64,000 bases of DNA from NCBI GenBank assembly GCA_000961575.1, contig LADP01000046.1, positions 62,001 to 126,000 of the forward strand, given 5' to 3'. The position numbers and the translations under genes are program-made. Positions 1-64,000 of the stretch are shown here, piece by piece (the stretch's first letter is position 1; every line of letters begins with the position of its first letter). The DNA is from Peptococcaceae bacterium BRH_c8a (GTDB lineage: Bacteria > Bacillota > Desulfotomaculia > Desulfotomaculales > Desulfallaceae). The notes under the pieces were generated by a model. That model had not been told where the DNA came from, made no database searches, and saw only the letters and a program-made list of their open reading frames with translations.

Positions 1-491
1 CAGTTGGTAGTACAGGAAGCATTGCTGACTACATTATGTAAAACCGGATCATATTGCCCCTCGTTCACCCCCATGACCACCATCAGGCAATCACCTTTGG
101 CCGGGGCAGAAATAACCACTTTTTTGGCCCCGCCCTGCAAGTGCAGCGAAGCGTCCTCCACCTTGTTGAATTTACCGGTGGATTCAACCACTATATCTAC
201 TCCCAGGTCGCCCCAGGGCAACTTGGCTGGGTCTGCCTCTGAAAATACCTTAATCTCTTTGCCGTTGTAGGAAATCACATCATCATGACCGTAAATTTCC
301 TCGTCCATCCTGCCATGCACGGTATCATACTTCAACGTGTGCGCAAGGGTGGCGGTAAACACATCATTAACTGGCAGCCTTCTTGATTTGTGATTTACGG
401 CCACCACCTCAACGTCCGGGCGACGAAGTGCCGACCTTAGCACTAAACGTCCAATCCTGCCCAGGCCGTTAATTCCTATTTGCACCGTCAT
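1..491 (-). CDS. gap: Glyceraldehyde-3-phosphate dehydrogenase, N-terminal part (cut by window edge)
   Basis: Glycolytic/gluconeogenic NAD(P)-dependent oxidation of glyceraldehyde 3-phosphate. About 163 codons are visible. The protein starts MTVQIGINGLGRIGRLVLR, the Rossmann NAD-binding signature, and the window ends just after SNASCTTN, which carries the catalytic cysteine. The C-terminal catalytic half therefore lies off the left edge. A Shine-Dalgarno AGGGGAG precedes the ATG at 491. rpoN lies upstream on the same strand. Many Firmicutes have a CggR repressor between rpoN and gap, but the 260 bp here have no room for one. No frameshift is visible. The family call is secure. Confidence 0.95.
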   Translation of the reverse strand, partial: MTVQIGINGLGRIGRLVLRSALRRPDVEVVAVNHKSRRLPVNDVFTATLAHTLKYDTVHGRMDEEIYGHDDVISYNGKEIKVFSEADPAKLPWGDLGVDIVVESTGKFNKVEDASLHLQGGAKKVVISAPAKGDCLMVVMGVNEGQYDPVLHNVVSNASCTTN

Positions 492-683
492 ATTAGGCCC
501 ACTCCCCTCAATAGTATACCTTACTAACCTTAATTTATTTAATTATGCTATACTCTATTCGCTAATTATTTAATTGTTTCCTCTCTTTTTGTATACACGA
601 TTAAAAAAAAATTATTCAAATTCAGCACTTAGATTTTAGGATTTTCAAATTGCAAAATTATTTTATAGATAGTACCCCAAATT

Positions 684-713
684 TAAGGAGACACCGGTTG
701 CATGTGCCTCCTT
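684..713 (-). terminator. Hairpin downstream of rpoN
   Basis: An AAGGAG...CTCCTT inverted repeat with partly paired inner arms lies about 40 bp past the rpoN stop. It is followed on the minus strand by AAATTT rather than a clean T-run. It is a plausible terminator or attenuator between rpoN and gap. The rest of 492-752 is AT-rich, with no gene seen. Confidence 0.4.
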
Positions 714-752
714 AATTGTCTACATGATATTTTGTACAATAAATAATTAAGA

Positions 753-2159
753 TTAGTACCGCTTTCGTTTCCGGATGGGTGGTATGTTCAATTCATCGCG
801 GTATTTGGCCACAGTCCGCCTAGATATTTTAACCCCCCGGCGGGCAAAGATGTCGGAAATTTGCTGGTCGTTCAAAGGCTCTTTGTGATCCTCATCGATG
901 ACGATTTCCTGAATCGATTTCTTGATGCTTTCGGCGGATACCGATGCCCCACCCTCGTTGGTCAAACCGGAAGAGAAAAAGTACTTCATTTCTAAAACGC
1001 CCTGGGGAGTTTGAATGTACTTATTTGAAGTAGCCCTTGACACTGTAGATTCATGCAGGCCTACAATATCAGCCACTGTCTTCAAGTTTAAAGGTTTTAA
1101 GTATTTAACTCCTAAATCCAGGTAGTCACGCTGCAAATCCACCAGGCATCTGGTCACTTTGTACAGGGTCATCCGGCGCTGCTCAATACTCTTAATCAGC
1201 CAGGCTGCCGCATTTAGCTTGTGCTCCACGTATTTCCTGGTTTTATTATCACCTTTGTCCTGGTTAAGTACCGCCCGGTAAGTGTTGTTGATGCTCAACC
1301 TGGGCACATACACATCATTGACAATGATAATGTATTCGTTTTCCACCTTGTTTAGCACAATATCCGGTACAATGTACCTGTTTTCGTTGGCCCCGCTGAA
1401 GTTGCGACCCGGTTTAGGATCCAGCGTCTTCAGCAAGTCGGCCACCCGCTGTATTTCCAGCACCGGTACGCCCAGTAGCTGAGACATCCGGTTATACTTG
1501 CCGTCTGCCAAATCGTGCAGGTACTTCTCCACTATATCGTAAGCCAGGGGGTCACAAATGTTTAAAAATTTTAACTGCAGCAGCAGGCACTCCTGCAAAG
1601 AGCGGGCACCCACCCCGGGTGGGTCGAAGGTTTGTACCAGCGTGAGGGCGTCCATCACTTCGTCCTCGGTTACGCCCAGTTGACTGGCTATATTATCTAC
1701 CTGATAAATTAGATAACCATTGTGGTTGATATTACCAATTATATATTCGGCGATAGCCTTCTGCTTCTTGGTGCATATGCTCACCCCAAGTTGAAACATC
1801 AGGTGTTCGATCAAGCTGGGCGCGCGGCTGGCAAAATGTTCATAGCTGTAATCATTTTGTTCAGTGCGCACTTCAGAACGCGGCAACCCCAGGTCACTGC
1901 TGTCCTGAAAGTAATCCTGCCAATCGATATCGTAGCTGTTTTCCTCCGGTTTTTCCTCCACCGCCGGTTTCTCTTCCGCCACCGGCTGCTCGGCTTCTTC
2001 TTCCTTGACTTCCAGCAGCGGGTTTTCCTCGAGTTGCTGCTCCACGTAAGATTCCAGTTCCAGAGAAGACAGCTGCAAAATCGTTATGGCCTGGCGCAGC
2101 TCGGGGGTCATGATTAATTTTTGTGTTTGAATAACGTTGAGTCCATAACCCATGCGCAT
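753..2159 (-). CDS. rpoN: RNA polymerase sigma-54 factor
   Basis: Alternative sigma factor that directs RNA polymerase to -24/-12 promoters opened by AAA+ enhancer-binding proteins. The N-terminus has the glutamine/leucine-rich activator-interacting region (QTQKLIMTPELRQAI). An acidic linker (about residues 50-75) follows, then the core-binding and HTH region. The C-terminus has the RpoN box SRRTVAKYRDEL that contacts the -24 element. The first ATG (2168) lies only two bases after GGAGG. The next ATG at 2159 (MRMGYGL...) has an 11-base spacing and matches the usual start of clostridial homologues, so I prefer it. The length of about 468 aa is normal. It is followed by gap on the same strand. 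Confidence 0.96.
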   Translation of the reverse strand: MRMGYGLNVIQTQKLIMTPELRQAITILQLSSLELESYVEQQLEENPLLEVKEEEAEQPVAEEKPAVEEKPEENSYDIDWQDYFQDSSDLGLPRSEVRTEQNDYSYEHFASRAPSLIEHLMFQLGVSICTKKQKAIAEYIIGNINHNGYLIYQVDNIASQLGVTEDEVMDALTLVQTFDPPGVGARSLQECLLLQLKFLNICDPLAYDIVEKYLHDLADGKYNRMSQLLGVPVLEIQRVADLLKTLDPKPGRNFSGANENRYIVPDIVLNKVENEYIIIVNDVYVPRLSINNTYRAVLNQDKGDNKTRKYVEHKLNAAAWLIKSIEQRRMTLYKVTRCLVDLQRDYLDLGVKYLKPLNLKTVADIVGLHESTVSRATSNKYIQTPQGVLEMKYFFSSGLTNEGGASVSAESIKKSIQEIVIDEDHKEPLNDQQISDIFARRGVKISRRTVAKYRDELNIPPIRKRKRY

Positions 2160-2294
2160 GACCGTCATTTCCTCCAGTTCAGTTTAATTCAGTTTTAATT
2201 ATGCTAAAATTTACAATACTCTAAAAGTTTTTCTTATCATAATATTTCTCGACTGCTAGCAAAAATCCTGCCTGCTGATTTAATTCCAGTATAT

Positions 2295-2897
2295 TCAGTT
2301 AACGGGAGAATGATTACAGACCCAGGTTCGTATCAATAGTGCAGCGCCCAGTGCAGTAAGCCCTACAGCCAATAGCGCCGCAAAGGCTTCCTGACCCGCC
2401 ATATAAAGGTAGGGGTGATACCCGCGCCCATAATCCATGTAATCATTAAAAGTCATCCACAAGCCGGCGCCCAGCACCGCCCCGGCAGGCAAAGGACATA
2501 CGCGTAAAAAGATAAACCCCTGCAGCGCCATTCCCAAGTGCGAGACCCAAAGCATCCCTTCAATTAAAGTGAAGGGCACGCCCGATACCCAACTGTGAGT
2601 AATCACCCCAACGGCCCACAGGCCGTACTTAATGCAGGTGACACAGGCCAGGGCTGTCAATAGACCGGGCCGTAACCCCATAACCACTGCCAGCAACGCC
2701 AGGGCAAAAAAGGTGGTGGCCAGCGGGCTGTCGGGTACCACCGGCCACAAAAGAACCGGGGTTTCGGCCAGTTGCAGCCGGTACCAGTAGTAGCCGTACC
2801 CAGACCCGGCCAGGTTGATGATAATTAAAGGCCAGACCAGGCTGGAGCGCCAGGGCCTCTGCCACAATTCAGCTGCCAGTTCCGCAAGCAGTCGCAA
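2295..2897 (-). CDS. DUF1405 integral membrane protein (YpjA-like)
   Basis: Polytopic membrane protein of about 200 aa with five or six hydrophobic segments. The early motif GSGYGYYWYRLQL and the later FNDYMDYGRGYHPYL resemble the DUF1405/YpjA family of Firmicutes, whose function is not known. The ATG at 2912 precedes a GGAGG, so a ribosome would more naturally start at the TTG at 2897, eight bases after that GGAGG. Immediately upstream is the palindrome 2918-2991. No partner gene suggests a role. Confidence 0.65.
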   Translation of the reverse strand: MRLLAELAAELWQRPWRSSLVWPLIIINLAGSGYGYYWYRLQLAETPVLLWPVVPDSPLATTFFALALLAVVMGLRPGLLTALACVTCIKYGLWAVGVITHSWVSGVPFTLIEGMLWVSHLGMALQGFIFLRVCPLPAGAVLGAGLWMTFNDYMDYGRGYHPYLYMAGQEAFAALLAVGLTALGAALLIRTWVCNHSPVN

Positions 2898-2917
2898 GCG
2901 AGCCACCTCCATTTTTT

Positions 2918-2991
2918 GCGTTCAAGTCGGGGACGTTCTTGACTTGAATCGAACTTCAATTCAAGTCAAGAACCGTCCCCGACTTGAACGC
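2918..2991. repeat. CAGG/GGGGACGG-type palindrome (GTTCAAGTCGGGGACG family)
   Basis: Inverted repeat of about 74 bp with nearly perfect 32-bp arms beginning GCGTTCAAGTCGGGGACG and a short loop. One arm has lost a single G. It lies between the DUF1405 gene and the acyltransferase. It encodes the last residues and the stop codon of the acyltransferase. A shorter relative is at 39839-39869. Confidence 0.85.
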
Positions 2992-3484
2992 TATCAGTCA
3001 TAAAAGCCTTCCTCTTTACCTTGGCGGGCACGCCGCAGGCCAGGGCACCCGCTGGAACATCGCGGTTCACCAGCGATCCGGCGCCAATTACCGCCCCGTC
3101 GCCGATGCTTACACCCGGCAGCACGGTTGAATTAGCCCCAATCATAACGTTGGCACCAATTTCCACCGCGCCCAGCCGGAATTCGTGCACCAGGAATTCG
3201 TGGGCCAGCAAGGTGGCATTATACCCGATTACGGTGTTGTCACCAATAGAGATATGCTGTGGATAAAAAACGTCCATCATAGCCATCAGCCCAACCGAAA
3301 CTCCCCGGCCAACCTTTATACCCACCAGGCGGTAAAGAAAGTTTTTCATCCGCAGCGAGGGCAGGTAACGGCACAGGACTATGATCATAAAGTTGAAGCA
3401 AACCCGGAAAAAACCAGTCCGCCGGTACCAGCCGTGCATTGAATTGCCGTCACCTTGAACCGGATAATGGGTTAGCCTGCGCAT
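2966..3484 (-). CDS. Hexapeptide-repeat (LbH) acyltransferase
   Basis: About 172 aa, of the left-handed beta-helix acetyl/acyltransferase class that uses acyl-CoA to modify sugars or surface polymers. The hexapeptide repeats are visible as IGDNTVIGYNATL, IGANVMIGANSTVLPGVSIG and DGAVIGAGSLVNRDVPAG, ending GVPAKVKRK. The N-terminal third has a hydrophobic stretch (FRVCFNFMIIVLCRYL). The start at 3484 has GGGGAGG eight bases upstream; a farther ATG at 3520 begins inside the next palindrome and is unlikely. The final residues (QVGDGS, stop) are read from the palindrome at 2918-2991, so the natural C-terminus appears to have been replaced by repeat sequence. The acceptor is unknown. Confidence 0.8.
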   Translation of the reverse strand: MRRLTHYPVQGDGNSMHGWYRRTGFFRVCFNFMIIVLCRYLPSLRMKNFLYRLVGIKVGRGVSVGLMAMMDVFYPQHISIGDNTVIGYNATLLAHEFLVHEFRLGAVEIGANVMIGANSTVLPGVSIGDGAVIGAGSLVNRDVPAGALACGVPAKVKRKAFMTDSVQVGDGS

Positions 3485-3502
3485 GGCTCTTACCTCCCCG
3501 TT

Positions 3503-3578
3503 TGGTGCCAGGTGTTGCAAGTTGGATTTGTTGCAAATCTAGATTTGCAACAAATCCAACTTGCAACACCTGGCACCA
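3503..3578. repeat. Perfect 76-bp palindrome, GGTGCCAGGTGTTGCAA family
   Basis: Two 38-bp arms with no mismatch and no loop, outer end TGGTGCCAGGTGTTGCAAG. It begins one base after the whiA stop codon and reaches the Shine-Dalgarno region of the downstream acyltransferase. Relatives are at 26314-26350 (half), 48193-48257, 51711-51754 and 62512-62546 (half). In RNA it would be a very stable hairpin and could end the whiA transcript. Confidence 0.9.
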
Positions 3579-3579
3579 C

Positions 3580-4521
3580 TTATTTTTCACCGGTGCGCAG
3601 TTTTTCGGCGATGCGATCCAGTTTGCGCAACCGGTGATTGATCCCGGAACGACCCAGAGGCGGGGCGGCCATTTCGCCCAGTTCCTTCAGGCTGGCGTCC
3701 GGGAAACTGAGCCGCAGCTCCGCCACTTCCCGCAGCGATGGAGGCAGTTTTTCTATCCCCAGACCCTGGGCAATAATTTTGATATTCTCTGTTTGGCGCA
3801 GCGAGGCGTTCACGGTTTTGTTCAGGTTGGCGGTTTCACAATTAACCAACCGGTTTACCCGGTTCCGCATATCCTTGACCACTCTAACGTTCTCGAACTC
3901 CAGCAACGCGGTGTGGGCGCCCATCAGGTTCAGGCATTTGACGATCTGATCGCTCTCCTTGAGGTAGACCACGTACCACTTTTTACGGTTGCTAATCCGG
4001 GCCTCCAGTTTGAAACGCTTAAGCAGCCGGCAAATATCATCAGCCAGGCGCTCATTGCCGGTAATCACTTCCAGGTGGTAAGTGCCCCCCGGATTATTCA
4101 CCGAACCCCCGCCCAGAAAAACACCCCGCAGGTAAGCCCGCCGGCAGCATTCAGTGCGCAGCAGTTCCTGGTGCAGACCACCCCTGAGCAAGCCGTTTTC
4201 ATCCCGCATGCCCAAATCCACCAGTATTTTAGCCAGGCCGTCCTGGGGCGGTACACGCACCAAATAGACATTATTCTTATTTAACCGCATCTTCTTTTTG
4301 ACCAGCACTTCGGCCTGCACCCCGTACAAATCCTTCAGCAGCTTAAACATTTTACGGGCTACCGCGGCATTGTGGTTGAACAGATTTAATGAAACCTTAC
4401 GCCCGCTAATCTGCAGCGAACCGTCCATCTTAACTAGGGCCGCCAGTTCTGCTGTTCGGCAGCAGCGTCGCTGACCGATTACCCGGGCCAGCTCATTTTT
4501 TGTGACCAGTGAGAAACTCAA
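3580..4521 (-). CDS. whiA: Sporulation/cell-division regulator WhiA
   Basis: DNA-binding protein conserved in Gram-positives, linked to sporulation, division and metabolism. It has the LAGLIDADG-homing-endonuclease-like fold ([15 protein letters not shown] near residue 130) followed by a C-terminal helix-turn-helix ([26 protein letters not shown]...). A TTG at 4521 gives [11 protein letters not shown], matching the usual WhiA start, and lies eight bases after GGGGGTG. The TTG two codons earlier is too close. It sits in the usual rapZ-yvcK-whiA neighbourhood, but with unrelated genes between yvcK and whiA. The length of 313 aa is normal. Confidence 0.93.
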
Positions 4522-4528
4522 GGACAAC

Positions 4529-5719
4529 TCACCCCCGGGCCGTAATATCTTCTATAACTGTCCTTTCCAGCGCCCCGGCCAGCAAATCATCCACGGCCAG
4601 GAATTCTTCCGCCCGTTCGGCCTCCGCCGGAACAGGCTTGGTGGCCGGGTGTTTGGGTAGAAACAGGGTACAGCAATCCTCGTAGGGCAGTATAGATGTT
4701 TCAAAGGTGCCAATCTGCTGCGCTCGCTGGATAATCTCCTCTTTGTCCATGCCCACCAGGGGTCGCAGCACCGGCATATCCGTTACCAGGGTAATGGTGC
4801 GCATACTCTCCAGAGTCTGGCTGGCCACCTGGCCCACGCACTCGCCGGTTACCAGGGCCAGCGCTTCCCGCTGCCTGGCAATGCTGGTGGACAGACGAAA
4901 CATCATCCGCCGCATAATGGTCACCCGCAGCTCCTCGGGACAGTGCATTTGAATTTCTTTTTGAATATCGGTAAAGTGAACCACGTGCAGCTTAATGCGG
5001 GCGGTGTAATCGGCCAGCAACCGGCACAGATCCCGTACCTTTTCCAGCGACTTCTCCCCGGTAAAGGGGAAACTGTGAAAGTGCACCGCCTCTATTTGAA
5101 TACCCCGCTTCATAGACATCCAGCCCGCCACCGGGCTGTCGATACCACCGGAAAGCAAAAGCAGCGCCCGGCCGCTGCTCCCCACGGGCAGCCCGCCAAT
5201 CCCGGGCACGACGCCGGCGTAGACGAAGGCGTTTTTCTCCCGGATCTCTACGCTTACCCGAATGGCCGGGTTGTGCACATCAACCTGCAGCCCGGGGTAA
5301 TGGTCCAGCAGGTACCCGCCCACCATGCCGTTTAGTTCGGGCGAGGTTTTAGGGAATGTCTTATTGGAACGACGGGCTTCTACCTTAAAAGTTATCGGTG
5401 ACCCGGGGCTCAACTGCAGACCGGGAACCGCATCTTTAAGGGCCTGCAGCGCCCCGACGCAAACGGCATCCTCATCCAGCGGCAGGCGCAGCGCCGGGCT
5501 GACCCCCACAATGCCGAAAACCTTCTGCAGCCGTTCCAACACCAGGGCGGGTTCGATCTCACTTTCCACCACCAAGCGGCCGTAAACCCGGCTTACTTTG
5601 GCGCGGCCCACCTTACTGAGGGCCCGGCTCATATTATCCATTAACCGCCGCTCAAATTGCGGCCGGTTCTTGCCTTTCAGGCCGATTTCACCATAACGAA
5701 TCAGGTATGTATTGTACAT
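4529..5719 (-). CDS. thiI: tRNA 4-thiouridine / thiazole sulfurtransferase ThiI
   Basis: ATP-dependent sulfurtransferase that makes 4-thiouridine at tRNA position 8 and can supply sulfur for thiamin thiazole. The order is ferredoxin-like N-domain, THUMP domain (about residues 60-165), then a PP-loop ATPase with [10 protein letters not shown]. The length (396 aa) is that of the form without the C-terminal rhodanese domain, as in Bacillus. GAGGTGG precedes the ATG at 5719. Its stop is a few bases upstream of the whiA start, so the two are co-transcribed. The cysteine desulfurase just upstream is the probable sulfur donor, as in the NifZ-ThiI pairs of Gram-positives. Confidence 0.94.
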
Positions 5720-5739
5720 TCGTCCACCTCGTTAAAGAC

Positions 5740-6010
5740 AGTAGTCAGAATTCAGTAGTCAGGAGTCAGACCCCCGTGCCGCTGCCGCGCGGCATCATCA
5801 GTAGCATAAAAGTAACTATTCAGTATGCATGGACCCTGTCATTTTTCGTAGGGAACGGCCCCTGTGCCGTTCCGTATTAAACGTCAACCCAACCCATAGA
5901 CGGAACGCCACAGGGGGCGTTCCCTACTAAACCCAATGGTTATTTTCAGGACGGAAAAAAGCAACTACATTTATTTTTTGCCTTTTCTTTCATTCTGACT
6001 CCTGACTCCT
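5740..6010. repeat. Intergenic repeat cluster: heptad bracket around a GTAGGGAACGG inverted pair
   Basis: This fills the 297 bp between the cysteine desulfurase and thiI. At 5740-5770 there is AGTCAG-type heptad sequence and at 5992-6010 its inverted partner (CTGACTCCTGACTCCT). Between them, 5848-5876 and 5897-5927 form an inverted pair of GTAGGGAACGG.../...CGTTCCCTAC units, each internally palindromic. No gene is seen. Confidence 0.75.
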
Positions 6011-6016
6011 TGTCCA

Positions 6017-7195
6017 TTATCCATACAACAACCGCAATTCCCGAACCACGGCCAGGGTTTTGGCCACGGCATAATCTATTTCTTCGGCGGTATTTACCGG
6101 TGCCAGGCTGAACCGCACCGCCCCGGTAAGCAGATGTTCACCCAGACCCATAGCTTTTAACACATGGCTGCCCGGTTTTTTACGGGATGAACAAGCCGAG
6201 CCCGTCGAGACAAAAATTCCGTGCTGTTCCAGAGCGTGTACCAGCACTTCTCCGGGCAGACCAGGAAAAGAAATGTTAGCTATATGCGGGGCGCTGCATT
6301 GGTCATTCTCACGGCACGCCGGTCCGTTAAGCACTGCTCCGGGCGCCCCGGCAAGAATCCCACAGACCAGCTGCTTTTTTAAGGACCAAATTTTGGCCGC
6401 CGCCCCGCCGGCTTCCCGGGCAATCACAGCGGCGGCCGCGCCAAATCCTGCTATACCGGGCACGTTTTCAGTTCCCGAACGCAGGCCGCCCTCCTGACCG
6501 CCGCCGGCCACCAGTGGACGCAGCGGAGTTTGCGGGGCCGCGTATAGTGCGCCCACACCCTTGGGGCCGTGTACCTTGTGGGCGCTCACCGAGAGCAGGT
6601 CCACGCCCAAGTCCTTGGAGCGCAGGGGCAGCTTGCCGTAGGCTTGTACCGCATCAACGTGCCAGTAGAGGCGCCCCCCGGATTGGCGAAAGTCCGCAAT
6701 AACGGCCGCAATGTCAGCCAGCGGCTGAACCGCACCCGTTTCATTATTCACATACATGGTGGACACCAGGTAAGTATCATCCCTTAGCTGCGCCCGTAAG
6801 TGTTCCGGGTCAATAACCCCAGTCTGGTTCACGGGCAGCAGAGATACCTCAACCCCCTGCTCCTTCAGCTGCTCGCAGGCATTAAGCACAGCCGGGTGTT
6901 CCACCACCGTGGTAATAACATGCCTTCCCCGCCGGCCGGGTGCCAGTCCTTTTACAGCCAGGTTGATAGCCTCGCTGCCGCCGCCGGTGAATATAATATC
7001 CCCGGGCGTGGCGCCCAAGCTTAAAGCTACCGCTTCCCGGGCCCGGGTCACCGCCCGGCCGGCCTCCACCCCTTTGCGGTGCAGCGAAGAGGGGTTGCCG
7101 TAATTTTCATCCATAGCCTCCACCACGGCTCGCGTTACCTCGGGGTAGGGCCGGGTGGTGGCGCTGTTGTCCAAATAAACTTCACGTACAGTCAT
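6017..7195 (-). CDS. Cysteine desulfurase (NifS/IscS class V aminotransferase)
   Basis: PLP enzyme that converts cysteine to alanine and a protein persulfide. The PLP-binding lysine is in SAHKVHGPKG (Lys207) and the persulfide cysteine in STGSACSSRKK (Cys335). The N-terminus YLDNSATTRP is typical. The length of 392 aa fits NifS/IscS. The paired thiI downstream suggests delivery of sulfur to tRNA thiolation (NifZ-like), although no scaffold gene is nearby to exclude Fe-S assembly. The leader is about 160 nt from the candidate promoter at 7358-7386. No strong Shine-Dalgarno was found. Confidence 0.92.
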   Translation of the reverse strand: MTVREVYLDNSATTRPYPEVTRAVVEAMDENYGNPSSLHRKGVEAGRAVTRAREAVALSLGATPGDIIFTGGGSEAINLAVKGLAPGRRGRHVITTVVEHPAVLNACEQLKEQGVEVSLLPVNQTGVIDPEHLRAQLRDDTYLVSTMYVNNETGAVQPLADIAAVIADFRQSGGRLYWHVDAVQAYGKLPLRSKDLGVDLLSVSAHKVHGPKGVGALYAAPQTPLRPLVAGGGQEGGLRSGTENVPGIAGFGAAAAVIAREAGGAAAKIWSLKKQLVCGILAGAPGAVLNGPACRENDQCSAPHIANISFPGLPGEVLVHALEQHGIFVSTGSACSSRKKPGSHVLKAMGLGEHLLTGAVRFSLAPVNTAEEIDYAVAKTLAVVRELRLLYG

Positions 7196-7357
7196 GCAGA
7201 GCCCGCTTTCCGCCGGAAAACCCGGCTAGTGCAAAGAAACACAAAAGTCCCTGCACCAAAACTGATTGCCGTAAAAGTACGAGTAATTACTATATGAGTT
7301 AAATATTTTGCCCCCAAGTGTGCAAGGATTTATCAGTCCAGGCACTATTATCTAATC

Positions 7358-7386
7358 ATAGTATAACGTATTCCCAGGAGCGTCAA
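7358..7386 (-). promoter_or_regulatory. Candidate sigma-A promoter for the cysteine desulfurase-thiI-whiA unit
   Basis: On the minus strand TTGACG is followed after 17 bases by TACTAT; an overlapping TATACT has a 15-base spacer. It is 163 bp upstream of the desulfurase start and downstream of the terminator at 7445-7469. No transcript data. Confidence 0.5.
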
Positions 7387-7444
7387 GAAAAGTGCTCTGT
7401 TTGGCTATTCAAGTTGAATCGCCCCAACTGAATGGTGCCCATAC

Positions 7445-7469
7445 AAAAAACCGGGCGTTGCGCGCCCGG
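7445..7469 (-). terminator. Rho-independent terminator after the 59-aa ORF
   Basis: On the minus strand CCGGGCGCGCAACGCCCGG forms a GC-rich stem directly followed by TTTTTT. It lies 9 bp past the stop of the small membrane-protein gene, which supports that gene being real. Confidence 0.9.
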
Positions 7470-7477
7470 CCCGGCCG

Positions 7478-7657
7478 TTACTCGCCGTATTTTTTTGCCT
7501 TGCGGTAACCGGATTTGTCTTCCGCAATAGTGTGCAGGGAATCAGCTATGCTCTTAAAGTAAAAGATAAATGGGACGGTGATAGCTATCGATACCGCCGT
7601 CAGCGCCAAAATACCGGCGTTGGTTTCGCCGGATGACGGCATTTCCCTGTGAAACAT
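7478..7657 (-). CDS. Small single-pass membrane protein, 59 aa, unknown
   Basis: The ATG at 7657 is preceded by GGAGG with a 10-base spacing, the frame runs 59 codons to a TAA, and a textbook terminator follows. The peptide begins MFHREMPSSGETNAG, then has one hydrophobic helix (about residues 14-36, ILALTAVSIAITVPFIFYF). It ends in a charged, lysine-rich tail (DKSGYRKAKKYGE). It probably sits in the membrane with the tail in the cytoplasm, but no family was recognised. It is about 190 bp downstream of yvcK and ends before the promoter of the desulfurase unit, so it could be the last gene of the rapZ-yvcK transcript or a separate gene. Confidence 0.7.
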   Translation of the reverse strand: MFHREMPSSGETNAGILALTAVSIAITVPFIFYFKSIADSLHTIAEDKSGYRKAKKYGE

Positions 7658-7806
7658 AGAGCGGACACCTCCTTAATGTGTCAGAAAACGTGCGAAAAGT
7701 CAGATTCAATCTCAAATCCGATCTTTTTGCCAAAACTGTTTTCAAAACACTTATTATAAAGGTGTCCGTCGGCGCAGCCGTTAATACGGCACATTTTTTG
7801 GGTACC

Positions 7807-7840
7807 AAGTGTGTCAAAGGAACCGTCCCCTTGACACATT
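7807..7840. repeat. GTGTCAAGGGGACGG-type hairpin repeat
   Basis: AAGTGTGTCAAAGG...CCTTGACACATT: outer arms pair and an AACCGTCC core forms the loop side. It lies 9 bp past the yvcK stop. The same unit occurs at 28410-28444, 30671-30704, 62176-62210 and as partial copies at 31097-31120 and 62484-62511. Confidence 0.8.
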
Positions 7841-7849
7841 ATTCCAAGA

Positions 7850-9190
7850 CTATAGGGCGGCGCTTTTTTGCCCGTTTGAAGACTGTCTTTGCTTGATATA
7901 GTTATTTATAAAAACTACCCGCTCCGGATAATAATCACTAATCACCCGCAACACCAACCGGGCCAGTCTTTCGGGGTGGTGCCGCACCAGATCGCCTTCC
8001 TGAACCAGTTGGCCGGGCACCGGCTCGGCACCCAACTCCCGTATCGCATCTAAATCCGGTACAACCGGGGTCGCGCCTTCACGACGGTAGCGACCTAAAA
8101 GACGGTTCGGAATACTCTCGGTATTAACAATCATATAGTCAACTACATTGTTACCAACGTGATCGGTCAGAGCCTTTAGGTGCCCGGAGGCACTGTACCC
8201 CTCGGTTTCGCCGGGCTGGGTCATTACGTTACACACATAAACCTTGGCCGCCCGGGAATGCCTAATCGCCTCGGATATTTCAGGCACCAGCAGGTTGGGC
8301 AGGATACTGGTATAAAGGCTGCCCGGGCCCATAATGATAGCATCGGCTTCCCGGATGGCCTGCAGCACTTCGGCATTGGGAAGGCAGTTTTCGGGTTCAA
8401 GAAAAACACGCTTAATTTGCCCACCGCCAGCCGGAATTTTGGATTCCCCACGCACCACGGTGCCGTCCTGCATCTCTGCGCACAGTTGTACATTGGACAG
8501 AGTTACCGGCAGCACCTGGCCGCGCACCGCCAAAACCCGGCTAATGCCGCGCACTGCCCGGTCAAAACCGCCGGTAATGTCGCAAAGAGCGGCCAGCAGC
8601 AAATTTCCCATGTTGTGCCCTTTTAATGCACCGGAGTCAAAACGGTACTGCAGCATATCCTCCATCAGCGGCTCCCGGTGGGCCAACGCCACCAGGCAAT
8701 TACGAATATCCCCCGGAGGCAGGATGCCCAATTCGCCCCGCAGACGCCCGGAACTACCCCCGTCATCGGCCATCGTAACCACCGCGGTAAGGTTGCCGGT
8801 ACACTCCTTGAGCCCCCGCAGCAACACAGGAATCCCGGTGCCACCGCCAATAACCACCACCCGCGGCCCTTTATCCAGATAGCGGCGGGCAAAAATTTCA
8901 TCCACCAGCGCATTGCCGCCGGTCATGAACGGCCCCACCAACGACTGAAATACCCTTTGCGCGCCGTACACCGTCATCGCTGCGCCAGCCAGCATTAACG
9001 CTAAACCCGGCACCCAGGCCAAATGCCCTTCCATAATACCCAGCAGGGCTTTTTCAGCAACGTCTCTGGTGGCGGGGAAAAACCCGCAGGCCACCAGGAA
9101 AACACCGGCAGCCACAATTATTGTACCCAGTACCGCCAGGGCTACCCAGCGCTTAACATTCATCCCCGGGTACAGCCACTCAATTCTCAT
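7850..9190 (-). CDS. yvcK: Gluconeogenesis/morphogenesis factor YvcK (CofD-like) with N-terminal membrane segment
   Basis: YvcK family proteins bind UDP-sugars and are needed for growth on gluconeogenic carbon and for cell shape in Bacillus. The CofD-like domain starts near residue 108 with GPRVVVIGGGTGIPVLLRGLK and contains VVTMADDGGSSGRLR, GHNMGNLLLAAL and IIMGPGSLYTSILPNLL. Two hydrophobic helices (about 15-35 and 57-78) precede it, so this protein of 446 aa is a membrane-anchored version longer than Bacillus YvcK (about 317 aa). Start ATG at 9190 with GGAGG nine bases upstream. It lies downstream of rapZ on the same strand. Confidence 0.93.
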   Translation of the reverse strand: MRIEWLYPGMNVKRWVALAVLGTIIVAAGVFLVACGFFPATRDVAEKALLGIMEGHLAWVPGLALMLAGAAMTVYGAQRVFQSLVGPFMTGGNALVDEIFARRYLDKGPRVVVIGGGTGIPVLLRGLKECTGNLTAVVTMADDGGSSGRLRGELGILPPGDIRNCLVALAHREPLMEDMLQYRFDSGALKGHNMGNLLLAALCDITGGFDRAVRGISRVLAVRGQVLPVTLSNVQLCAEMQDGTVVRGESKIPAGGGQIKRVFLEPENCLPNAEVLQAIREADAIIMGPGSLYTSILPNLLVPEISEAIRHSRAAKVYVCNVMTQPGETEGYSASGHLKALTDHVGNNVVDYMIVNTESIPNRLLGRYRREGATPVVPDLDAIRELGAEPVPGQLVQEGDLVRHHPERLARLVLRVISDYYPERVVFINNYIKQRQSSNGQKSAAL

Positions 9191-9239
9191 TTACGTGCAC
9201 CTCCAACCAACCTGGGAGAGAACAGAATTTTTTTAGTAA

Positions 9240-9445
9240 TCAGAATTCAGTAGTCAGTAGTCAGAATATCTCAAGAATAGGGTTCTATGGCAATTGGCAA
9301 TGGTTGCGGAAAAACTTCGCAATTATTGGCTACTACAAACTATCGCAATTTCCGTTATGAATTAAGAAAAGGGGACACACCTCTGCTTATGGGTCGGGCT
9401 TTGGGGGTCGAGGAATGTCCCCTAATGACTCCTGACTCCTGAGTA
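9240..9445. repeat. Heptad bracket enclosing a GGGGACACACC element
   Basis: 9240-9267 (CAGAATTCAGTAGTCAG) and 9426-9445 (GACTCCTGACTCCTGA) are an inverted pair. Between them, 9371-9422 is a GGGGACACACCTCTGCTTA...GTCGAGGAATGTCCCC element also found at 54446-54497 (opposite orientation) and 56400-56450. It fills the rapZ-yvcK gap. Confidence 0.7.
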
Positions 9446-9457
9446 CTTCCCCTAAAG

Positions 9458-10324
9458 CTACCCCGTTTTGCCGATATCCCGGTGACGCACCGTCACCCGG
9501 TGGTCCTTTTGGCGCAGGATTTCTCCCAGCCGGTTGGCCAGGGCTACCGAGCGGTGCATTCCGCCGGTGCACCCGATGGCAATCATCAGAGTGGTTTTCC
9601 CTTCATCTATATAACGGGGGATTAAAAATTCCACCAGATCGGTGAACTTCTCCATAAATTGCACCGTAACCGGTGAGTTAAAAATAAAATCCCGTACCGG
9701 CGAATCATTCCCCGACATGGGCCGCATTACCGGGTCGTAGTGCGGATTGGGCAGGAACCGCACATCTATGACCAGGTCACTGTCCAGGGGGATGCCGTAC
9801 TTAAACCCGAAGGATATCACTGTAATCAGCAACTGAGATACTTCAGCATCATATTCAAAAAGCTCGGTCAGCTTCTCCTTTAACTGCTGGTTACTCAGGT
9901 CGGAGGTGTCAATAATCTTACCTGACCGCCCCCTGATTTCTTCCAGCAGTTGGCGTTCCTCCTGAATGTTGCGCAGCACCTCGCCGTGCCTGCCCAGGGG
10001 ATGCCGGCGGCGAGATTCCTTGTAACGCCGCACCAGCGTTTCGTCCGAGGCTTCCAGGAACAACACCTCGTAGCTCACGTCACCCCGTTCCAATTCGTCC
10101 AGCACTTCGGTCAGAGTTTGAAAAAACTCTCCACCCCGAATATCTACAACCAATGCTATATTATTAATATGCCGGCCTGATTGTGCACACAGCTCGGCAA
10201 ACTTGGGGATCAGGGCGGGTGGCAGGTTGTCCACACAAAAATATCCCATGTCCTCCAGGCAACGCAGTGCCTGAGTTTTACCGGCCCCGGAAAGACCGGT
10301 GACGATTACCATTCTCGCAGGCAT
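9458..10324 (-). CDS. rapZ: RNase adapter / nucleotide-binding protein RapZ (YvcJ)
   Basis: P-loop protein with Walker A GLSGAGKT at residues 10-17. The family motif [12 protein letters not shown] follows, and the C-terminal domain has [13 protein letters not shown] and [17 protein letters not shown]. In E. coli RapZ guides RNase E to a small RNA of amino-sugar metabolism. In Firmicutes the homologue YvcJ hydrolyses GTP/ATP and affects competence. The length of 288 aa is standard. GGGGTGG precedes the ATG. It is the first of the conserved rapZ-yvcK-whiA set. Confidence 0.95.
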
Positions 10325-10418
10325 TAAATTCCCACCCCTTTACCGGTTTTATTCATTATTTAACAGTATATTCCTGCATCAAACACCAGGTTTTTATGCT
10401 TATCTTAACCTTCAAAGA

Positions 10419-10446
10419 TAAGATCCTTCGCTACGCTCAGGATGAC
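10419..10446. repeat. GTCATCCTGAGC...GAAGGATCTT repeat
   Basis: AAGATCCTTCGCTACGCTCAGGATGAC between the PHP gene and rapZ. One of eight loci of this family in the window (others 16984, 31029, 40963, 48151, 48549, 51624, 59203). Confidence 0.8.
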
Positions 10447-10454
10447 AATCCCAA

Positions 10455-11189
10455 TTAATGTTTGCGCGCGTTCAGTACCTGTTCCGGCGGCACGTTGTAC
10501 TTTTCTAATAAAGCCGCCCCTTCGGCTAAATTGCCCACGTTTTTTGGAAAATGGGCATCACTGTTTACCACCAGCGGCACGTCCCGGCGCAGCGCCGCCC
10601 GCACCACTTCGTCACGGTAATACCGGTGTCCCACGTTTATTTCCATGGCACAGCCTGATTCGGCACACGCCCCGGCCACCGCGTCCAGATCCACCGCCAT
10701 CATCAAATCCGGGTGGCTGACGAAGGTCAGCGGGTTACGTCGGATGGCTTCCACCAGCGCCACCGTGTTGGCCTCGCGCATCCGCTCCCGCACCAGGGAG
10801 GTGGCTCGCCCCACCTGGTTGGGCAGAATCCAGGTGAAAGTCTCCCACCAGGGTACACACCACACCTGGGGATGCAGTCCGGCAATCACAATATCCAGTT
10901 CCTCAATAATCTGCCGGGGAATGTCCAGTTCACCGTTTAGCCCGATTACGTTGGCCTCGGCCCCAACCAGCACCCGTACCGGATATTTTGCACTCAACCG
11001 GGCGGCTTCTTGCTTAATTTCCAGGTACACTTGGGCATCCCGCACGCCGATAAACATACCCCGGGGGCCGTGGTCGGTGATGGCCACCTCATCCAAACCG
11101 CGCTTCGCTGCGGCGATCACCATATCTTCAGGGGTGGCATGTCCATCGCTATAAATGGTATGCATGTGCCAATCGGCGTATAACCGCAC
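10455..11189 (-). CDS. PHP-domain phosphoesterase (YcdX/histidinol-phosphatase-like)
   Basis: Metal-dependent phosphoesterase of the PHP family. It opens with the metal-binding motif DWHMHTIYSDGH (His8, His10), then AITDHGPRGMF, HPQVWCVP, FVSHPDLMM and a C-terminal VNSDAHFPKNVG. The 244-aa length and motif spacing fit YcdX/HisJ-type proteins. The substrate is unknown, and no histidine-biosynthesis gene is near. Start is a GTG at 11189 ten bases after GGAGG. It is divergent from pgi. Confidence 0.85.
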   Translation of the reverse strand: MRLYADWHMHTIYSDGHATPEDMVIAAAKRGLDEVAITDHGPRGMFIGVRDAQVYLEIKQEAARLSAKYPVRVLVGAEANVIGLNGELDIPRQIIEELDIVIAGLHPQVWCVPWWETFTWILPNQVGRATSLVRERMREANTVALVEAIRRNPLTFVSHPDLMMAVDLDAVAGACAESGCAMEINVGHRYYRDEVVRAALRRDVPLVVNSDAHFPKNVGNLAEGAALLEKYNVPPEQVLNARKH

Positions 11190-11351
11190 CCGTACGGTAC
11201 CTCCATTACTATCCTATTTCAACCGCCTATTTCAATAAAAAAACGGAGTTTTTACACCCCAAACTTAACGCTATTGTAACACAATCATACGTAAATCAAT
11301 ACATCAGGGCGTTTCGCCGACATTAGCTTATGCACGCCGCACAGCCGCACC

Positions 11352-11381
11352 TTGACAAATGTTGGATAAAACCTTTATAAG
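11352..11381 (+). promoter_or_regulatory. Sigma-A promoter for pgi
   Basis: TTGACA, an 18-base spacer and TATAAG, about 50 bp upstream of the pgi start. This is the clearest vegetative promoter in the window. Confidence 0.7.
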
Positions 11382-11432
11382 TAAAGTACAATAAAGAACA
11401 GATGATTTATTAAACAAAGGATGTGACTTAAA

Positions 11433-12833
11433 TTGCTTAAAGTGCAAGAACTAATCAGCGTCGACATCGGCCATCTGTTAAAAGAGGAAGGCAGCGCCGA
11501 TTTTGTGGCGTATTCAGAATACGAAGTATTCGGTGCCCAATACGGTGATTCCTTTAGGGAATTTCAGGCCTCACTGCGGGCTAAACAGTCGCCCATGACC
11601 CTTTCCCTGGCCGAGGATCAAGCCATTCCCGGCCTTAAACAACTAGCCGGGGAGTTGGCTCAAAAGTATGAGAATGTGCTGGTACTGGGTATCGGCGGCT
11701 CAGCGCTGGGAGCCCGGGCCATTATGCAGTTCCTGCGCGGGCCTTACTACAACCTGGAAAACCAGCGTCCCCGGCTGTTTATCCTGGATAACCTGGATCC
11801 TGCCCTGGTGAGCCAGTTGGAACAGATCATCGACATGGGCAAGACCGCCGTAATCTACGTCAGTAAGTCGGGTTCCACCCCGGAAACGGCGGCGCTGTTT
11901 ATCCACTTCTACAGCAAGTACCGGGAAGCCGGGGGTGACGTTAAAGACATCGTCATCTGCTGTGATGAGGCCGAAAACGGCATCAACCGCATTGCCCGGG
12001 AACTGGGGTGCCACCTGCTGCACATCCCCCGTAATCTGGGGGGGCGGTACTCGGCACTTTCCTCGGTGGGCTTTTTGCCGGCGGAAATCGTCGGTATCGA
12101 CAGCGCCGCCCTGCTGGCCGGAGCCGCCGCGATGCATAAGTATATTGCACAAACCCCGCTGGAAGAAAACGCGGTGTTTGCTCTGGGCGCCTGCCTGTTC
12201 GAGCTGACCGGCAGGGGTAAGTCCATTCACGCGTTGTTCAACTACAGCAGTTTTCTTTACGAGTTTGGACTGTGGTTCGTCCAGCTGTGGGCGGAAAGCG
12301 TGGGTAAAAAATTGTCCCTGGATGGCGAGGTTGTCCACGCCGGCACCACCCCGCTGACCAGTCTGGGGGCTACCGACCAGCATTCCATCCTGCAGCTGTT
12401 TAAAGAAGGGCCCGCAGATAAAGTATACGGCTTCGTAAAAATAGATGACATGCCCGGGGAAATCAAGCTCGGCGCCGAGTTCCCCGGTGAAAAGGAGTAT
12501 GCCTATTTTGCCGGTCATAATATGAGCGAGCAGCTGCACATCGAGCAGTTGGCCACCGAAATGAGCCTGGTTGGGGCCGGGAGGCCCTGCTACAGCATCA
12601 CCCTGCGGGATATTTCCCCCGAAGTGCTGGGCGCGCTGTTCTACTTCTACGAATCCCTGGTGGTGTTTAGCGCCAAATTGTGGCGCATCAACCCCTTTGA
12701 CCAGCCCGGCGTGGAAGAAGGCAAGAATATCACTTACGCCCTGATGGGCCGGGAAGACTACAGTCACCGGCGCGAAGAATACCAGCAGGCGGTGGAACAG
12801 TACGACCGGGAACGCCGTATTTTTCGGGTTTAA
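11433..12833 (+). CDS. pgi: Glucose-6-phosphate isomerase
   Basis: Interconverts glucose 6-phosphate and fructose 6-phosphate in the cytoplasm. The SIS-fold motifs are VLGIGGSALGARA, VIYVSKSGSTPETAA and, toward the end, HAGTTPLTSLGATDQHS. About 466 aa, the short bacterial form. It starts at a TTG, with AAAGGATG upstream and no in-frame ATG/GTG nearby. It is monocistronic or leads into the flavoprotein 65 bp downstream. A frame is also open antisense to it (11700-12884), a coding shadow. Confidence 0.95.
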   Translation: MLKVQELISVDIGHLLKEEGSADFVAYSEYEVFGAQYGDSFREFQASLRAKQSPMTLSLAEDQAIPGLKQLAGELAQKYENVLVLGIGGSALGARAIMQFLRGPYYNLENQRPRLFILDNLDPALVSQLEQIIDMGKTAVIYVSKSGSTPETAALFIHFYSKYREAGGDVKDIVICCDEAENGINRIARELGCHLLHIPRNLGGRYSALSSVGFLPAEIVGIDSAALLAGAAAMHKYIAQTPLEENAVFALGACLFELTGRGKSIHALFNYSSFLYEFGLWFVQLWAESVGKKLSLDGEVVHAGTTPLTSLGATDQHSILQLFKEGPADKVYGFVKIDDMPGEIKLGAEFPGEKEYAYFAGHNMSEQLHIEQLATEMSLVGAGRPCYSITLRDISPEVLGALFYFYESLVVFSAKLWRINPFDQPGVEEGKNITYALMGREDYSHRREEYQQAVEQYDRERRIFRV

Positions 12834-12899
12834 ACCCTGCACAATCAGTGGGGTTTCATATAGCTTGACATGCTGCACTCTCATTGGAGGATAATTATA

Positions 12900-13532
12900 T
12901 TGAAAATTTTAGGTATTGTTGGAAGCAAAAGAAAAAATGGTAATACTTATAGTCTAGTACAAGAGGCTCTTAGAGTGGCCCAAGAAGAAGGTGCAACAAC
13001 AAAATTAATTATTCTCGGTGATTATTCCATCAAAGATTGCACAGGTTGTGAAGGGTGTAAAGACACTTATAAGTGCGTAATTAATGATGATATGCAAAAA
13101 ATATATCCCCTTCTTTTGGAGGCGGATGGTATTATTTTAGGCTCACCTACCTACTTTTATAATATATCAGCTGACATGAAAGCTTTTATTGACAGGTGTT
13201 ATTGTTTTGAAGTATTTGCAGAAGATGACCGTTCTTGTTGGTTGAGTATTAATGAGGCATTGGGAGGCAAATATGCAGCTGTAATTGCTGTTTGTGAGCA
13301 GCAGGACGAAAAAGACATGGGATTTACCCCTAAAGCAATGTCTAAGCCGTTGGAAGCCCTGGGGTATAGGGTAGTAGATACGGTTAAAGTCTTTAATCTT
13401 TTTAAAGCTGGTGAAGCTTTAAAAGATAACAAATCATTGGAGCACGCCAGTAAAGCTGGGGAAAGATTAGTGAGAACAATAAAGCTCAAGAAAGATGTCG
13501 AAACCAAAATTAAAGAGTTAAAGATAGGGTAA
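12900..13532 (+). CDS. Iron-sulfur flavoprotein / NADPH-dependent FMN reductase family
   Basis: Flavodoxin-fold protein of 210 aa. The N-terminus LGIVGSKRKNGNTYSLV is the FMN phosphate loop. DCTGCEGCKDTYKC (C-x2-C-x2-C-x5-C) is the compact cluster motif of Isf-type iron-sulfur flavoproteins, and LGSPTYFYNISADMKAFIDR is the second FMN-contact motif. Such proteins shuttle electrons between ferredoxin-type donors and oxidants; the partner here is unknown. The TTG at 12900 lies nine bases after TTGGAGG and starts at the conserved beta-strand; an ATG at 12870 lacks a ribosome site. The gene is clearly more AT-rich than its neighbours, consistent with recent acquisition. Confidence 0.85.
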   Translation: MKILGIVGSKRKNGNTYSLVQEALRVAQEEGATTKLIILGDYSIKDCTGCEGCKDTYKCVINDDMQKIYPLLLEADGIILGSPTYFYNISADMKAFIDRCYCFEVFAEDDRSCWLSINEALGGKYAAVIAVCEQQDEKDMGFTPKAMSKPLEALGYRVVDTVKVFNLFKAGEALKDNKSLEHASKAGERLVRTIKLKKDVETKIKELKIG

Positions 13533-13571
13533 AATTCATAAAAATCTAACATGCTGTGTAGAGTCTACACT

Positions 13572-13602
13572 ACGCCCCGCATTAAAGCCGGGGCGTTTTT
13601 TG
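13572..13602 (+). terminator. Rho-independent terminator after the flavoprotein gene
   Basis: ACGCCCCGCATTAAAGCCGGGGCG followed by TTTTTT, 40 bp past the stop. It also faces the convergent glucosidase gene. Confidence 0.9.
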
Positions 13603-13658
13603 CAACAACTAAAGCTTTATGTGGCATAAACCCGGGCTCCTGGCCGTTACCGTAACCA

Positions 13659-15680
13659 CTAAGCATCGGCGCCGTTGGCTGCTGTCCTTGCCAGCCGCTC
13701 CCGGCCGGGTGGCTGCACTTCCATATAATCCTCAACATAAGCCCGCAGCACTTCGGCGGTGCCCCAGGCCTGGGCGAAACAGCCCCGAGGGGTCACCGGC
13801 TCGTCGCCGTCGAAGATTTCCGATACGTGCCCCACACCATGCTGACGCAGGTGATCACTAAACGGAAGCAAAAACCGCCCGGCCTGCTCCCGGGTCTGCG
13901 GGGAGTAACCATAAGCTTTGCGGTAAGCGGTGACAAAAGGCCCCATCAGCCAGCTCCAGGCAGTACCTTGGTGGTAAGCGCCGTCACGCTGCAGTTGGTT
14001 GCCGCCGTAACGGCTTCGGTATTCCGGATCGGCAGGCTCCAGGCTGCGCAGCCCGTAGGTGGCGTACAAGATTTGCCAGGCGCGCCCCACCACTTGCCGG
14101 GCAATTTCACCCCGTACGGGGCAAAAGGGCAGGCTCACCGCAATGACCTGGTTGGGCCGGAACCGAATATCGGGCCCTTGCTGCCCAATTACATCGTAAA
14201 GGTAACCGCCCTGCTGGTAATAAAAAGCCCGGTTAAAACTCTCACCCACCCGGCCGGTCAGACCAGGACGGGACACCTGTTGGCCAAATACACTGTCCAG
14301 CAATTCCAGCACCCGCAGCGCGTTATACCACAGGGCGTTAATCTCCACCGCCTTGCCATGCCGGGGCGTAACCACCCAGTCGCCAACCTTGGCATCCATC
14401 CAGGTAAGCTGCAGCCCGAGTTCGCCGGCTGTAATTAGCCCGTCTTCATCCATGTGGATGTTAAACTCGGTTCCCTCTATATGTCTATCAACGATATCCC
14501 TTAATACCGGGTAAATATGCTCCTGCACAAAATCAAAATCAGCGGTGTACTCCAGGTACTTGTAGACTGCGTGGAAAAACCACAGCGAAGCGTCCACAGT
14601 GTTGTAGGCCGGTTCTTCGCCAGCGTCGGGAAACACGTTGGGCAGCAGGCCGTTTTTGGCATACCGGGCAAAGGTAAGCAGTATTTCGGCGGCGTCACTG
14701 TATCTGCCGGTGACCAGGGTCAAGCCCGGCAGGGCAATCATGGTGTCCCGGCCCCAGTCGTTGAACCAGGGATAACCGGCAATGACTGTCTTGGTACCGG
14801 TGGAACGGCGCTCGACGATAAATGCGTCAGCGGAAAGGGTCAGTTGGCGGGCCAGCCTGTCGTCTAAGCCGGTCTGCTCAGCCAAATGCTGCAGCCTGAG
14901 CATCTCTGCGGCCAGCAGCGCGGGGCCGTCCGGGAGCGGTGCTGCCTCCTCAACACTGGCCACCACCGTGACAGTCTTTTCTTCCCCCGGGGCCAGCCGC
15001 ACCGCAAATTCACCGGGCAGATAGTGATCTTCATAGGGGTGCTGCCCCCGCTCCTGTTCCTCGGTGTAAAACATCCCCCGGTACCAGCCATCGCCGGGCA
15101 CGTATTCCCCTTCGTTTATGTATAGCTGCAAATCGGGCACTTCCGGGACGGTGCTGATACACGTGCCCCGCTCCAACGGCTGCTGGTTGAACGAAACCCG
15201 GCCCGCTTCGGTAGTCCAGTGAAAATCACGGCTGTTAACCAAAGGCCGCAGGTGCAGCACCGCCGGCTGGCTGCCGTTGATCACCCGGTACAAAATTACC
15301 GTAGTGTTTTGGCCGTACACCATGAACACCCGCTTTTCCAGGAACATGTCCGCGAAACTGTAAGTAAAGAGGGGCAGGGGATCCAGCGCCACCCGCTGCA
15401 GGTGGATAGAGCCGGATTCCACCACCCCGTCACCGGTGTGGTTGACGGCCAGGTTGTAAAAAAGGCCGCCGGCCTCTACCCGCTCATCCAGCTTGGCTAA
15501 CAGCACAGTGCGGCGCACCGGCGGCGTCAGGGCGGCCACCAGCAAACCGTGGTACTTGCGGGTGTTGGCTCCAATTAAAGTGCTCGCGGCGTACCCGCCC
15601 AAACCGTTGGTCACCAGCCACTCCCGGCTGATGCCCTCTTCAAAACTAGACCAATCGCCCTTGCCAAACTCTAAATCCAC
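13659..15680 (-). CDS. Amylo-alpha-1,6-glucosidase / glycogen debranching enzyme (GDE_C family)
   Basis: Predicted cytoplasmic glycosidase acting on alpha-1,6 branches of glycogen or related glucans. The N-terminal beta-sandwich domain (about 1-280; WLVTNGLGGYAASTL near residue 25) is followed by an (alpha/alpha)6 catalytic barrel containing AGYPWFNDWGRDTMIALPGL, NTVDASLWFFHA, TWMDAKVGDWVVTPRHGKAVEINALWYN and YHQGTAWSWLMGPF. These are characteristic of archaeal/bacterial GDE_C proteins (GH133-type). 673 aa, complete. Start is GTG at 15680 after GGGGGTGG. The nearby ROK kinase and pgi suggest a route from glycogen to glucose 6-phosphate to fructose 6-phosphate. Confidence 0.88.
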   Translation of the reverse strand: MDLEFGKGDWSSFEEGISREWLVTNGLGGYAASTLIGANTRKYHGLLVAALTPPVRRTVLLAKLDERVEAGGLFYNLAVNHTGDGVVESGSIHLQRVALDPLPLFTYSFADMFLEKRVFMVYGQNTTVILYRVINGSQPAVLHLRPLVNSRDFHWTTEAGRVSFNQQPLERGTCISTVPEVPDLQLYINEGEYVPGDGWYRGMFYTEEQERGQHPYEDHYLPGEFAVRLAPGEEKTVTVVASVEEAAPLPDGPALLAAEMLRLQHLAEQTGLDDRLARQLTLSADAFIVERRSTGTKTVIAGYPWFNDWGRDTMIALPGLTLVTGRYSDAAEILLTFARYAKNGLLPNVFPDAGEEPAYNTVDASLWFFHAVYKYLEYTADFDFVQEHIYPVLRDIVDRHIEGTEFNIHMDEDGLITAGELGLQLTWMDAKVGDWVVTPRHGKAVEINALWYNALRVLELLDSVFGQQVSRPGLTGRVGESFNRAFYYQQGGYLYDVIGQQGPDIRFRPNQVIAVSLPFCPVRGEIARQVVGRAWQILYATYGLRSLEPADPEYRSRYGGNQLQRDGAYHQGTAWSWLMGPFVTAYRKAYGYSPQTREQAGRFLLPFSDHLRQHGVGHVSEIFDGDEPVTPRGCFAQAWGTAEVLRAYVEDYMEVQPPGRERLARTAANGADA

Positions 15681-15710
15681 AAATCCACCCCCGGGGAAGA
15701 CTTTTAAATG

Positions 15711-15907
<197 letters not shown>

Positions 15908-15912
15908 TTTCC

Positions 15913-16875
15913 CTAAGTCCTTTCCAGTGCCAGGGCCACTGCGCCCAGCGCGCCGGCGTCCCCGCCCAGTGATCCCCGTACCACGCGCACCGCTGCCAGC
16001 GATGACTCCAGCGTCCGGCGGTGCACTTCCGTTAACATGGCGTCCCAGAGCGCGGCTGTCGACTGGATGCAACCGCCCCCCAGCACCACTGCCGATGGGT
16101 TAAGTAGATTTATTACCCCCGCCACGGCAATGCCTAGGTACCGGCCGGCATCCCGCAGGATCACCACAGCCTCGGCGTCTCCCGCCACAGCTGCTACCGA
16201 CACCGACCGGGCCGAAACCTGCTCGGCATCACCGCCGGCAGCGGCCAGAATCCCGGCCCCACGGCCGTCGTCCACCAATGCCCGGGCCCGCAGAGCAATG
16301 GCTGTACCCGATGATACCGCTTCCAGGCACCCGGCGTTACCGCAGTTACAAACCGGCCCGTCAGGGGCCACCGTTACGTGGCCAATTTCTCCAGCCCCTC
16401 CACCGGCGCCGTGGTAAACCCGCCCGTCCATAATTAAGCCACCGCCCACACCGGTGCTGACGGTTATATATATCATGTGGTCTGCATCCCGACCGGCGCC
16501 GTAAACGTGCTCACCCAGCGCCGCCAAGTTAGCATCGTTGTCCAAGTAAACCGGCAGTTTCAGCCGTTCACTCATAATGGTACCCAGCGGGACATTCTTC
16601 CACCCCAGGTTGGGGGCGAAAAAAACCAAACCCCTGTCCGGATCCAGCGGGCCCGGGGCGCCGACACCCACAGCGCTTATTTTACCGGCAGGCGCGCCGG
16701 ACATGCGCATCGTTTCGTGCACCGATTCCACTATGGTGTCAATCACATAATCTTGCCCGCGCCGGGCATGAGTGGACACCTTAACCCGGGCCAGCACCTG
16801 GCCAGCCCGATCCGCAAGTACAGTAAGAATTTTGGTGCCGCCCAGGTCTACCCCCGCCACCAACTCTCCGGCCAT
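15913..16875 (-). CDS. ROK-family glucokinase
   Basis: Phosphorylates glucose (or a related hexose) with ATP. ATP-binding DLGGTKI is at the N-terminus and the sugar site is LDNDANLAALGE. The ROK signature follows (GEIGHVTV...), with the zinc-binding CNCGNAGCLE. 320 aa, normal for ROK kinases. There is no N-terminal HTH, so it is an enzyme rather than a NagC-type repressor. GGGAGG seven bases upstream supports the ATG at 16875. Predicted to feed glucose released by the adjacent debranching-type enzyme into glycolysis. Confidence 0.9.
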   Translation of the reverse strand: MAGELVAGVDLGGTKILTVLADRAGQVLARVKVSTHARRGQDYVIDTIVESVHETMRMSGAPAGKISAVGVGAPGPLDPDRGLVFFAPNLGWKNVPLGTIMSERLKLPVYLDNDANLAALGEHVYGAGRDADHMIYITVSTGVGGGLIMDGRVYHGAGGGAGEIGHVTVAPDGPVCNCGNAGCLEAVSSGTAIALRARALVDDGRGAGILAAAGGDAEQVSARSVSVAAVAGDAEAVVILRDAGRYLGIAVAGVINLLNPSAVVLGGGCIQSTAALWDAMLTEVHRRTLESSLAAVRVVRGSLGGDAGALGAVALALERT

Positions 16876-16983
16876 AGCATAACCTCCCGGTTGAAAAACA
16901 GCTCATTACAAACAAATCATCATTAATGCCGATTCCATAAGTATGCCCGGCTCATCCCGGCATTCACCGGGTATCAAAGAATA

Positions 16984-17017
16984 AAGATAAGATCCTTCGC
17001 TACGCTCAGGATGACCA
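16984..17017. repeat. GTCATCCTGAGC...GAAGGATCTT repeat
   Basis: AAGATAAGATCCTTCGCTAC...CAGGATGAC unit between the ROK kinase and the HAD phosphatase; nearly identical to 10419-10446. Confidence 0.8.
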
Positions 17018-17061
17018 TCCCTAAAGTCTATTCACTGGGTATTATCTACATTAATGGCCTT

Positions 17062-17871
17062 CTAACTTAAGATAAATTTTTCCACCACGTCGGCCACGCC
17101 GCAATCTTCGTTGGTGGGACATATGTAATCAGCTTTTTTTATAATTTCCGGGCGGGCGTTACCCACCGCCACGCCCAACCCGGCATACTCAATCATCTCC
17201 AGATCGTTGTAGGTATCCCCCACCGCGATAATCTCCTGCCGCCGCAGTCCGTAGTGACCGGCAATGGATTCCAGGGCATGGCCCTTGTGGCCATCGGGGT
17301 GCGCAAACTCCAGGAAATGCGGCTTGGACTTGTTGATATGCAAGCGGTCACCAAAAATAGATCGCGCCTGGGCCGCCAATTCGTCCAACTGTGCTTCCCC
17401 GGCCACCACCAGTACCTTGGTGGGATCCTCGTTGCGCTCCTTTAGGAAACGACCCAGGTCACCCACCACTCCCAGTGGCACGCTGGAGTGGGCCGCGTAG
17501 CGCTCGCCTTCAGGGGTACGCTCGGCCACAAACAGCAAATCGTCTACATAAATGTTAACGTGATAGCCGTAGCCTTTAACCAGTTCAATTAGTTCCCGGG
17601 CCAGGTTCAGGGGCACCGGCCGGTGGAACAAGGTCTCCCCGGTAACCGCATGCCGAACCAGAGCCCCCTGGTATGTAATCAAATAATCCTGAATGCCCAG
17701 CTGCTGCGCATAAGGCTTCGCCGAGCGAAACATGCGCCCGGTGGCCAGGGTCACCCGCACACCGGCCTCACGCGCCTGCTCCACAGCCCGGCGAGAGCGC
17801 TCCGGAATCTGCAGCCTGGCATTCAGCAGCGTGTCGTCTAGATCCAAAGCCAATAGTTTATATATGCTCAA
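17062..17871 (-). CDS. Cof-type HAD-IIB phosphatase
   Basis: Cytoplasmic haloacid-dehalogenase-fold phosphatase of about 269 aa. Motif I is LALDLDDTLLN (Asp nucleophile). Motif II is in VTLATGRMF and motif III/IV is HKGHALESIAGHYG...IIAVGDTYNDLEMI. The inserted C2B cap, between about residues 85 and 185, is typical of Cof proteins that dephosphorylate sugar phosphates, flavin or PLP precursors. The substrate is not predictable. It starts at a TTG (17871) after GGGAGGTGG; the sequence upstream is a truncated copy of the 230-290 bp element. Confidence 0.88.
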   Translation of the reverse strand: MSIYKLLALDLDDTLLNARLQIPERSRRAVEQAREAGVRVTLATGRMFRSAKPYAQQLGIQDYLITYQGALVRHAVTGETLFHRPVPLNLARELIELVKGYGYHVNIYVDDLLFVAERTPEGERYAAHSSVPLGVVGDLGRFLKERNEDPTKVLVVAGEAQLDELAAQARSIFGDRLHINKSKPHFLEFAHPDGHKGHALESIAGHYGLRRQEIIAVGDTYNDLEMIEYAGLGVAVGNARPEIIKKADYICPTNEDCGVADVVEKFILS

Positions 17872-17890
17872 TCTGCCACCTCCCTATGAG

Positions 17891-17949
17891 TAGCGGAGCG
17901 ATATCACCGGAGCGCCGCGCCCACTACAACCAACTTTAAAAGTATTTTC
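17891..17949 (-). repeat. Truncated copy of the 230-290 bp intergenic element
   Basis: Read on the minus strand it has AAAATACTTTTAAAGTTGG, then the GGCGCGGCGCTCCGGTGATATCG arm of the element, and stops after GCTCCGC. Only the first ~58 bp remain, ending next to the ribosome site of the HAD phosphatase. Confidence 0.8.
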
Positions 17950-17960
17950 ATGTATCATCT

Positions 17961-19808
17961 TTACTCATGCAAGTAATCATACACCGCCCGGGCCGCCTTG
18001 CGGTTCATGCCCGGCACCGCCGCCAGTTCATCCAGCCCGGCCTCCCTAATTTTGGCCACCGAACCGAAAGCCCGCATCAGTTCCCGACGCCGGGTGGCAC
18101 CAACCCCCTCGATATCCTCCAGCATGGATTTAAGATTGCGCTTGCCCCTTAGCTGGCGGTGATAGGTGACCGCAAAGCGGTGCGCCTCATCCCGCAGCCG
18201 CTGCATCATTTTCAGGGCCGGGGACTGCTCCGGCAAACGCACGGGCTCCGAGCGGCCGGGCAGAAAAATCAGCTCCTCTTCCTTGGCCAGGCCACAGGCC
18301 GGGATACCGGCGCAACCTTGCTCGGCCAGGACGGCCACGGCAGAAGAAAGCTGGCCCTTGCCGCCGTCGACTACCAGCAGGTCGGGCATCCGGTGAAACT
18401 TGGCCTGGCGACTGGACAACTGCCCGGTGTTAATCAGTTCCCTCTCCTCAAGACCCCGGGCAAAACGCCGGCCCAGGGCTTCCCGCATCGAAGCAAAATC
18501 ATCCGGGCCCGACACGGTTTTAATCTTAAACCGCCGGTACTGCTGGGGCACCGGCTTGCCATCCTCAAAAACAACCATCGAGGCCACCGTTTCGGCCCCC
18601 TGAATGTTGGAGATATCGAAACATTCCAGCCGCCTGGGCGGGGTGTCTAATCCCACAGCCCGGGCCAGTTCGCTCAGCGCCTGCTGCAAATCATCGTTCC
18701 GGGTCGCCCGCCCGGTCTGCACTTCCTCCAGCACCAGCAGGGCGTTGCGCCCGACCAGATCCACAAGCTTCTTCTTTTCCCCGCGTATTGGTTTTATTAT
18801 ATGTACTCGGCCGCCCCGTTTTTCCGACAGCCAGCGCTCCAGCACTTCCTGCTCCCCCTCCGGGATATCCTCCACCAACACCTCCCGGGGAATAAACTCG
18901 GCCTGCAGGTAATACTGCTTAAGAAAACCGTTAATTACCTCGCCCCGCTGCATATCTGCAGTTTCGTCCAGCACAAAATGCTCCCTGCCGATCAGCTTGC
19001 CCCCACGCACAAAAAAGACCATCACGCAGGACTCATCCTGAGCCCGGGCCATCGCCACCACGTCCCGGTCCTCTATGTCACCGGAAACAATTTTCTGCTT
19101 CTCAGCCACCTTTTCCACGGCCAGCAGTTGATCCCGCAAACCGGCCGCCTGCTCAAAATCCAAGTTTTCGGCGGCCCGTTCCATGCGCTGGCGCAGATCC
19201 TTCACCAGCTGCTCCTGCCGGCCGCCCAAAAACAGCAGCACACCGTCAACCACCCGGCGGTACTCCTCTGGAGTCACCAGGCCGCAGCACGGCCCCAGGC
19301 AGCGCTTGATGTGCTGGTTCAGACACGGCCTGCTGCGAGGCGCCGGCGCTTTCTGCCTGCAGGTGCGCAGGGGAAAAATGCGCTTAAGCAGGCGCAGCGT
19401 CTCGTGCACCGCCCCCACCTGAGTGTAGGGGCCAAAGTAGCGAGACCCGTCCTTCACCAGCCGGCGGGTGATAAACACCCGGGGATACTCCTCATGCAAA
19501 GTCAGTTTCAGATAGGGGTAGCTCTTGTCATCTTTTAGAAAGACGTTATAGCGCGGCCGGTGTTCCTTAATCAGGTTACTCTCTAGGATCAGGGCCTCCA
19601 CCTCGGAGTCGGTGGTGATGTACTCCAGATCCCGGGCCCGTGACATCAGCGCTTTCACCTTGGGATCCTTCGCCGCAGCCGCGCCAAAATAAGACCGCAC
19701 CCGCTGCTTTAAGGATACCGCCTTGCCCACATATATAATTACGCCCTGCTCATCCCGGTAAATATAAACCCCCGGACTCTCCGGCAGCTTATCAAGTTTC
19801 TCCCGCAC
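17961..19808 (-). CDS. uvrC: Excinuclease ABC subunit C
   Basis: Makes the dual incisions in nucleotide excision repair with UvrA and UvrB. The GIY-YIG nuclease domain (SPGVYIYRDEQGVIIYVGKA, near residues 10-30) is followed by the UVR motif (about 190-230), the RNase H-like nuclease domain (LECFDISNIQGAETVASMVVFEDGKP, DLLVVDGGKGQLSSA) and two C-terminal helix-hairpin-helix units (IEGVGATRRRELMRAFGS). GTG at 19808 has AAAGGTGG seven bases upstream and is preferred. The open frame extends upstream to an ATG at 19841, but those eleven residues (MPGLTPKGG...) are read from the transposase-associated palindrome. About 615 aa. Confidence 0.94.
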   Translation of the reverse strand: MREKLDKLPESPGVYIYRDEQGVIIYVGKAVSLKQRVRSYFGAAAAKDPKVKALMSRARDLEYITTDSEVEALILESNLIKEHRPRYNVFLKDDKSYPYLKLTLHEEYPRVFITRRLVKDGSRYFGPYTQVGAVHETLRLLKRIFPLRTCRQKAPAPRSRPCLNQHIKRCLGPCCGLVTPEEYRRVVDGVLLFLGGRQEQLVKDLRQRMERAAENLDFEQAAGLRDQLLAVEKVAEKQKIVSGDIEDRDVVAMARAQDESCVMVFFVRGGKLIGREHFVLDETADMQRGEVINGFLKQYYLQAEFIPREVLVEDIPEGEQEVLERWLSEKRGGRVHIIKPIRGEKKKLVDLVGRNALLVLEEVQTGRATRNDDLQQALSELARAVGLDTPPRRLECFDISNIQGAETVASMVVFEDGKPVPQQYRRFKIKTVSGPDDFASMREALGRRFARGLEERELINTGQLSSRQAKFHRMPDLLVVDGGKGQLSSAVAVLAEQGCAGIPACGLAKEEELIFLPGRSEPVRLPEQSPALKMMQRLRDEAHRFAVTYHRQLRGKRNLKSMLEDIEGVGATRRRELMRAFGSVAKIREAGLDELAAVPGMNRKAARAVYDYLHE

Positions 19809-19824
19809 CCGCTTACCACCTTTC

Positions 19825-19884
19825 GGGGTCAGGCCCGGCATAACTGCATAACAAAATATATGCAGTTATGCCGGGCCTGACCCC
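19825..19884. repeat. 60-bp hairpin at the 3' end of the REP-associated transposase gene
   Basis: Perfect 26-bp arms beginning GGGGTCAGGCCCGGCATAAC with an 8-base loop. It overlaps the last codons (GSGPA, stop) of the transposase gene and lies just upstream of uvrC. A matching half-copy (20839-20859) is on the other side of the transposase gene. Confidence 0.93.
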
Positions 19885-20735
19885 TTAAAACGCGACAACG
19901 CTTCGTTGTTATGTTCCCATTCTTTTTCAGCCTGCCGCAAGCATTTTGACACTGTTGAACCATCTTTATTCAAGAAATCTGCTACTTCCTTTATTCTATA
20001 CCTGTTAATGTAGCAGGCAACATAGGCAAATAAACACCTGGCTGCATAGGCTTGTTTTGAACGCCCTGGCCCAAGAACAACCTGGGGTGAAACACCAATA
20101 TATTCAGCTACATTGATTAACATCTCTTTTAAATCGGCACCCGGCAGAGGTTGATTATGCTCTTCCTTGGGCTCATCAAACTGCGCAGATACCGTTAATG
20201 CTTCCGGCACCAATTGATAGTCATCTATTACAGTTCCCCCATATGTGGCCAGTAAACTTGTAATAAAGCGTGTATCAACCAATGAGCCTACCCCGGTATT
20301 ATAATAATTGCGTTGGCTAGACCAGCGATAGTTTTGCGGTTTCCTTACTAAACCGGCTTTAACCGGATTAAGATGGATATATCGAATTAATCCTAAAAGA
20401 TATACATCTTTATCAATATAAAAGCTTTTATACCGCCCCTGGAAGAGATGCCCCACCTTTTCGTGACGCTTGTTAAAAATTTGCGTATAGGTCTGCTGAA
20501 TCCCTTGCATAAACCTTGCAAGCGGGACAGAGTTCACCCGTACCAGTAAATGAACATGATTAGGCATTAAAACATAACCATGCAACTCAACGTTATACCG
20601 TTCACTATACTTTTTAGTAAGTCTCAGGTAGATTTGGTAATCCTCATCATCGTAAAAAATCTGCTGTTTCTGGTTGCCACGGGCCAGCACATGGTAAAAC
20701 GCTTCTTGCACATGCACCCTCGGTTTACGCGGCAT
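19866..20735 (-). mobile_element. REP-associated tyrosine (Y1, IS200-like) transposase with DnaA-like C-terminal domain
   Basis: Single-strand DNA transposase of about 289 aa. The Y1 domain has the metal-binding HVH in MPNHVHLLVRV (about residues 60-62) and the catalytic tyrosine in LIRYIHLNPVKAGL (about Tyr119). The C-terminal third (YIGVSPQVVLGPGRSKQAYAARCLFAYVACYINRY...) resembles the helical DnaA domain IV found on a subset of these proteins. GGGAGG ten bases before ATG 20735 fixes the start. It is flanked by palindromic ends GGGGTCAGGCC.../CAGGGCCTGACCCC. It interrupts what would be a uvrA-uvrC pair. The frame is intact, so it may be functional; it is a candidate mover of the palindromes elsewhere in the window. 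Confidence 0.88.
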
Positions 20736-20836
20736 GTTTTCCACACCTCCCGACGGCCGGGCACCTTCTTTAATGCTATTTCTTATGGGTCACGGCACAC
20801 GCGAGCCGTACAAATTTTAAAAACAAGTTAAGTTAT

Positions 20837-23665
<2,829 letters not shown>

Positions 23666-24009
23666 GATTGCCTCCATATGTTGTAGATGATGTTGGGGAT
23701 ATCAAAAATACTATAATCCAAGCCGTTTAACGGGTCCAGAATATATATTACTATTAAGGTGACCAGGAGTCAGTAGTCAGGATTTACCAGTGGTTCGAGC
23801 ATTTGCTTCCATTAATGCAAACTTCTGACTCCTAATCACAGAATCCAATTTTGTTTTAAGCAAAATTTTGTTTAAAACCGTTAAAAACCTCGTGCAAAAG
23901 GGCTCTGATTCCTCACATAATGATACAAGAGTTGTACTAAACTATACAAAACAATATGTTTATGTAATAATTGATGTACTGACTTAGAGAAAGGCGTTGC
24001 GTTCAATAA
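23666..24009. other. Intergenic region uvrA/psd (divergent), with heptad bracket
   Basis: No gene. 23764-23782 (CAGGAGTCAGTAGTCAG) and 23821-23833 (ACTTCTGACTCCT) form a short inverted heptad bracket. The remainder is AT-rich and should hold the divergent promoters of uvrA and psd. I see no clear LexA box. Confidence 0.5.
23932..23960 (+). promoter_or_regulatory. Candidate promoter for psd-pssA
   Basis: TTGTAC, 17-base spacer, TATGTT, about 50 bp upstream of the psd start. The match is moderate. Confidence 0.35.
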
Positions 24010-24639
24010 ATGGTAGCCAGGGAAAGCGTTCCATATTTACTTGTCTCAGCAGTTTTAGGTATTCTTTTTTATGCCGTGCTGCCCGCCCTTGCAGTATTAC
24101 CGGCGGTGGCATTCCTGTTCATCCTTTTCTTTTTTCGTAACCCCGGCAGGCAAATTCCTAAGAATGATACTCATGTATTATCCCCGGCGGACGGCAGGGT
24201 ACAGGCAATTGAGACAATCGACTATGAAGACACGTTCATTCAGGGCAAGGCTGTAAGAATCAGTATCTTCCTCTCCATGTTAAACGTCCACTTCAACCGC
24301 AGTCCCATCAACGGAAAAATAATCTACACCGTATACCGGCCCGGCAAGTACCTACCCGCTTTTAAAAGCCACGCCTCGGGCCTGAACGAGAGAAACACCG
24401 TCGGTATAGAAAACAGTCAAATGAGAGTTTTGGTGCACCAGATAACCGGTTTTGTGGCCAGGCGAATCGTTTGTTACCCCCAAAAAGGAGACCGCCTTGA
24501 ACAGGGCCAGGTTTTCGGGCTGATTAAATTTGGTTCCTGCACCGAAATACTGGTCCCGGCCGATGTAAAGGTGCTGGTGCGGGAAGGGCAAAAGGTAACG
24601 GCTGGAATAACCGTTTTAGGAGTGTTAGAGGATGATTGA
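24010..24639 (+). CDS. psd: Phosphatidylserine decarboxylase proenzyme (short form)
   Basis: Converts phosphatidylserine to phosphatidylethanolamine at the membrane. This 209-aa version is the short, archaeal-type form. A hydrophobic N-terminal hairpin (about 8-43) is followed by the catalytic domain with LSPADGRV, SIFLSMLNVHFNRSPI and the self-cleavage motif LIKFGSCTEI (Gly175-Ser176), which makes the pyruvoyl group. It overlaps pssA by 8 bp, so the two consecutive steps of the pathway are translationally coupled. The ribosome site is weak (AAAGG about 15 bases upstream). Confidence 0.92.
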   Translation: MVARESVPYLLVSAVLGILFYAVLPALAVLPAVAFLFILFFFRNPGRQIPKNDTHVLSPADGRVQAIETIDYEDTFIQGKAVRISIFLSMLNVHFNRSPINGKIIYTVYRPGKYLPAFKSHASGLNERNTVGIENSQMRVLVHQITGFVARRIVCYPQKGDRLEQGQVFGLIKFGSCTEILVPADVKVLVREGQKVTAGITVLGVLEDD

Positions 24640-25159
24640 AAACAACAGTTCCCCGGTTGCTAATTTACCAAATATTTTAACCCTTTGCAATATCATCATG
24701 GGTCTGGGGGCTATCATCACCACCGCCCACGGCAACTTTACTCTGGCGGGACTGCTGATTATCACCGGCGCTTTCTTTGACCGCCTGGACGGGCAAGTGG
24801 CCAGAAGGTACAGCCTAACCAGCGAAATGGGCAAACAGCTGGATTCACTGGCCGACGTAATTACATTTGGCATTGCGCCGGCTGTTACTATCTATATGCT
24901 GAGTTTTGCCGATACCGCGGTACTGGGTTTCATCATGATCATTATCTTTGTGGTCAGCGGCGTTTACCGGCTGGCCCGCTTCAATACCATTAATTTCGAC
25001 GGTGCTTTTGTAGGCCTGCCAATTACCATAGCCGGTTTGCTGATGGCACTAATGATCCTGTTTCAGGTCAAATTCGACTTTCATCCTTACGTAATTGCCG
25101 TGGGGATGCTGTTAATCAGCTACATGATGGTGTGCAAGCGGGAGATTAAAAAAGTTTAA
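24632..25159 (+). CDS. pssA: CDP-diacylglycerol-serine O-phosphatidyltransferase
   Basis: Integral membrane enzyme that condenses CDP-diacylglycerol with serine; psd then decarboxylates the product. The CDP-alcohol phosphotransferase signature is complete: Asp53-Gly54, Ala57-Arg58, Gly67, Asp71, Asp75. Several hydrophobic helices follow. 175 aa, as in the Bacillus-type enzyme. Its start lies inside the end of psd. The psd-pssA pair is the only plus-strand unit in the uvr region. Confidence 0.94.
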   Translation: MIENNSSPVANLPNILTLCNIIMGLGAIITTAHGNFTLAGLLIITGAFFDRLDGQVARRYSLTSEMGKQLDSLADVITFGIAPAVTIYMLSFADTAVLGFIMIIIFVVSGVYRLARFNTINFDGAFVGLPITIAGLLMALMILFQVKFDFHPYVIAVGMLLISYMMVCKREIKKV

Positions 25160-25240
25160 CCCCGGCCTAACATGCATAACATGCTTATATACTACTACGA
25201 ACAAATGTTCCTGTAAAGAAAAAGCAATTCTTCCCGCCCT

Positions 25241-25645
25241 TTACCCCACGCTTAACATTTGGTAACCACAGCGGGCGAAATTATGATCGAACGTGAAGAC
25301 CATTTGGATCTCCAACCGTTCCATAACCGCAAAACTTAAAGCATCCGTAAGGGTGCAGTCTCCACCCCGCCCGGTGAGTAATATCTCCCGGGCCCGTTTT
25401 TCGTCTTCTTCGCCGGCCCTTTCCACGGGCCAAATGTTATTGCGCACCCACATGCGCGCCGCGTCGGGACCCAAGCGGGCGTTAAGCAGGGTGTGGGCTT
25501 CGACTACAATATAATTGGTAAGGATAGGCAGCACGCGCCGCTTTTGCATCTGCCTCAGGACAGCCTGGGCCACCGGGTGGTTCTGGTCACCCCGGCACAA
25601 CAACGCAAATACCGCCCCGGAATCCACCAGCACCTTTTCACTCAT
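25241..25645 (-). CDS. PIN-domain ribonuclease (VapC-like toxin)
   Basis: 134 aa PIN fold with the acidic metal-binding set Asp8 (VLVDSGAVFALL), Glu49 (VVEAHTLL), Asp101 (CTLTDALSFAVM) and Asp120 (FTFDHNFARCG). VapC-type PIN proteins cleave RNA and are held inactive by a cognate antitoxin. Its ATG overlaps the upstream antitoxin stop (ATGA). Between pssA and uvrB in an area rich in repeats. Whether it is toxic is inferred from family and gene pair only. Confidence 0.85.
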   Translation of the reverse strand: MSEKVLVDSGAVFALLCRGDQNHPVAQAVLRQMQKRRVLPILTNYIVVEAHTLLNARLGPDAARMWVRNNIWPVERAGEEDEKRAREILLTGRGGDCTLTDALSFAVMERLEIQMVFTFDHNFARCGYQMLSVG

Positions 25646-25911
25646 TCATGCACCTCCGCCGCAGCGGCATAACCGTCAGGATCAGCCGAAACACCGGCGG
25701 CCGCACCCCGGTCATCGAAGATGCCCAGCATGTCCCAGATGGGGTCGGACTCATCCAGCGGGGTTATTTTGTATACTTTCTTCAATAACAGATTTTCTCC
25801 CTTAAGAATAACGGCCAGGCGTGAACCCTTGTCCAGCCGCATTTTGTCCCGGTATTCCTTGGGCAGGGTGAGCTGCCCCTTGCTGGTGAGGGTTACCGTT
25901 TCGTATTTCAA
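25642..25911 (-). CDS. AbrB/SpoVT-type antitoxin (VapB-like)
   Basis: 89 aa. N-terminal swapped-hairpin DNA-binding domain (VTLTSKGQLTLPKEYRDKMRLDKGSRL), then an acidic tail (DESDPIWDMLGIFDDRG) likely to wrap the PIN partner. TTG start at 25911 after AGGAG. It overlaps the toxin gene by four bases. As usual for such pairs it would repress its own promoter; no operator was identified by eye. Confidence 0.83.
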   Translation of the reverse strand: MKYETVTLTSKGQLTLPKEYRDKMRLDKGSRLAVILKGENLLLKKVYKITPLDESDPIWDMLGIFDDRGAAAGVSADPDGYAAAAEVHE

Positions 25912-26060
25912 TGGTGTTGCTCCTTTCCTGTGGTAAGGGTTGCTTTATCCTAATATACCAGAGGAAATATATGGAAGCAAGTCCCGGCAGGTGCCGGTTT
26001 TTTTTGTGGGCCGGGGGTTTGGTGTGGTTTACTAGGATGCTACCTAGAAAAAATTTTTAA

Positions 26061-26287
26061 TGTTGGTTGTAGTGGGCGCGGCGCTCCGGTGATATCGCTC
26101 CGCTCTCTCTTGCAATTCTTATTGTTGTGATCGGAGCGGGCTATTGTTACCGCATGACATAAACTACATAACCGTTTGGCTACGCCCTAAGCAGCCATGA
26201 ATTCGGGGCTATGACGGGCTAATCAAAGCATCCAGGTGCACCGTTCGCTCCGGATATCACCGGAGCGCCGCGAAGGCGGTTTTCATC
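26061..26287 (+). repeat. 230-290 bp intergenic element, copy A
   Basis: Starts TGTTGGTTGTAGTGGGCGCGG. The outer inverted arms are GCGGCGCTCCGGTGATATC and GATATCACCGGAGCGCCGC, exact reverse complements in this copy. The middle has conserved GGCTACGCCCTAAGCAGCC and AATTCGGGGCTATGACGGGC stretches. No ORF is conserved. It fills most of the 417-bp gap between the antitoxin gene and uvrB; the rest shows nothing. Confidence 0.9.
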
Positions 26288-26313
26288 GTGACACCTGAAA
26301 GAAGATTTGCCGG

Positions 26314-26350
26314 GCAACTTGCAACAAATTATCTTTCAACACCTGGCACC
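26314..26350. repeat. GGTGCCAGGTGTTG half-element at the uvrB stop
   Basis: On the minus strand GGTGCCAGGTGTTGAAAG spans the end of uvrB and supplies its last codons; CAAGTTGC follows. It is a degenerate copy of the 3503-3578 palindrome. Confidence 0.75.
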
Positions 26351-28353
26351 GGGGGTACTGCGGGGAGGCCGCGGGCTTCCAGGCGCAGTTCAATGATGGC
26401 ATCCCGTAGCTGGGCGGCCTGCTCAAAGTCCAGCCGCTTGGCGGACTCGCGCATTTCTTTTTCCAGCCGGGCCAGGGTCTGCTTAAGTTCCTTTTTGGTG
26501 AGCTTTTTCTTTTTACCGTCGGCGTCGTAGACGGCCCGGGCCTCGGCTACCTTGGAGGTGGCCTCGATTACGTCACGCACGCCCTTGATGATGGTCTGCG
26601 GTGTGATGCCGTGCTCCAGGTTGAACGCGGTTTGCCGCTTGCGGCGGCGGTCGGTCTCCCCGATGGCCCGGGCCATTGAATCGGTGACCCGGTCGGCATA
26701 TAAGATTACCTTACCGTGCGCATTACGGGCCGCGCGCCCGATGGTCTGAATCAGCGAGCGTTCCGAGCGCAGGAAACCTTCCTTGTCGGCGTCCAGGATG
26801 GTCACCAGGCTCACTTCAGGCAAGTCCAGGCCCTCCCGCAGCAGGTTGATGCCCACCAACACGTCAAAAGTGCCCAATCGCAGGTCACGAATAATTTCCA
26901 TCCGCTCCAGGGTATTAATTTCCGAGTGCATGTAGCGCACCCGGATACCGGTCTCCCGCAGGTAATCGGTGAGGTCCTCGGACATCTTCTTGGTCAGGGT
27001 CGTCACCAGCACCCGCTCGTTTTTGGCCGCCCGGGCGTTAATTTCCCCAATCAGGTCGTCAATCTGGCCCCGGGTGGGGCGCACGAACAGTTCAGGATCT
27101 ACCAGCCCGGTGGGCCGGATAATCTGCTCCACCACCTGGCCGCTGAGTTCCAGTTCATAGGGTGCCGGGGTAGCCGAGACGTAGACCACCTGCCCCAGCC
27201 GCTCTTCAAATTCCGGAAATTGAAGGGGCCGGTTGTCAAACGCCGAGGGCAGCCTGAAGCCGTAATCCACCAGGGATTGCTTCCGGGACCGGTCTCCCGC
27301 ATACATGGCCCGCACCTGGGGGATGGTGACGTGGGATTCATCTATAATCATCAAAAAGTCATCCGGGAAATAGTCCAGCAGCGTGTATGGCGCATCCCCC
27401 GGCTGGCGTTCGGTAAGGTGCCGGGAGTAATTCTCAATCCCGCTGCAGAAGCCCATCTCCATCATCATTTCAATATCATACCGGGTGCGCTGCTCCAGGC
27501 GCTGCAGTTCCAGCAGCTTATCCTGTTGGCGCAGTTCGGCCAGCCGCTGCTCCAGTTCCTCTTCAATGCGCACGATGGCTTTGTCCATGCGATCCCGGGA
27601 GGTGGCGTAGTGGCTGGCGGGAAAAACCGAAACGTGTTGCCGCTCGCCGATTATTTCACCGGTAAGCACATCAAATTCCACCAGGCGTTCCACCTCGTCC
27701 CCGAAAAACTCCACCCGGATGGCCTGCTCGGAGCTGCCCGCCGGGAATATCTCCAGCACATCGCCCCGCACCCGGAATTTACCACGGACGAAGTTCATAT
27801 CGTTACGTTCGTACTGGATGTCCACCAGGCGGCGCAGCACGTCGTCGCGGTTATGCTCACCGCCCCGGCGCAGCGATAGCACCAGGGTGCTGTACTGCTC
27901 GGGGTCACCCAAGCCGTAGATACAGGACACGCTGGCCACGATAATGACATCCCGGCGCTCAAACAGCGAGCAGGTGGCCGAGTGGCGTAGTTTATCTATC
28001 TCGTCGTTAATCGATGAGTCTTTTTCAATATAGGTGTCGGAATGGGGGATGTACGCCTCGGGTTGGTAGTAATCGTAATAGCTGACGAAGTATTCGACGG
28101 CGTTGTTCGGGAAAAATTCCTTAAACTCGCTGCACAACTGGGCCGCCAGCGTCTTGTTATGGGCCAGCACCAGGGCGGGGCGCTGCACCCGCTGGATTAC
28201 CTGAGCCATCGTATATGTTTTACCGCTCCCGGTGACCCCCAGCAGGGTCTGGTGTTTAAGCCCGTCGCCCAGGCCCTCTACCAATTGATCAATAGCCTTG
28301 GGCTGATCGCCCCCAGGCTCGAAAGTTGATTTTAGTTCGAACTGTTTATCCAT
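26329..28353 (-). CDS. uvrB: Excinuclease ABC subunit B
   Basis: DNA helicase-like core of excision repair. Walker [14 protein letters not shown] near residue 40, the beta-hairpin region [23 protein letters not shown], helicase motifs IIDESH and [11 protein letters not shown], and QTIGRAARN. The C-terminal UVR motif near residue 635 binds UvrC. 674 aa. The last residues (VPGVER) are encoded by a repeat element rather than the usual tail. The start ATG at 28353 follows GGGGTG. It is separated from uvrA by psd-pssA and the AbrB/PIN pair. Confidence 0.96.
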
Positions 28354-28409
28354 CTTTGCATCACCCCGCTAAAATTATATCATACCGGACAATGGCAAAA
28401 GAATGCAAA

Positions 28410-28444
28410 AAGTGTGTCAAGGGGACGGTTCCTTTGACACACTT
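28410..28444. repeat. GTGTCAAGGGGACGG hairpin repeat
   Basis: AAGTGTGTCAAGGGGACGG...CCTTTGACACACTT, 35 bp, upstream of uvrB and directly joined to element copy B. Confidence 0.85.
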
Positions 28445-28448
28445 TTAA

Positions 28449-28727
28449 GTTGGTTGTAGTGGGCGCGGCGCTCCGGTGATATCGCTCCGCTCTCTCTTGC
28501 AATTCTTATTGTTGTGGTCAAAGCGGGTTATTGTTACCGCATCGCAAAAACTGCTTAACCGTTTGGCTACGCCCTAAGCAGCCATGAATTCGGGGCTATG
28601 ACGGGCTAATCAACGCATCCAGGTGCACCATTCGCTCCGGATATCACCGGATCGCCGCGAAGGCAGGTTTTTCATTTTCGGCTGGTGCCGCGTTTAGCAT
28701 TCTGGTGGTCAACCTAGAAAGTATTTT
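28449..28727 (+). repeat. 230-290 bp intergenic element, copy B (most complete)
   Basis: GTTGGTTGTAGTGGGCGCGG at the left. Inverted GCGCTCCGGTGATATC/GATATCACCGGATCG arms; beyond them the right flank ends CCTAGAAAGTATTTT, the inverse of the AAAATACTTT seen at the left end of other copies. This suggests outer terminal inverted repeats and a full length near 290 bp. It fills the gap between uvrB and the SLH gene with copies of two other repeats. Confidence 0.88.
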
Positions 28728-28737
28728 GAAGCTTTTG

Positions 28738-28769
28738 TTGTAGGGGCAACCCTCTGTGGTTGCCCCTAT
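28738..28769. repeat. GTAGGGGCAACC hairpin
   Basis: TAGGGGCAACC...GGTTGCCCCTA stem just after the SLH gene stop. It lacks a T-run on the minus strand. Same type as 53311-53338 (GGGCACCC...GGGTGCCC) and 5848-5927. Confidence 0.7.
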
Positions 28770-28786
28770 ATTGACTTTTTAATTAA

Positions 28787-30586
28787 TTACAGCAACTTTT
28801 TGCTCTCCATCAGCCTGTATATCAAAGCGGCGGCTTCGGCCCGGGTTAGTGTCTGGGCCGGGCGGAACGTGTAATCAGGGTATCTTTCCAGGTACCCCTT
28901 TTGCACCGCCGCCAGCACGTAAGGGCCGGCTGTCGTCGATATCTTTTCCTGATCCTTGAACTGCCGGGCCAACTGCAGCCTGGTGGTTCGTTCGCCGGTC
29001 AATCTTACCGACAGCCCCGCGGCGGCCATTATGCTTACTGCGGCCTGTTCCCTGGTCAGCCCGTCAGAATAACGGAATACGAAACGGCCGTCCTGCTCCC
29101 GGCGCCCGCTGATTAACCCGTTTTTGGCCAGGCTTTCAATATACATAGCATCATAACGGGCCAGGGGCACCAGGTAACCGGCGGCATTGTAACCAAAGGA
29201 ATGATCGTTGATAAACAAAATATCGCTGAACAGCCCGATACCCTGGTATTCATCACTGGCCTGCAAGCCCAGGGCTTTGGCCAGCATAACGGCGAATTCC
29301 CCCCGGGACACCTGCACTGCACCGCCGTTACCGTCCACCAGTCCGAACTGGCCCGGCAGCACACCGGGCAGCGGGGACATAATGCCCTTGGCCCAGAGGT
29401 ACTGTACGAAGGGTATATTTTCCATGTCCCGTTCCTGAAAGTTCCAGAGCCGGTTTACCGCCACATAGCGGCCGAACCCTTTAAAGGGCACGGTAATGGT
29501 TTTCTTTTTGGGGTCAGTTTGACCGCCAATGTTTTCCCAGTTGCCGTACACACCGTCGTGCCTGTCGTATAAAACAGTCACCGTGCTAAAGGCGGCTTCA
29601 TTGAGGTTTTCCAGGGGCAGGGTCATACTGGCGCCGGCCGGTGCGCTAACACCGGGGTCAACATCAGCAAAGCGATGGTACCGGTATTCGTCACCCTGCC
29701 GGGGGACATGGGCAATATGAAAAAGATAGCTTACCGCCGGTGAGCCGCTGACGTTATAGACCCCTTCCAGTTGAAAAGCCATCTGCTGGCTCTGGTCGGC
29801 GTTTAGTCCCTGGCGAAAAAAATAGTTTTTGGGAAACTCAATAGTCAACTGCTTGTCAAATACGCTTACCTTTTTGCTGGTTTTCAGGTCGTGGGTGGCT
29901 GTAGCCCCTTCCCCGGGGATATTCACAAAGTTAATGGTCTTTTTTAAAGTAAGAGTAGCCTCGGTGTCGTTTCCTGCCTCGTCCTCGTACTCATAAACCA
30001 CGGTGCAAGAAAAACTGTTGCTCCCGGGTTTTAGCAGCACATCCGGCAGGTAATACTCGTCCCTGCGGTTTTCCAGTTCGTCACCGCTGTAAAGCACTTT
30101 TTCCGCACCGGGCGCGTCAACGGTTATGTTAACCGGGCTACGGTTCACTATAATTGTGTCATCTACTATTTTAACGTCGTCCACGTACACCTCGGCATCC
30201 CGGGCTGTATTAAAGTAAAAATAATAACTATCAAGATTGTCTCCGTCCACATTTTCAATAGTTCCGGATACCCTGACCCGGTAGCGGGTGTTGTACTTGA
30301 GCGGGCTGTCCGGTTTAAACTGGGCTTCACGGGAGCCGCTGTCATAAGTGACCTCGCCGGACACATCCCGGCTGTCCCCGTCCCGCAAGGTGATGCCGTT
30401 AAGCACTGATTCCTCGTCCATATCTTCGTCAAACTCTATTGTTATGGTACAGTCTACGGGTACATTATCAGCATTTCTGCCCGGGTAGTGATCATCAACA
30501 TCCGGTTCGGCATAAGCCGGCTGTACCGCCAGTAGCAAAGCTGCCACTGCAATTAGCATTAATAGAAACCTGATTTTTTTGATCAT
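28787..30586 (-). CDS. Secreted S-layer-homology (SLH) protein with Ig-like domain
   Basis: Exported cell-surface protein, about 599 aa. Signal peptide MIKKIRFLLMLIAVAALLLAVQPAYA, then a Big_5/Ig-like domain (DDHYPGRNADNVPVDCTITIEFDEDMDEESV), a central beta-rich region, and about three SLH motifs at the C-terminus (e.g. GAVQVSRGEFAVMLAKALGL, GLTREQAAVSIMAAAGL, TLTRAEAAALIYRLM). SLH motifs normally anchor proteins to pyruvylated cell-wall polymers. I place the start at the ATG 30586 at the signal peptide. The frame opens further upstream to 30700, but that part reads through the hairpin at 30671-30704. The specific role is unknown. Confidence 0.85.
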   Translation of the reverse strand: MIKKIRFLLMLIAVAALLLAVQPAYAEPDVDDHYPGRNADNVPVDCTITIEFDEDMDEESVLNGITLRDGDSRDVSGEVTYDSGSREAQFKPDSPLKYNTRYRVRVSGTIENVDGDNLDSYYFYFNTARDAEVYVDDVKIVDDTIIVNRSPVNITVDAPGAEKVLYSGDELENRRDEYYLPDVLLKPGSNSFSCTVVYEYEDEAGNDTEATLTLKKTINFVNIPGEGATATHDLKTSKKVSVFDKQLTIEFPKNYFFRQGLNADQSQQMAFQLEGVYNVSGSPAVSYLFHIAHVPRQGDEYRYHRFADVDPGVSAPAGASMTLPLENLNEAAFSTVTVLYDRHDGVYGNWENIGGQTDPKKKTITVPFKGFGRYVAVNRLWNFQERDMENIPFVQYLWAKGIMSPLPGVLPGQFGLVDGNGGAVQVSRGEFAVMLAKALGLQASDEYQGIGLFSDILFINDHSFGYNAAGYLVPLARYDAMYIESLAKNGLISGRREQDGRFVFRYSDGLTREQAAVSIMAAAGLSVRLTGERTTRLQLARQFKDQEKISTTAGPYVLAAVQKGYLERYPDYTFRPAQTLTRAEAAALIYRLMESKKLL

Positions 30587-30670
30587 CTGAACCACCGCCG
30601 ATAAGTTTTTTATAACCATATTATCGGCAGATACGGCTAATACTGCAGTCCAAGTCCGGATATTCTGTGT

Positions 30671-30704
30671 AAGTGTGTCAAGGGGCGGTTCCTTTGACAC
30701 ACTT
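30671..30704. repeat. GTGTCAAGGGGCGG hairpin repeat
   Basis: AAGTGTGTCAAGGGGCGG...CCTTTGACACACTT. It makes an artificial N-terminal extension of the SLH gene. Confidence 0.85.
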
Positions 30705-30729
30705 ATAGGATGAAATAATACAAACCCTA

Positions 30730-31020
30730 AAAATACTTTTAACGTTGGTTGTAGGAGGGCGCGGCGCTCCGGTGATATCGCTCCGCTCTCTCTTGCAATT
30801 CTTATTGTTGTGATTGGAGCAGGTTATTTGTTACCGCATGGCATAAACAGCTTAACCGTTTAGCTACGCCCTAAGCAGCCATGAATTCGGGGCCTTGACG
30901 GGCTAATCAACGCATCCAGGTGCACCGTTCACTCCGGATATCACCGGATCGCCGCGAAGGCTGGTTTTTCATCCTTGTGATGGTGCCGAGCGGCGGCATG
31001 AGTGTCTACCCGGAAAATAA
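30730..31020 (+). repeat. 230-290 bp intergenic element, copy C
   Basis: AAAAATACTTTTAACGTTGG at the left, the GCGCTCCGGTGATATC arm, then the conserved middle, GATATCACCGGATCG and TCTACCCGGAAAATAA at the right. Same orientation as copies A, B, D, E, F relative to the window. Part of the 542-bp gap between the lipoprotein and SLH genes. Confidence 0.9.
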
Positions 31021-31028
31021 CCTTTATC

Positions 31029-31120
31029 ATGTCATCCTGAGCATAGCGAAGGATCTTAAAGAAAGATTCTTCACTTCGCTCAGAATGACATTAAAACGGA
31101 ACCGTACCCCTGACACACTT
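31029..31120. repeat. Inverted GTCATCCTGAGC pair plus partial GTGTCA repeat
   Basis: 31029-31090 has GTCATCCTGAGC...AAGGATCTT facing AGATTCTTC...GCTCAGAATGAC, a hairpin. 31097-31120 is a partial GGAACCGTACCCCTGACACACTT unit ending 9 bp from the lipoprotein stop. Confidence 0.8.
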
Positions 31121-31128
31121 ATAGCTAA

Positions 31129-32580
31129 CTACTGGCCGCCCTGTCCTCCACCCTGACCGCCGCCCTGTTGACCGCCGCCCTGGGATTCTATTTTTTTCAC
31201 TTCACCGTCGATCTGAACCTCTACGGTCTTGCCGTCCTGGGTGGTGATACGCAGCATAGTTTTGTCCTGCTGACCCTGCTGGCCCTGCTGTCCACCACCT
31301 TGGCCCTGGCCGCCGCTCTGCTGGCTCGGTTGTTGCTCACTGCCCTGGCTTTGCTGCTGGCCCTGCTGCTCACCGCCCTGACCTTGTCCACCATCCTGTT
31401 GCTCTTTTTTCAAGTCTTTCCAACGCTCCTGCAGCAGGAATGAATTCTTGGCGGTGATTAGTCGCACCGGCACAATCCGGGCGGGCACGCTGTAATCACC
31501 GTTAACGGCCCGGGTGCTGTACTGCCAGGTGCCGTTTTTGGCCAGATCCATAGCGGCCTCCAGGGAAAACTGGCCCAACATCTCGGGCCGCACATCTACT
31601 TCGGCATCATGCTCACCGCTGACCAGCGCCTTGGATGAACGCTCGTCAGCGCCCATCCCTACGGTCAGCACGTTTTTCTCATATCCCCCGGCTTTCAGGT
31701 AATCCACAGCTGCCATAGCCAAGCCGCTGTCATTGGCCAGAACAGCGTCGACGCGATCCCCCCGGGCAAATATTTCCCCCAGCGTGGCGGGAACCAGCGT
31801 CGGATCCAAACGGGGGTGATCATAAACCCCGATGATGTTGATATCTTCCCGCCCCTGCAGTGCGCTCCGTAAGGATTCGGTTACCGAGAGCGCCTGCTGA
31901 TCCCGCGGATCCCCTCGCAGGATTACCACATTCAACGGGCGCTGGTCGGGCAATTGGGCGGCCACATTGTAGTCCACCGCGCCGGGGGACTGCTGCATCC
32001 CGCCACCGCCCTGCCCCTGCTGCTCCGGTTGGCCTTCTTGTCCGCCGCCCTGCTCCTGGCTCTGCTGAGCCGGCAGCTTGATTGGCCCGTTTTTGATCTC
32101 CTCAGCGCGGCGTAGTGCTTCGGTTATAAAACGGGCCTGAAGTTGTCCGGCCATAACGTGGTCTGATGCAATATAGGCGTCCACCGGCGTATTTAGCGGT
32201 AGGTTTTCCAGTACCACCACCTTAATCCCGGCTTGCACCAACTTTTCGACCTGCACCGGCGCCCGCATGGGATCGACGGGCTGCAGCACTACCGCCCGCA
32301 CTTTTTTCTCCATTAATTGATCCAACTGTTTGTCCTGCTCCGCCGGATCATTCTTGGCGTCAACCCACGTAACATTGACGTTTTCCGCCTTCTTGCGTTC
32401 GTCCACGGTTTGCTTAATGGTTTTATTGCCGTCCCGGTTCATATCCGCCAAGGCAAAGCCAATTTGCAACGGTTCCTGGGCCGGCTTGCGCTCGGGCTGA
32501 CTTCCGCATCCCGCCGGGATCAGAAAGCCCGCCAATAACAGAACGCACATGATATGCCGTATATGTCGCCAACTTTTCAT
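31129..32580 (-). CDS. Sugar-binding-type (RbsB-like) lipoprotein with Q/G-rich linkers
   Basis: Predicted periplasmic-binding-protein-fold lipoprotein, 483 aa. Signal peptide ends in lipobox LIPAGC. The two lobes of a Peripla_BP_4/RbsB protein are recognisable (QIGFALADMNRDGNKTI, VRAVVLQPVDPMRAP, VDAVLANDSGLAMAAVDYL, VLTVGMGADE). Unusually there is a Q/G-rich insertion between the lobes (about residues 175-200), another long Q/G/S tract near 410-445, a short folded-looking segment (MLRITTQDGKTVEVQIDGEVKKIE) and a final GGGQQGGGQGGGQGG tail. No permease or ATPase gene is adjacent. It may be a sensor or orphan binding protein. GGAGGTGG precedes ATG 32580. Confidence 0.8.
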   Translation of the reverse strand: MKSWRHIRHIMCVLLLAGFLIPAGCGSQPERKPAQEPLQIGFALADMNRDGNKTIKQTVDERKKAENVNVTWVDAKNDPAEQDKQLDQLMEKKVRAVVLQPVDPMRAPVQVEKLVQAGIKVVVLENLPLNTPVDAYIASDHVMAGQLQARFITEALRRAEEIKNGPIKLPAQQSQEQGGGQEGQPEQQGQGGGGMQQSPGAVDYNVAAQLPDQRPLNVVILRGDPRDQQALSVTESLRSALQGREDINIIGVYDHPRLDPTLVPATLGEIFARGDRVDAVLANDSGLAMAAVDYLKAGGYEKNVLTVGMGADERSSKALVSGEHDAEVDVRPEMLGQFSLEAAMDLAKNGTWQYSTRAVNGDYSVPARIVPVRLITAKNSFLLQERWKDLKKEQQDGGQGQGGEQQGQQQSQGSEQQPSQQSGGQGQGGGQQGQQGQQDKTMLRITTQDGKTVEVQIDGEVKKIESQGGGQQGGGQGGGQGGQ

Positions 32581-32758
32581 CTATCCACCTCCGGGGATTC
32601 CGGAACTCTCAATAGATTTTCTGCAATTAGCTTTGCCCCGAAGAAATACTTTATTCCAATACATGCAAACAACCTGTAAACAACATGCCAACAAGTTACG
32701 CCGCTAATAGGCATAAGCCGTAAATTTAGTGCATAGGTATTTTTTGGGAGGTGTTTTT

Positions 32759-33082
32759 ATGCTCGATTTTGAAATTGGCAAATACTTGGAACGCTTGTTA
32801 ATGCGGGTCACGCCGCTGAAAAAGGAACCGCCCGGGCTGGTAGAAGCCGCCAACAACGCAAAAAGGACCTGGAAGCAGGCCCTTGATTACCTAAACTATA
32901 TTGACAACACCTTCGTTGATTATGCCGTTCATAATATCAATGCCTCTGAACGGCGCTACATGGCCCTGGTGCAACAGGCCCGCAAAGAAGGGCTTACCGC
33001 CTGGTCGGATAGTCTCAGCAAAACGGCATTGCCGGCTAACGAAATTTGCGAACGCGACGGACAAGCTAATCCCCAAAATTGA
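32759..33082 (+). CDS. DUF2508 family protein (YaaL-like)
   Basis: 107 aa, mostly helical and charged. AKRTWKQALDYLNYIDNTFVDYAVHNINASERRYMALVQQARKEG is the DUF2508 core seen in YaaL of Bacillus (function unknown, often near recR/bofA). Here it stands alone. The ATG at 32759 has GGGAGG eight bases upstream; an ATG ten codons earlier lacks one. It ends one base before the palindrome 33084-33169. Confidence 0.72.
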   Translation: MLDFEIGKYLERLLMRVTPLKKEPPGLVEAANNAKRTWKQALDYLNYIDNTFVDYAVHNINASERRYMALVQQARKEGLTAWSDSLSKTALPANEICERDGQANPQN

Positions 33083-33083
33083 G

Positions 33084-33169
33084 GGGGTCAGGCCTGTCGT
33101 AACTATACTAACTGCAAAATTTAAATATATAAATAATAGAGTTAGTATAGTTACGACAGGCCTGACCCC
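33084..33169. repeat. 86-bp GGGGTCAGGCCTG palindrome, copy 1
   Basis: Perfect 30-bp arms (outer end GGGGTCAGGCCTGTCGTAAC) around an AT-rich 26-base loop. It overlaps the end of the UDG gene, supplying its GSGLS tail and stop, and abuts the DUF2508 stop. Copy 2 at 33756-33841 differs at three loop positions only. Confidence 0.95.
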
Positions 33170-33732
33170 ATTTTTGCCAGTTTGCTTTTAATCGCTTTCA
33201 TGTCGGCCCAGGCCTCGGACTTACGTGAGGGATCCCGCAGCAGAGCTGCCGGGTGGTAGGTGGCGGTAATCCAAAAGCCTTTACGATCCAGCCACTGCCC
33301 GCGCACCCGGGTAATCCGTGCTTCAGGGCCGAAAATATGCCGTACCGCGGTGGCCCCCAGGCATACAATAATCCGGGGTCGCACGATGTCTACCTGGGCC
33401 CGCAAAAAGGGCAGACATTTGTCCCCCTCCTCCGGGTTGGGTGTGCGGTTGCCCGGCGGGCGGCATTTAACAATATTGCAGATCATGGCGTTTTCTTCCC
33501 GGCTCAGCCCGATAGCGGCCATCATCCGATCCAGCAGTTGTCCCGCCGGCCCCACGAAAGGGCGGCCCTGCAGATCCTCCTGCTCGCCCGGCCCCTCGCC
33601 CACAAACATTACGGTCGACTCCAACACTCCTTCGCCGAACACAACATTGGTACGCCGATCCGCCAACTGGCAGGCACTGCAATGCAAGCAGGTTTCCCTA
33701 AGCTGGTTCCACCTGGCCAGCTTGTCATTCAT
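33151..33732 (-). CDS. Uracil-DNA glycosylase, family 4 (Fe-S type)
   Basis: Removes uracil from DNA in base-excision repair. The family motif is VGEGPGEQEDLQGRPFVGPAGQLLDRMMAAIGL near residue 45, with YHPAALLR toward the C-terminus. Cysteines at CLHCSAC, CNIVKCRPPGN and ICLGATA-like positions fit the 4Fe-4S form. 193 aa. The ATG at 33732 is eight bases after AGGGAG. The C-terminal GSGLS is encoded by the palindrome. The gene lies exactly between two near-identical 86-bp palindromes. Confidence 0.92.
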   Translation of the reverse strand: MNDKLARWNQLRETCLHCSACQLADRRTNVVFGEGVLESTVMFVGEGPGEQEDLQGRPFVGPAGQLLDRMMAAIGLSREENAMICNIVKCRPPGNRTPNPEEGDKCLPFLRAQVDIVRPRIIVCLGATAVRHIFGPEARITRVRGQWLDRKGFWITATYHPAALLRDPSRKSEAWADMKAIKSKLAKMGSGLS

Positions 33733-33755
33733 AACCGCCACTCCCTATGAAAAAG

Positions 33756-33841
33756 GGGGTCAGGCCTGTCGTAACTATACTAACTGTAAAATTTAAATAT
33801 ATGAATAACAGAGTTAGTATAGTTACGACAGGCCTGACCCC
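33756..33841. repeat. 86-bp GGGGTCAGGCCTG palindrome, copy 2
   Basis: Same arms as copy 1. It begins within 25 bp upstream of the UDG start and ends 5 bp from the CooT-like stop. Confidence 0.95.
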
Positions 33842-33846
33842 GTCAT

Positions 33847-34038
33847 TTAGTCTTGCTGCTCTAGGACAATCCGATGTTCCACCAGGGCCAGTTCTGTAAT
33901 CCTGGCCTTAATTACCTTGCGACGGCCGAAGATATCTTCTAGAACCAGACCGTCTTCCTGGGGGGTCACCTTATCCACCATTTCCATCAACATTTCCTCT
34001 TTGCCATCCTTGCGTAGGTACGCATTGGCTTCGCACAT
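33847..34038 (-). CDS. CooT family small nickel-binding-type protein
   Basis: 63 aa beginning MCEANAYL, the N-terminal Cys-containing signature of the CooT family. CooT of Rhodospirillum binds one Ni(II) through this Cys and helps CO dehydrogenase maturation; other members have unknown roles. The remainder (VDKVTPQEDGLVLEDIFGRRKVIKARI) is a small beta-barrel-like core. AGGAGGTG precedes the ATG. No CODH gene is in the window. Confidence 0.75.
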   Translation of the reverse strand: MCEANAYLRKDGKEEMLMEMVDKVTPQEDGLVLEDIFGRRKVIKARITELALVEHRIVLEQQD

Positions 34039-34238
34039 GCTTAATCACCTCCTGAAAAAGTCAAAAAAACCACCTTGGTCTACCTTGTCGGCATTTGACC
34101 TCCGTGGTCTTACTCAAACTCGCCGCAGACCTTCTTGATCCGCTTTGTTAAATTATATCTTTCGGGCGGTCTAAGTGTCAACGCAAAATTATTGCCACCA
34201 CGACTGCCAACAAGCCCTTTGTGCACAAAACCTGAGCC

Positions 34239-35492
34239 TTACTTACCCCACCACCGGCCCCAGAATTGTGTCCACCAACGGGCTGCCGGCCCGGCAGTGG
34301 ACAGATCAAGCACCGATGCGGCAGGCACGCTGCTGTCGGGCACCGGCAATATGCCCAGCAGGGTATCCACCTGCCCGGAATGGGATAACATTTCCCGCCG
34401 GTAGCGTTTCTTGCCGCCGCTCAGGAAGTCAACCTGCACCGGTGGTAACACGGTGTAAAGAACAGCGGCCATGTCGTTGCGGCTATGCACCGGCACCCCA
34501 TTAAGCGCCACAATGACATCCCCGGAACGGAGACCGGTATACCAGGCCGGGGTGTTCGGCACCACGTCCAGCACCGCCAGCCCGTGGGGGCTGGGAATGT
34601 AGTACGGCGGGTTTTCCATTTCCACCCGGCGTCCAATGCCAATAACCAGCTCATGCCCCAAGGGTGAAAAAAGGGCCGCCGTCACCGCCAGCAAAGTCGA
34701 ACGGTCGGCCAGCACGGCCAGGGCAAGCAGCACCGCGCTGTACAGGGCCAGGTAACCGGCGGACATTTTGCTTTTACGGCGCGGATCCCTGGCTATGGCC
34801 ATATCCCCGTAACCCAGTGCCGCCACCACCGGAATTAAGGTATAAATCAAGTTGTCCCCTTCATTCACCCCGGGCCGGACCAGGGGCCACCATTCAGGCA
34901 TGTTCAATACACCAGGCGGCAAATCTACGGCGATGGTGAAAGCCAGGGCGGTAATTGGGATGGGCCAAAATTTCTGCAGCGTAAACCCGCCCACCAACCG
35001 GCCTGACCGATCCCGGAAGAAAGCCGGCACCGCCCCGATATGGCCGCTGAAGTAGATTAACACGCTCTCCACCATATGCAGCACCGCCACCAGGGCCAGT
35101 ACCTGGGAAACGTTAACCTGGGGGAAACCAAAGAGGATGTTGGACATGGCCAGGATGCCGCCGGCATAGGCAAAGCAGATAAACCGTACGTTAATCAACA
35201 TTAACAATATGGCCAGGGGCAGGATATAGATGAGGCCCGATCCGGTGAGGGTAACCCCAATCAGCACCATCACCACGCTGCCCATAACACCGCCGACCAA
35301 CCCGAACATGGAGGCTGTCAGCACCTCGTTCCAATTGGGCTTCAGGGGCACGCCGTACAGGCTGGCCCGCGCGGTATTGATGCGCCGGTACTGCATCCCA
35401 ACCAGCACCACCACCAACCAGAACAAGGGCTGAAACATCAGGCTAAAGATGTTGACCAGGATCATGGGGAAAATATCACCGAAGGGAAACAC
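34239..35492 (-). CDS. Polytopic membrane protein with C-terminal PDZ domain (MinJ-like)
   Basis: 417 aa with about eight hydrophobic helices (residues ~10-280), then a PDZ domain (YIPSPHGLAVLDVVPNTPAWYTGLRSGDVIVALNGVPVHSRNDMAAVLY). The architecture and position downstream of ftsE-ftsX-ctpA match MinJ of Bacillus subtilis, which bridges DivIVA and MinD at the division site. The family is divergent, so the function is an inference from context. GTG start at 35492 after GAGGTGAG. The 200 bp downstream (34039-34238) show no gene. Confidence 0.72.
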   Translation of the reverse strand: MFPFGDIFPMILVNIFSLMFQPLFWLVVVLVGMQYRRINTARASLYGVPLKPNWNEVLTASMFGLVGGVMGSVVMVLIGVTLTGSGLIYILPLAILLMLINVRFICFAYAGGILAMSNILFGFPQVNVSQVLALVAVLHMVESVLIYFSGHIGAVPAFFRDRSGRLVGGFTLQKFWPIPITALAFTIAVDLPPGVLNMPEWWPLVRPGVNEGDNLIYTLIPVVAALGYGDMAIARDPRRKSKMSAGYLALYSAVLLALAVLADRSTLLAVTAALFSPLGHELVIGIGRRVEMENPPYYIPSPHGLAVLDVVPNTPAWYTGLRSGDVIVALNGVPVHSRNDMAAVLYTVLPPVQVDFLSGGKKRYRREMLSHSGQVDTLLGILPVPDSSVPAASVLDLSTAGPAARWWTQFWGRWWGK

Positions 35493-35573
35493 GGGCTCAC
35501 CTCAAATCTTCCCGAGCCAAAACAAACAAAACCACCGTTTATAAACCTGTACCGGCCTTGACCGACCCCTATC

Positions 35574-36752
35574 CTATTTCTCGACTTGTTCCTTGACTAT
35601 TTCCACAGCCCGGTCAAGCTGTGCATCTCCGGGCGCGTCTTGATTGTATTCCACTTCCACGTCGGGCTCAATCCCCTTCTCGTGGATATCATGTTTATCC
35701 GGGGTCAGGTAGCGGGCGGTGGTCAGTTTTAACCCGGCCTTCGGCCCGGATCCGCTGTTTAGTGGAAACACCGTCTGCACAATGCCTTTGCCGAAGGTGG
35801 TGGTGCCCACCAGAACGCCGGTTTCAGTGTCTTTGATGGCGCCGGCCAAAATCTCGGCGGCGCTGGCACTGTTTTCATTTACCAGCACAGCCAGGGGCAG
35901 CTGCAGGTAATTGTCATCCGCACTCTTAACGTCCTCGTCTCCGGAACGGTAGTCAATATACACTATCGGTCCCTTGGGGACAAAGTTATCCGCCACCCGG
36001 GTGGCTGCACCCAGCTCACCGCCGGGATTATCCCGCAAGTCCAGAATTAAACCGCGCATGCCCTGGTCCCGCAAATCCGCAAGCACATCCAGTACCTCGT
36101 CCGGAGTTTTTTCATTAAACTGAGAGATCAACATGTAGCCGATCCGGGATTCCGGCAGCATTTTGCCATCCACGGTGGGCACACTAATCTCCTCTCTGAT
36201 AATCTCTAACTCAACCGGGTCATCTTTGTTGTCCTCATGTAAAACGGACAGCTCAATCTTGGTTCCCACCGGCCCGCGCATTAACCCGATGGCCGTTTCC
36301 AGGTCGGTACCCCGCACATCCCGGCCATCAATTTCGGTAATCCGATCACCGTCATTAATCCCGGCCCGGTGCGCCGGCGTATCTTCGTAAACCCGCATCA
36401 CGGTGAGCAGATCATCCTTTACACCCACCAGTATGCCCAGGCCGCCAAAGGAGCCGCGGATTTGTTCCTCCAACTGTTTGAAGGTTTCCTCGTCCAGGTA
36501 AACCGAGTACGGATCATCAAGCGCCTCCACCATGCCGTGAATAGCGCCGTCCACCAGGTTGGCGGTCTGTGCTTCCTCAATATACTGGGTGCGGATTAGG
36601 GTAAACACCTTAACCAAATTGCCCAGCTGATTATAATTAGTGCTCAGTATCCCGCCGGTCGCTACAAAAAAAACAAAAAAAATAAGGGCCAGTACCGTTA
36701 GCCAAATGGCTATTTTATTAAACCTGCTGCCCTGCTTGTTATAACCACGCAC
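35574..36752 (-). CDS. Carboxy-terminal processing protease (CtpA/CtpB, S41)
   Basis: Membrane-anchored serine protease of about 392 aa. An N-terminal transmembrane helix (IWLTVLALIFFVFFVATGG) precedes a PDZ domain (FGGLGILVGVKDDLLTVMRVYEDTPAHRAGINDGDRITEIDGRDV) and the S41 catalytic core. That core has the nucleophile in NENSASAAEILAGAIKD and the general-base lysine in GTTTFGKGIVQT. In Bacillus CtpB takes part in sporulation sigma-K activation. GTG at 36752 follows AGGTGG by eight bases; the GTG four codons earlier overlaps that site. A TATAAT (minus strand) at 36797-36802 may be its -10 box. Confidence 0.92.
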   Translation of the reverse strand: MRGYNKQGSRFNKIAIWLTVLALIFFVFFVATGGILSTNYNQLGNLVKVFTLIRTQYIEEAQTANLVDGAIHGMVEALDDPYSVYLDEETFKQLEEQIRGSFGGLGILVGVKDDLLTVMRVYEDTPAHRAGINDGDRITEIDGRDVRGTDLETAIGLMRGPVGTKIELSVLHEDNKDDPVELEIIREEISVPTVDGKMLPESRIGYMLISQFNEKTPDEVLDVLADLRDQGMRGLILDLRDNPGGELGAATRVADNFVPKGPIVYIDYRSGDEDVKSADDNYLQLPLAVLVNENSASAAEILAGAIKDTETGVLVGTTTFGKGIVQTVFPLNSGSGPKAGLKLTTARYLTPDKHDIHEKGIEPDVEVEYNQDAPGDAQLDRAVEIVKEQVEK

Positions 36753-36895
36753 AATATCTACCACCTGTCAATATCAGGGTTAAATACACATACCATATTA
36801 TACTACCTGATTAAGATTTGAATTACAACAAAAGCCCATGTTAAATCATACCTCTAAAAATACCCTTTTTATACTTATCCTTCCTTAATGAGACA

Positions 36896-36918
36896 AAGCC
36901 GGCCAAATCAGGCCGGCT
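36896..36918 (-). terminator. Probable terminator between the M23 peptidase and ctpA genes
   Basis: AGCCGGCCTGATTTGGCCGGCT stem followed on the minus strand by TTTGTCT. The T-run is weak. Confidence 0.6.
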
Positions 36919-36954
36919 CCAAAACAACACGCTATTGGTAGCACTCAACTTAAA

Positions 36955-38097
36955 TTAGACGTAGTTTCTAGGGTTGGTGTGTGAACCGTTAACCCTTATT
37001 TCAAAGTGCAGGTGCGGTCCCGTCGACATGCCGGTGCTGCCCACCCTGGCAATGGCCTGTCCTTTTTCCACCGTCTGACCCTGGCTTACCAACTGGACAG
37101 ACAAGTGAGCGTACAACGAACTAATGCCACCGCCGTGGTTAATCATCACCACGTTACCATAACCTTGCATCGAAGTAACAGTACTGACAGTGCCGCCCTG
37201 GGTGGCCCGCACTGTTACACCGCTGGGTGCCGGAATATCAATACCGGTGTGCAGTTTCCGCGTGCCCAAGATGGGGTGAACACGGTAACCGTAAGGGGAT
37301 GAAATTGACGTGTATCCCGCTACAGGCCACACGTAAGCGCCAGTGGCGACAGGCTCTTTGCCGCCGTTTTGGCTGGCGATGCTGCGGATAATTTGTTCTT
37401 CCTGCTGTTCCAGCCGATCTACCTCGGACTTGTACTTGCTCAGGTCATTGTTGGCCCGGGCCAGCAGGCCGCGTTTGTCGGCATTTCGGGAGGCTAGATC
37501 CATCTTGGCTGCTTCTTGCTGCTGCATCAATACTGAAATCTGATCTTTTTGCTGTACCAGGTTCTCCCGCTTGCGCCCCAGTAACACCTTAGCTTGCTCT
37601 ATTTCTTCCACCACACCGACGTCCCTGGCTACTACCCGCCTAAGCAATTCATAACGGTTCAGGAAATCGCCAAAATCCCGCGAATCCAGCAGTACTTCCA
37701 GGTAACTGATGTTACCGTTCTGGTACATACCGCGCACCCGCTGGTGCAATTCGTCGGTGCTTTTTTCCAAATCGTTCTCGGCCTGCTTCAACTCCAGTTG
37801 GTTCTTGTTCAGTTCGGCCATCGCTATATCCAACCGGTTGGCAAGGGTGTTAATGGCCTGCCCCTTTTGCGCAATATCCCGATCCAGTGCCGCCACCTGC
37901 TGGGCGTAAGAACTGACTTCTTTTTTCTTGACACTTTCCTGCTGCTTGGTCTGCTGTAGCTTTTGCTGTACCTGCCTTAGAGAATCCTCCAAGCTGGCCC
38001 CGTAAGCCGTGCCAAAGACTGTGCCAAAACTAGAGAACAAAAATGCCGCCAGTCCCACAGTCGCTATTTTCTTTTTCCAACCGGAATTCAAACCCAT
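36955..38097 (-). CDS. Secreted M23 (LytM) murein hydrolase activator/peptidase with coiled coil (EnvC-like)
   Basis: Signal peptide near the N-terminus ([23 protein letters not shown]), then a long coiled coil (about residues 30-250, Q/K/E-rich). A C-terminal LytM domain follows ([20 protein letters not shown]...SLYAHLS...[12 protein letters not shown]) with the zinc-ligand histidines present. Such proteins are activated by FtsEX to cut peptidoglycan at division, and here the gene directly follows ftsX. The start is uncertain: ATG 38097 is three bases from GGAGG, and a TTG at 38091 has an eight-base spacing. An upstream ATG (38184) would overlap ftsX. Confidence 0.9.
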
Positions 38098-38128
38098 CCG
38101 CCTCCGTTCACGCATTGGTATCAAACCA

Positions 38129-39016
38129 TTAAACTCGTAGAAAACGGTGCAGGGAAATAGCGCTTCCCAGAGCACCAATAGCAAAACCCAACCCCAAAAG
38201 GCCGCCCAGCACTTGGTAAATTAATGCCGGGTCGCTAATTAGTTGGATAAAAGGCAGGGTGATCATAACTTTGCTCAGCAGCGACAGGTAGCCAAAATTG
38301 ATTATCAACGCCGCCACCAGCCCGCCGGTCAGTCCCAGAGTCATCCCTTCCAGCATAAACGGCATCCGGACAAAGAAGTTGGTGGCCCCCAGCATTTTCA
38401 TAATGCCAATTTCGCGCCGCCGGGCAAACACCGACATCCGAATGGTAGTGGCAATCAGGAATATGGCCGCAAAGCCCAGCACGCCCATCGTAATGGAACC
38501 CCAAATGCGCACCCAGTGGGTCAGGGCTAAAAGTTTTTCCACCACGCCCTGGCCATAACGCACCTGTTCCACTCCGGAAAGTTCGCCAAGTTGTTGGGCT
38601 GCGGCAGGAACCATTTCGGCTTCCCTGGTCTTTACCCTAAAGGCGTTGGGCAGCGGGTTATCCTCATCCAGCCCGCTCAAAATATCCGCCCGTTCACCAA
38701 AGCTGCGCCGTAGTTCATCTAAAGCCTGATCCCGGGAAACAAAACTTATCGCTGTGACACCGGGGATAAACCTAATTTCTTCTTCCATGCGCTCCATGCG
38801 GTCCTGTTCCACACCGTCTTCCAAAAAGACGGTAATCTCCAAACTGGACTCCACCGTGGAAGCAATATAGCCTACATTCAGCACCAGCAAGATGGAACTG
38901 CCCAGAATGAGCAGGGAAATAATGATGGTACCGATAGATGCAACAGAAAGCCAACTATTGCGCAGCATGGACGTCCCGGCTTCGCGGAAGTAATACTTAA
39001 GCACATTAAGATTCAT
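38129..39016 (-). CDS. ftsX: Cell-division ABC transporter permease FtsX
   Basis: Four-helix membrane partner of FtsE that transmits ATP hydrolysis to extracellular murein hydrolases. It has an N-terminal helix ([23 protein letters not shown]), a large extracellular domain (about 60-165), and a C-terminal FtsX domain ([34 protein letters not shown]). The start at 39016 ([10 protein letters not shown]) overlaps the ftsE stop by 11 bp. The M23 gene follows. Confidence 0.95.
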
Positions 39017-39692
39017 AACCGTAAGCCCCGCTTTCCTCATCCCGGGTGATTATGCCGTCGCCCAGAGCCACCACCCGTTTTTTCATCGCGTCCACGATGT
39101 CCCAGGCGTGGGTGGCCATAATGATTGTGGTTCCCCGGCGGTTAATATCCAGGAATAGTTTCATTAAATCCCATGAGGTTTCGGGGTCCAGGTTGCCGGT
39201 TGGTTCGTCGGCCAGTATTAAAACGGGGTTATTTACAATAGCCCGGGCTACGCAGGTACGTTGCTGCTCACCGCCAGAAAGCTGGGCGGGAATCATCCGG
39301 GCCTTCTTTTCCAGGCCCACCATGCGCAGCACCGGAGGTACCGCCCGCTTAATGTCCTTATTGGAAGCACCGGTTATCTCCAGTGCAAAAGCTACGTTTT
39401 CAAATACCGTTTTATTGGCAATCAGGCGAAAATCCTGAAATACCATGCCGATTTTACGGCGCAGGTAAGGAACTTCGCGGTTCTTCATCCTGGCCAGGCT
39501 GCGGCCGTTAATAACCACCTGGCCGCGGCTGGGCAATTCCTCGCGACAGATTAGCTTGGTCAGGGAGGATTTCCCGGCCCCGCTAGGGCCAACCAAAAAA
39601 ATAAACTCACCTTTACGGATGTGCAGCGACACATCGTTAAGCGCTTTTACTCCGTTGTCATAAATTTTAGAAACGTTATATAGTTGAATCAT
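39006..39692 (-). CDS. ftsE: Cell-division ABC transporter ATPase FtsE
   Basis: Cytoplasmic ATPase, 228 aa. Walker A VGPSGAGKSS, signature LSGGEQQRT, Walker B VLILADEPTGNLD, and H-loop ATHAWDIV. GAGGG precedes the ATG. It is the first gene of the ftsE-ftsX-M23 set, with ctpA and a MinJ-like gene beyond, as in Bacillus. Confidence 0.95.
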   Translation of the reverse strand: MIQLYNVSKIYDNGVKALNDVSLHIRKGEFIFLVGPSGAGKSSLTKLICREELPSRGQVVINGRSLARMKNREVPYLRRKIGMVFQDFRLIANKTVFENVAFALEITGASNKDIKRAVPPVLRMVGLEKKARMIPAQLSGGEQQRTCVARAIVNNPVLILADEPTGNLDPETSWDLMKLFLDINRRGTTIIMATHAWDIVDAMKKRVVALGDGIITRDEESGAYGYES

Positions 39693-39838
39693 TGCAGCAC
39701 CCTCAAATTATGTATAGTTAAGGAGACAAATAAAACATTTCGACAGAGGAAAACTAAATCCTTTTCTTAATCCCTTAATAATGGAGCTTTCGACGGCAAA
39801 AAAAGAAAACCCTTCCCAAAAAAGTAAAAAAACCGTAC

Positions 39839-39869
39839 ATTCAAGTCGGGGACGGTTCTTGACTTGAAT
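39839..39869. repeat. TTCAAGTCGGGGACGG hairpin
   Basis: ATTCAAGTCGGGGACGG...CTTGACTTGAAT; short relative of 2918-2991. It lies upstream of ftsE and downstream of the transketolase genes. Confidence 0.8.
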
Positions 39870-39937
39870 GGTGCGGCGGGATTAGTGAATCATCGGTAAG
39901 CAAAATACTGAAAGTTTAGGTTGGGCGTTTAGGCGGG

Positions 39938-39978
39938 CGGTTCAAGGGGGTGGTTCAAGTTGAACCGCCCCTTGACAC
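39938..39978. repeat. GTTCAAGGGGGTGG / CTTGACACG hairpin
   Basis: GGTTCAAGGGGGTGG...CCGCCCCTTGACAC, an imperfect inverted repeat of the same class. It ends two bases before the stop codon of the transketolase C-terminal gene. With 39839-39869 it is the only recognisable content of 39693-39979. Confidence 0.7.
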
Positions 39979-39979
39979 G

Positions 39980-40918
39980 TTATTTTACTTTTAGGACTTC
40001 ATGGATGGCTAGGGTGATGTCGGCAGGGGTTAGGCCGTATTTTTCCAGCAGTGCGGCGGGTTTGCCGGATTCGCCGAAGGTGTCCTGCACGCCTACCCGG
40101 CGCATGGGCACGGGGTGGTTTTCGGCCAGCGCCTCGGCTATCGCGCCGCCCAGGCCGCCGATGATGCTGTGTTCTTCGGCGGTGACCACCGCGCCGGTGG
40201 CTTTGGCTGCTTCCACTACCGCCTGCACATCCAGGGGTTTGATGGTATGTACGTCCAGCACCCGCACTGAAATGCCTTCACCGGCCAATTTCTCCGCGGC
40301 TTCCAGGGCTGCGGTGACCATAATCCCGCAGGCGATGACGGTAACGTCTTTGCCTTCCCGCAGGGTTACTGCCCGGCCGGTCTCAAACCGGAAATTTTCA
40401 TCGTGCAGCACCGGCACCCCGGAACGGCCCAGCCTGATGTAGACAGGCCCGTCCATTTCGGCCGCTGCCATAATCGCCGCCCTGGTTTCTACGGCGTCGG
40501 CGGGTACGATGACTGTCATGTTGGGCAGCACCCGCATCAGGGCGATGTCCTCAACCATTTGGTGGGAGGCGCCGTCTTCGCCTACGGTGATGCCGGCGTG
40601 AGTGGCGGCGATTTTAACGTTTAATTTGGGGTAGGCAATGCTGTTGCGGATTTGGTCGTATACCCGCCCGGTGGCAAACACGGCGAATGAACTGGCAAAC
40701 GGTATCTTGCCCGCTGCGGCCAGCCCGGCGGCGGTACCCATGACGTTTTGCTCGGCAATGCCCATATCGAAAAACCGCTCCGGAAATTCTTTGCCGAAGT
40801 CAGCCGTCTTGGTTGATTTGGCCAGGTCGGCGTCCAGCACGACTACGTTTGGATTCTGCCGGCCTAACTCCACCAGCGCCGCACCGTAGGCCTCCCGGGT
40901 GGCAATTTTTTTGCTCAT
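39980..40918 (-). CDS. Transketolase, C-terminal subunit
   Basis: About 313 aa. Carries the pyrimidine-binding half of the split transketolase (GIAEQNVMGTAAGLAAAGKIPFASSFAVF, THAGITVGEDGASHQ) and the C-terminal transketolase domain (VIACGIMVTAALEAAEKL, VLDVHTIKPLD). ATG at 40918 (MSKKIATREAYG) has AGGAGG nine bases upstream. It works with the N-terminal subunit encoded about 500 bp upstream to transfer two-carbon ketol units in the pentose phosphate pathway. Copy D of the intergenic element has separated the two genes. Confidence 0.93.
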   Translation of the reverse strand: MSKKIATREAYGAALVELGRQNPNVVVLDADLAKSTKTADFGKEFPERFFDMGIAEQNVMGTAAGLAAAGKIPFASSFAVFATGRVYDQIRNSIAYPKLNVKIAATHAGITVGEDGASHQMVEDIALMRVLPNMTVIVPADAVETRAAIMAAAEMDGPVYIRLGRSGVPVLHDENFRFETGRAVTLREGKDVTVIACGIMVTAALEAAEKLAGEGISVRVLDVHTIKPLDVQAVVEAAKATGAVVTAEEHSIIGGLGGAIAEALAENHPVPMRRVGVQDTFGESGKPAALLEKYGLTPADITLAIHEVLKVK

Positions 40919-40962
40919 AATCTTCAACCTCCTGGTTAGTACTCTGGAACAAAACTTAATTG

Positions 40963-40993
40963 CTGTCATCCTGAGCGTTAGCGAAGGATCTTA
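40963..40993. repeat. GTCATCCTGAGC...GAAGGATCTT repeat
   Basis: CTGTCATCCTGAGCGTTAGCGAAGGATCTTA unit directly upstream of the tkt C-subunit gene. Confidence 0.8.
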
Positions 40994-41070
40994 GATGACT
41001 TAAATTAGATGACTTAAATCAGATGACTTAAAAAGGATGTTTTTCAGCGCGGAACCCACTTAAACTAGCC

Positions 41071-41350
41071 GGAATACTTTTAATGTTGGTTTTAGTGGAC
41101 GCGGCGCTCCGGTGATATCGCTCCGCTCTCTCTTGCAATTCTTATTGTTGTGATCGGAGCGGGTTATTGTTACCGCATGGCACAAACTGCTTAACCGTTT
41201 GGCTACGCCCTAAGCAGCCATGAATTCGGGGCTATGACGGGCTAATCAACGCATCCAGGTGCTCGTTCGCTCCGGATATCACCGGATCGCCGCGAAGGCT
41301 GGCTTTTCATATTCTGATGGCGCCCGTTTGGCAGCATGAGCGTCTATGCA
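41071..41350 (+). repeat. 230-290 bp intergenic element, copy D
   Basis: GGAATACTTTTAATGTTGG at the left, GCGCTCCGGTGATATC arm, conserved middle, GATATCACCGGATCG arm and GAGCGTCTATG at the right. It fills most of the 497-bp gap between the two transketolase subunit genes. 41371-41405 is a one-sided heptad array (CTGACTCCTGACTCCT). Confidence 0.9.
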
Positions 41351-41415
41351 ACGATAACCCTACTTTAATTCTGACTTTTATTCTGACTCCTGACTCCTGA
41401 CTCCTCGTGTACCTG

Positions 41416-42264
41416 CTAAGGCAACGAACAGCCCGGCTCGCCTTCCATTTCTTTCAGTGCCTGCTCTACCTGTTCGGGATTGGGAGCGGTGCCGTGCCAG
41501 CTCGCCTGGTGCTCCATGAAGGAACAGCCTTTGCCCTTGGTGGTGCGGGCTACGATCATCGAGGGCTTGCCTTTAACTTCCCGGGCCCGGGCTACCGCAG
41601 CCAGGATGGCAGCCATGTCGTGCCCGTCAATTTCCTGCACCTCCCAGCCGAAGGCGCGCCACTTATCGGCCACCGGCTCGGGCGACATAACTTCCGTGAC
41701 CGGCCCGTCTATTTGCAGGCCGTTGTAATCCAGGAAAGCAATCACGTGATCCAGCTTGTAGTGCGCCGCAGCCATCGCGGCTTCCCATACCTGGCCTTCT
41801 TGAATTTCACCATCACCCAGCACCACGAATACGCGGTAATCCCGGCCGTCCAGCCTACCGGCCAGGGCCATGCCGTTGGCAGCCGAGAGCCCCTGCCCCA
41901 GCGAACCGGTGGACATATCCACCCCGGGCACTTTGCGCATGTCAGGGTGCCCCTGCAGCGGGCTGCCTATTTGCCGCAGCGACGGCAGGCTGGCCACCGG
42001 GAAGTAACCCCGTTCCGCCAGAGCGGCGTACAGCACCGGCGCGGCATGGCCCTTGGACAGCACAAACCGATCCCGTTCGGGCCAGTCAGTGCGCCGGGGG
42101 TCAATGTTCATAACCTCAAAATACAGAGCGGTTACGATATCGGCCGCTGAAAGGGAGCCGCCCGGGTGCCCCGATCCCGCCGTACCCACCATAGTAATAA
42201 TGTGCCGTCTAACCTGCCGGGCTTTCTCTCTAAGCTGTTCCATTTTTTCATCTGAAGCTACCAT
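41416..42264 (-). CDS. Transketolase, N-terminal subunit
   Basis: About 282 aa, the thiamin-diphosphate pyrophosphate-binding half. GSGHPGGSLSAADIVTALYF, DRFVLSKGHAAPVLYAALAERG, STGSLGQGLSAANGMA and GDGEIQEGQVWEAAMAA (Mg/TPP motif GDG...) are all present. GGAGG ten bases before ATG 42264 decides the start. Pairs with the C-terminal subunit to make one enzyme. Confidence 0.93.
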   Translation of the reverse strand: MVASDEKMEQLREKARQVRRHIITMVGTAGSGHPGGSLSAADIVTALYFEVMNIDPRRTDWPERDRFVLSKGHAAPVLYAALAERGYFPVASLPSLRQIGSPLQGHPDMRKVPGVDMSTGSLGQGLSAANGMALAGRLDGRDYRVFVVLGDGEIQEGQVWEAAMAAAHYKLDHVIAFLDYNGLQIDGPVTEVMSPEPVADKWRAFGWEVQEIDGHDMAAILAAVARAREVKGKPSMIVARTTKGKGCSFMEHQASWHGTAPNPEQVEQALKEMEGEPGCSLP

Positions 42265-42320
42265 CAAAGCACAACCTCCATTCATTAAGGCATTCCTCGG
42301 CATTTCGTATATTTTAGCTA

Positions 42321-43166
42321 CTATTTTTCCATCCTTTTAAAACCCTCACCCAACACTTCCCGCACATCGGCCAGGATGACAAATGCACCGGGATCGGTCT
42401 CGTAAACTATTTCCTTCAGCCTGCTTACTTCGGCCCGGTTCACCACCGTCAGCAGCACTTCCCGGTCATTGCCGGTATACAGCCCGCGCCCCTGTAAAGC
42501 CGTCGCTCCGCGGCCCAACTCACGCAATATTTTGCCGGCGATAATGTCGATCCGGCTGGAAATAACAAAAAACGCCTTAGCGTAACTAAACCCTTCCTGC
42601 ACCAGGTCAATTACCCAGGCCGTCACAAAAATAGTAATCAGCGCGTACAGCATCAGTTCCCAAGACTGGAACACGAACCCCGCCACCAGCACCACTGCGG
42701 CATCCACCATAAACAACAGTTGGCCGATATTCACACCGGTATAAGTGCGCAGCACCGCCGCCGCCAGATCGGTACCGCCGGTGGTGCCCCGGAAGCGGAA
42801 AACCAGTCCCAAACCCAGCCCCACCAACAAGCCTCCGAAAAGGCCGGCCAACAACAGATCCTGGGTAGGCACCGGCAAGAAAGGGGCCAGGGAATCCACT
42901 ACCAGCGACAGGCTAAGCGTGCCGTACAGCGACCGAAAGCCGAAAGTCAGTCCCAACCGGTAAATGCCCATCGCAAAAAGAGGGACGTTTAAGGCCAGCA
43001 TTGTCAAACCCACCGGCGAACCAATGACGTGGTGCAAAATAATGGCCAGGCCGCTGACGCCTCCGGCCGCAATTTTGTTGGGAATCAAAAATAGATTCAG
43101 TCCCAGGGCGGTGAGCACCACACCAATGGTAACCCAAATAAACTCCCAAAATTTTTTAAAAAACAT
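42321..43166 (-). CDS. YitT family membrane protein (DUF161 + DUF2179)
   Basis: About 281 aa. Five or six transmembrane helices; the N-terminal part has GVVLTALGLNLFLIPNKIAAGGVSGLAIILHH, and the DUF161-type repeat GLGLVFRFRGTTGGTDLAAAVL is characteristic. A C-terminal soluble DUF2179 domain (about residues 205-275, GRGLYTGNDREVLLTVVNRAEVSRLKEIV) is typical of the family. Function is unknown. ATG 43166 is chosen because GGGGAT precedes it. Confidence 0.85.
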   Translation of the reverse strand: MFFKKFWEFIWVTIGVVLTALGLNLFLIPNKIAAGGVSGLAIILHHVIGSPVGLTMLALNVPLFAMGIYRLGLTFGFRSLYGTLSLSLVVDSLAPFLPVPTQDLLLAGLFGGLLVGLGLGLVFRFRGTTGGTDLAAAVLRTYTGVNIGQLLFMVDAAVVLVAGFVFQSWELMLYALITIFVTAWVIDLVQEGFSYAKAFFVISSRIDIIAGKILRELGRGATALQGRGLYTGNDREVLLTVVNRAEVSRLKEIVYETDPGAFVILADVREVLGEGFKRMEK

Positions 43167-43505
43167 GGCATATCCCCGCATCGGCAGCAGTATGCCATTA
43201 GCTTATCCCGGCCACCTTAACATATTCCGCCGGTTACACTGCTATTAACACGCTGTCAACAAGCTTTCGACATGACAAGCCAATATATTCTTGCTAAGTG
43301 TGGTAAATCCTGCCCGTTTGTCGAAAATTTACACGCATTGTGCCTCTTAGGCAGGCCCTAAATACCTAAAATAGCGATGTAACTAGCTTATTTAAATAAA
43401 ATAAACGCAAAAAATATATAAATCTCTATAAATGAATATACAAAAATTTAGTTTTTTAGTAGAATAATCATATTAAATAGCCAAGATACCTAAAGGTGGT
43501 TAATT
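43167..43505. other. AT-rich intergenic region upstream of the GGDEF-EAL gene
   Basis: No gene, and no repeat family of the window is present. It should contain the divergent promoters of the YitT gene and the signalling gene. I looked for a c-di-GMP (GEMM) riboswitch core and did not see one. Confidence 0.5.
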
Positions 43506-46500
43506 ATGTATCATACCAAGCTCCGGCGCATCACCCTGATTATTATCCTCCTTTTGGTTTTCATCACTGCCCTCTTTGCGCTAGGGGGTTACAAAAATTT
43601 CATCTATCAACGGGAAAATATGAAAAAGGAAATCCGGCAAGAACTGAGCGCTATGTCCGGGCTAAAAATAGACCAAATAACCAAGTGGCGTAAAGAGCGT
43701 CTGGGGGACGCGGGGGCAATTCAAGAAAACCCGTTTGTTAACCGCAGCATAGTACAATTTCTGGCAGACCCCACTAACCAGTCCCTCAAGAGTGAAGTAA
43801 TAACGTGGCTGATATCCTTGCGAGAACGCAATGATTACCAGGATGTTTTAATTTTTGACAGCAACGGAAACCCGAAACTATCCACGATAAGCATAACCCA
43901 GACAATCGGACCGCAAACGAAAGCGTTGGTCTTGGAGACCATTAAATCAGGTAAACCTCTTTTTTCAGACTTCTATAAAGGGGCCAACGGCCAGCCCCGC
44001 CTCAGCCTGCTGGTGCCCCTATCCGACCCGGGCGACAGCGAGGCATCCCCCGCGGCAGTTGCCCTGCTGCGTATCAACCCCTATATGCTCTATCCAATTA
44101 TCCAATATTGGCCTACCGCCTACCGCACCGCGGAAAGTTACCTGGTCAGACGTGAAGGTAAAGAAGCACTTTATATTAGCGATCTTCGCCATCGTGCCAA
44201 CAGTGCCCTCAATCTCAGATTCTCGTCGGATGATAACCAACTGACCGCCCAGACAGTGGCTCAAAGCAGACAGGGCATATTTGAAGGCCTGGACTACCGG
44301 GGTGAACAAGTGCTGGCGGCAGTGGGGCGCATCCCCGGTTCCCAGTGGTGTCTGGTGGCCACGATTGATACCCGCGAAATTTACGCGCCCGTCCATCAGC
44401 GTGCCTGGCAGACCACCAGCATAGTAGGGCTATTGGTCTTAGCGGTTGCTTTCTTGATTACTTTTTTCTGGCGGCGCCAAGTCACCCACTTCTATAAAAA
44501 GCAATATGAAGCAGAGCTGGAGCGGTACGCCCTGCTGCAGCATTATGAGTATTTGACCAAATACGCCAATGACATCATCATCCTGGTGGGCGACCGGGGG
44601 AACATCTTTGAAGTTAACGAGCGGGCCGTAGTTACATACGGGTTTACTCGTGAGGAATTACTGAGCATGAAACTGAAAGATCTGCAGACGCCGGAAACCA
44701 GGCCTGCCATAGATGAACTTTATCAGTCAATCAGGCAAAAGAGCGGCATCATATATGAAACCATGCACATCAGGAAGGATGGCACCGTGTTACCCGTCGA
44801 AGCCAGCGCCCGGCTTATTGCGATTGAGGATCAGCAATATTTCCAGGCCATTATCCGGGACATCACCGAACGCAAAAATGCTGAAAAAGCACTGCATGAA
44901 AGCCAGCGCATCCTTGCTATGCTAATGAGCAACCTGCCCGGTATGGCTTACCGCTGTGCCAACGACCAGGACTGGAGCATGGAGTACGTCAGCCAGGGCT
45001 GCCTGGATTTAACCGGTTACCAGCCCGAGGAAATGGTACAAAACCGGAAAGTATCACTGGGGCAGTTGATTCACCCCGAGGACAGGAATTATGTTTTCGG
45101 TTCGGTACAACAAGCGATTGAAGAAGGCCGCCACTACCGGATGGAATACCGCATTACCACTGCCGGGGGGCAGATTAAGTGGGTTTGGGAACAAGGCCGG
45201 GGTGTATATTCCGATCAGGGAGAACTGCTGGCCCTGGAGGGCTTTATCACTGACATCACCGAACAAAAGCTGGCTCGGGAAGAACTGGCCCGGGAAAAGG
45301 AACAGCTAGCCGTCACCCTGGCCAGCATCGGTGACGCCGTTATCTCGGTGGACAACTCCGGGCGGGTAAGCCTAATTAACCCGGTGGCCGAATCCTTGAC
45401 CGGTTGGGACAAGGATGACGCCATCGGCCGGCCGTTAATGGAAATATTCAATATTGTCAATGAAACCAGCCGCTTGCCGGTGGAAAACCCGGTAGACCGG
45501 GTCTTTAAGCACGGGAGAATTGTAGGCCTGGCCAACCACACCGCGTTAATCGCCCGTGACGGCACCGAGCGTTCCATAGCGGACAGCGCGGCCCCCATCC
45601 GGGACAAAGACGGGACCATCCTGGGCGTCATCTTGGTGTTTAGAGACGTAACCGATGACCGGCAGAAGGAAGCAGTCATTCAGCAAAGTGAAACCCGGCT
45701 GCGCCATATTACAGATAACATGCTGGACATAATCATCCAGGCCGACGTCAACGGGATACTTAAATACGCCAGTCCGTCCCACCAGTACGTGCTGGGATAT
45801 AGTCCAGAAGACCTATTGGGATGCCCGTTATTTGACTTTATTCATCCCGAAGACCTGGCTACCGTAAAATTGGCCTTTCAAGACACGGTTAAACTATCGA
45901 CGGCGAGCAGGTTCGAATACCGCTGCCGGAATGCCAATAACAACTACCTGTGGCTGGAATCAGTTTGCAACCCGCTGCGCAGCCCGGCCGGTGCCGTTAC
46001 CGGGGTTATCTTCGGCACCCGCGATATCACCGAGCGTAAGCAGGCCGAGGAGAGCCTGCAGTATCTGGCCATGCACGACCCCCTGACCAACATCCCCAAC
46101 CGCTACCTGTTGGAAGAAATGCTTCAGCAGGCGGTGGAACGGGCCAAGCGAGGTGTCCACAGCGCCTTCCTGTTTATCGACCTGGACAACTTCAAAATGG
46201 TGAACGACACCTACGGCCATGTGGTGGGCGATGAACTGCTGGTCGCCGTGGCTCGCACTTTGAAAAACAACCTGCGGTCAGCAGATTTCGTGGCCCGGTT
46301 CGGGGGTGACGAATTTGCCGTGCTGGTCGAAGGTGTAACTCTTGAGCAGGCTGAGATAGTGGCTGAAAAACTACGCCATGTTACAGACCAGAATGAAATG
46401 ATGCTGGGTACCTACGGCGTAAAGTTTACATTAACCATCAGCATCGGCATGATTATGGTGGACGGCACCGCGGATTCCAGGAAACTGCTGGCTTTAGTGG

Positions 46501-47342
46501 ATAATGCCCTGTACACTGCCAAGGAGCGGGGCCGTAACCGGGTAGTACTGGCTCAGCCCGACGAGGATATCGCCGAGGCGCTGTCCAAGACCAACCAAAC
46601 GGTGGGTCTAATCCGCAGCGCGCTGAAAGAGAACCGTTTCACGCTCTTTTTCCAGCCGGTGTTCAGTTTCACCACAGGCAAAATAATTCATTATGAGGCT
46701 CTTTTAAGGCTGCGCCGCGAAGACGGGGAAATTATATTGCCCGGCGGGTTCATTCCCGTGGCCGAACGTTTCGGGCTGATGGCCCAGTTGGATCGCTGGG
46801 TCATCGAGGCCGCCTTTAAAACCTTGCGGGAAAATCCCGACCTGAACCTGTTTATCAACCTTTCGGGCAACAGCCTGGGAGACGATACACTGCTTGACCT
46901 GGTGGAATCCCAAATCCGCAACAGCAGCACCAACCCCTCCCGTATCGGCTTTGAAATTACTGAAACGACGGCTGTCAAGGATCTAGCCCAGGCCGAAAGG
47001 TGGATCCAGCGGATTAAAGCGCTGGGGTGTAAGTTCGCCCTGGACGATTTCGGCATCGGCTTCTCGTCCTTCTCTTACCTGCGCACGCTGCCGGTGGATT
47101 ACCTGAAAATAGACGGTTCATTTGTCAAAAACATTGATTCAGACGACAATCACCGGGCTATTGTGCAGGCCATGAACTCGGTATCACACACGCTGGGTAA
47201 GAAAACAATTGCTGAATTTGTGGAGAACGAAAAAATCATGGGGATATTGAAGGAAATGGGTGTGGATTACGGGCAGGGTTACCACCTGGGCAAACCCGCC
47301 CCGGGGTTTGACCCTGCTTTGCATAAACGGTTGCTGCCCTGA
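43506..47342 (+). CDS. Membrane PAS-PAS-PAS-PAS-GGDEF-EAL cyclic-di-GMP signalling protein
   Basis: 1278 aa. TM helix about 7-25, an extracellular sensor region (about 26-305), a second TM helix about 306-326, then about four PAS/PAC units (starting near 350, 470, 600 and 730). The GGDEF domain has an intact motif GGDEF at 933-937, preceded by NDTYGHVVGDELLVAVA. The EAL domain has EAL at 1064-1066 (HYEALLRLRR) and later DDFGIGFSSFSYL, LKIDGSFVKNI and AEFVENEKI. Both synthesis and breakdown of c-di-GMP are possible from these motifs. The AAAGGTGG ribosome site is good. It is transcribed toward the corrinoid-protein gene. Confidence 0.93.
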   Translation: MYHTKLRRITLIIILLLVFITALFALGGYKNFIYQRENMKKEIRQELSAMSGLKIDQITKWRKERLGDAGAIQENPFVNRSIVQFLADPTNQSLKSEVITWLISLRERNDYQDVLIFDSNGNPKLSTISITQTIGPQTKALVLETIKSGKPLFSDFYKGANGQPRLSLLVPLSDPGDSEASPAAVALLRINPYMLYPIIQYWPTAYRTAESYLVRREGKEALYISDLRHRANSALNLRFSSDDNQLTAQTVAQSRQGIFEGLDYRGEQVLAAVGRIPGSQWCLVATIDTREIYAPVHQRAWQTTSIVGLLVLAVAFLITFFWRRQVTHFYKKQYEAELERYALLQHYEYLTKYANDIIILVGDRGNIFEVNERAVVTYGFTREELLSMKLKDLQTPETRPAIDELYQSIRQKSGIIYETMHIRKDGTVLPVEASARLIAIEDQQYFQAIIRDITERKNAEKALHESQRILAMLMSNLPGMAYRCANDQDWSMEYVSQGCLDLTGYQPEEMVQNRKVSLGQLIHPEDRNYVFGSVQQAIEEGRHYRMEYRITTAGGQIKWVWEQGRGVYSDQGELLALEGFITDITEQKLAREELAREKEQLAVTLASIGDAVISVDNSGRVSLINPVAESLTGWDKDDAIGRPLMEIFNIVNETSRLPVENPVDRVFKHGRIVGLANHTALIARDGTERSIADSAAPIRDKDGTILGVILVFRDVTDDRQKEAVIQQSETRLRHITDNMLDIIIQADVNGILKYASPSHQYVLGYSPEDLLGCPLFDFIHPEDLATVKLAFQDTVKLSTASRFEYRCRNANNNYLWLESVCNPLRSPAGAVTGVIFGTRDITERKQAEESLQYLAMHDPLTNIPNRYLLEEMLQQAVERAKRGVHSAFLFIDLDNFKMVNDTYGHVVGDELLVAVARTLKNNLRSADFVARFGGDEFAVLVEGVTLEQAEIVAEKLRHVTDQNEMMLGTYGVKFTLTISIGMIMVDGTADSRKLLALVDNALYTAKERGRNRVVLAQPDEDIAEALSKTNQTVGLIRSALKENRFTLFFQPVFSFTTGKIIHYEALLRLRREDGEIILPGGFIPVAERFGLMAQLDRWVIEAAFKTLRENPDLNLFINLSGNSLGDDTLLDLVESQIRNSSTNPSRIGFEITETTAVKDLAQAERWIQRIKALGCKFALDDFGIGFSSFSYLRTLPVDYLKIDGSFVKNIDSDDNHRAIVQAMNSVSHTLGKKTIAEFVENEKIMGILKEMGVDYGQGYHLGKPAPGFDPALHKRLLP

Positions 47343-47384
47343 TAGAATATAGGCCATCTTTAAACGCCTCTCTAAAAAAAGGGT

Positions 47385-47456
47385 AAAAAAAGGGGACAGG
47401 CTACTTTTTACCTTCTCTTACTTTCGCGCAAGAAAAAGTAGCCTGTCCCCTTTTTA
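47385..47456. repeat. GGGGACAGGCTAC palindrome between convergent genes
   Basis: Arms TAAAAAAAGGGGACAGGCTAC and GTAGCCTGTCCCCTTTTTA around a 22-base loop. It lies 43 bp past the GGDEF-EAL stop and 12 bp past the corrinoid-protein stop. With its flanking T/A runs it could terminate transcription from both sides. Confidence 0.85.
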
Positions 47457-47468
47457 CTTTGTTTGACT

Positions 47469-48101
47469 TTAGATTAACACCTGCTTGCACATGTCGGTGG
47501 CTACTACGGCATCGGAGGCGAAACCGTCGGCCCCGATTTCATCTGCGTATTCCGGAGTAACGGGGGCGCCGCCGATGAGGATCTTGACGCCGCTCCGCAG
47601 GTTCTCTTGATCCAGGGCGGTGATTACTGCTTTCATGACCGGCATGGTGGTGGTTAAAAGGGCCGACATGCCTACCACTTGCGGGTTGTGTTCTTTAACC
47701 GCCTGCACAAATTTATCCACCGGTACATCCACGCCCAAATCTACTACGTTGAAACCACTGCTTTCTAACATCATAATGACCAGGTTTTTGCCGATGTCGT
47801 GCAGATCGCCTTTAACGGTGCCGATAACCACTTTGCCGGAGGTGGGGATATTCTCGGCGGCCATCAGGGGCTTGACCAGTTCCACTCCGCCTTTCATGGC
47901 CTGGGCGGATCTCATCATTTCCGGCACAAACAAGTCGCCTTCTTTAAATCGTACTCCTACCTCGTTAATGCCCGGGATTAGGCCTTCGTTAATGATGGAC
48001 AGGGGATCATTGCCGGCATCGATTAGTTTTTGGGTTACTTCCTTAACTTTTTTAATGTCTCCCTTGATGACCACGTCGGACAGTTCCTGATAGTTGCTCA
48101 T
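47469..48101 (-). CDS. Corrinoid (B12)-binding methyl carrier protein, MtgC/MttC-like
   Basis: 210 aa. An N-terminal four-helix cap (about 1-85, NEGLIPGINEVGVRFKEGDLFVPEMMRSAQAM) precedes a Rossmann-like B12 domain with D-x-H-x-x-G at 99-104 (GDLHDIGKNLV; His101 the predicted lower axial cobalt ligand), then GADGFASDAVVA. Such proteins accept a methyl group from a substrate-specific methyltransferase (MttB family) and hand it to a tetrahydrofolate methyltransferase. Partner candidates are the two MttB genes 0.5-3.5 kb upstream and the methyltransferase at 59338-60138. AGGAGGG precedes the ATG. Confidence 0.93.
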   Translation of the reverse strand: MSNYQELSDVVIKGDIKKVKEVTQKLIDAGNDPLSIINEGLIPGINEVGVRFKEGDLFVPEMMRSAQAMKGGVELVKPLMAAENIPTSGKVVIGTVKGDLHDIGKNLVIMMLESSGFNVVDLGVDVPVDKFVQAVKEHNPQVVGMSALLTTTMPVMKAVITALDQENLRSGVKILIGGAPVTPEYADEIGADGFASDAVVATDMCKQVLI

Positions 48102-48150
48102 TGTATTCCCTCCTAAATGTAGATTCTATCCATAAAATATACTTTACAAT

Positions 48151-48182
48151 TGTCATCCTGAGCGTTAGCGAAGGATCTTGAT
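48151..48182. repeat. GTCATCCTGAGC...GAAGGATCTT repeat
   Basis: TGTCATCCTGAGCGTTAGCGAAGGATCTTGA unit, just upstream of the corrinoid-protein gene. Confidence 0.8.
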
Positions 48183-48192
48183 TCCAGGCTTT

Positions 48193-48257
48193 GGTGCCAG
48201 GTGTTGCAAGTTGAAAGCTGCAAAATACGCAACTTTCAACTTGCAACACCTGGCACC
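48193..48257. repeat. GGTGCCAGGTGTTGCAAG palindrome
   Basis: Perfect 25-bp arms with a 15-base loop; same family as 3503-3578. It is abutted by element copy E. Confidence 0.9.
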
Positions 48258-48262
48258 TTACC

Positions 48263-48540
48263 ATTAAAGTTGGTCGGATTTGGCGCTCCGGTGATATCGC
48301 TCCGCTCTCTCTTGCAATTCTACTTGTTGTGGTTGGCCATGTTTGTGGTGCCCGCGTTCGGCAAACTGCTTACCCGTACTGTACGCCCTTAATAGCCATG
48401 AATTCGGGGCTATGACGGGCTAAACAACGCAATCAGGTGCACCGTTCGCTCCGGATATCACCGGATCGCCGCGGAAGCTTGGTTTTTCATCCTTCTGATG
48501 GTGGCGCGGCAGTGGCACGTGGTCTATCCAGAAAGTATAC
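48263..48540 (+). repeat. 230-290 bp intergenic element, copy E (diverged)
   Basis: AAAGTTGGTCGGATTTGGCGCTCCGGTGATATC at the left (diverged 5' part), a shuffled middle, GATATCACCGGATCGCCGCGG and finally GTCTATCCAGAAAGTATAC. It separates the corrinoid-protein gene from the MttB pair. Confidence 0.85.
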
Positions 48541-48548
48541 TTTGCTAT

Positions 48549-48634
48549 TGTCATCCTGAGCGTGAGCGAAGGATCTAGATTCTTCACTACGTTCAGAATG
48601 ACGATCTAAAAATGTCCTCCTGACTCCTGACTCC
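48549..48634. repeat. Inverted GTCATCCTGAGC pair and heptads
   Basis: 48549-48603: GTCATCCTGAGCGTGAGCGAAGGATCT facing AGATTCTTC...GTTCAGAATGAC. 48616-48634: CTCCTGACTCCTGACTCCT. Directly at the mttB-like stop. Confidence 0.78.
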
Positions 48635-48639
48635 TTTTT

Positions 48640-50094
48640 CTACTCCCCGCACAGCCTTTCTTCAGCAGCGCGCAGGATGCTGTCGATGGCCTGTTCGGCT
48701 TCCGGCGTCACCTGCACGGGTTGGTGCGTGGCCATCACTTGGGCGATTTTTTCGCGGATGCGGGTGCCGGTTGTTTTGGCGCCTTCCGCAGCCCAGGCGT
48801 CGTAGCCGTTGAAGTCTGAAACGTCGGGTTTCCAGCTTTGTTTGAAGTGGTTGTATGTGTGGTCGTCACCCAGGAAATTGCCGCCGGGGCCGACCCGTTT
48901 AATGGCTTCCACCGCCAGGTACTCGGGGCTGGTGTTCACACCCCCCAGCAGGTTCCTGGCCCGGGAAATGACTTCGTTGTTCAGCACCAGCAGTTCCAGG
49001 GAACCGGTGCGTCCGGATTCAATGTAGAATACGTCGTGCATCAGATTGCAGCCCTGCAGTGCGCCCATCAGGGTAAACATGGTGGCTTCCATGACGGTCT
49101 GCTCGTCGAAGGTCTTGGAGCTGCTGCACCCGGCGTAACCCCAGGTGGGCACCGCGTAATAGCGGGCCAGGTCGCAAAGGGCTCCCTGCAGCAGCAGCGC
49201 GTGGGGTACCGCGTAAACCGCCTGCATGGTGCGCATATCCAGGGGCGAATCCCCATAACCGTACAGGAATGGCGCGCCCGGGTTCTTAAGCTGGTGTACC
49301 ACCAGGCCGCCCAGCGCCTCGGCGTTGGCCTGCACAACGGTCCCGGCCTCGGTGACCGGCGTGGACGCCCCGGCCAGCGCTCCGCAAGCAAAGTTGACCG
49401 GTATTTTCAATTCCGCCGCGGCCAGGAGTTTATCCACTGACTCAAAGGGAAACTGCAGCGGCGAGGTGGGTTCCAAGTACATGGCAAACAGCGGCTGGTG
49501 CTTCAGCTTGGCCGGCCCGCCCACCACCGCCGCCGCCATAGCGAATATGTCCTCCACTGTCGACCGGTCCTCGGCAATAATGACCTGAGGCTTGATGCTA
49601 TTTTTAATCATTAACGCATACTGGTTGCGGTAAATCATCCGTTTGTCCACGTCATTTAATAGGCCCATAGACATCACAAAATCCATTTGGGGCAAGTAGT
49701 CCACCAGGCGCACCGCTGCCGCCACGTCGGCGGTGTTCCAGGGCCGTCTCTCTCCGGTGGCCGGGTCAATAAAATTTAAGGTGTCGGAGCCCGGGCCGAA
49801 ATAGGCGTTGGAGCCCTCCAGGAACATAGCGGGATCGCCCAGCCGGTTGTAAACGGTCACCCGGGCCGGTGCCGTCCGGATGGCCCATTCGATCAGGGCA
49901 TCGGGCAGGTAGGTGCGGCCCGAGGCATCGGTGTAGGCGCCGGCCTTGTTCAGCAGTTGGGCGGCCTCGTCGTGGTGCACAATCAGCCCGGTTTCGTTTA
50001 GAATCCGGCAGCTGGCGCTGTGGATCTCTTTAATCTGTTCGGTGGTCAGGGTTCTAAATGATACCCCGCCGCCGTGTTTACTTGCGTACTGCAT
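48640..50094 (-). CDS. MttB-family corrinoid methyltransferase 1 (non-pyrrolysine)
   Basis: 484 aa TIM-barrel methyltransferase of the trimethylamine methyltransferase (MttB) superfamily. It moves a methyl group from a quaternary/tertiary amine to a cognate corrinoid protein. Features: the N-terminal HSASCRILNETGLIVHHDEAAQLL region, GSDTLNFIDPATGERR, and GGNFLGDDHTYNHFKQSWKPD near the end. The frame is open throughout with no in-frame amber codon, so it is the non-Pyl class. In that class MtgB uses glycine betaine and others use proline betaine, carnitine or gamma-butyrobetaine; the substrate here cannot be told. AGGGGG precedes the ATG. It is 12 bp downstream of the second copy, and the two are clearly diverged rather than recent duplicates. 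Confidence 0.9.
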   Translation of the reverse strand: MQYASKHGGGVSFRTLTTEQIKEIHSASCRILNETGLIVHHDEAAQLLNKAGAYTDASGRTYLPDALIEWAIRTAPARVTVYNRLGDPAMFLEGSNAYFGPGSDTLNFIDPATGERRPWNTADVAAAVRLVDYLPQMDFVMSMGLLNDVDKRMIYRNQYALMIKNSIKPQVIIAEDRSTVEDIFAMAAAVVGGPAKLKHQPLFAMYLEPTSPLQFPFESVDKLLAAAELKIPVNFACGALAGASTPVTEAGTVVQANAEALGGLVVHQLKNPGAPFLYGYGDSPLDMRTMQAVYAVPHALLLQGALCDLARYYAVPTWGYAGCSSSKTFDEQTVMEATMFTLMGALQGCNLMHDVFYIESGRTGSLELLVLNNEVISRARNLLGGVNTSPEYLAVEAIKRVGPGGNFLGDDHTYNHFKQSWKPDVSDFNGYDAWAAEGAKTTGTRIREKIAQVMATHQPVQVTPEAEQAIDSILRAAEERLCGE

Positions 50095-50106
50095 TAATAT
50101 GGCCCC

Positions 50107-51564
50107 CTAACCGCACTCGGTTTCCCGGCGCTTAATGATAGCCTGCATTTCTTCGGCGGCCCCGGCGGGCAGCGCCGCGGGTTCGTGTTTCTCCAGCACT
50201 TCTTTAACCTTATCCATAGCAATATCCATGGATTTCTTCATCCCCTTGGCTTCCCACTGCTCCCAGCGGTACCGGATAAAGTAGCGGGGGTTCCAGATTT
50301 CCTCCCGGAAATATTTAAAGGTGTGGTCGTGGCCCATAAAGTTGCCGGCCGGGCCCACGTCATCGATGCAGTCAACCGCCAGGTGGTCGGGGGTAGTCCT
50401 GGTGCCCCGGCCCATGTAGCGAACCATGTCGATAATGTCGTCGCAAATCACCAAAAAGGGCAGGTAACCGGTCTTGCCGCCTTCCAGGTAGCCCACGTCG
50501 TGCACCAGGTTACCGCCTTCCAGCTGGTTCATCAATATGGAAACCGAGGCTTCCACGCCGGCTTGAATATCGGGCACCGGTGAGTTTACGCAGCCCGCCT
50601 CAGTGAAGTTGGGCAGCCCGTACCACTGGGCCAGTTGGGTCATGATGGCGTAGTTCATGGAAGTTTCCGGCGACCCGTAAAGGGTGGCGGTGGTTTTCAT
50701 ATCCATCGGGGTGGCCCCGCCGCCGATAATAATGGGCGCACCTTTTTTGTACAGCTGGGCCATCACCACGCCCGCCAGGGACTCGGCGTTCATCTGGACG
50801 ATGCTGCCCGCCTTGGTCACCGGCGTGGTAGCGCCGGCCAGGATGCCCGGGGTATACACAACGGGCACGTTATAATCAAAGCACTTAAACATCTTGCCCA
50901 CCCCGTCCATAGTATGTACCAGCGGGGAAATAGGCTCGGTATACAATATGATGTAGGGGTTCTGCTTCAGGTTGTCCACCCCGCCGACGCAGGCCGCTGC
51001 CATCAAAATTAAGGCTTCAGTATTCTCGGCGTTATGGGCGGTGAAGATAATGGGCTTGCCGGTGTTTAAGGTCATTGCTTCAAACTGGTGCAGATCGCTG
51101 ACGGTGGGGTTGGTTTCCGAAGCAATGGCGTAGCTCATGATAAAGTCATAGTTGGGCAGCGCATCCATTACTTTGACGGCTTCAACCACGTCCTGCTTGG
51201 TGGTGCTTCTTCTGGTTTTGGTGGCCATGTCGATGGTAAAGGGCAGGTCGGAACCGGTACCGTAGTAGACCCGGTTTTTTTCCAGGGGCATCACTCTTTC
51301 GCCCAGCCGGTTGGCCACCGCCACCCGCTTGGGGGCCAGGCGGATGCATTCATCCACCAGCCAGCCGGGTATCCAAACCCGTTTATCCTGCACTTTGCAA
51401 CCCGCATCTTTAAGCAGGGCCAGGGCTCCCGGGTGCTGCACTTCGACGCCGGTGCGCTCCAGCACTTCCAGCGAGGCGTAGTGAATTTGTTCCAACTGGG
51501 TGTCGGTGACCCACTTTAAACGGGGCGTAACTTGTTCATCATAATTAGATAGGAATTTTTCCAT
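50107..51564 (-). CDS. MttB-family corrinoid methyltransferase 2 (non-pyrrolysine)
   Basis: 485 aa, same superfamily. YASLEVLERTGVEVQHPGALALLKDAGC at the N-terminus, GTGSDLPFTIDMATKTRRSTTKQDVVEAVKVMDALPNYDFIMSYA, and GPAGNFMGHDHTFKYFREEIWNPRYF toward the end. No in-frame amber codon. First gene of the mttB-mttB pair; ribosome site GGAGGG. With a corrinoid protein, an Opu-type transporter and a methyl-THF methyltransferase in the same region, a betaine substrate is likely (inference). Glycine betaine is the best-known precedent (Desulfitobacterium MtgB). Confidence 0.9.
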   Translation of the reverse strand: MEKFLSNYDEQVTPRLKWVTDTQLEQIHYASLEVLERTGVEVQHPGALALLKDAGCKVQDKRVWIPGWLVDECIRLAPKRVAVANRLGERVMPLEKNRVYYGTGSDLPFTIDMATKTRRSTTKQDVVEAVKVMDALPNYDFIMSYAIASETNPTVSDLHQFEAMTLNTGKPIIFTAHNAENTEALILMAAACVGGVDNLKQNPYIILYTEPISPLVHTMDGVGKMFKCFDYNVPVVYTPGILAGATTPVTKAGSIVQMNAESLAGVVMAQLYKKGAPIIIGGGATPMDMKTTATLYGSPETSMNYAIMTQLAQWYGLPNFTEAGCVNSPVPDIQAGVEASVSILMNQLEGGNLVHDVGYLEGGKTGYLPFLVICDDIIDMVRYMGRGTRTTPDHLAVDCIDDVGPAGNFMGHDHTFKYFREEIWNPRYFIRYRWEQWEAKGMKKSMDIAMDKVKEVLEKHEPAALPAGAAEEMQAIIKRRETECG

Positions 51565-51623
51565 TATGTACCCTCCTTGTATAATGCCTTGCTATTTTTG
51601 TTGTCTTGTAAATAACTTTGGGA

Positions 51624-51754
51624 AGTCATCCTGAGCGTAGCGAAGGATCTTATCTTTAAGATTCTTCGCTGCGCTCAGAATGACAGGCTTAATGACAAGG
51701 TTCTTGGCTTTGGTGCCAGGTGTTGCAAGTTGAAAGTTGCAACACCTGGCACCA
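51624..51754. repeat. Inverted GTCATCCTGAGC pair and GGTGCCAGGTGTTG palindrome
   Basis: 51624-51685: facing GTCATCCTGAGC/GCTCAGAATGAC units. 51711-51754: TGGTGCCAGGTGTTGCAA arms, 44 bp. Within the 348-bp gap between the Fe-S gene and the MttB pair. The remainder (51757-51912) has two small palindromes (near CCGGTGGTCACCGG and ATGCAAATATTATTTGCAT) but no gene. Confidence 0.8.
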
Positions 51755-51912
51755 AAAGTAATTTGCAAGAGCCATGCCAAACATTTAATACAAAAAAACC
51801 CCGGGGTTTGAGATTAAAACCGCAGGGCGCAAAATTTTTATGCTCCAATTTGCACCATCCGGTGGTCACCGGTGATGCAAATATTATTTGCATGCTTCAT
51901 CGCCATGCGCCG

Positions 51913-52905
51913 CTATATACTTCGCATAGTTATCGCTTCCGTGGGGCAGGTATTGGCACAAAGACCGCAACCCCAGCATAAAGCGCTGTCAAAAACCACA
52001 TCCCAAACCTTTTTCCCTTCTTTCTCTACCTCGGTTGGGCTTAACTTAAACGCCCCGAAGGGGCAGCGTTTGGCGCATAAGCCGCACATCCGGCATTTAT
52101 CCCGGTCATATCCGGCCACGTAGCGCGACCGGGGCCATTTGCCTTTGGTGCTCAGTTGTTGGGCCGCCCGAAATGGATAGCAGCAGCAGGTACAGCAGTT
52201 GCACACCACGGCAGGCCCTTTTTCCCGCCAGTCATACGGCCCGCCGGTATGCATCAGACCTTCTTTGTCCAGGCGGCGCACCAGTGCTTTAGCTTCTGCC
52301 CGGGACAACTCCCGGCCTCCGGTGCGGTCGGTGATGGTCTGTTCAAAGAAGATGCAAATTTCCCTGGAGTGCCCGCAGTTGTCCGCCATGATTTTGCAAT
52401 TGCAGGGCAGCACCCTAATTTGCCCGGCGGCGTCAATCATTTCTTCCACTTCGGGCAGCAACAGCACCCAGTCATTATGACAATTGTCGTAATCCGGTTC
52501 GGTGTCTAGTACTTGCTTAAAGTAATTATGTCTTTGCATGTATTCTTCATAACACCACTGATCCAGCCGGCGGCGCACCTCTTTGGGCAGTACGTGGTAA
52601 TTACCGAACAGGCAAAAGTTGTCCAGCCGGCGGTAAAATTCGCCCGAGGTGTATAGGGTGGTGCCGTGCTCCACTGTTTTATTAATTACGTGGCGTTGGT
52701 AAGACTGCTCCAGCCAAACATTAACATTTTCCAGCGGCTCTTGCAACAGGGCGGCAATTTCCAGCCCGGTCAGGCTTTGATCCTTTAAACCAATCGCCAG
52801 TTTCATTTCCTGCTCGGTGACAAAATGGTGCAGATGTGGTTTGACAAAGCCGGGGGCTTGAAAAACCGCCATAAATTCCTTGATAAATGCTTCGCTTAGC
52901 TGCAT
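51913..52905 (-). CDS. Cysteine-rich 4Fe-4S dicluster protein with helical N-terminal domain
   Basis: 330 aa. The N-terminal ~130 residues look helical/winged-helix (VTEQEMKLAIGLKDQSLTGLEIAALLQEPLENV). The middle has CNCKIMADNCGHSREIC and the unusual CNCCTCCCYP. The C-terminus has two ferredoxin motifs, CRMCGLCAKRCPFGA and CWGCGLCANTCPTEA (each C-x2-C-x2-C-x3-C-P), for two 4Fe-4S clusters. It is upstream of the MttB pair on the same strand. Corrinoid methyltransferase systems need an iron-sulfur reductive activator (RamA/RACE) to rescue Co(II); this is not a classical RamA but is a candidate for electron delivery. GGAGG precedes the ATG. Confidence 0.8.
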   Translation of the reverse strand: MQLSEAFIKEFMAVFQAPGFVKPHLHHFVTEQEMKLAIGLKDQSLTGLEIAALLQEPLENVNVWLEQSYQRHVINKTVEHGTTLYTSGEFYRRLDNFCLFGNYHVLPKEVRRRLDQWCYEEYMQRHNYFKQVLDTEPDYDNCHNDWVLLLPEVEEMIDAAGQIRVLPCNCKIMADNCGHSREICIFFEQTITDRTGGRELSRAEAKALVRRLDKEGLMHTGGPYDWREKGPAVVCNCCTCCCYPFRAAQQLSTKGKWPRSRYVAGYDRDKCRMCGLCAKRCPFGAFKLSPTEVEKEGKKVWDVVFDSALCWGCGLCANTCPTEAITMRSI

Positions 52906-53024
52906 GGTTTAACCTCCGTCAAAGCAGTTTCGTAACCGGCACCGTAAAAATTATAGCTCTGATCGGATCCGGCACATCGGCGCCGGGGACGATCAGAGCC
53001 AGGTCACATTATTAAGGAGTTGCT

Positions 53025-53270
53025 TAAAAATACTTTTTAAGTTGGTTGTAGTGGACGCGGCGCTCCGGTGATATCGCTCCGCTCTCTCTTGCAATTCTTA
53101 TTGTTGTAATCGAAGCGGGTTATTGTTACCGCATGGCACAAACTGCTTAACCGTTTGGCTACGCCCTAAGCAGCCTGAATTCGGGGCTATGACGGGCTAT
53201 TCAACGCACCCAGGTGCACCGTTCGCTCCGGATATCACCGGATCACCGCGAAGGCTAGTTTATTTAACCT
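53025..53270 (+). repeat. 230-290 bp intergenic element, copy F
   Basis: AAAATACTTTTTAAGTTGG at the left, GCGCTCCGGTGATATC arm, conserved middle, GATATCACCGGATCACCGCG at the right. It lies in the 464-bp gap between the transporter and the Fe-S/mttB group. 53311-53338 in the same gap is a GGGCACCC...GGGTGCCCCTAC hairpin. Confidence 0.9.
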
Positions 53271-53369
53271 TTGCCGCGCCTCTACAATAATGCATGGGGA
53301 CAAGGATAAACCGGGCACCCGCAAGGGGTGCCCCTACGATCGATTCAGCATTGTTATCTAAAACAGAAA

Positions 53370-54308
53370 TTACTTGATTAAGCCTTTTTCGGTCAGGAAT
53401 TGTTTGGAAACTTCTTCCACGCTCTTCTTGTCAACGTCTACTGCCTTGTTTAGGCTGACAGTGGTATCGTTATCTAGAAGTTGGCTAAGGGCTTTCATTT
53501 GTTCAGGGATATCCGGATATGCTTCCAGGATTTCTTCCCGGAACAGCGGGGCGGCGTTGTAAACCGGGAAAGCACTCTTGTCGTCTTCCAGAGCTACCAG
53601 GTTATAAGCTTCGATCCTGGCATCAGTGGTAAAGGCGAGACCCACTTCGGCCTGGTTGGCTTTAAGCGCTTCATAACCCATGTTCAAAGCAGCAGCCACC
53701 ATGTCTTCTTTGGGATATTGGAAATCGTAAATGTTCTCAAAGTGCTGCAGGCCGTCGGGACGCTCGATCCATTCCTGGGCGGTGATGAACTTAAGGTGCG
53801 CGCCGTCCTGCACTGCCTTGGCCAGGTCGGAGGTTGTGGTCAGGTTGTATTCGTCAGCAACGTCCTGCCTGACCATGATGGCGTAGGTGTCGTTCATCGG
53901 GGTATAGTCCAGCCAAACAATACCGTTGGCCGCGTCAAATTCCTTAACCAGATTAAAGCTCTCTTCAGAATCAAAGCTGGGCTCGTGTTCCATAATGTTA
54001 ATCAGCACGGTGCCGGTATATTCCCAGTAAGCGCTAACCTGCCCGGATTCCAGGGCGGGCCTGACCACGGCCAGTTCGCCGAGGCCCATTTTATTTTCCA
54101 CGGGGTAACCGAGGTACTCAAGGTACTGATAAGTCATGGTGCCTAAAAGCAATGCTTCGGTAAAAGTCTTGGAACTAACTACGATGGTAGGCTTGTCGCC
54201 TTCTGAGGCCGCATCGCCTTTGGTTTCACCGCCACCGCCGCAACCCGCGGCAATTAGCGAAAGCGCCATCACTAAAACTAGCATGCATAAAAATACCTTT
54301 TTCTTCAC
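53370..54308 (-). CDS. Quaternary-amine ABC transporter, substrate-binding lipoprotein (OpuCC/OsmX-like)
   Basis: 312 aa. Lipobox LIAAGC in the signal peptide, then an OpuAC-type binding domain: VVSSKTFTEALLLGTMTYQYLEYLGYPVENKMGLGE and SGQVSAYWEYTGT, then TPMNDTYAIMVRQ. This family binds glycine betaine, choline, carnitine, proline betaine and, in EgtU, ergothioneine, so the ligand is open. GTG start at 54308 after GGGAGG. It is the last gene of permease-ATPase-permease-binding protein. The rest of the gap to the permease holds the inverted GGGGACATTCC element 54446-54497. Confidence 0.9.
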   Translation of the reverse strand: MKKKVFLCMLVLVMALSLIAAGCGGGGETKGDAASEGDKPTIVVSSKTFTEALLLGTMTYQYLEYLGYPVENKMGLGELAVVRPALESGQVSAYWEYTGTVLINIMEHEPSFDSEESFNLVKEFDAANGIVWLDYTPMNDTYAIMVRQDVADEYNLTTTSDLAKAVQDGAHLKFITAQEWIERPDGLQHFENIYDFQYPKEDMVAAALNMGYEALKANQAEVGLAFTTDARIEAYNLVALEDDKSAFPVYNAAPLFREEILEAYPDIPEQMKALSQLLDNDTTVSLNKAVDVDKKSVEEVSKQFLTEKGLIK

Positions 54309-54445
54309 TAGGTACTTCCTCCCTTACTTTTTTAATGTTTGTTTTTTAATTAGCTAACCTGCTCTCTGCTCTTCTTGGCTCAATCACCTCTCTCCCTGTA
54401 AAGTGTCCAAAAATTTATAAAGAAGATTTGGTTCAGGTGTAAGTT

Positions 54446-54497
54446 GGGGACATTCCTCGACCCATAAGTAAGACCCGTTAAGCAGAGGTGTGTCCCC
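54446..54497 (-). repeat. GGGGACACACCTCTGCTTA element, copy 2 (inverted)
   Basis: GGGGACATTCCTCGACCCA...AGCAGAGGTGTGTCCCC, the reverse of copies at 9371-9422 and 56400-56450. Confidence 0.85.
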
Positions 54498-54533
54498 TTT
54501 CCGATTTACGGGGTTTTACAGGCTGTGCGAAGA

Positions 54534-55175
54534 TCAGCTGCCTAGGCCGGGAGGAGTGATCCTAAACTCCACGTACGCCAGGGTTCTATCTAATACAATG
54601 GCCAAAAGCGCGCCCAACCCGGCGCCCACCAGCAGAAACTCAGTCCAAAACATGGCCAGTCCGGTCACAATCAAATCCCCCAACCCGCCGCCGCCGATAT
54701 AAGCGGCCAGGGTGCCCACGCTTACTACGTACACCGTGGAGGTTCTGATGCCGGCCAGGATAATAGGCATAGCCAGGGGCAGTTCAACCTCGTAAAGTAT
54801 TTGTCTATGGGACATGCCCATGCCCAGAGCGGCTTCCTTAACATCGGGGCCGACAGCGTAAATACCGGCAATAGTATTTCTGGCGATGGGCAGCAGGCCC
54901 TGCACCGACAGGGCTACAATGGTTGGTTTTAAACCCAGGCCTAAAAACGGCATCACCAGGGCTATCACAGCCAAACCGGGTACCGTCTGCAGCAGGTTCA
55001 TCACGTTCATCACAATCATACTCAGTTTTTTGTACCTGGGCCTGGTTAATATAACACCCAGCGGCAGGGCGATGGCCACGGCTATGCCTATGGTGATAAC
55101 CACCATCAACAGGTGTACCGACAGGGCTTCAGGCGCTCTATGCACCAGGGCATCCTGCATACGAGCCCAGTTCAT
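54534..55175 (-). CDS. Quaternary-amine ABC transporter permease (OpuCB/CD-like)
   Basis: 213 aa, about five or six TM helices. BPD_transp_1 permease with the ATPase-contact loop EAALGMGMSHRQILYEVELPLAMPIILAGIRTSTV. It starts immediately after the ATPase stop (ATG within TAAATG), so the two are coupled. Works with the second permease 56514-57182. Confidence 0.92.
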   Translation of the reverse strand: MNWARMQDALVHRAPEALSVHLLMVVITIGIAVAIALPLGVILTRPRYKKLSMIVMNVMNLLQTVPGLAVIALVMPFLGLGLKPTIVALSVQGLLPIARNTIAGIYAVGPDVKEAALGMGMSHRQILYEVELPLAMPIILAGIRTSTVYVVSVGTLAAYIGGGGLGDLIVTGLAMFWTEFLLVGAGLGALLAIVLDRTLAYVEFRITPPGLGS

Positions 55176-56297
55176 TTACTCGCCCTCTTTCTTGCTGGCA
55201 TGCTTCCTAATATCCCGGAGGGAGATCGCGCCGGTAATCCGGTTACCATCCATAACCCCCAGGTGCTCGGTGTCCAGTTCCAACATCAACGACAGGGCAT
55301 CCCGCAGCAGTACCAACTCCTGCACGAAAGCTTTTTTACGGCCGGCAACAATCTGCTGCATTGTTTCGGAAGCGGCACTGTCGCCATGTTTGGCAATATC
55401 TTCCCAGGTTATAAAACCGGCGGCCCGGCCACCGTTATCCAACACAAAACAGGTGTCGGCACCTAAATCACGCATCTTGCCGGCCACGTTGGGCAGTTCG
55501 CTCTCGCCGGCGGTGCATATCGTACGCCTGGCCACGTCTTTCACATGGAACAGGCTCAGTATTTTAACCACCCGGTCAAGGCCGATAAAATCTTTGACAA
55601 AATCATTAGTCGGCTTGGACAGGATCTCCTGAGGAGTACCGTACTGGACAAGCTGTCCGGCACTAAAAATAGCAATGCGGTCACCCATTTTAATCGCTTC
55701 ATTAATATCATGGGTCACAAAGCAAATGGTTTTTTTCATTTCCTTTTGCAGACGTAGGAATTCGTCCTGCAGGTGGTTCCTGGCGATGGGGTCAACAGCG
55801 CCGAAAGGTTCGTCCATCAGCATTATCGGGGGATCCACAGCCATAGCCCGGGCCACGCCTACCCGCTGCATTTGGCCGCCGCTCAGTTGGGAGGGAAACT
55901 TATGGCGACTTTCTTCCGGGTCCAGGCCAATTAGGGTCAGCAGCTCGTCAACCCGTTTTTTAATCCGATCCTTGGGCCAGCCGTGCAGCCGGGGTACGAT
56001 GGCGATGTTCTCGGCCACCGACCGGTGGGGCAAAAGGCCGATCTGCTGAATTACATAACCGATGTCCATTCTGAGTTTGTCCGGGTCACTTTGCCTGATG
56101 TCCTTGCCGTCAATCAGAATCGTGCCCGCAGTGGTATCAATCATGCGGTTAATCATGCGCAGGGTGGTGCTTTTCCCACACCCGGAGGGCCCAACCAGTA
56201 CGCAGGTTTCCCCTTTTTCAACCGTCATGGAAAGATTATCTACCGCCGGTGCGGATTGTCCTGGATATACTTTTGATACTTCTCTTAACTCGATCAA
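55176..56297 (-). CDS. Quaternary-amine ABC transporter ATPase with CBS domains (OpuCA-like)
   Basis: 373 aa. Walker A GPSGCGKSTT, signature LSGGQMQRVGVA, Walker B PPIMLMDEPFGAVD, H-loop VTHDINEA. Two CBS motifs at the C-terminus (about 250-370), which in OpuA-type ATPases sense ionic strength or c-di-AMP. TTG start at 56297 after AGGAGGAG. Confidence 0.93.
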   Translation of the reverse strand: MIELREVSKVYPGQSAPAVDNLSMTVEKGETCVLVGPSGCGKSTTLRMINRMIDTTAGTILIDGKDIRQSDPDKLRMDIGYVIQQIGLLPHRSVAENIAIVPRLHGWPKDRIKKRVDELLTLIGLDPEESRHKFPSQLSGGQMQRVGVARAMAVDPPIMLMDEPFGAVDPIARNHLQDEFLRLQKEMKKTICFVTHDINEAIKMGDRIAIFSAGQLVQYGTPQEILSKPTNDFVKDFIGLDRVVKILSLFHVKDVARRTICTAGESELPNVAGKMRDLGADTCFVLDNGGRAAGFITWEDIAKHGDSAASETMQQIVAGRKKAFVQELVLLRDALSLMLELDTEHLGVMDGNRITGAISLRDIRKHASKKEGE

Positions 56298-56331
56298 ATT
56301 GTCTCCTCCTAACCGGCAAATGTATGTAGTA

Positions 56332-56500
56332 CAGAATTCAGGAGTCAGTAGTCAGAATTCAGAATTTAAAGTGCCGCGAGAACAAATCTTATAAGGAAAG
56401 GGGACACACCTCTGCTTGTGGGTCAAGCTTTGGGGTCGAGGAATGTCCCCCAATGAATCGTTCTCTCGTTCTGACTACTGACTACTGACTACTGACTACT
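56332..56500. repeat. Heptad bracket enclosing a GGGGACACACC element (copy 3)
   Basis: 56332-56366 (CAGAATTCAGGAGTCAGTAG) and 56468-56500 (CTGACTACTGACTACTG) are inverted; 56400-56450 between them is the GGGGACACACCTCTGCTTG...ATGTCCCC element. The same nested arrangement is seen at 9240-9445. Confidence 0.78.
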
Positions 56501-56513
56501 TGTAGTTTCACCG

Positions 56514-57182
56514 TCAACTTCGTCCTGTCCTGAGGCCGCGGGGGACGATGCGTTTTTCAATATAGCCCAGTAGGCTGTCCAGGCCGATGGCGATTATTGC
56601 AATAAAGAGGGCGCCTACTATAATCATCTCGACGTTGAACCTGGTCAAACCTTCCGCGATAAGCCGGCCCAGGTTTCTTTCCCCGATATAGGTAGCAATA
56701 GCCGCGATACCCGTAGTCATTACCACGGTGATTCTAAAACCGGCAAAAATCACCGGGGTGGCCAGCGGCAGCTGAATTTCCCACAAAATCCGCCAGGAAC
56801 TCATACCCATACCTTTGGCCGCCTCAATGACGCTTTTATCGACCCCTTTAACACCCTGGTACACGTTGCGCACCAGCGGCATCATGGCATACAGCACCAG
56901 GGCCACCAGGGCGGACCGCCGGCCCAACCCCAAAGCGGGAATAGTGACCATCACCGCAAATAGGGACAGACTGGGGATGCAAAAAATTGTATTGGCTATG
57001 TTAAGTACCCGGCTGGCCCACTTTTCATTTTTGGTAATCAGCACACCCACCGGTACCCACAGCACAAGCGAAATAATAATGGCTGTCAGTACCAGCGCAA
57101 AGTGGTTTTGGGCATATTCCATAATTAACTCGGTATTGCGCTGGATATAAATGATATATTCCAAAAATCCACCTGCTTTCAA
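56514..57182 (-). CDS. Quaternary-amine ABC transporter permease 2 (OpuCB/CD-like)
   Basis: 222 aa BPD_transp_1 permease with about six TM helices and the coupling loop EAAKGMGMSSWRILWEIQLPLATPVIFAGFRITVV. First gene of the transporter set, about 215 bp upstream of the ATPase, the gap being repeat sequence. The start is uncertain: TTG at 57182 has no ribosome site, and a TTG at 57164 follows AGGTGG by four bases. Confidence 0.9.
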   Translation of the reverse strand: MKAGGFLEYIIYIQRNTELIMEYAQNHFALVLTAIIISLVLWVPVGVLITKNEKWASRVLNIANTIFCIPSLSLFAVMVTIPALGLGRRSALVALVLYAMMPLVRNVYQGVKGVDKSVIEAAKGMGMSSWRILWEIQLPLATPVIFAGFRITVVMTTGIAAIATYIGERNLGRLIAEGLTRFNVEMIIVGALFIAIIAIGLDSLLGYIEKRIVPRGLRTGRS

Positions 57183-57304
57183 ACTTCAATGAGAGAATGC
57201 TCATAAAAAAGCCACTTATGAACGTTCGCAATTGCAGGGCATTTTTCCTGCCGGAGTCGGGCGCATATTTTTTGTGCATGCACATTTGTTTTGCGCTGCA
57301 AAAC

Positions 57305-57490
57305 AGGAGTCAGAATTCAGGAGTCAGAATTCAGAATACTGTAAAACAATAAACCCTCTATAACCTGACTTCTGACTTCTGACTTCTGACTTCTGACTTC
57401 TGACTTCTGACTTCTGACTTCTGACTTCTGTCTTCTGTCTTCTGTCTTCTGTCTTCTAACTCCTGAATCCTGACTCCTGACTCCTGTTTC
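57305..57490. repeat. Heptad tandem array (about ten GACTTCT units) with inverted bracket
   Basis: 57305-57338 (CAGGAGTCAGAATTCAG) is inverted relative to 57361-57490. The latter holds about ten TGACTTC heptads, four TGTCTTC heptads and then TCCTGACTCC. Fills most of the 313 bp between hutH and the permease. Confidence 0.85.
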
Positions 57491-57495
57491 CTGCC

Positions 57496-59040
57496 TTACG
57501 CCAGCATCCCTACTTCCATTTCCACCTTCCGGTTTACCGAACCGGCCAGCAGCAGGTCGTGCACCCGGTGCAAATCTTTGTACAGCACGCGGTCCTCGTC
57601 CCAGTGGGGCACTACTTCCCGCACCAGGCGGTGGGCCACCCGGGTTCCCCGGCCCACGGAGTGAGACGCAAAATCCAGGGCCTGGGCCGCTGCCAGCATC
57701 TCCCCCGCAATCACCCAGGAAACATTTTCAATGACCGTCCCGGCTTTGCGGGCTGCTATGGAGCCCATGCTGACGTGATCCTCCTGGTTGCCCGAGGTGG
57801 GGATGGAATCCACACTGGCCGGGTGAGCCAGCACCTTGTTTTCCGAAGCCAGGGCTGCTGCACAGTATTGCAGAATCATCATCCCGGAATTCAGGCCGCC
57901 GCACTGGGTCAGAAAAGCAGGCAGCCCGCTTAATGACGGGTTGACCAGCCTTTCAATGCGCCGCTCGGCAATACTGCCCAGTTCTGAAACCGCAATCGCC
58001 AGAAAGTCTAGAGCCAGGGCCAGGGGCTGGCCGTGAAAATTACCGCCGCTTATGACGTCCCCGGTGTCAGGGAAAATCAGCGGATTGTCGGTAGCCGAGT
58101 TAATTTCAGTTTCCAGGATGCCCCGCACATAATTAAAAGCGTCCAGCGAAGCCCCGTGCACCTGGGGTATGCACCGGAGGGTGTAGGCATCCTGCACCCT
58201 TTTATGCTCAGTTCTGGTGCACAAGTCGCTGCCTTCCAGCAGTTGGCGCATCGCCAGGGCGCTGCGCTTTTGCCCGGTGTGGGGGCGGGCTTCATGAATG
58301 CGCGCATCATAGGCACTGGGCAGTCCCTCCAGCGCTTCAAATGTCATGGCCGCGGCAATGGACGAGGCCTTGCAGAGCTCCAGCGCGTCGTATACCCCCA
58401 GGCAGCCCAGAGCGCTCATGTATTGGGTGCCGTTAATCAGCGCCAGGCCTTCCTTGGCCGACAGGGTTACGGGGTGCAGTTTGGCCTGTTTGAAGGCTTC
58501 GGCCGAGGAAATCACCTGGCCGTTGTACTCCACGTCCCCAAGGCCGATCATAGCCAGGGCGATATGCGCCAGGGGCACCAAATCACCACTGGCACCCACC
58601 GAGCCCTGGCAGGGAACCACCGGGTGGATGCCGCAATTCAGCATATCCAGCAGCAGCTGCACCAATTCCAGCCGCACGCCCGAGTAGCCCTTGGTCAGTG
58701 AATTGGCCCGCAGCAGCATCATCGCCCTGACGGCGTCCCTGCGCAGGGGTTCCCCCACCCCGCAGGCATGGCTCATAATAATGTTTTTCTGCAGCGTATT
58801 CCGGTCTTCCGGCGAAACCGAAACATCGCTGAATTTGCCGAACCCGGTATTAACACCATAAACCACCTGGTCGCCGGCCAGTATTTTCTCCACCACCGCC
58901 CGGGACTTAACCAACCTGGCTTTCCCGGGTACATGCAGTCTGACCTGCACCGACTCCCGGGCTACGGCAATCACCTGCTCCAAAGTGAGGTTTTCGCCGT
59001 CAATGGCAATCATCTCGATGGCAGATTTGGTCTCAATCAT
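57496..59040 (-). CDS. hutH: Histidine ammonia-lyase
   Basis: Deaminates histidine to urocanate. The MIO-forming triad Ala-Ser-Gly is at residues 150-152 (QGSVGASGDLVPLAH). Histidine-type active-site features: Tyr61 and the SHACGVGEPL loop with His91, plus NQEDHVSMGSIAAR (the Glu present in HAL but not in PAL/TAL). 514 aa. ATG 59040 lies eight bases after GGGAGGG; a GTG three codons earlier abuts that site. Related lyases act on trimethylated substrates (ergothionase), so a histidine-derivative substrate cannot be ruled out. The order urocanase-AOR-methyltransferase-hutH is unusual for a hut operon. Confidence 0.92.
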   Translation of the reverse strand: MIETKSAIEMIAIDGENLTLEQVIAVARESVQVRLHVPGKARLVKSRAVVEKILAGDQVVYGVNTGFGKFSDVSVSPEDRNTLQKNIIMSHACGVGEPLRRDAVRAMMLLRANSLTKGYSGVRLELVQLLLDMLNCGIHPVVPCQGSVGASGDLVPLAHIALAMIGLGDVEYNGQVISSAEAFKQAKLHPVTLSAKEGLALINGTQYMSALGCLGVYDALELCKASSIAAAMTFEALEGLPSAYDARIHEARPHTGQKRSALAMRQLLEGSDLCTRTEHKRVQDAYTLRCIPQVHGASLDAFNYVRGILETEINSATDNPLIFPDTGDVISGGNFHGQPLALALDFLAIAVSELGSIAERRIERLVNPSLSGLPAFLTQCGGLNSGMMILQYCAAALASENKVLAHPASVDSIPTSGNQEDHVSMGSIAARKAGTVIENVSWVIAGEMLAAAQALDFASHSVGRGTRVAHRLVREVVPHWDEDRVLYKDLHRVHDLLLAGSVNRKVEMEVGMLA

Positions 59041-59202
59041 AAGTACCACCCTCCCGCATCATTAAGCAAAAATAATTTAAAAAAGGACAAAATAAATAGG
59101 GAATAGAGCACGATTATCTCGCCTCTACTCCCTAACAACTAGTTATCTCTGAGTAGAAATGACAACGCATTTAGAAAATGCTTTTTTATTTTTTGACTTT
59201 TA

Positions 59203-59262
59203 TGTCATTCTGAACGGAGTGAAGAATCTTTCTTTAAGATCCTTCGCTACGCTCAGGATGAC
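59203..59262. repeat. Inverted GTCATTCTGAAC / GTCATCCTGAGC pair
   Basis: TGTCATTCTGAACGGAGTGAAG...AAGATCCTTCGC...CTCAGGATGACA, a hairpin between hutH and the methyltransferase gene. Confidence 0.8.
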
Positions 59263-59337
59263 ACCCTAAAGAGTATTTTCAGGATACGTTTCTTTCATTA
59301 TATTCTCTTCCCCGCGGTTAGCTCAAGCAATTACCGG

Positions 59338-60138
59338 TCAGTCGTTATATATGCCCCTCCGGTAGGCGCCCAGGTACTCTCCGCAGTAGGGATCCTGGCC
59401 CAATAGCGCCTGTGAAGCGTACAGGAATCCCATCATGGCCCGGTCCAACGGATCCAGAATATAAGAATCCATACCCGCGGTCATGGTTTGAATCATGAAC
59501 ACCTGGTTCAGTATTTTCCGGCAGGGCAGGCCGAAACTGATATTGCTCAGACCGCAGATGGCATGCACCCCGGGGTATTCCGACCTGATGAACCGCAGCG
59601 TGTCCAGCACCTCTATACCCGCGCCGTCACTGACGCTGACCGGTTTGACCAGCGGATCCAGGTAAATGTCATCCTCGGGAACGCCGGCATCGGTCAGGTC
59701 TTGCACCAGCTTTTTAACAATCACAATGCGCTGATCCGCGGTATCGGGCATGCCGCTGTCGTCCATGCACAATGCCACCACTTTGGCCTTGTATTTCAGC
59801 ACCAGCGGCAGAATATTTTCAAACCGTTCCTTTTCCGCCGAGATAGAGTTGACCATTGGCTGTTTACCGGCGGCCAGTTCTAGGCCGGCCTGCAGTGCCT
59901 CGGGGCTGGGGCTGTCAATGCACAGGGGCGCGTCTACGGCTTCTTGCACCGTATTCACCAGCCACTCCATAATTTCAGCCTCATTATGTACCATTGTGCC
60001 GCAGTTTACGTCCACAAATGTGGCTCCCGCCTGCACCTGCCGGCTGGCTATGTCCTTAATATAACCGGCGTCTTTGTTAAGCACCGCTTCTTTAATCAGC
60101 TTGCGGCTGGTATTGATTAATTCTCCCACGATAAGCAA
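59338..60138 (-). CDS. Methyltetrahydrofolate:corrinoid methyltransferase (MtgA/MtvA/AcsE-like)
   Basis: 266 aa pterin-binding TIM barrel. VGELINTSRKLIKEAV, GATFVDVNCGT, CIDSPSPEALQAGLEL and HAICGLSNISFGLPCR are the conserved strands of AcsE-type and Mtg/Mtv/MtqA-type enzymes. It transfers a methyl group between a corrinoid protein and tetrahydrofolate. In demethylation pathways (e.g. glycine betaine in Desulfitobacterium) the direction is to THF. No CODH/ACS gene is near, favouring a substrate-demethylation role with the MttB/corrinoid genes 8-12 kb away. TTG start at 60138 after AAGGAGG. Confidence 0.9.
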   Translation of the reverse strand: MLIVGELINTSRKLIKEAVLNKDAGYIKDIASRQVQAGATFVDVNCGTMVHNEAEIMEWLVNTVQEAVDAPLCIDSPSPEALQAGLELAAGKQPMVNSISAEKERFENILPLVLKYKAKVVALCMDDSGMPDTADQRIVIVKKLVQDLTDAGVPEDDIYLDPLVKPVSVSDGAGIEVLDTLRFIRSEYPGVHAICGLSNISFGLPCRKILNQVFMIQTMTAGMDSYILDPLDRAMMGFLYASQALLGQDPYCGEYLGAYRRGIYND

Positions 60139-60212
60139 TTTGCGCCAAACCTCCTTAAAAAATCGGGACTGAATCTATGTTTATAAAACAAGCAATAACC
60201 ATACCAGAGAGA

Positions 60213-60273
60213 CCAGACAAGGGGACAGGGACCTGTCTGGCGCTGCCAGACAGGTCCCTGTCCCCTTGTCTGG
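60213..60273. repeat. Perfect 61-bp CCAGACAAGGGGACAGGG palindrome
   Basis: 29-bp arms, 3-base loop, no mismatch. It lies between the aor gene stop and the methyltransferase; extra GTCCCCTTGTCTG fragments follow to 60297. It is likely to form a very strong RNA hairpin. Confidence 0.93.
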
Positions 60274-60300
60274 TCCCCTTGTCTGCCCTGTCCCCCTGGC

Positions 60301-62151
60301 TTAAATGCCCAGTTGTTTAATTTTAGCTGCGCTTACGGTGCCGTCTTGTTCCCAGCCCATCAGGGCATAAAATTGCTGCAGCATGGGGGCCAGGTTGATT
60401 ACGGAGCCTTGGCAGGGGCCTTCAGATATGGGCTCGGTGGTAAACTTTTCAGGCAGGGTGTCATCACGGCCGGTGGCGCCGAAGCGGAAATTAAACAGCC
60501 GCTCGACGTTGACTATTCTTTCGCCGGCCAACAGCAGGTCCGCCCCGGTGACCGGCTGGCCGGTAAAGGCCGTCACTATTTTAGCCGCTTCCTCCAGGTT
60601 AAAGTCCAGCAACATGCCAAACTGGGGTATTTTGCAGATACCTAGCGAATCCACCACGGCGTTGGCGCACATGCACTGCCGCACCATCGCGGCCTTGCCC
60701 TCCTCGGACAGGCGGTCGGCTGCCTTTGCCGTGCCGAAAGCATCCAGCGCCTGCTGCGGAGTGTAGGCGTACTCGGGCTTGGCGTATACGTAACCGAAAT
60801 CCGCCCCCCGGTTGGATACCGCATACCCCAGGCCGCTGGCTTTGAAGGCCCGGGGATCCATAAAGGTCATGCTGAGACCCTTGACCAGATGGGCGTATTG
60901 CTCGGCCCCCCGGCCAATAATCCGGGCTGCTTCCCGCATACCCCGGGCCAGGGTGTCGCCCAGCGGCGTGCTGCGGTAAGTAATTTGCTGCAGTAATTGT
61001 TCCATAGCTTCGGTGTTACCCCAGGTCAGTGCCAAACCCCCGGTATCTTCCGGGGTTAGTATGCCCCGTTCATACAGGTCGATGGCAAATGCCACCACGT
61101 TGCCGGCCCCGATGCTGTCCACACCGTAATCATCACACAGGTTGCACAGGTACACGCTGGCCAGGCCGTCGGCGTTGCCGCACTTGGGGCCCCAAGTGGC
61201 CAGGGGTTCGTATTCCCCCCGCTCGCCTTCAAAACCTGTGTGCCGGCCCCGGTCTATTTTAATGTCGGCTTTGCAGCGAATGGGGCAGTTATAACAGCCC
61301 CGGTGTTTGACAATTAAATCTTTGAAGGCGGATCCGCTGGCGGTTTCGGCACCCGCAAAGGTGACCTGAGAGTGGTTTTTAGCCGCGCATCCACCCATCT
61401 GGTGGGTCCAGAGCACGCTGTCGGTGGAGCCCAGGGTAGTCCATTGCTCCCAGCTGGGCAGCGCTTTTAATTTGGCCAGGTAGTCTTTCACCGCCGGTAC
61501 TGCGGCCGCCGGTGTTGCCGCAGCCACAGAGGATGTTTTGCGCACCACTAGCCCTTTCAGGTGCTTGGCGCCCATCACTGCTCCCAGTCCGGTGCGCCCG
61601 CAGGCGTGCCCCGGGCCGAACATAATAGAGGCTAAAGCCACCATCTTTTCGCCGGCGGGTCCGATCACCGCCGCCCGGGCCTTCTCGTCCCCGGCCAGTT
61701 CCAGCAGCTTGGCCGCCGCCTCTTTTCTTTCCAAACCCCAGGCGGTGGAAGCGTCCTCGATGGTAACGTGCTCGCTCCGAATGTTAATAAACACCGGTTT
61801 ATTGGCTTTCCCCACTATAACAAGGGCCAGGATGCCACAGCCTTTAAGCTCCGAGCCGAACATGCCCCCGGAATTGGAAGTGCCGATCAAGCCCGTCAGA
61901 GGCGAGCGGGCGCTTACATGCAGTCGGCCGGTGGTAATCATTTTGGTGCCGCTTAACAGACCGGCGGCAAAGATCAAAATATTTTCCGGATCCAGCGGCG
62001 CCACGTCTTTTTTTAAATGCTTCAATAAGATGTAATCGCCCAGGCCCCGGCCGCCCAGGTAATCCCGGGTGATGTGCTCGGGGCAGGGCTTACGGCTGAT
62101 TTCCCCGGTCGACAGGTCAACCAGAACCAAGTCATTGCGAACGTTAGCCAC
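60301..62151 (-). CDS. Aldehyde:ferredoxin oxidoreductase family protein (tungsten/molybdopterin)
   Basis: About 616 aa. N-domain LVDLSTGEISRKPCPEHITRDYLGGRGLGDYIL, pterin-binding ARSPLTGLIGTSNSGGMFGSELK and FGPGHACGRTGLGAVMGAKHLK, and a 4Fe-4S motif C-x2-C-x3-C in GCYNCPIRCKAD with a later Cys in LGICKIPQFG. AOR enzymes oxidise aldehydes to acids with ferredoxin as acceptor; the substrate is unknown. GTG at 62151 has AAGGAAGTGA just upstream. The frame extends to 62208, but that stretch (MCQRNRPPDTLL) is read from the hairpin 62176-62210. Its place between urocanase and the methyltransferase is unusual. Confidence 0.88.
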   Translation of the reverse strand: MANVRNDLVLVDLSTGEISRKPCPEHITRDYLGGRGLGDYILLKHLKKDVAPLDPENILIFAAGLLSGTKMITTGRLHVSARSPLTGLIGTSNSGGMFGSELKGCGILALVIVGKANKPVFINIRSEHVTIEDASTAWGLERKEAAAKLLELAGDEKARAAVIGPAGEKMVALASIMFGPGHACGRTGLGAVMGAKHLKGLVVRKTSSVAAATPAAAVPAVKDYLAKLKALPSWEQWTTLGSTDSVLWTHQMGGCAAKNHSQVTFAGAETASGSAFKDLIVKHRGCYNCPIRCKADIKIDRGRHTGFEGERGEYEPLATWGPKCGNADGLASVYLCNLCDDYGVDSIGAGNVVAFAIDLYERGILTPEDTGGLALTWGNTEAMEQLLQQITYRSTPLGDTLARGMREAARIIGRGAEQYAHLVKGLSMTFMDPRAFKASGLGYAVSNRGADFGYVYAKPEYAYTPQQALDAFGTAKAADRLSEEGKAAMVRQCMCANAVVDSLGICKIPQFGMLLDFNLEEAAKIVTAFTGQPVTGADLLLAGERIVNVERLFNFRFGATGRDDTLPEKFTTEPISEGPCQGSVINLAPMLQQFYALMGWEQDGTVSAAKIKQLGI

Positions 62152-62175
62152 CGGCTCACTTCCTTTCTGATCAAG

Positions 62176-62210
62176 AAGTGTGTCAGGGGGACGGTTCCTT
62201 TGACACACTT
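62176..62210. repeat. GTGTCAGGGGGACGG hairpin repeat
   Basis: AAGTGTGTCAGGGGGACGG...CCTTTGACACACTT. It overlaps the false upstream start of the aor gene. Confidence 0.85.
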
Positions 62211-62226
62211 TTGTTATAAAGTATTT

Positions 62227-62546
62227 AGGAGTCAGGAGTCAGGAGTCAGAATTCAGAATTTAAAATGCCCTGTTATGTCGCTACGTTTACCGAAACCTTC
62301 GCAATATCCCCTGCTATAGAACGATGCCAAAACGTAAAAACAATCCGAATATACCATACTTCGCAAACAACAATGATAGACGATAAACGTCAACCCGAAC
62401 AATTGCCTTCTACATGCCAATTTTTATCGGTTTACTCATTCTTAATTCTGAATTCTGACTACTGACTTCTGTGTTTATTTTTGTGTCAAAGGAACCGTCC
62501 CTTTGACATATTTTTTGCAACTTGCAACTTGCAACACCTGGCACCA
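62227..62546. repeat. Heptad bracket and half-elements between hutU and aor
   Basis: 62227-62260 (AGGAGTCAGGAGTCAG) and 62442-62471 (GAATTCTGACTACTGACT) are an inverted pair. The 180 bp between them show no gene. 62484-62511 is a partial GTGTCAAAGGAACCGTCC unit, and 62512-62546 a half GGTGCCAGGTGTTGCAA unit next to the hutU stop. Confidence 0.75.
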
Positions 62547-62550
62547 AAGC

Positions 62551-64000
62551 TTACTTCAGGGCTGTGGTGACTAGCCGATCGACCAGTTCGTCGTCGGCCA
62601 GGTAGGGCAGGGTGATGTGTCCGCTGCCTGCGAAATTGCGGTTGAACTCCATGCTGGTGGTGATGGAATTGTCGTTTCTGGCCCAGGAGCGCCTGGCTAC
62701 GCCGCCCATCACGTCCCACAGCATCGCCGATTTGATGATGTTATCCACCCGGGCGGTGCCGTCCAGCACCAGGCCGAACCCGCCGTTGATCGCTTTGCCG
62801 ATGCCCACGCCGCCGCCGTTGTGCAGCGAAACCAGGCTCATGCCCCGGGCGGCGTTGCCGGCGAAGCACTGGGTGGCCATGTCAGCCATCACATTGCTGC
62901 CGTCTTTGATGTTGGCGGTTTCCCGGAAGGGCGAGTCGGTGCCGCCGGTATCGTGGTGATCCCGACCCAGCATCACCGGGCCGATTTCACCGTTCCTGAC
63001 CATCTCGTTGAACTTCAGGGCAATCTTAACCCGCCCCCCGGCGTCCTGGTACAGAATCCGGGCCTGGGAACCCACCACCAGCTTGTTCTGCTGGGCGTCC
63101 CTAATCCAGATGTAGTTGTCCCGATCCTGGTATCGCCCGGCCGGGTCAATGCAGTCCATAGCAGCCCGGTCGGTTTGAGCCAGGTCTTCGGGCTTGCCGC
63201 TCAGGCAAACCCAGCGGAAAGGCCCGTAACCGTAATCAAATAACTCCGGTCCCATAATGTCTTCCACGTAGGAGGGCCAGATAAAGCCGTCCTTATCGTC
63301 TACGCCGTTGGCGGCGATTTCTTGCACCCCGGCATCGTAGACCGCCTTTAAGAAAGCGTTACCATAATCGAAGAAATAAGTGCCCCGCTCCACCATGATT
63401 TTAATCAGCTCGTACTGCCGGCGCAGGCTTTTGTCCACCAGGCGGCGGAACTGTGACTGGTCTTCGGCCAGCAGCCTGGTGCGTTCATCGAAGGTGACCC
63501 CCTGGGGGCAGTAACCACCGGCATAGGCGACGTGGCAAGAAGTCTGGTCGGAAAGCAGTTCCACTTTGATATTGTTCTGCACCACGTATTCCAGCAGATC
63601 CACGATATTGCCGTGATAAGCAATAGACAGCGGCTCTTTTTTAGCCAGGTACTCGGCGGCCGTGCGGAAAATTTCGTCCAGGTCGTCCGACATCATGCCC
63701 ACCCAGCCCTGGTCGTGCCTGGTCTTGATGCGGGAGTAATCCACTTCGGCGATGATCCCCACCCCGCGGGCAATTTCCACTGCCTTGGGTTGGGCACCGC
63801 TCATGCCGCCCAGACCGGAAGAGATAAACATGTGCCCGCTAAGGTCGCCGTCCTCGGGGATGCCCAACTTGGCCCGGCCGGCAATCAAAATGGTGTTATA
63901 GGTGCCGTGCACAATACCCTGGGGGCCGATGTACATCCAGCCACCGGCGGTCATCTGGCCGTAGTTGGACACACCCATCTCCTGGGCGATCTCCCAGTCT
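62551..64000 (-). CDS. hutU: Urocanate hydratase, C-terminal ~480 residues (start beyond window)
   Basis: Converts urocanate to 4-imidazolone-5-propionate using NAD as a tightly bound cofactor. The frame is open to the right edge; the first ~70-100 residues of the usual ~550 are missing from the window. GGWMYIGPQGIVHGTYNTI, GLGGMSGAQPKA (NAD-binding), CHVAYAGGYCPQG, GRDHHDTGGTDSPFRETANIKDGSNVMADMATQCFAGNAARGM and SLHNGGGVGIGKAINGG are highly conserved urocanase motifs. It is the first visible gene of the histidine-degradation part; hutI/hutG or formiminotransferase genes were not found in the window and may lie further right. Confidence 0.95.
   Translation of the reverse strand, partial: DWEIAQEMGVSNYGQMTAGGWMYIGPQGIVHGTYNTILIAGRAKLGIPEDGDLSGHMFISSGLGGMSGAQPKAVEIARGVGIIAEVDYSRIKTRHDQGWVGMMSDDLDEIFRTAAEYLAKKEPLSIAYHGNIVDLLEYVVQNNIKVELLSDQTSCHVAYAGGYCPQGVTFDERTRLLAEDQSQFRRLVDKSLRRQYELIKIMVERGTYFFDYGNAFLKAVYDAGVQEIAANGVDDKDGFIWPSYVEDIMGPELFDYGYGPFRWVCLSGKPEDLAQTDRAAMDCIDPAGRYQDRDNYIWIRDAQQNKLVVGSQARILYQDAGGRVKIALKFNEMVRNGEIGPVMLGRDHHDTGGTDSPFRETANIKDGSNVMADMATQCFAGNAARGMSLVSLHNGGGVGIGKAINGGFGLVLDGTARVDNIIKSAMLWDVMGGVARRSWARNDNSITTSMEFNRNFAGSGHITLPYLADDELVDRLVTTALK

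Follow-up and report, generated by a model that had tools for sequence, protein, structure and literature searches.

The putative isoprene reductase IsrA of Acetobacterium wieringae, according to the available part of its report, has 901 amino acids and the same kinds of domain as the ~900-residue proteins met below, and it carries Cys180/Cys182 and Cys254/Cys256 within a six-cysteine (Cys6) site (PMC10134865). In the same part of that report the site is proposed to be cluster V, the metal site nearest the substrate, possibly binding nickel, and the isr operon is seen to encode as well a '4Fe-4S ferredoxin' of 350 residues that aligns with the first ~270 residues of IsrA (PMC10134865). Iron-sulfur redox proteins of another kind, RACo, RamA and RamQ (RACE), are encoded near corrinoid methyltransferases in anaerobes; in E. 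limosum, as far as the accessible text of the work goes, MtqC is activated by RamQ with ATP and Ti(III)citrate (PMC8604678). Finally, the genes that adjoin the present one belong to the kind seen in MttB-MtgC-MtgA demethylation systems (MtgB, MtpB, MtcB, MtyB), an Opu-type transporter included, but here they are interleaved with hut genes and a gene for an enzyme of the aldehyde:ferredoxin oxidoreductase family (AOR).

The window, a stretch of 64,000 nucleotides from Peptococcaceae bacterium BRH_c8a, carries these genes near one end, and all those named between 47469 and 63978 lie on one strand (Table 1). The island runs on beyond the window (L013:979-9658), where, in rising coordinates, genes follow for a PAS/sigma-54 activator, FchA, FtcD, HutI, a UroD-family methyltransferase and a RACo-type protein. 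In reading direction the RACo gene comes first, then the UroD-family methyltransferase gene, then hutI, ftcD and fchA. The two MttB proteins match PF06253 with E values of 8e-95 (MttB1) and 8e-80 (MttB2), and MttB1 scores only 164-203 bits with solved proteins of its family. Two identities were tried and set aside on their scores: that HutH is an ergothionase (455 bits with the histidine ammonia-lyase 6v6h against 266 bits with ergothionase 6s7j), and that the transporter is of the EgtU type. For the transporter's binding protein, EgtUC gives 116 bits and OsmF the higher score of 148 bits; the transporter thus fails to point specifically to ergothioneine. Some 40-50 kb past the window end, two further MtgC-like proteins (L015:1529-2203 and 8851-9528, about 40% identical to that of the window) are encoded near another RACo-family gene and, by reading, a UroD-like gene.

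Table 1. Features of the hut-mttB island within the window, and loci of other family members linked to hypA/hypB
Feature	Position	Strand	Remarks
MtgC-like corrinoid protein	47469..48101	-	best NCBIfam matches MtgC, below cut-offs
MttB-family methyltransferase 2	48640..50094	-	PF06253, no internal stop
MttB-family methyltransferase 1	50107..51564	-	PF06253, no internal stop
Sigma-54-like -24/-12 site	51765..51779	-	1 mismatch; between Fe-S gene and mttB1
Fe-S protein P0001	51913..52905	-	winged-helix-like N-terminus (about 20-90), Cys6 domain, two predicted [4Fe-4S] ferredoxin sites
OpuAC/OsmF-type quaternary-amine binding protein	53370..54308	-	
ABC permease	54534..55175	-	Opu type by position and reading
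ABC ATPase with CBS domain (OpuAA type)	55176..56297	-	
ABC permease	56514..57182	-	Opu type by position and reading
Histidine ammonia-lyase HutH	57496..59049	-	best PDB matches are histidine ammonia-lyases, ergothionase weaker
Methyl-THF:corrinoid methyltransferase (MtgA-like)	59338..60138	-	PRK07535
AOR-family tungsten enzyme	60301..62208	-	
Urocanate hydratase HutU	62551..63978	-	runs on past window end
hypA/hypB-linked loci	L018-L022, L025, L039, L050, L052, L066, L089, L131, L168, L169		

The gene of interest encodes the iron-sulfur (Fe-S) protein P0001, 330 amino acids read from an ATG, and lies directly upstream of mttB1, with a gap of 348 bp, and then mttB2. The other strand of the same interval is interrupted by stops. 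The initial annotation had described a cysteine-rich protein adjoining a pair of mttB genes, with two ferredoxin clusters and unusual runs of cysteine that might hold more, and this description stands: the frame is intact, both mttB neighbours match PF06253, and Pfam and alignment alike find two CxxCxxCxxxC motifs, C271-C281 and C310-C320, which are two predicted [4Fe-4S] sites. Pfam places this ferredoxin region at the C-terminus, where the best stretches fall within residues 264-329; none of its families has a best stretch within residues 1-260 at E <= 0.1. NCBIfam matches are likewise C-terminal only, and none reaches its family cut-off among the 25 families listed out of 78. P0001 resembles 2[4Fe-4S] ferredoxins and polyferredoxins across its C-terminal 65 residues and differs from them in the remaining 260 or so, to which Pfam assigns nothing.

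It is in those further residues that the remaining cysteines are found, in the string CNCKIMADNC, which begins at C168, and in CNCCTCCC, which begins at C235. An alignment of 42 family members has 17 invariant columns, 12 of them cysteines, an invariance biased by the partial seeding of the set with CNCCTCCC. Relatives found without motif seeds mostly keep the cysteine core in varied form (CHCCGCCC, CNCCPCCC, CNCCSCCC, CNCCGCCC and others). Within the close subfamily, all 17 sequences, P0001 included, have the eight ferredoxin cysteines plus C168, C170, C184, C235, C237 and C242. By contrast C177, C238, C240 and C241 vary, the string at C235 being CNCCADCC in G305, G375, G419 and G460 and CNCGPRWC or CNCNPKWC in G196 and G158, and so it is not the full cysteine run that is required but the set CxC-C-CxC-C. 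These six middle cysteines, whose pattern is that of the published Cys6 site of IsrA, very probably hold an additional metal cluster, as had been surmised from the cysteine runs. P0001 is a member of a large family without a name, characterised by a winged-helix-like N-terminus, a CxC-C-CxC-C domain and two [4Fe-4S] sites.

The AlphaFold2 model of P0001 (mean pLDDT 91.9) is consistent with this division. In the predicted structure, the putative helix-turn-helix regulator 1sfx is matched by residues 19-113 (Z 8.9, rmsd 6.2 over 93 aligned residues) and TrmBL2 by residues 6-110 (Z 8.3, rmsd 4.6 over 92), while the C-terminus resembles 2[4Fe-4S] ferredoxin folds with Z about 8-9. The cysteine-rich middle domain, modelled alone, has a mean pLDDT of 85.8. 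Foldseek gave no match to it in the PDB at E <= 0.001 (best E 2.1) and VIA-align gave a single row, Z 2.4, and for this modelled domain the fold searches establish neither a new nor a known fold.

The relation to IsrA emerged from a search of the phylum, in which P0001 also matched frames of ~900 codons. A profile of the P0001 family, made from alignment A1 and run against three FAD proteins as a three-sequence search, matches residues 35-319 of one of 901 residues (L168; E 1e-53), residues 31-312 of one of 895 (L169; E 1e-51) and residues 64-346 of one of 937 (L131; E 7e-45). All three have Fer4, Fer4_20 and Pyr_redox_2 domains and keep the CxC-C-CxC-C set, with a spacing of 74 from CxC to CxC in each, and genes of the hypA and/or hypB type are their neighbours. 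The three stand in for IsrA by its published length, domains, spacing and neighbourhood, and the cysteines taken to complete the six of IsrA beyond its two CxC motifs are presumed ones. Given the agreement of profile match, cysteine set and domains with published IsrA, P0001 is best filed, from its sequence, as a stand-alone member of the family of IsrA N-terminal modules, one without the flavin module. Like IsrA and the 350-residue ferredoxin of the isr operon, so far as the available text describes them, it has two CxC motifs and a Cys6 site in its N-terminal region, and like that ferredoxin it consists of the N-terminal region plus a ferredoxin domain (PMC10134865). It differs from the isr ferredoxin, for which the same text gives one predicted [4Fe-4S] site, in having two (PMC10134865), from IsrA in having no FAD/NAD(P)H module (PF07992 and PF14691 are absent), and from the IsrA-type proteins in a CxC spacing of 67 rather than 74.

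A further difference from IsrA is the neighbourhood, for P0001 sits in a hut-mttB island with no HypA/HypB beside the gene. No HypA/HypB match of useful length was found in the window or in L013-L015 (there is one of 67 residues, E 9e-4, at L013:15708-15908), and there was none in the island loci L117, L119 and L153-L164. Across the broad family, 14 of 121 loci scanned have nickel-chaperone genes of the hypA and/or hypB type next to or close to the Fe-S gene, among them the loci of the six Desulfobacterales relatives (30-35% identity), ordered FeS-hypB-hypA. Since the available part of the isr report gives no such association for the isr ferredoxin (PMC10134865), the linkage in the broad family extends what is described there. 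One 20-kb locus (L131, in G096) has two stand-alone Fe-S family genes, the 937-residue IsrA-like protein and several HypA/HypB-type genes together.

How closely is this family tied to MttB? At E <= 1e-15 the broad family is found in 26 of 113 genomes of the class and in 47 of 398 of the phylum, the per-genome phylum counts being lower bounds because only the best 3-5 candidates per genome were scored. MTTB-family genes are present in four of the 26 (G000, G012 and G015, with G031 counted on a short match) and in 19 of the 47; MttB is enriched, yet not general, among carriers of the broad family. The picture changes with close orthologues, taken as those at least 57% identical to P0001 (G000, G012, G015, G222, G305, G375, G398, G419, G460 and G181). 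These ten form a single clade (SH-aLRT 99) in a quick-method tree of 53 of 119 candidates, the query among them, all having the required CxCC string. That tree is without rows longer than 460 residues, two thirds of the weaker matches, and the relatives in G196 and G158 (L163, L164; differing strings) and in G313 and G417 (L165, L166), all four of which are covered instead in the cysteine comparison of the close subfamily. A general co-occurrence of the family with MttB genes, which the initial annotation had offered as a check, therefore fails for the broad family, which often lacks them (22 of 26 carriers in the class, 28 of 47 in the phylum), and holds for the close subfamily, where all ten carriers have them. 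In the phylum sample the figures are 8 of 8 close carriers against 57 of 398 genomes overall (hypergeometric 1.1e-7) or, with each genus counted once, 6 of 6 against 47 of 267 (2.3e-5), statistics that are not fully independent, as six of the eight belong to one family (f46). Conversely, 49 of the 57 MTTB genomes have no close orthologue. The link of MttB to the close subfamily of P0001 is real, and in eight of its ten carriers hut genes share the contig.

The distance from Fe-S gene to mttB, measured between matched regions in 11 carriers, ranges from 53 bp to 8.6 kb; the count omits G012, where the contig ends, G417, with MttB on another contig, and G313, which has an Fe-S relative and no MttB. 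Three genomes have many MTTB matches (40 in G158, 34 in G196, 19 in G222) with one close Fe-S relative each, located at the hut-linked MttB pair; G158 and G196 each have an additional Fe-S match at 29%. The MttB expansion in the latter two is unusually large, and some of the genes have one internal TAG, presumably a case of pyrrolysine-type reading. A second Fe-S paralogue (41-42%) occurs in G305, G460 and G375 (L160, L161, L162), in each case beside what reads as an oligopeptide-type ABC transporter; a ~700-residue oxidoreductase lies near it at L160 (a molybdopterin enzyme by Pfam) and L161 (by reading). At L160 the second copy (42%), the molybdopterin oxidoreductase and HutH are found together.

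Island loci besides the window are L117/L118, L119, L154, L156-L159, L163, L164, L170, L172 and L173. The conserved set comprises hutH, hutU, hutI, ftcD and fchA, the mttB pair, mtgC and the sigma-54 activator, with an Opu-type transporter usual and AOR often present. Much of it recurs in changed order in G015, G012, G460, G398, G181, G222 and G419, as far as contigs or fetched stretches extend. G158 and G196, which are more distant carriers, have the genes in one contiguous series, read as mttB2-hutH-mttB1-FeS-hutI-ftcD-fchA-hutU. In G305 the hut set adjoins the second Fe-S copy on a different contig, and only a HutH-like fragment lies near the first copy; the 11.4 kb covered in G375 showed no hut gene. 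Histidine can be degraded by way of glutamate to mesaconate, and in G419 the genes after mtgC (L154:11688-16173) are glutamate-fermentation genes joined to the island, for a B12-binding protein, MutL, methylaspartate mutase E and methylaspartate ammonia-lyase; with glutamate mutase and the ammonia-lyase present, that whole route would be encoded in place. G069 keeps together MttB1 (77%), MttB2 (72%), MtgC (70%), AOR (62%), Opu, HutU, FchA, FtcD and the sigma-54 gene, with no HutH seen in the 19.9-kb stretch. No Fe-S gene was found in that stretch (best match E 0.44), nor in the genome at E <= 1e-15, which implies that P0001 is dispensable or replaceable.

The sigma-54-like site between the Fe-S gene and mttB1 suggests that the Fe-S gene stands outside the mttB transcript. 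A like site lies in the same slot in all three genomes searched, between Fe-S gene and mttB1 in G015 and between Fe-S gene and contig end in G012. In none of the four sources searched are such sites above chance in number (10 found against 7.35 expected in the window, 2 against 2.17 in L117, 2 against 1.86 in L119), and the argument lies in their shared position in 3 of 3 genomes; the Fe-S gene is probably not part of the mttB transcript, on the strength of consensus matches that occur at chance-level numbers.

Interleaved as they are with mttB genes, the hut genes suggest an N-methylated histidine as the substrate of the island. The most likely reading, to which we give a probability of about 0.5, is then that P0001 is a free-standing redox module of the IsrA type which acts, with a putative partner, at a substrate-specific step as the putative N-methylated histidine is broken down. 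The island would import the compound, MttB1 and MttB2 with MtgC and MtgA would take off its methyl groups, and the Hut enzymes would open the ring. Low-potential electrons would reach or leave a presumed Cys6 cluster through the ferredoxin tail, and P0001 would either carry out the reduction itself or pass electrons on to a Mo/W partner, perhaps the AOR of the island. Family membership, cysteine pattern, gene linkage and the presence of a standard activator are directly established, and P0001 probably assists as a redox protein and does not take the place of the known corrinoid activator.

That last point bears on the proposal from which the work began, that P0001 itself activates the corrinoid protein by reduction, in place of the usual activator, or supplies the electrons for a RACo-type one. 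The proposal drew on the seeming absence of a RamA/RACE-type activator, and within the window there is indeed no PF14574 (RACo/RamA family) gene. The genome, however, has four, all outside the window and two of them on the same contig, and a conventional activator encoded elsewhere was the first half of what the initial annotation had named as refuting its proposal. One belongs to the island itself (L013:7676-9658, 7.7-9.7 kb past the window end and about 19 kb from the P0001 gene); its product has the complete RACo architecture (domains Fer2, RACo linker, RACo middle, ASKHA), and the PDB entry that it matches best is 3zyy, which we take to be RACo. PF14574 is found in 96 of the 113 class genomes and in 12 of the 13 other Fe-S carriers; the exception, G398 (genome 91% complete), has the Fe-S protein and MttB genes with no PF14574 match and so speaks for an activator, as do the nearness of the Fe-S gene to mttB and the low-potential-type 2[4Fe-4S] tail. 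P0001 differs from the RACE proteins in having no ASKHA domain (no PF14574 match at E <= 0.1). The mttB pair and mtgC of G069 do without it, dozens of MTTB matches in G158 and G196 and 19 in G222 face one or two Fe-S copies, G313 has the relative with no MttB to serve, the sigma-54-like site parts the gene from mttB, and the RamQ precedent shows a conventional protein doing the work. With the role so weakened by RACE genes, copy numbers and G069, it is quite unlikely to be that of P0001. A dedicated electron partnership with the tungsten enzyme of the island is also unlikely, if a little less so. An AOR of the same subfamily (66% or more) shares the contig in six of the ten close carriers, the present genome included, directly follows the Fe-S gene in G222, and a distant relative of P0001 (33%, L024) lies about 390 bp from an AOR. 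But in the other four, either no AOR exceeds 37% identity or none comes up at E <= 1e-60, and with one of at least 61% missing from four of ten, AOR is not an obligate partner. AOR and the Fe-S gene each occur alone: G069 has the enzyme and not the Fe-S protein, and only 3 of 80 broad-family loci (L018-L097, the 80 kept of 211 relatives in a motif-seeded scan) have an AOR detectable with that of the window.

Two other roles seem less probable still. P0001 might regulate transcription of the island as a sensor of redox state or metal, its winged helix binding DNA and its clusters doing the sensing, as the modelled likeness of its N-terminus to 1sfx and TrmBL2 would allow. The gene in the window does stand alone, between the sigma-54-like site and a terminator-like hairpin (53333-53313; such hairpins are no commoner than in shuffled sequence). 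Yet the winged-helix region has a net charge of -3 in P0001 and is net negative in 26 of the 42 aligned family members (over a shortened residue range in L029 and L083), in G158 and G196 the Fe-S gene is embedded among enzyme genes, the island already has a sigma-54 activator, and conservation centres on the cysteine and ferredoxin part, which also heads FAD enzymes; a regulator is improbable. It would be a similarly long shot for the island to be an anaerobic pathway for the complete use of a histidine betaine, either hercynine or ergothioneine, its 2-thio form, in which the Cys6 cluster of P0001, possibly containing nickel, is catalytic. In such a pathway the Cys6 cluster and ferredoxin tail, with AOR where present, would remove the ring sulfur of ergothioneine or, alternatively, would reduce an unsaturated imidazole intermediate such as urocanate; MttB1, MttB2 and MtgC would then strip the N-methyls and the hut genes take histidine to glutamate. 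In the literature searched, so far as its text was available, there is nothing on hercynine together with MttB, none of the 12 papers listed out of 73 has both mttB and hutH, and no report joins mttB with hut genes.

The Cys6 module has a precedent in IsrA; what is new is its occurrence as a stand-alone protein within a hut-mttB island. A widespread, uncharacterised module, known in the available text of the literature searched from isoprene reduction, gains a genomic home. The island merges histidine degradation with corrinoid demethylation, and a defined class of substrate, the N-methylated histidines, becomes testable in culture. P0001 itself may be usable as a small stand-alone model of the proposed active site of IsrA.
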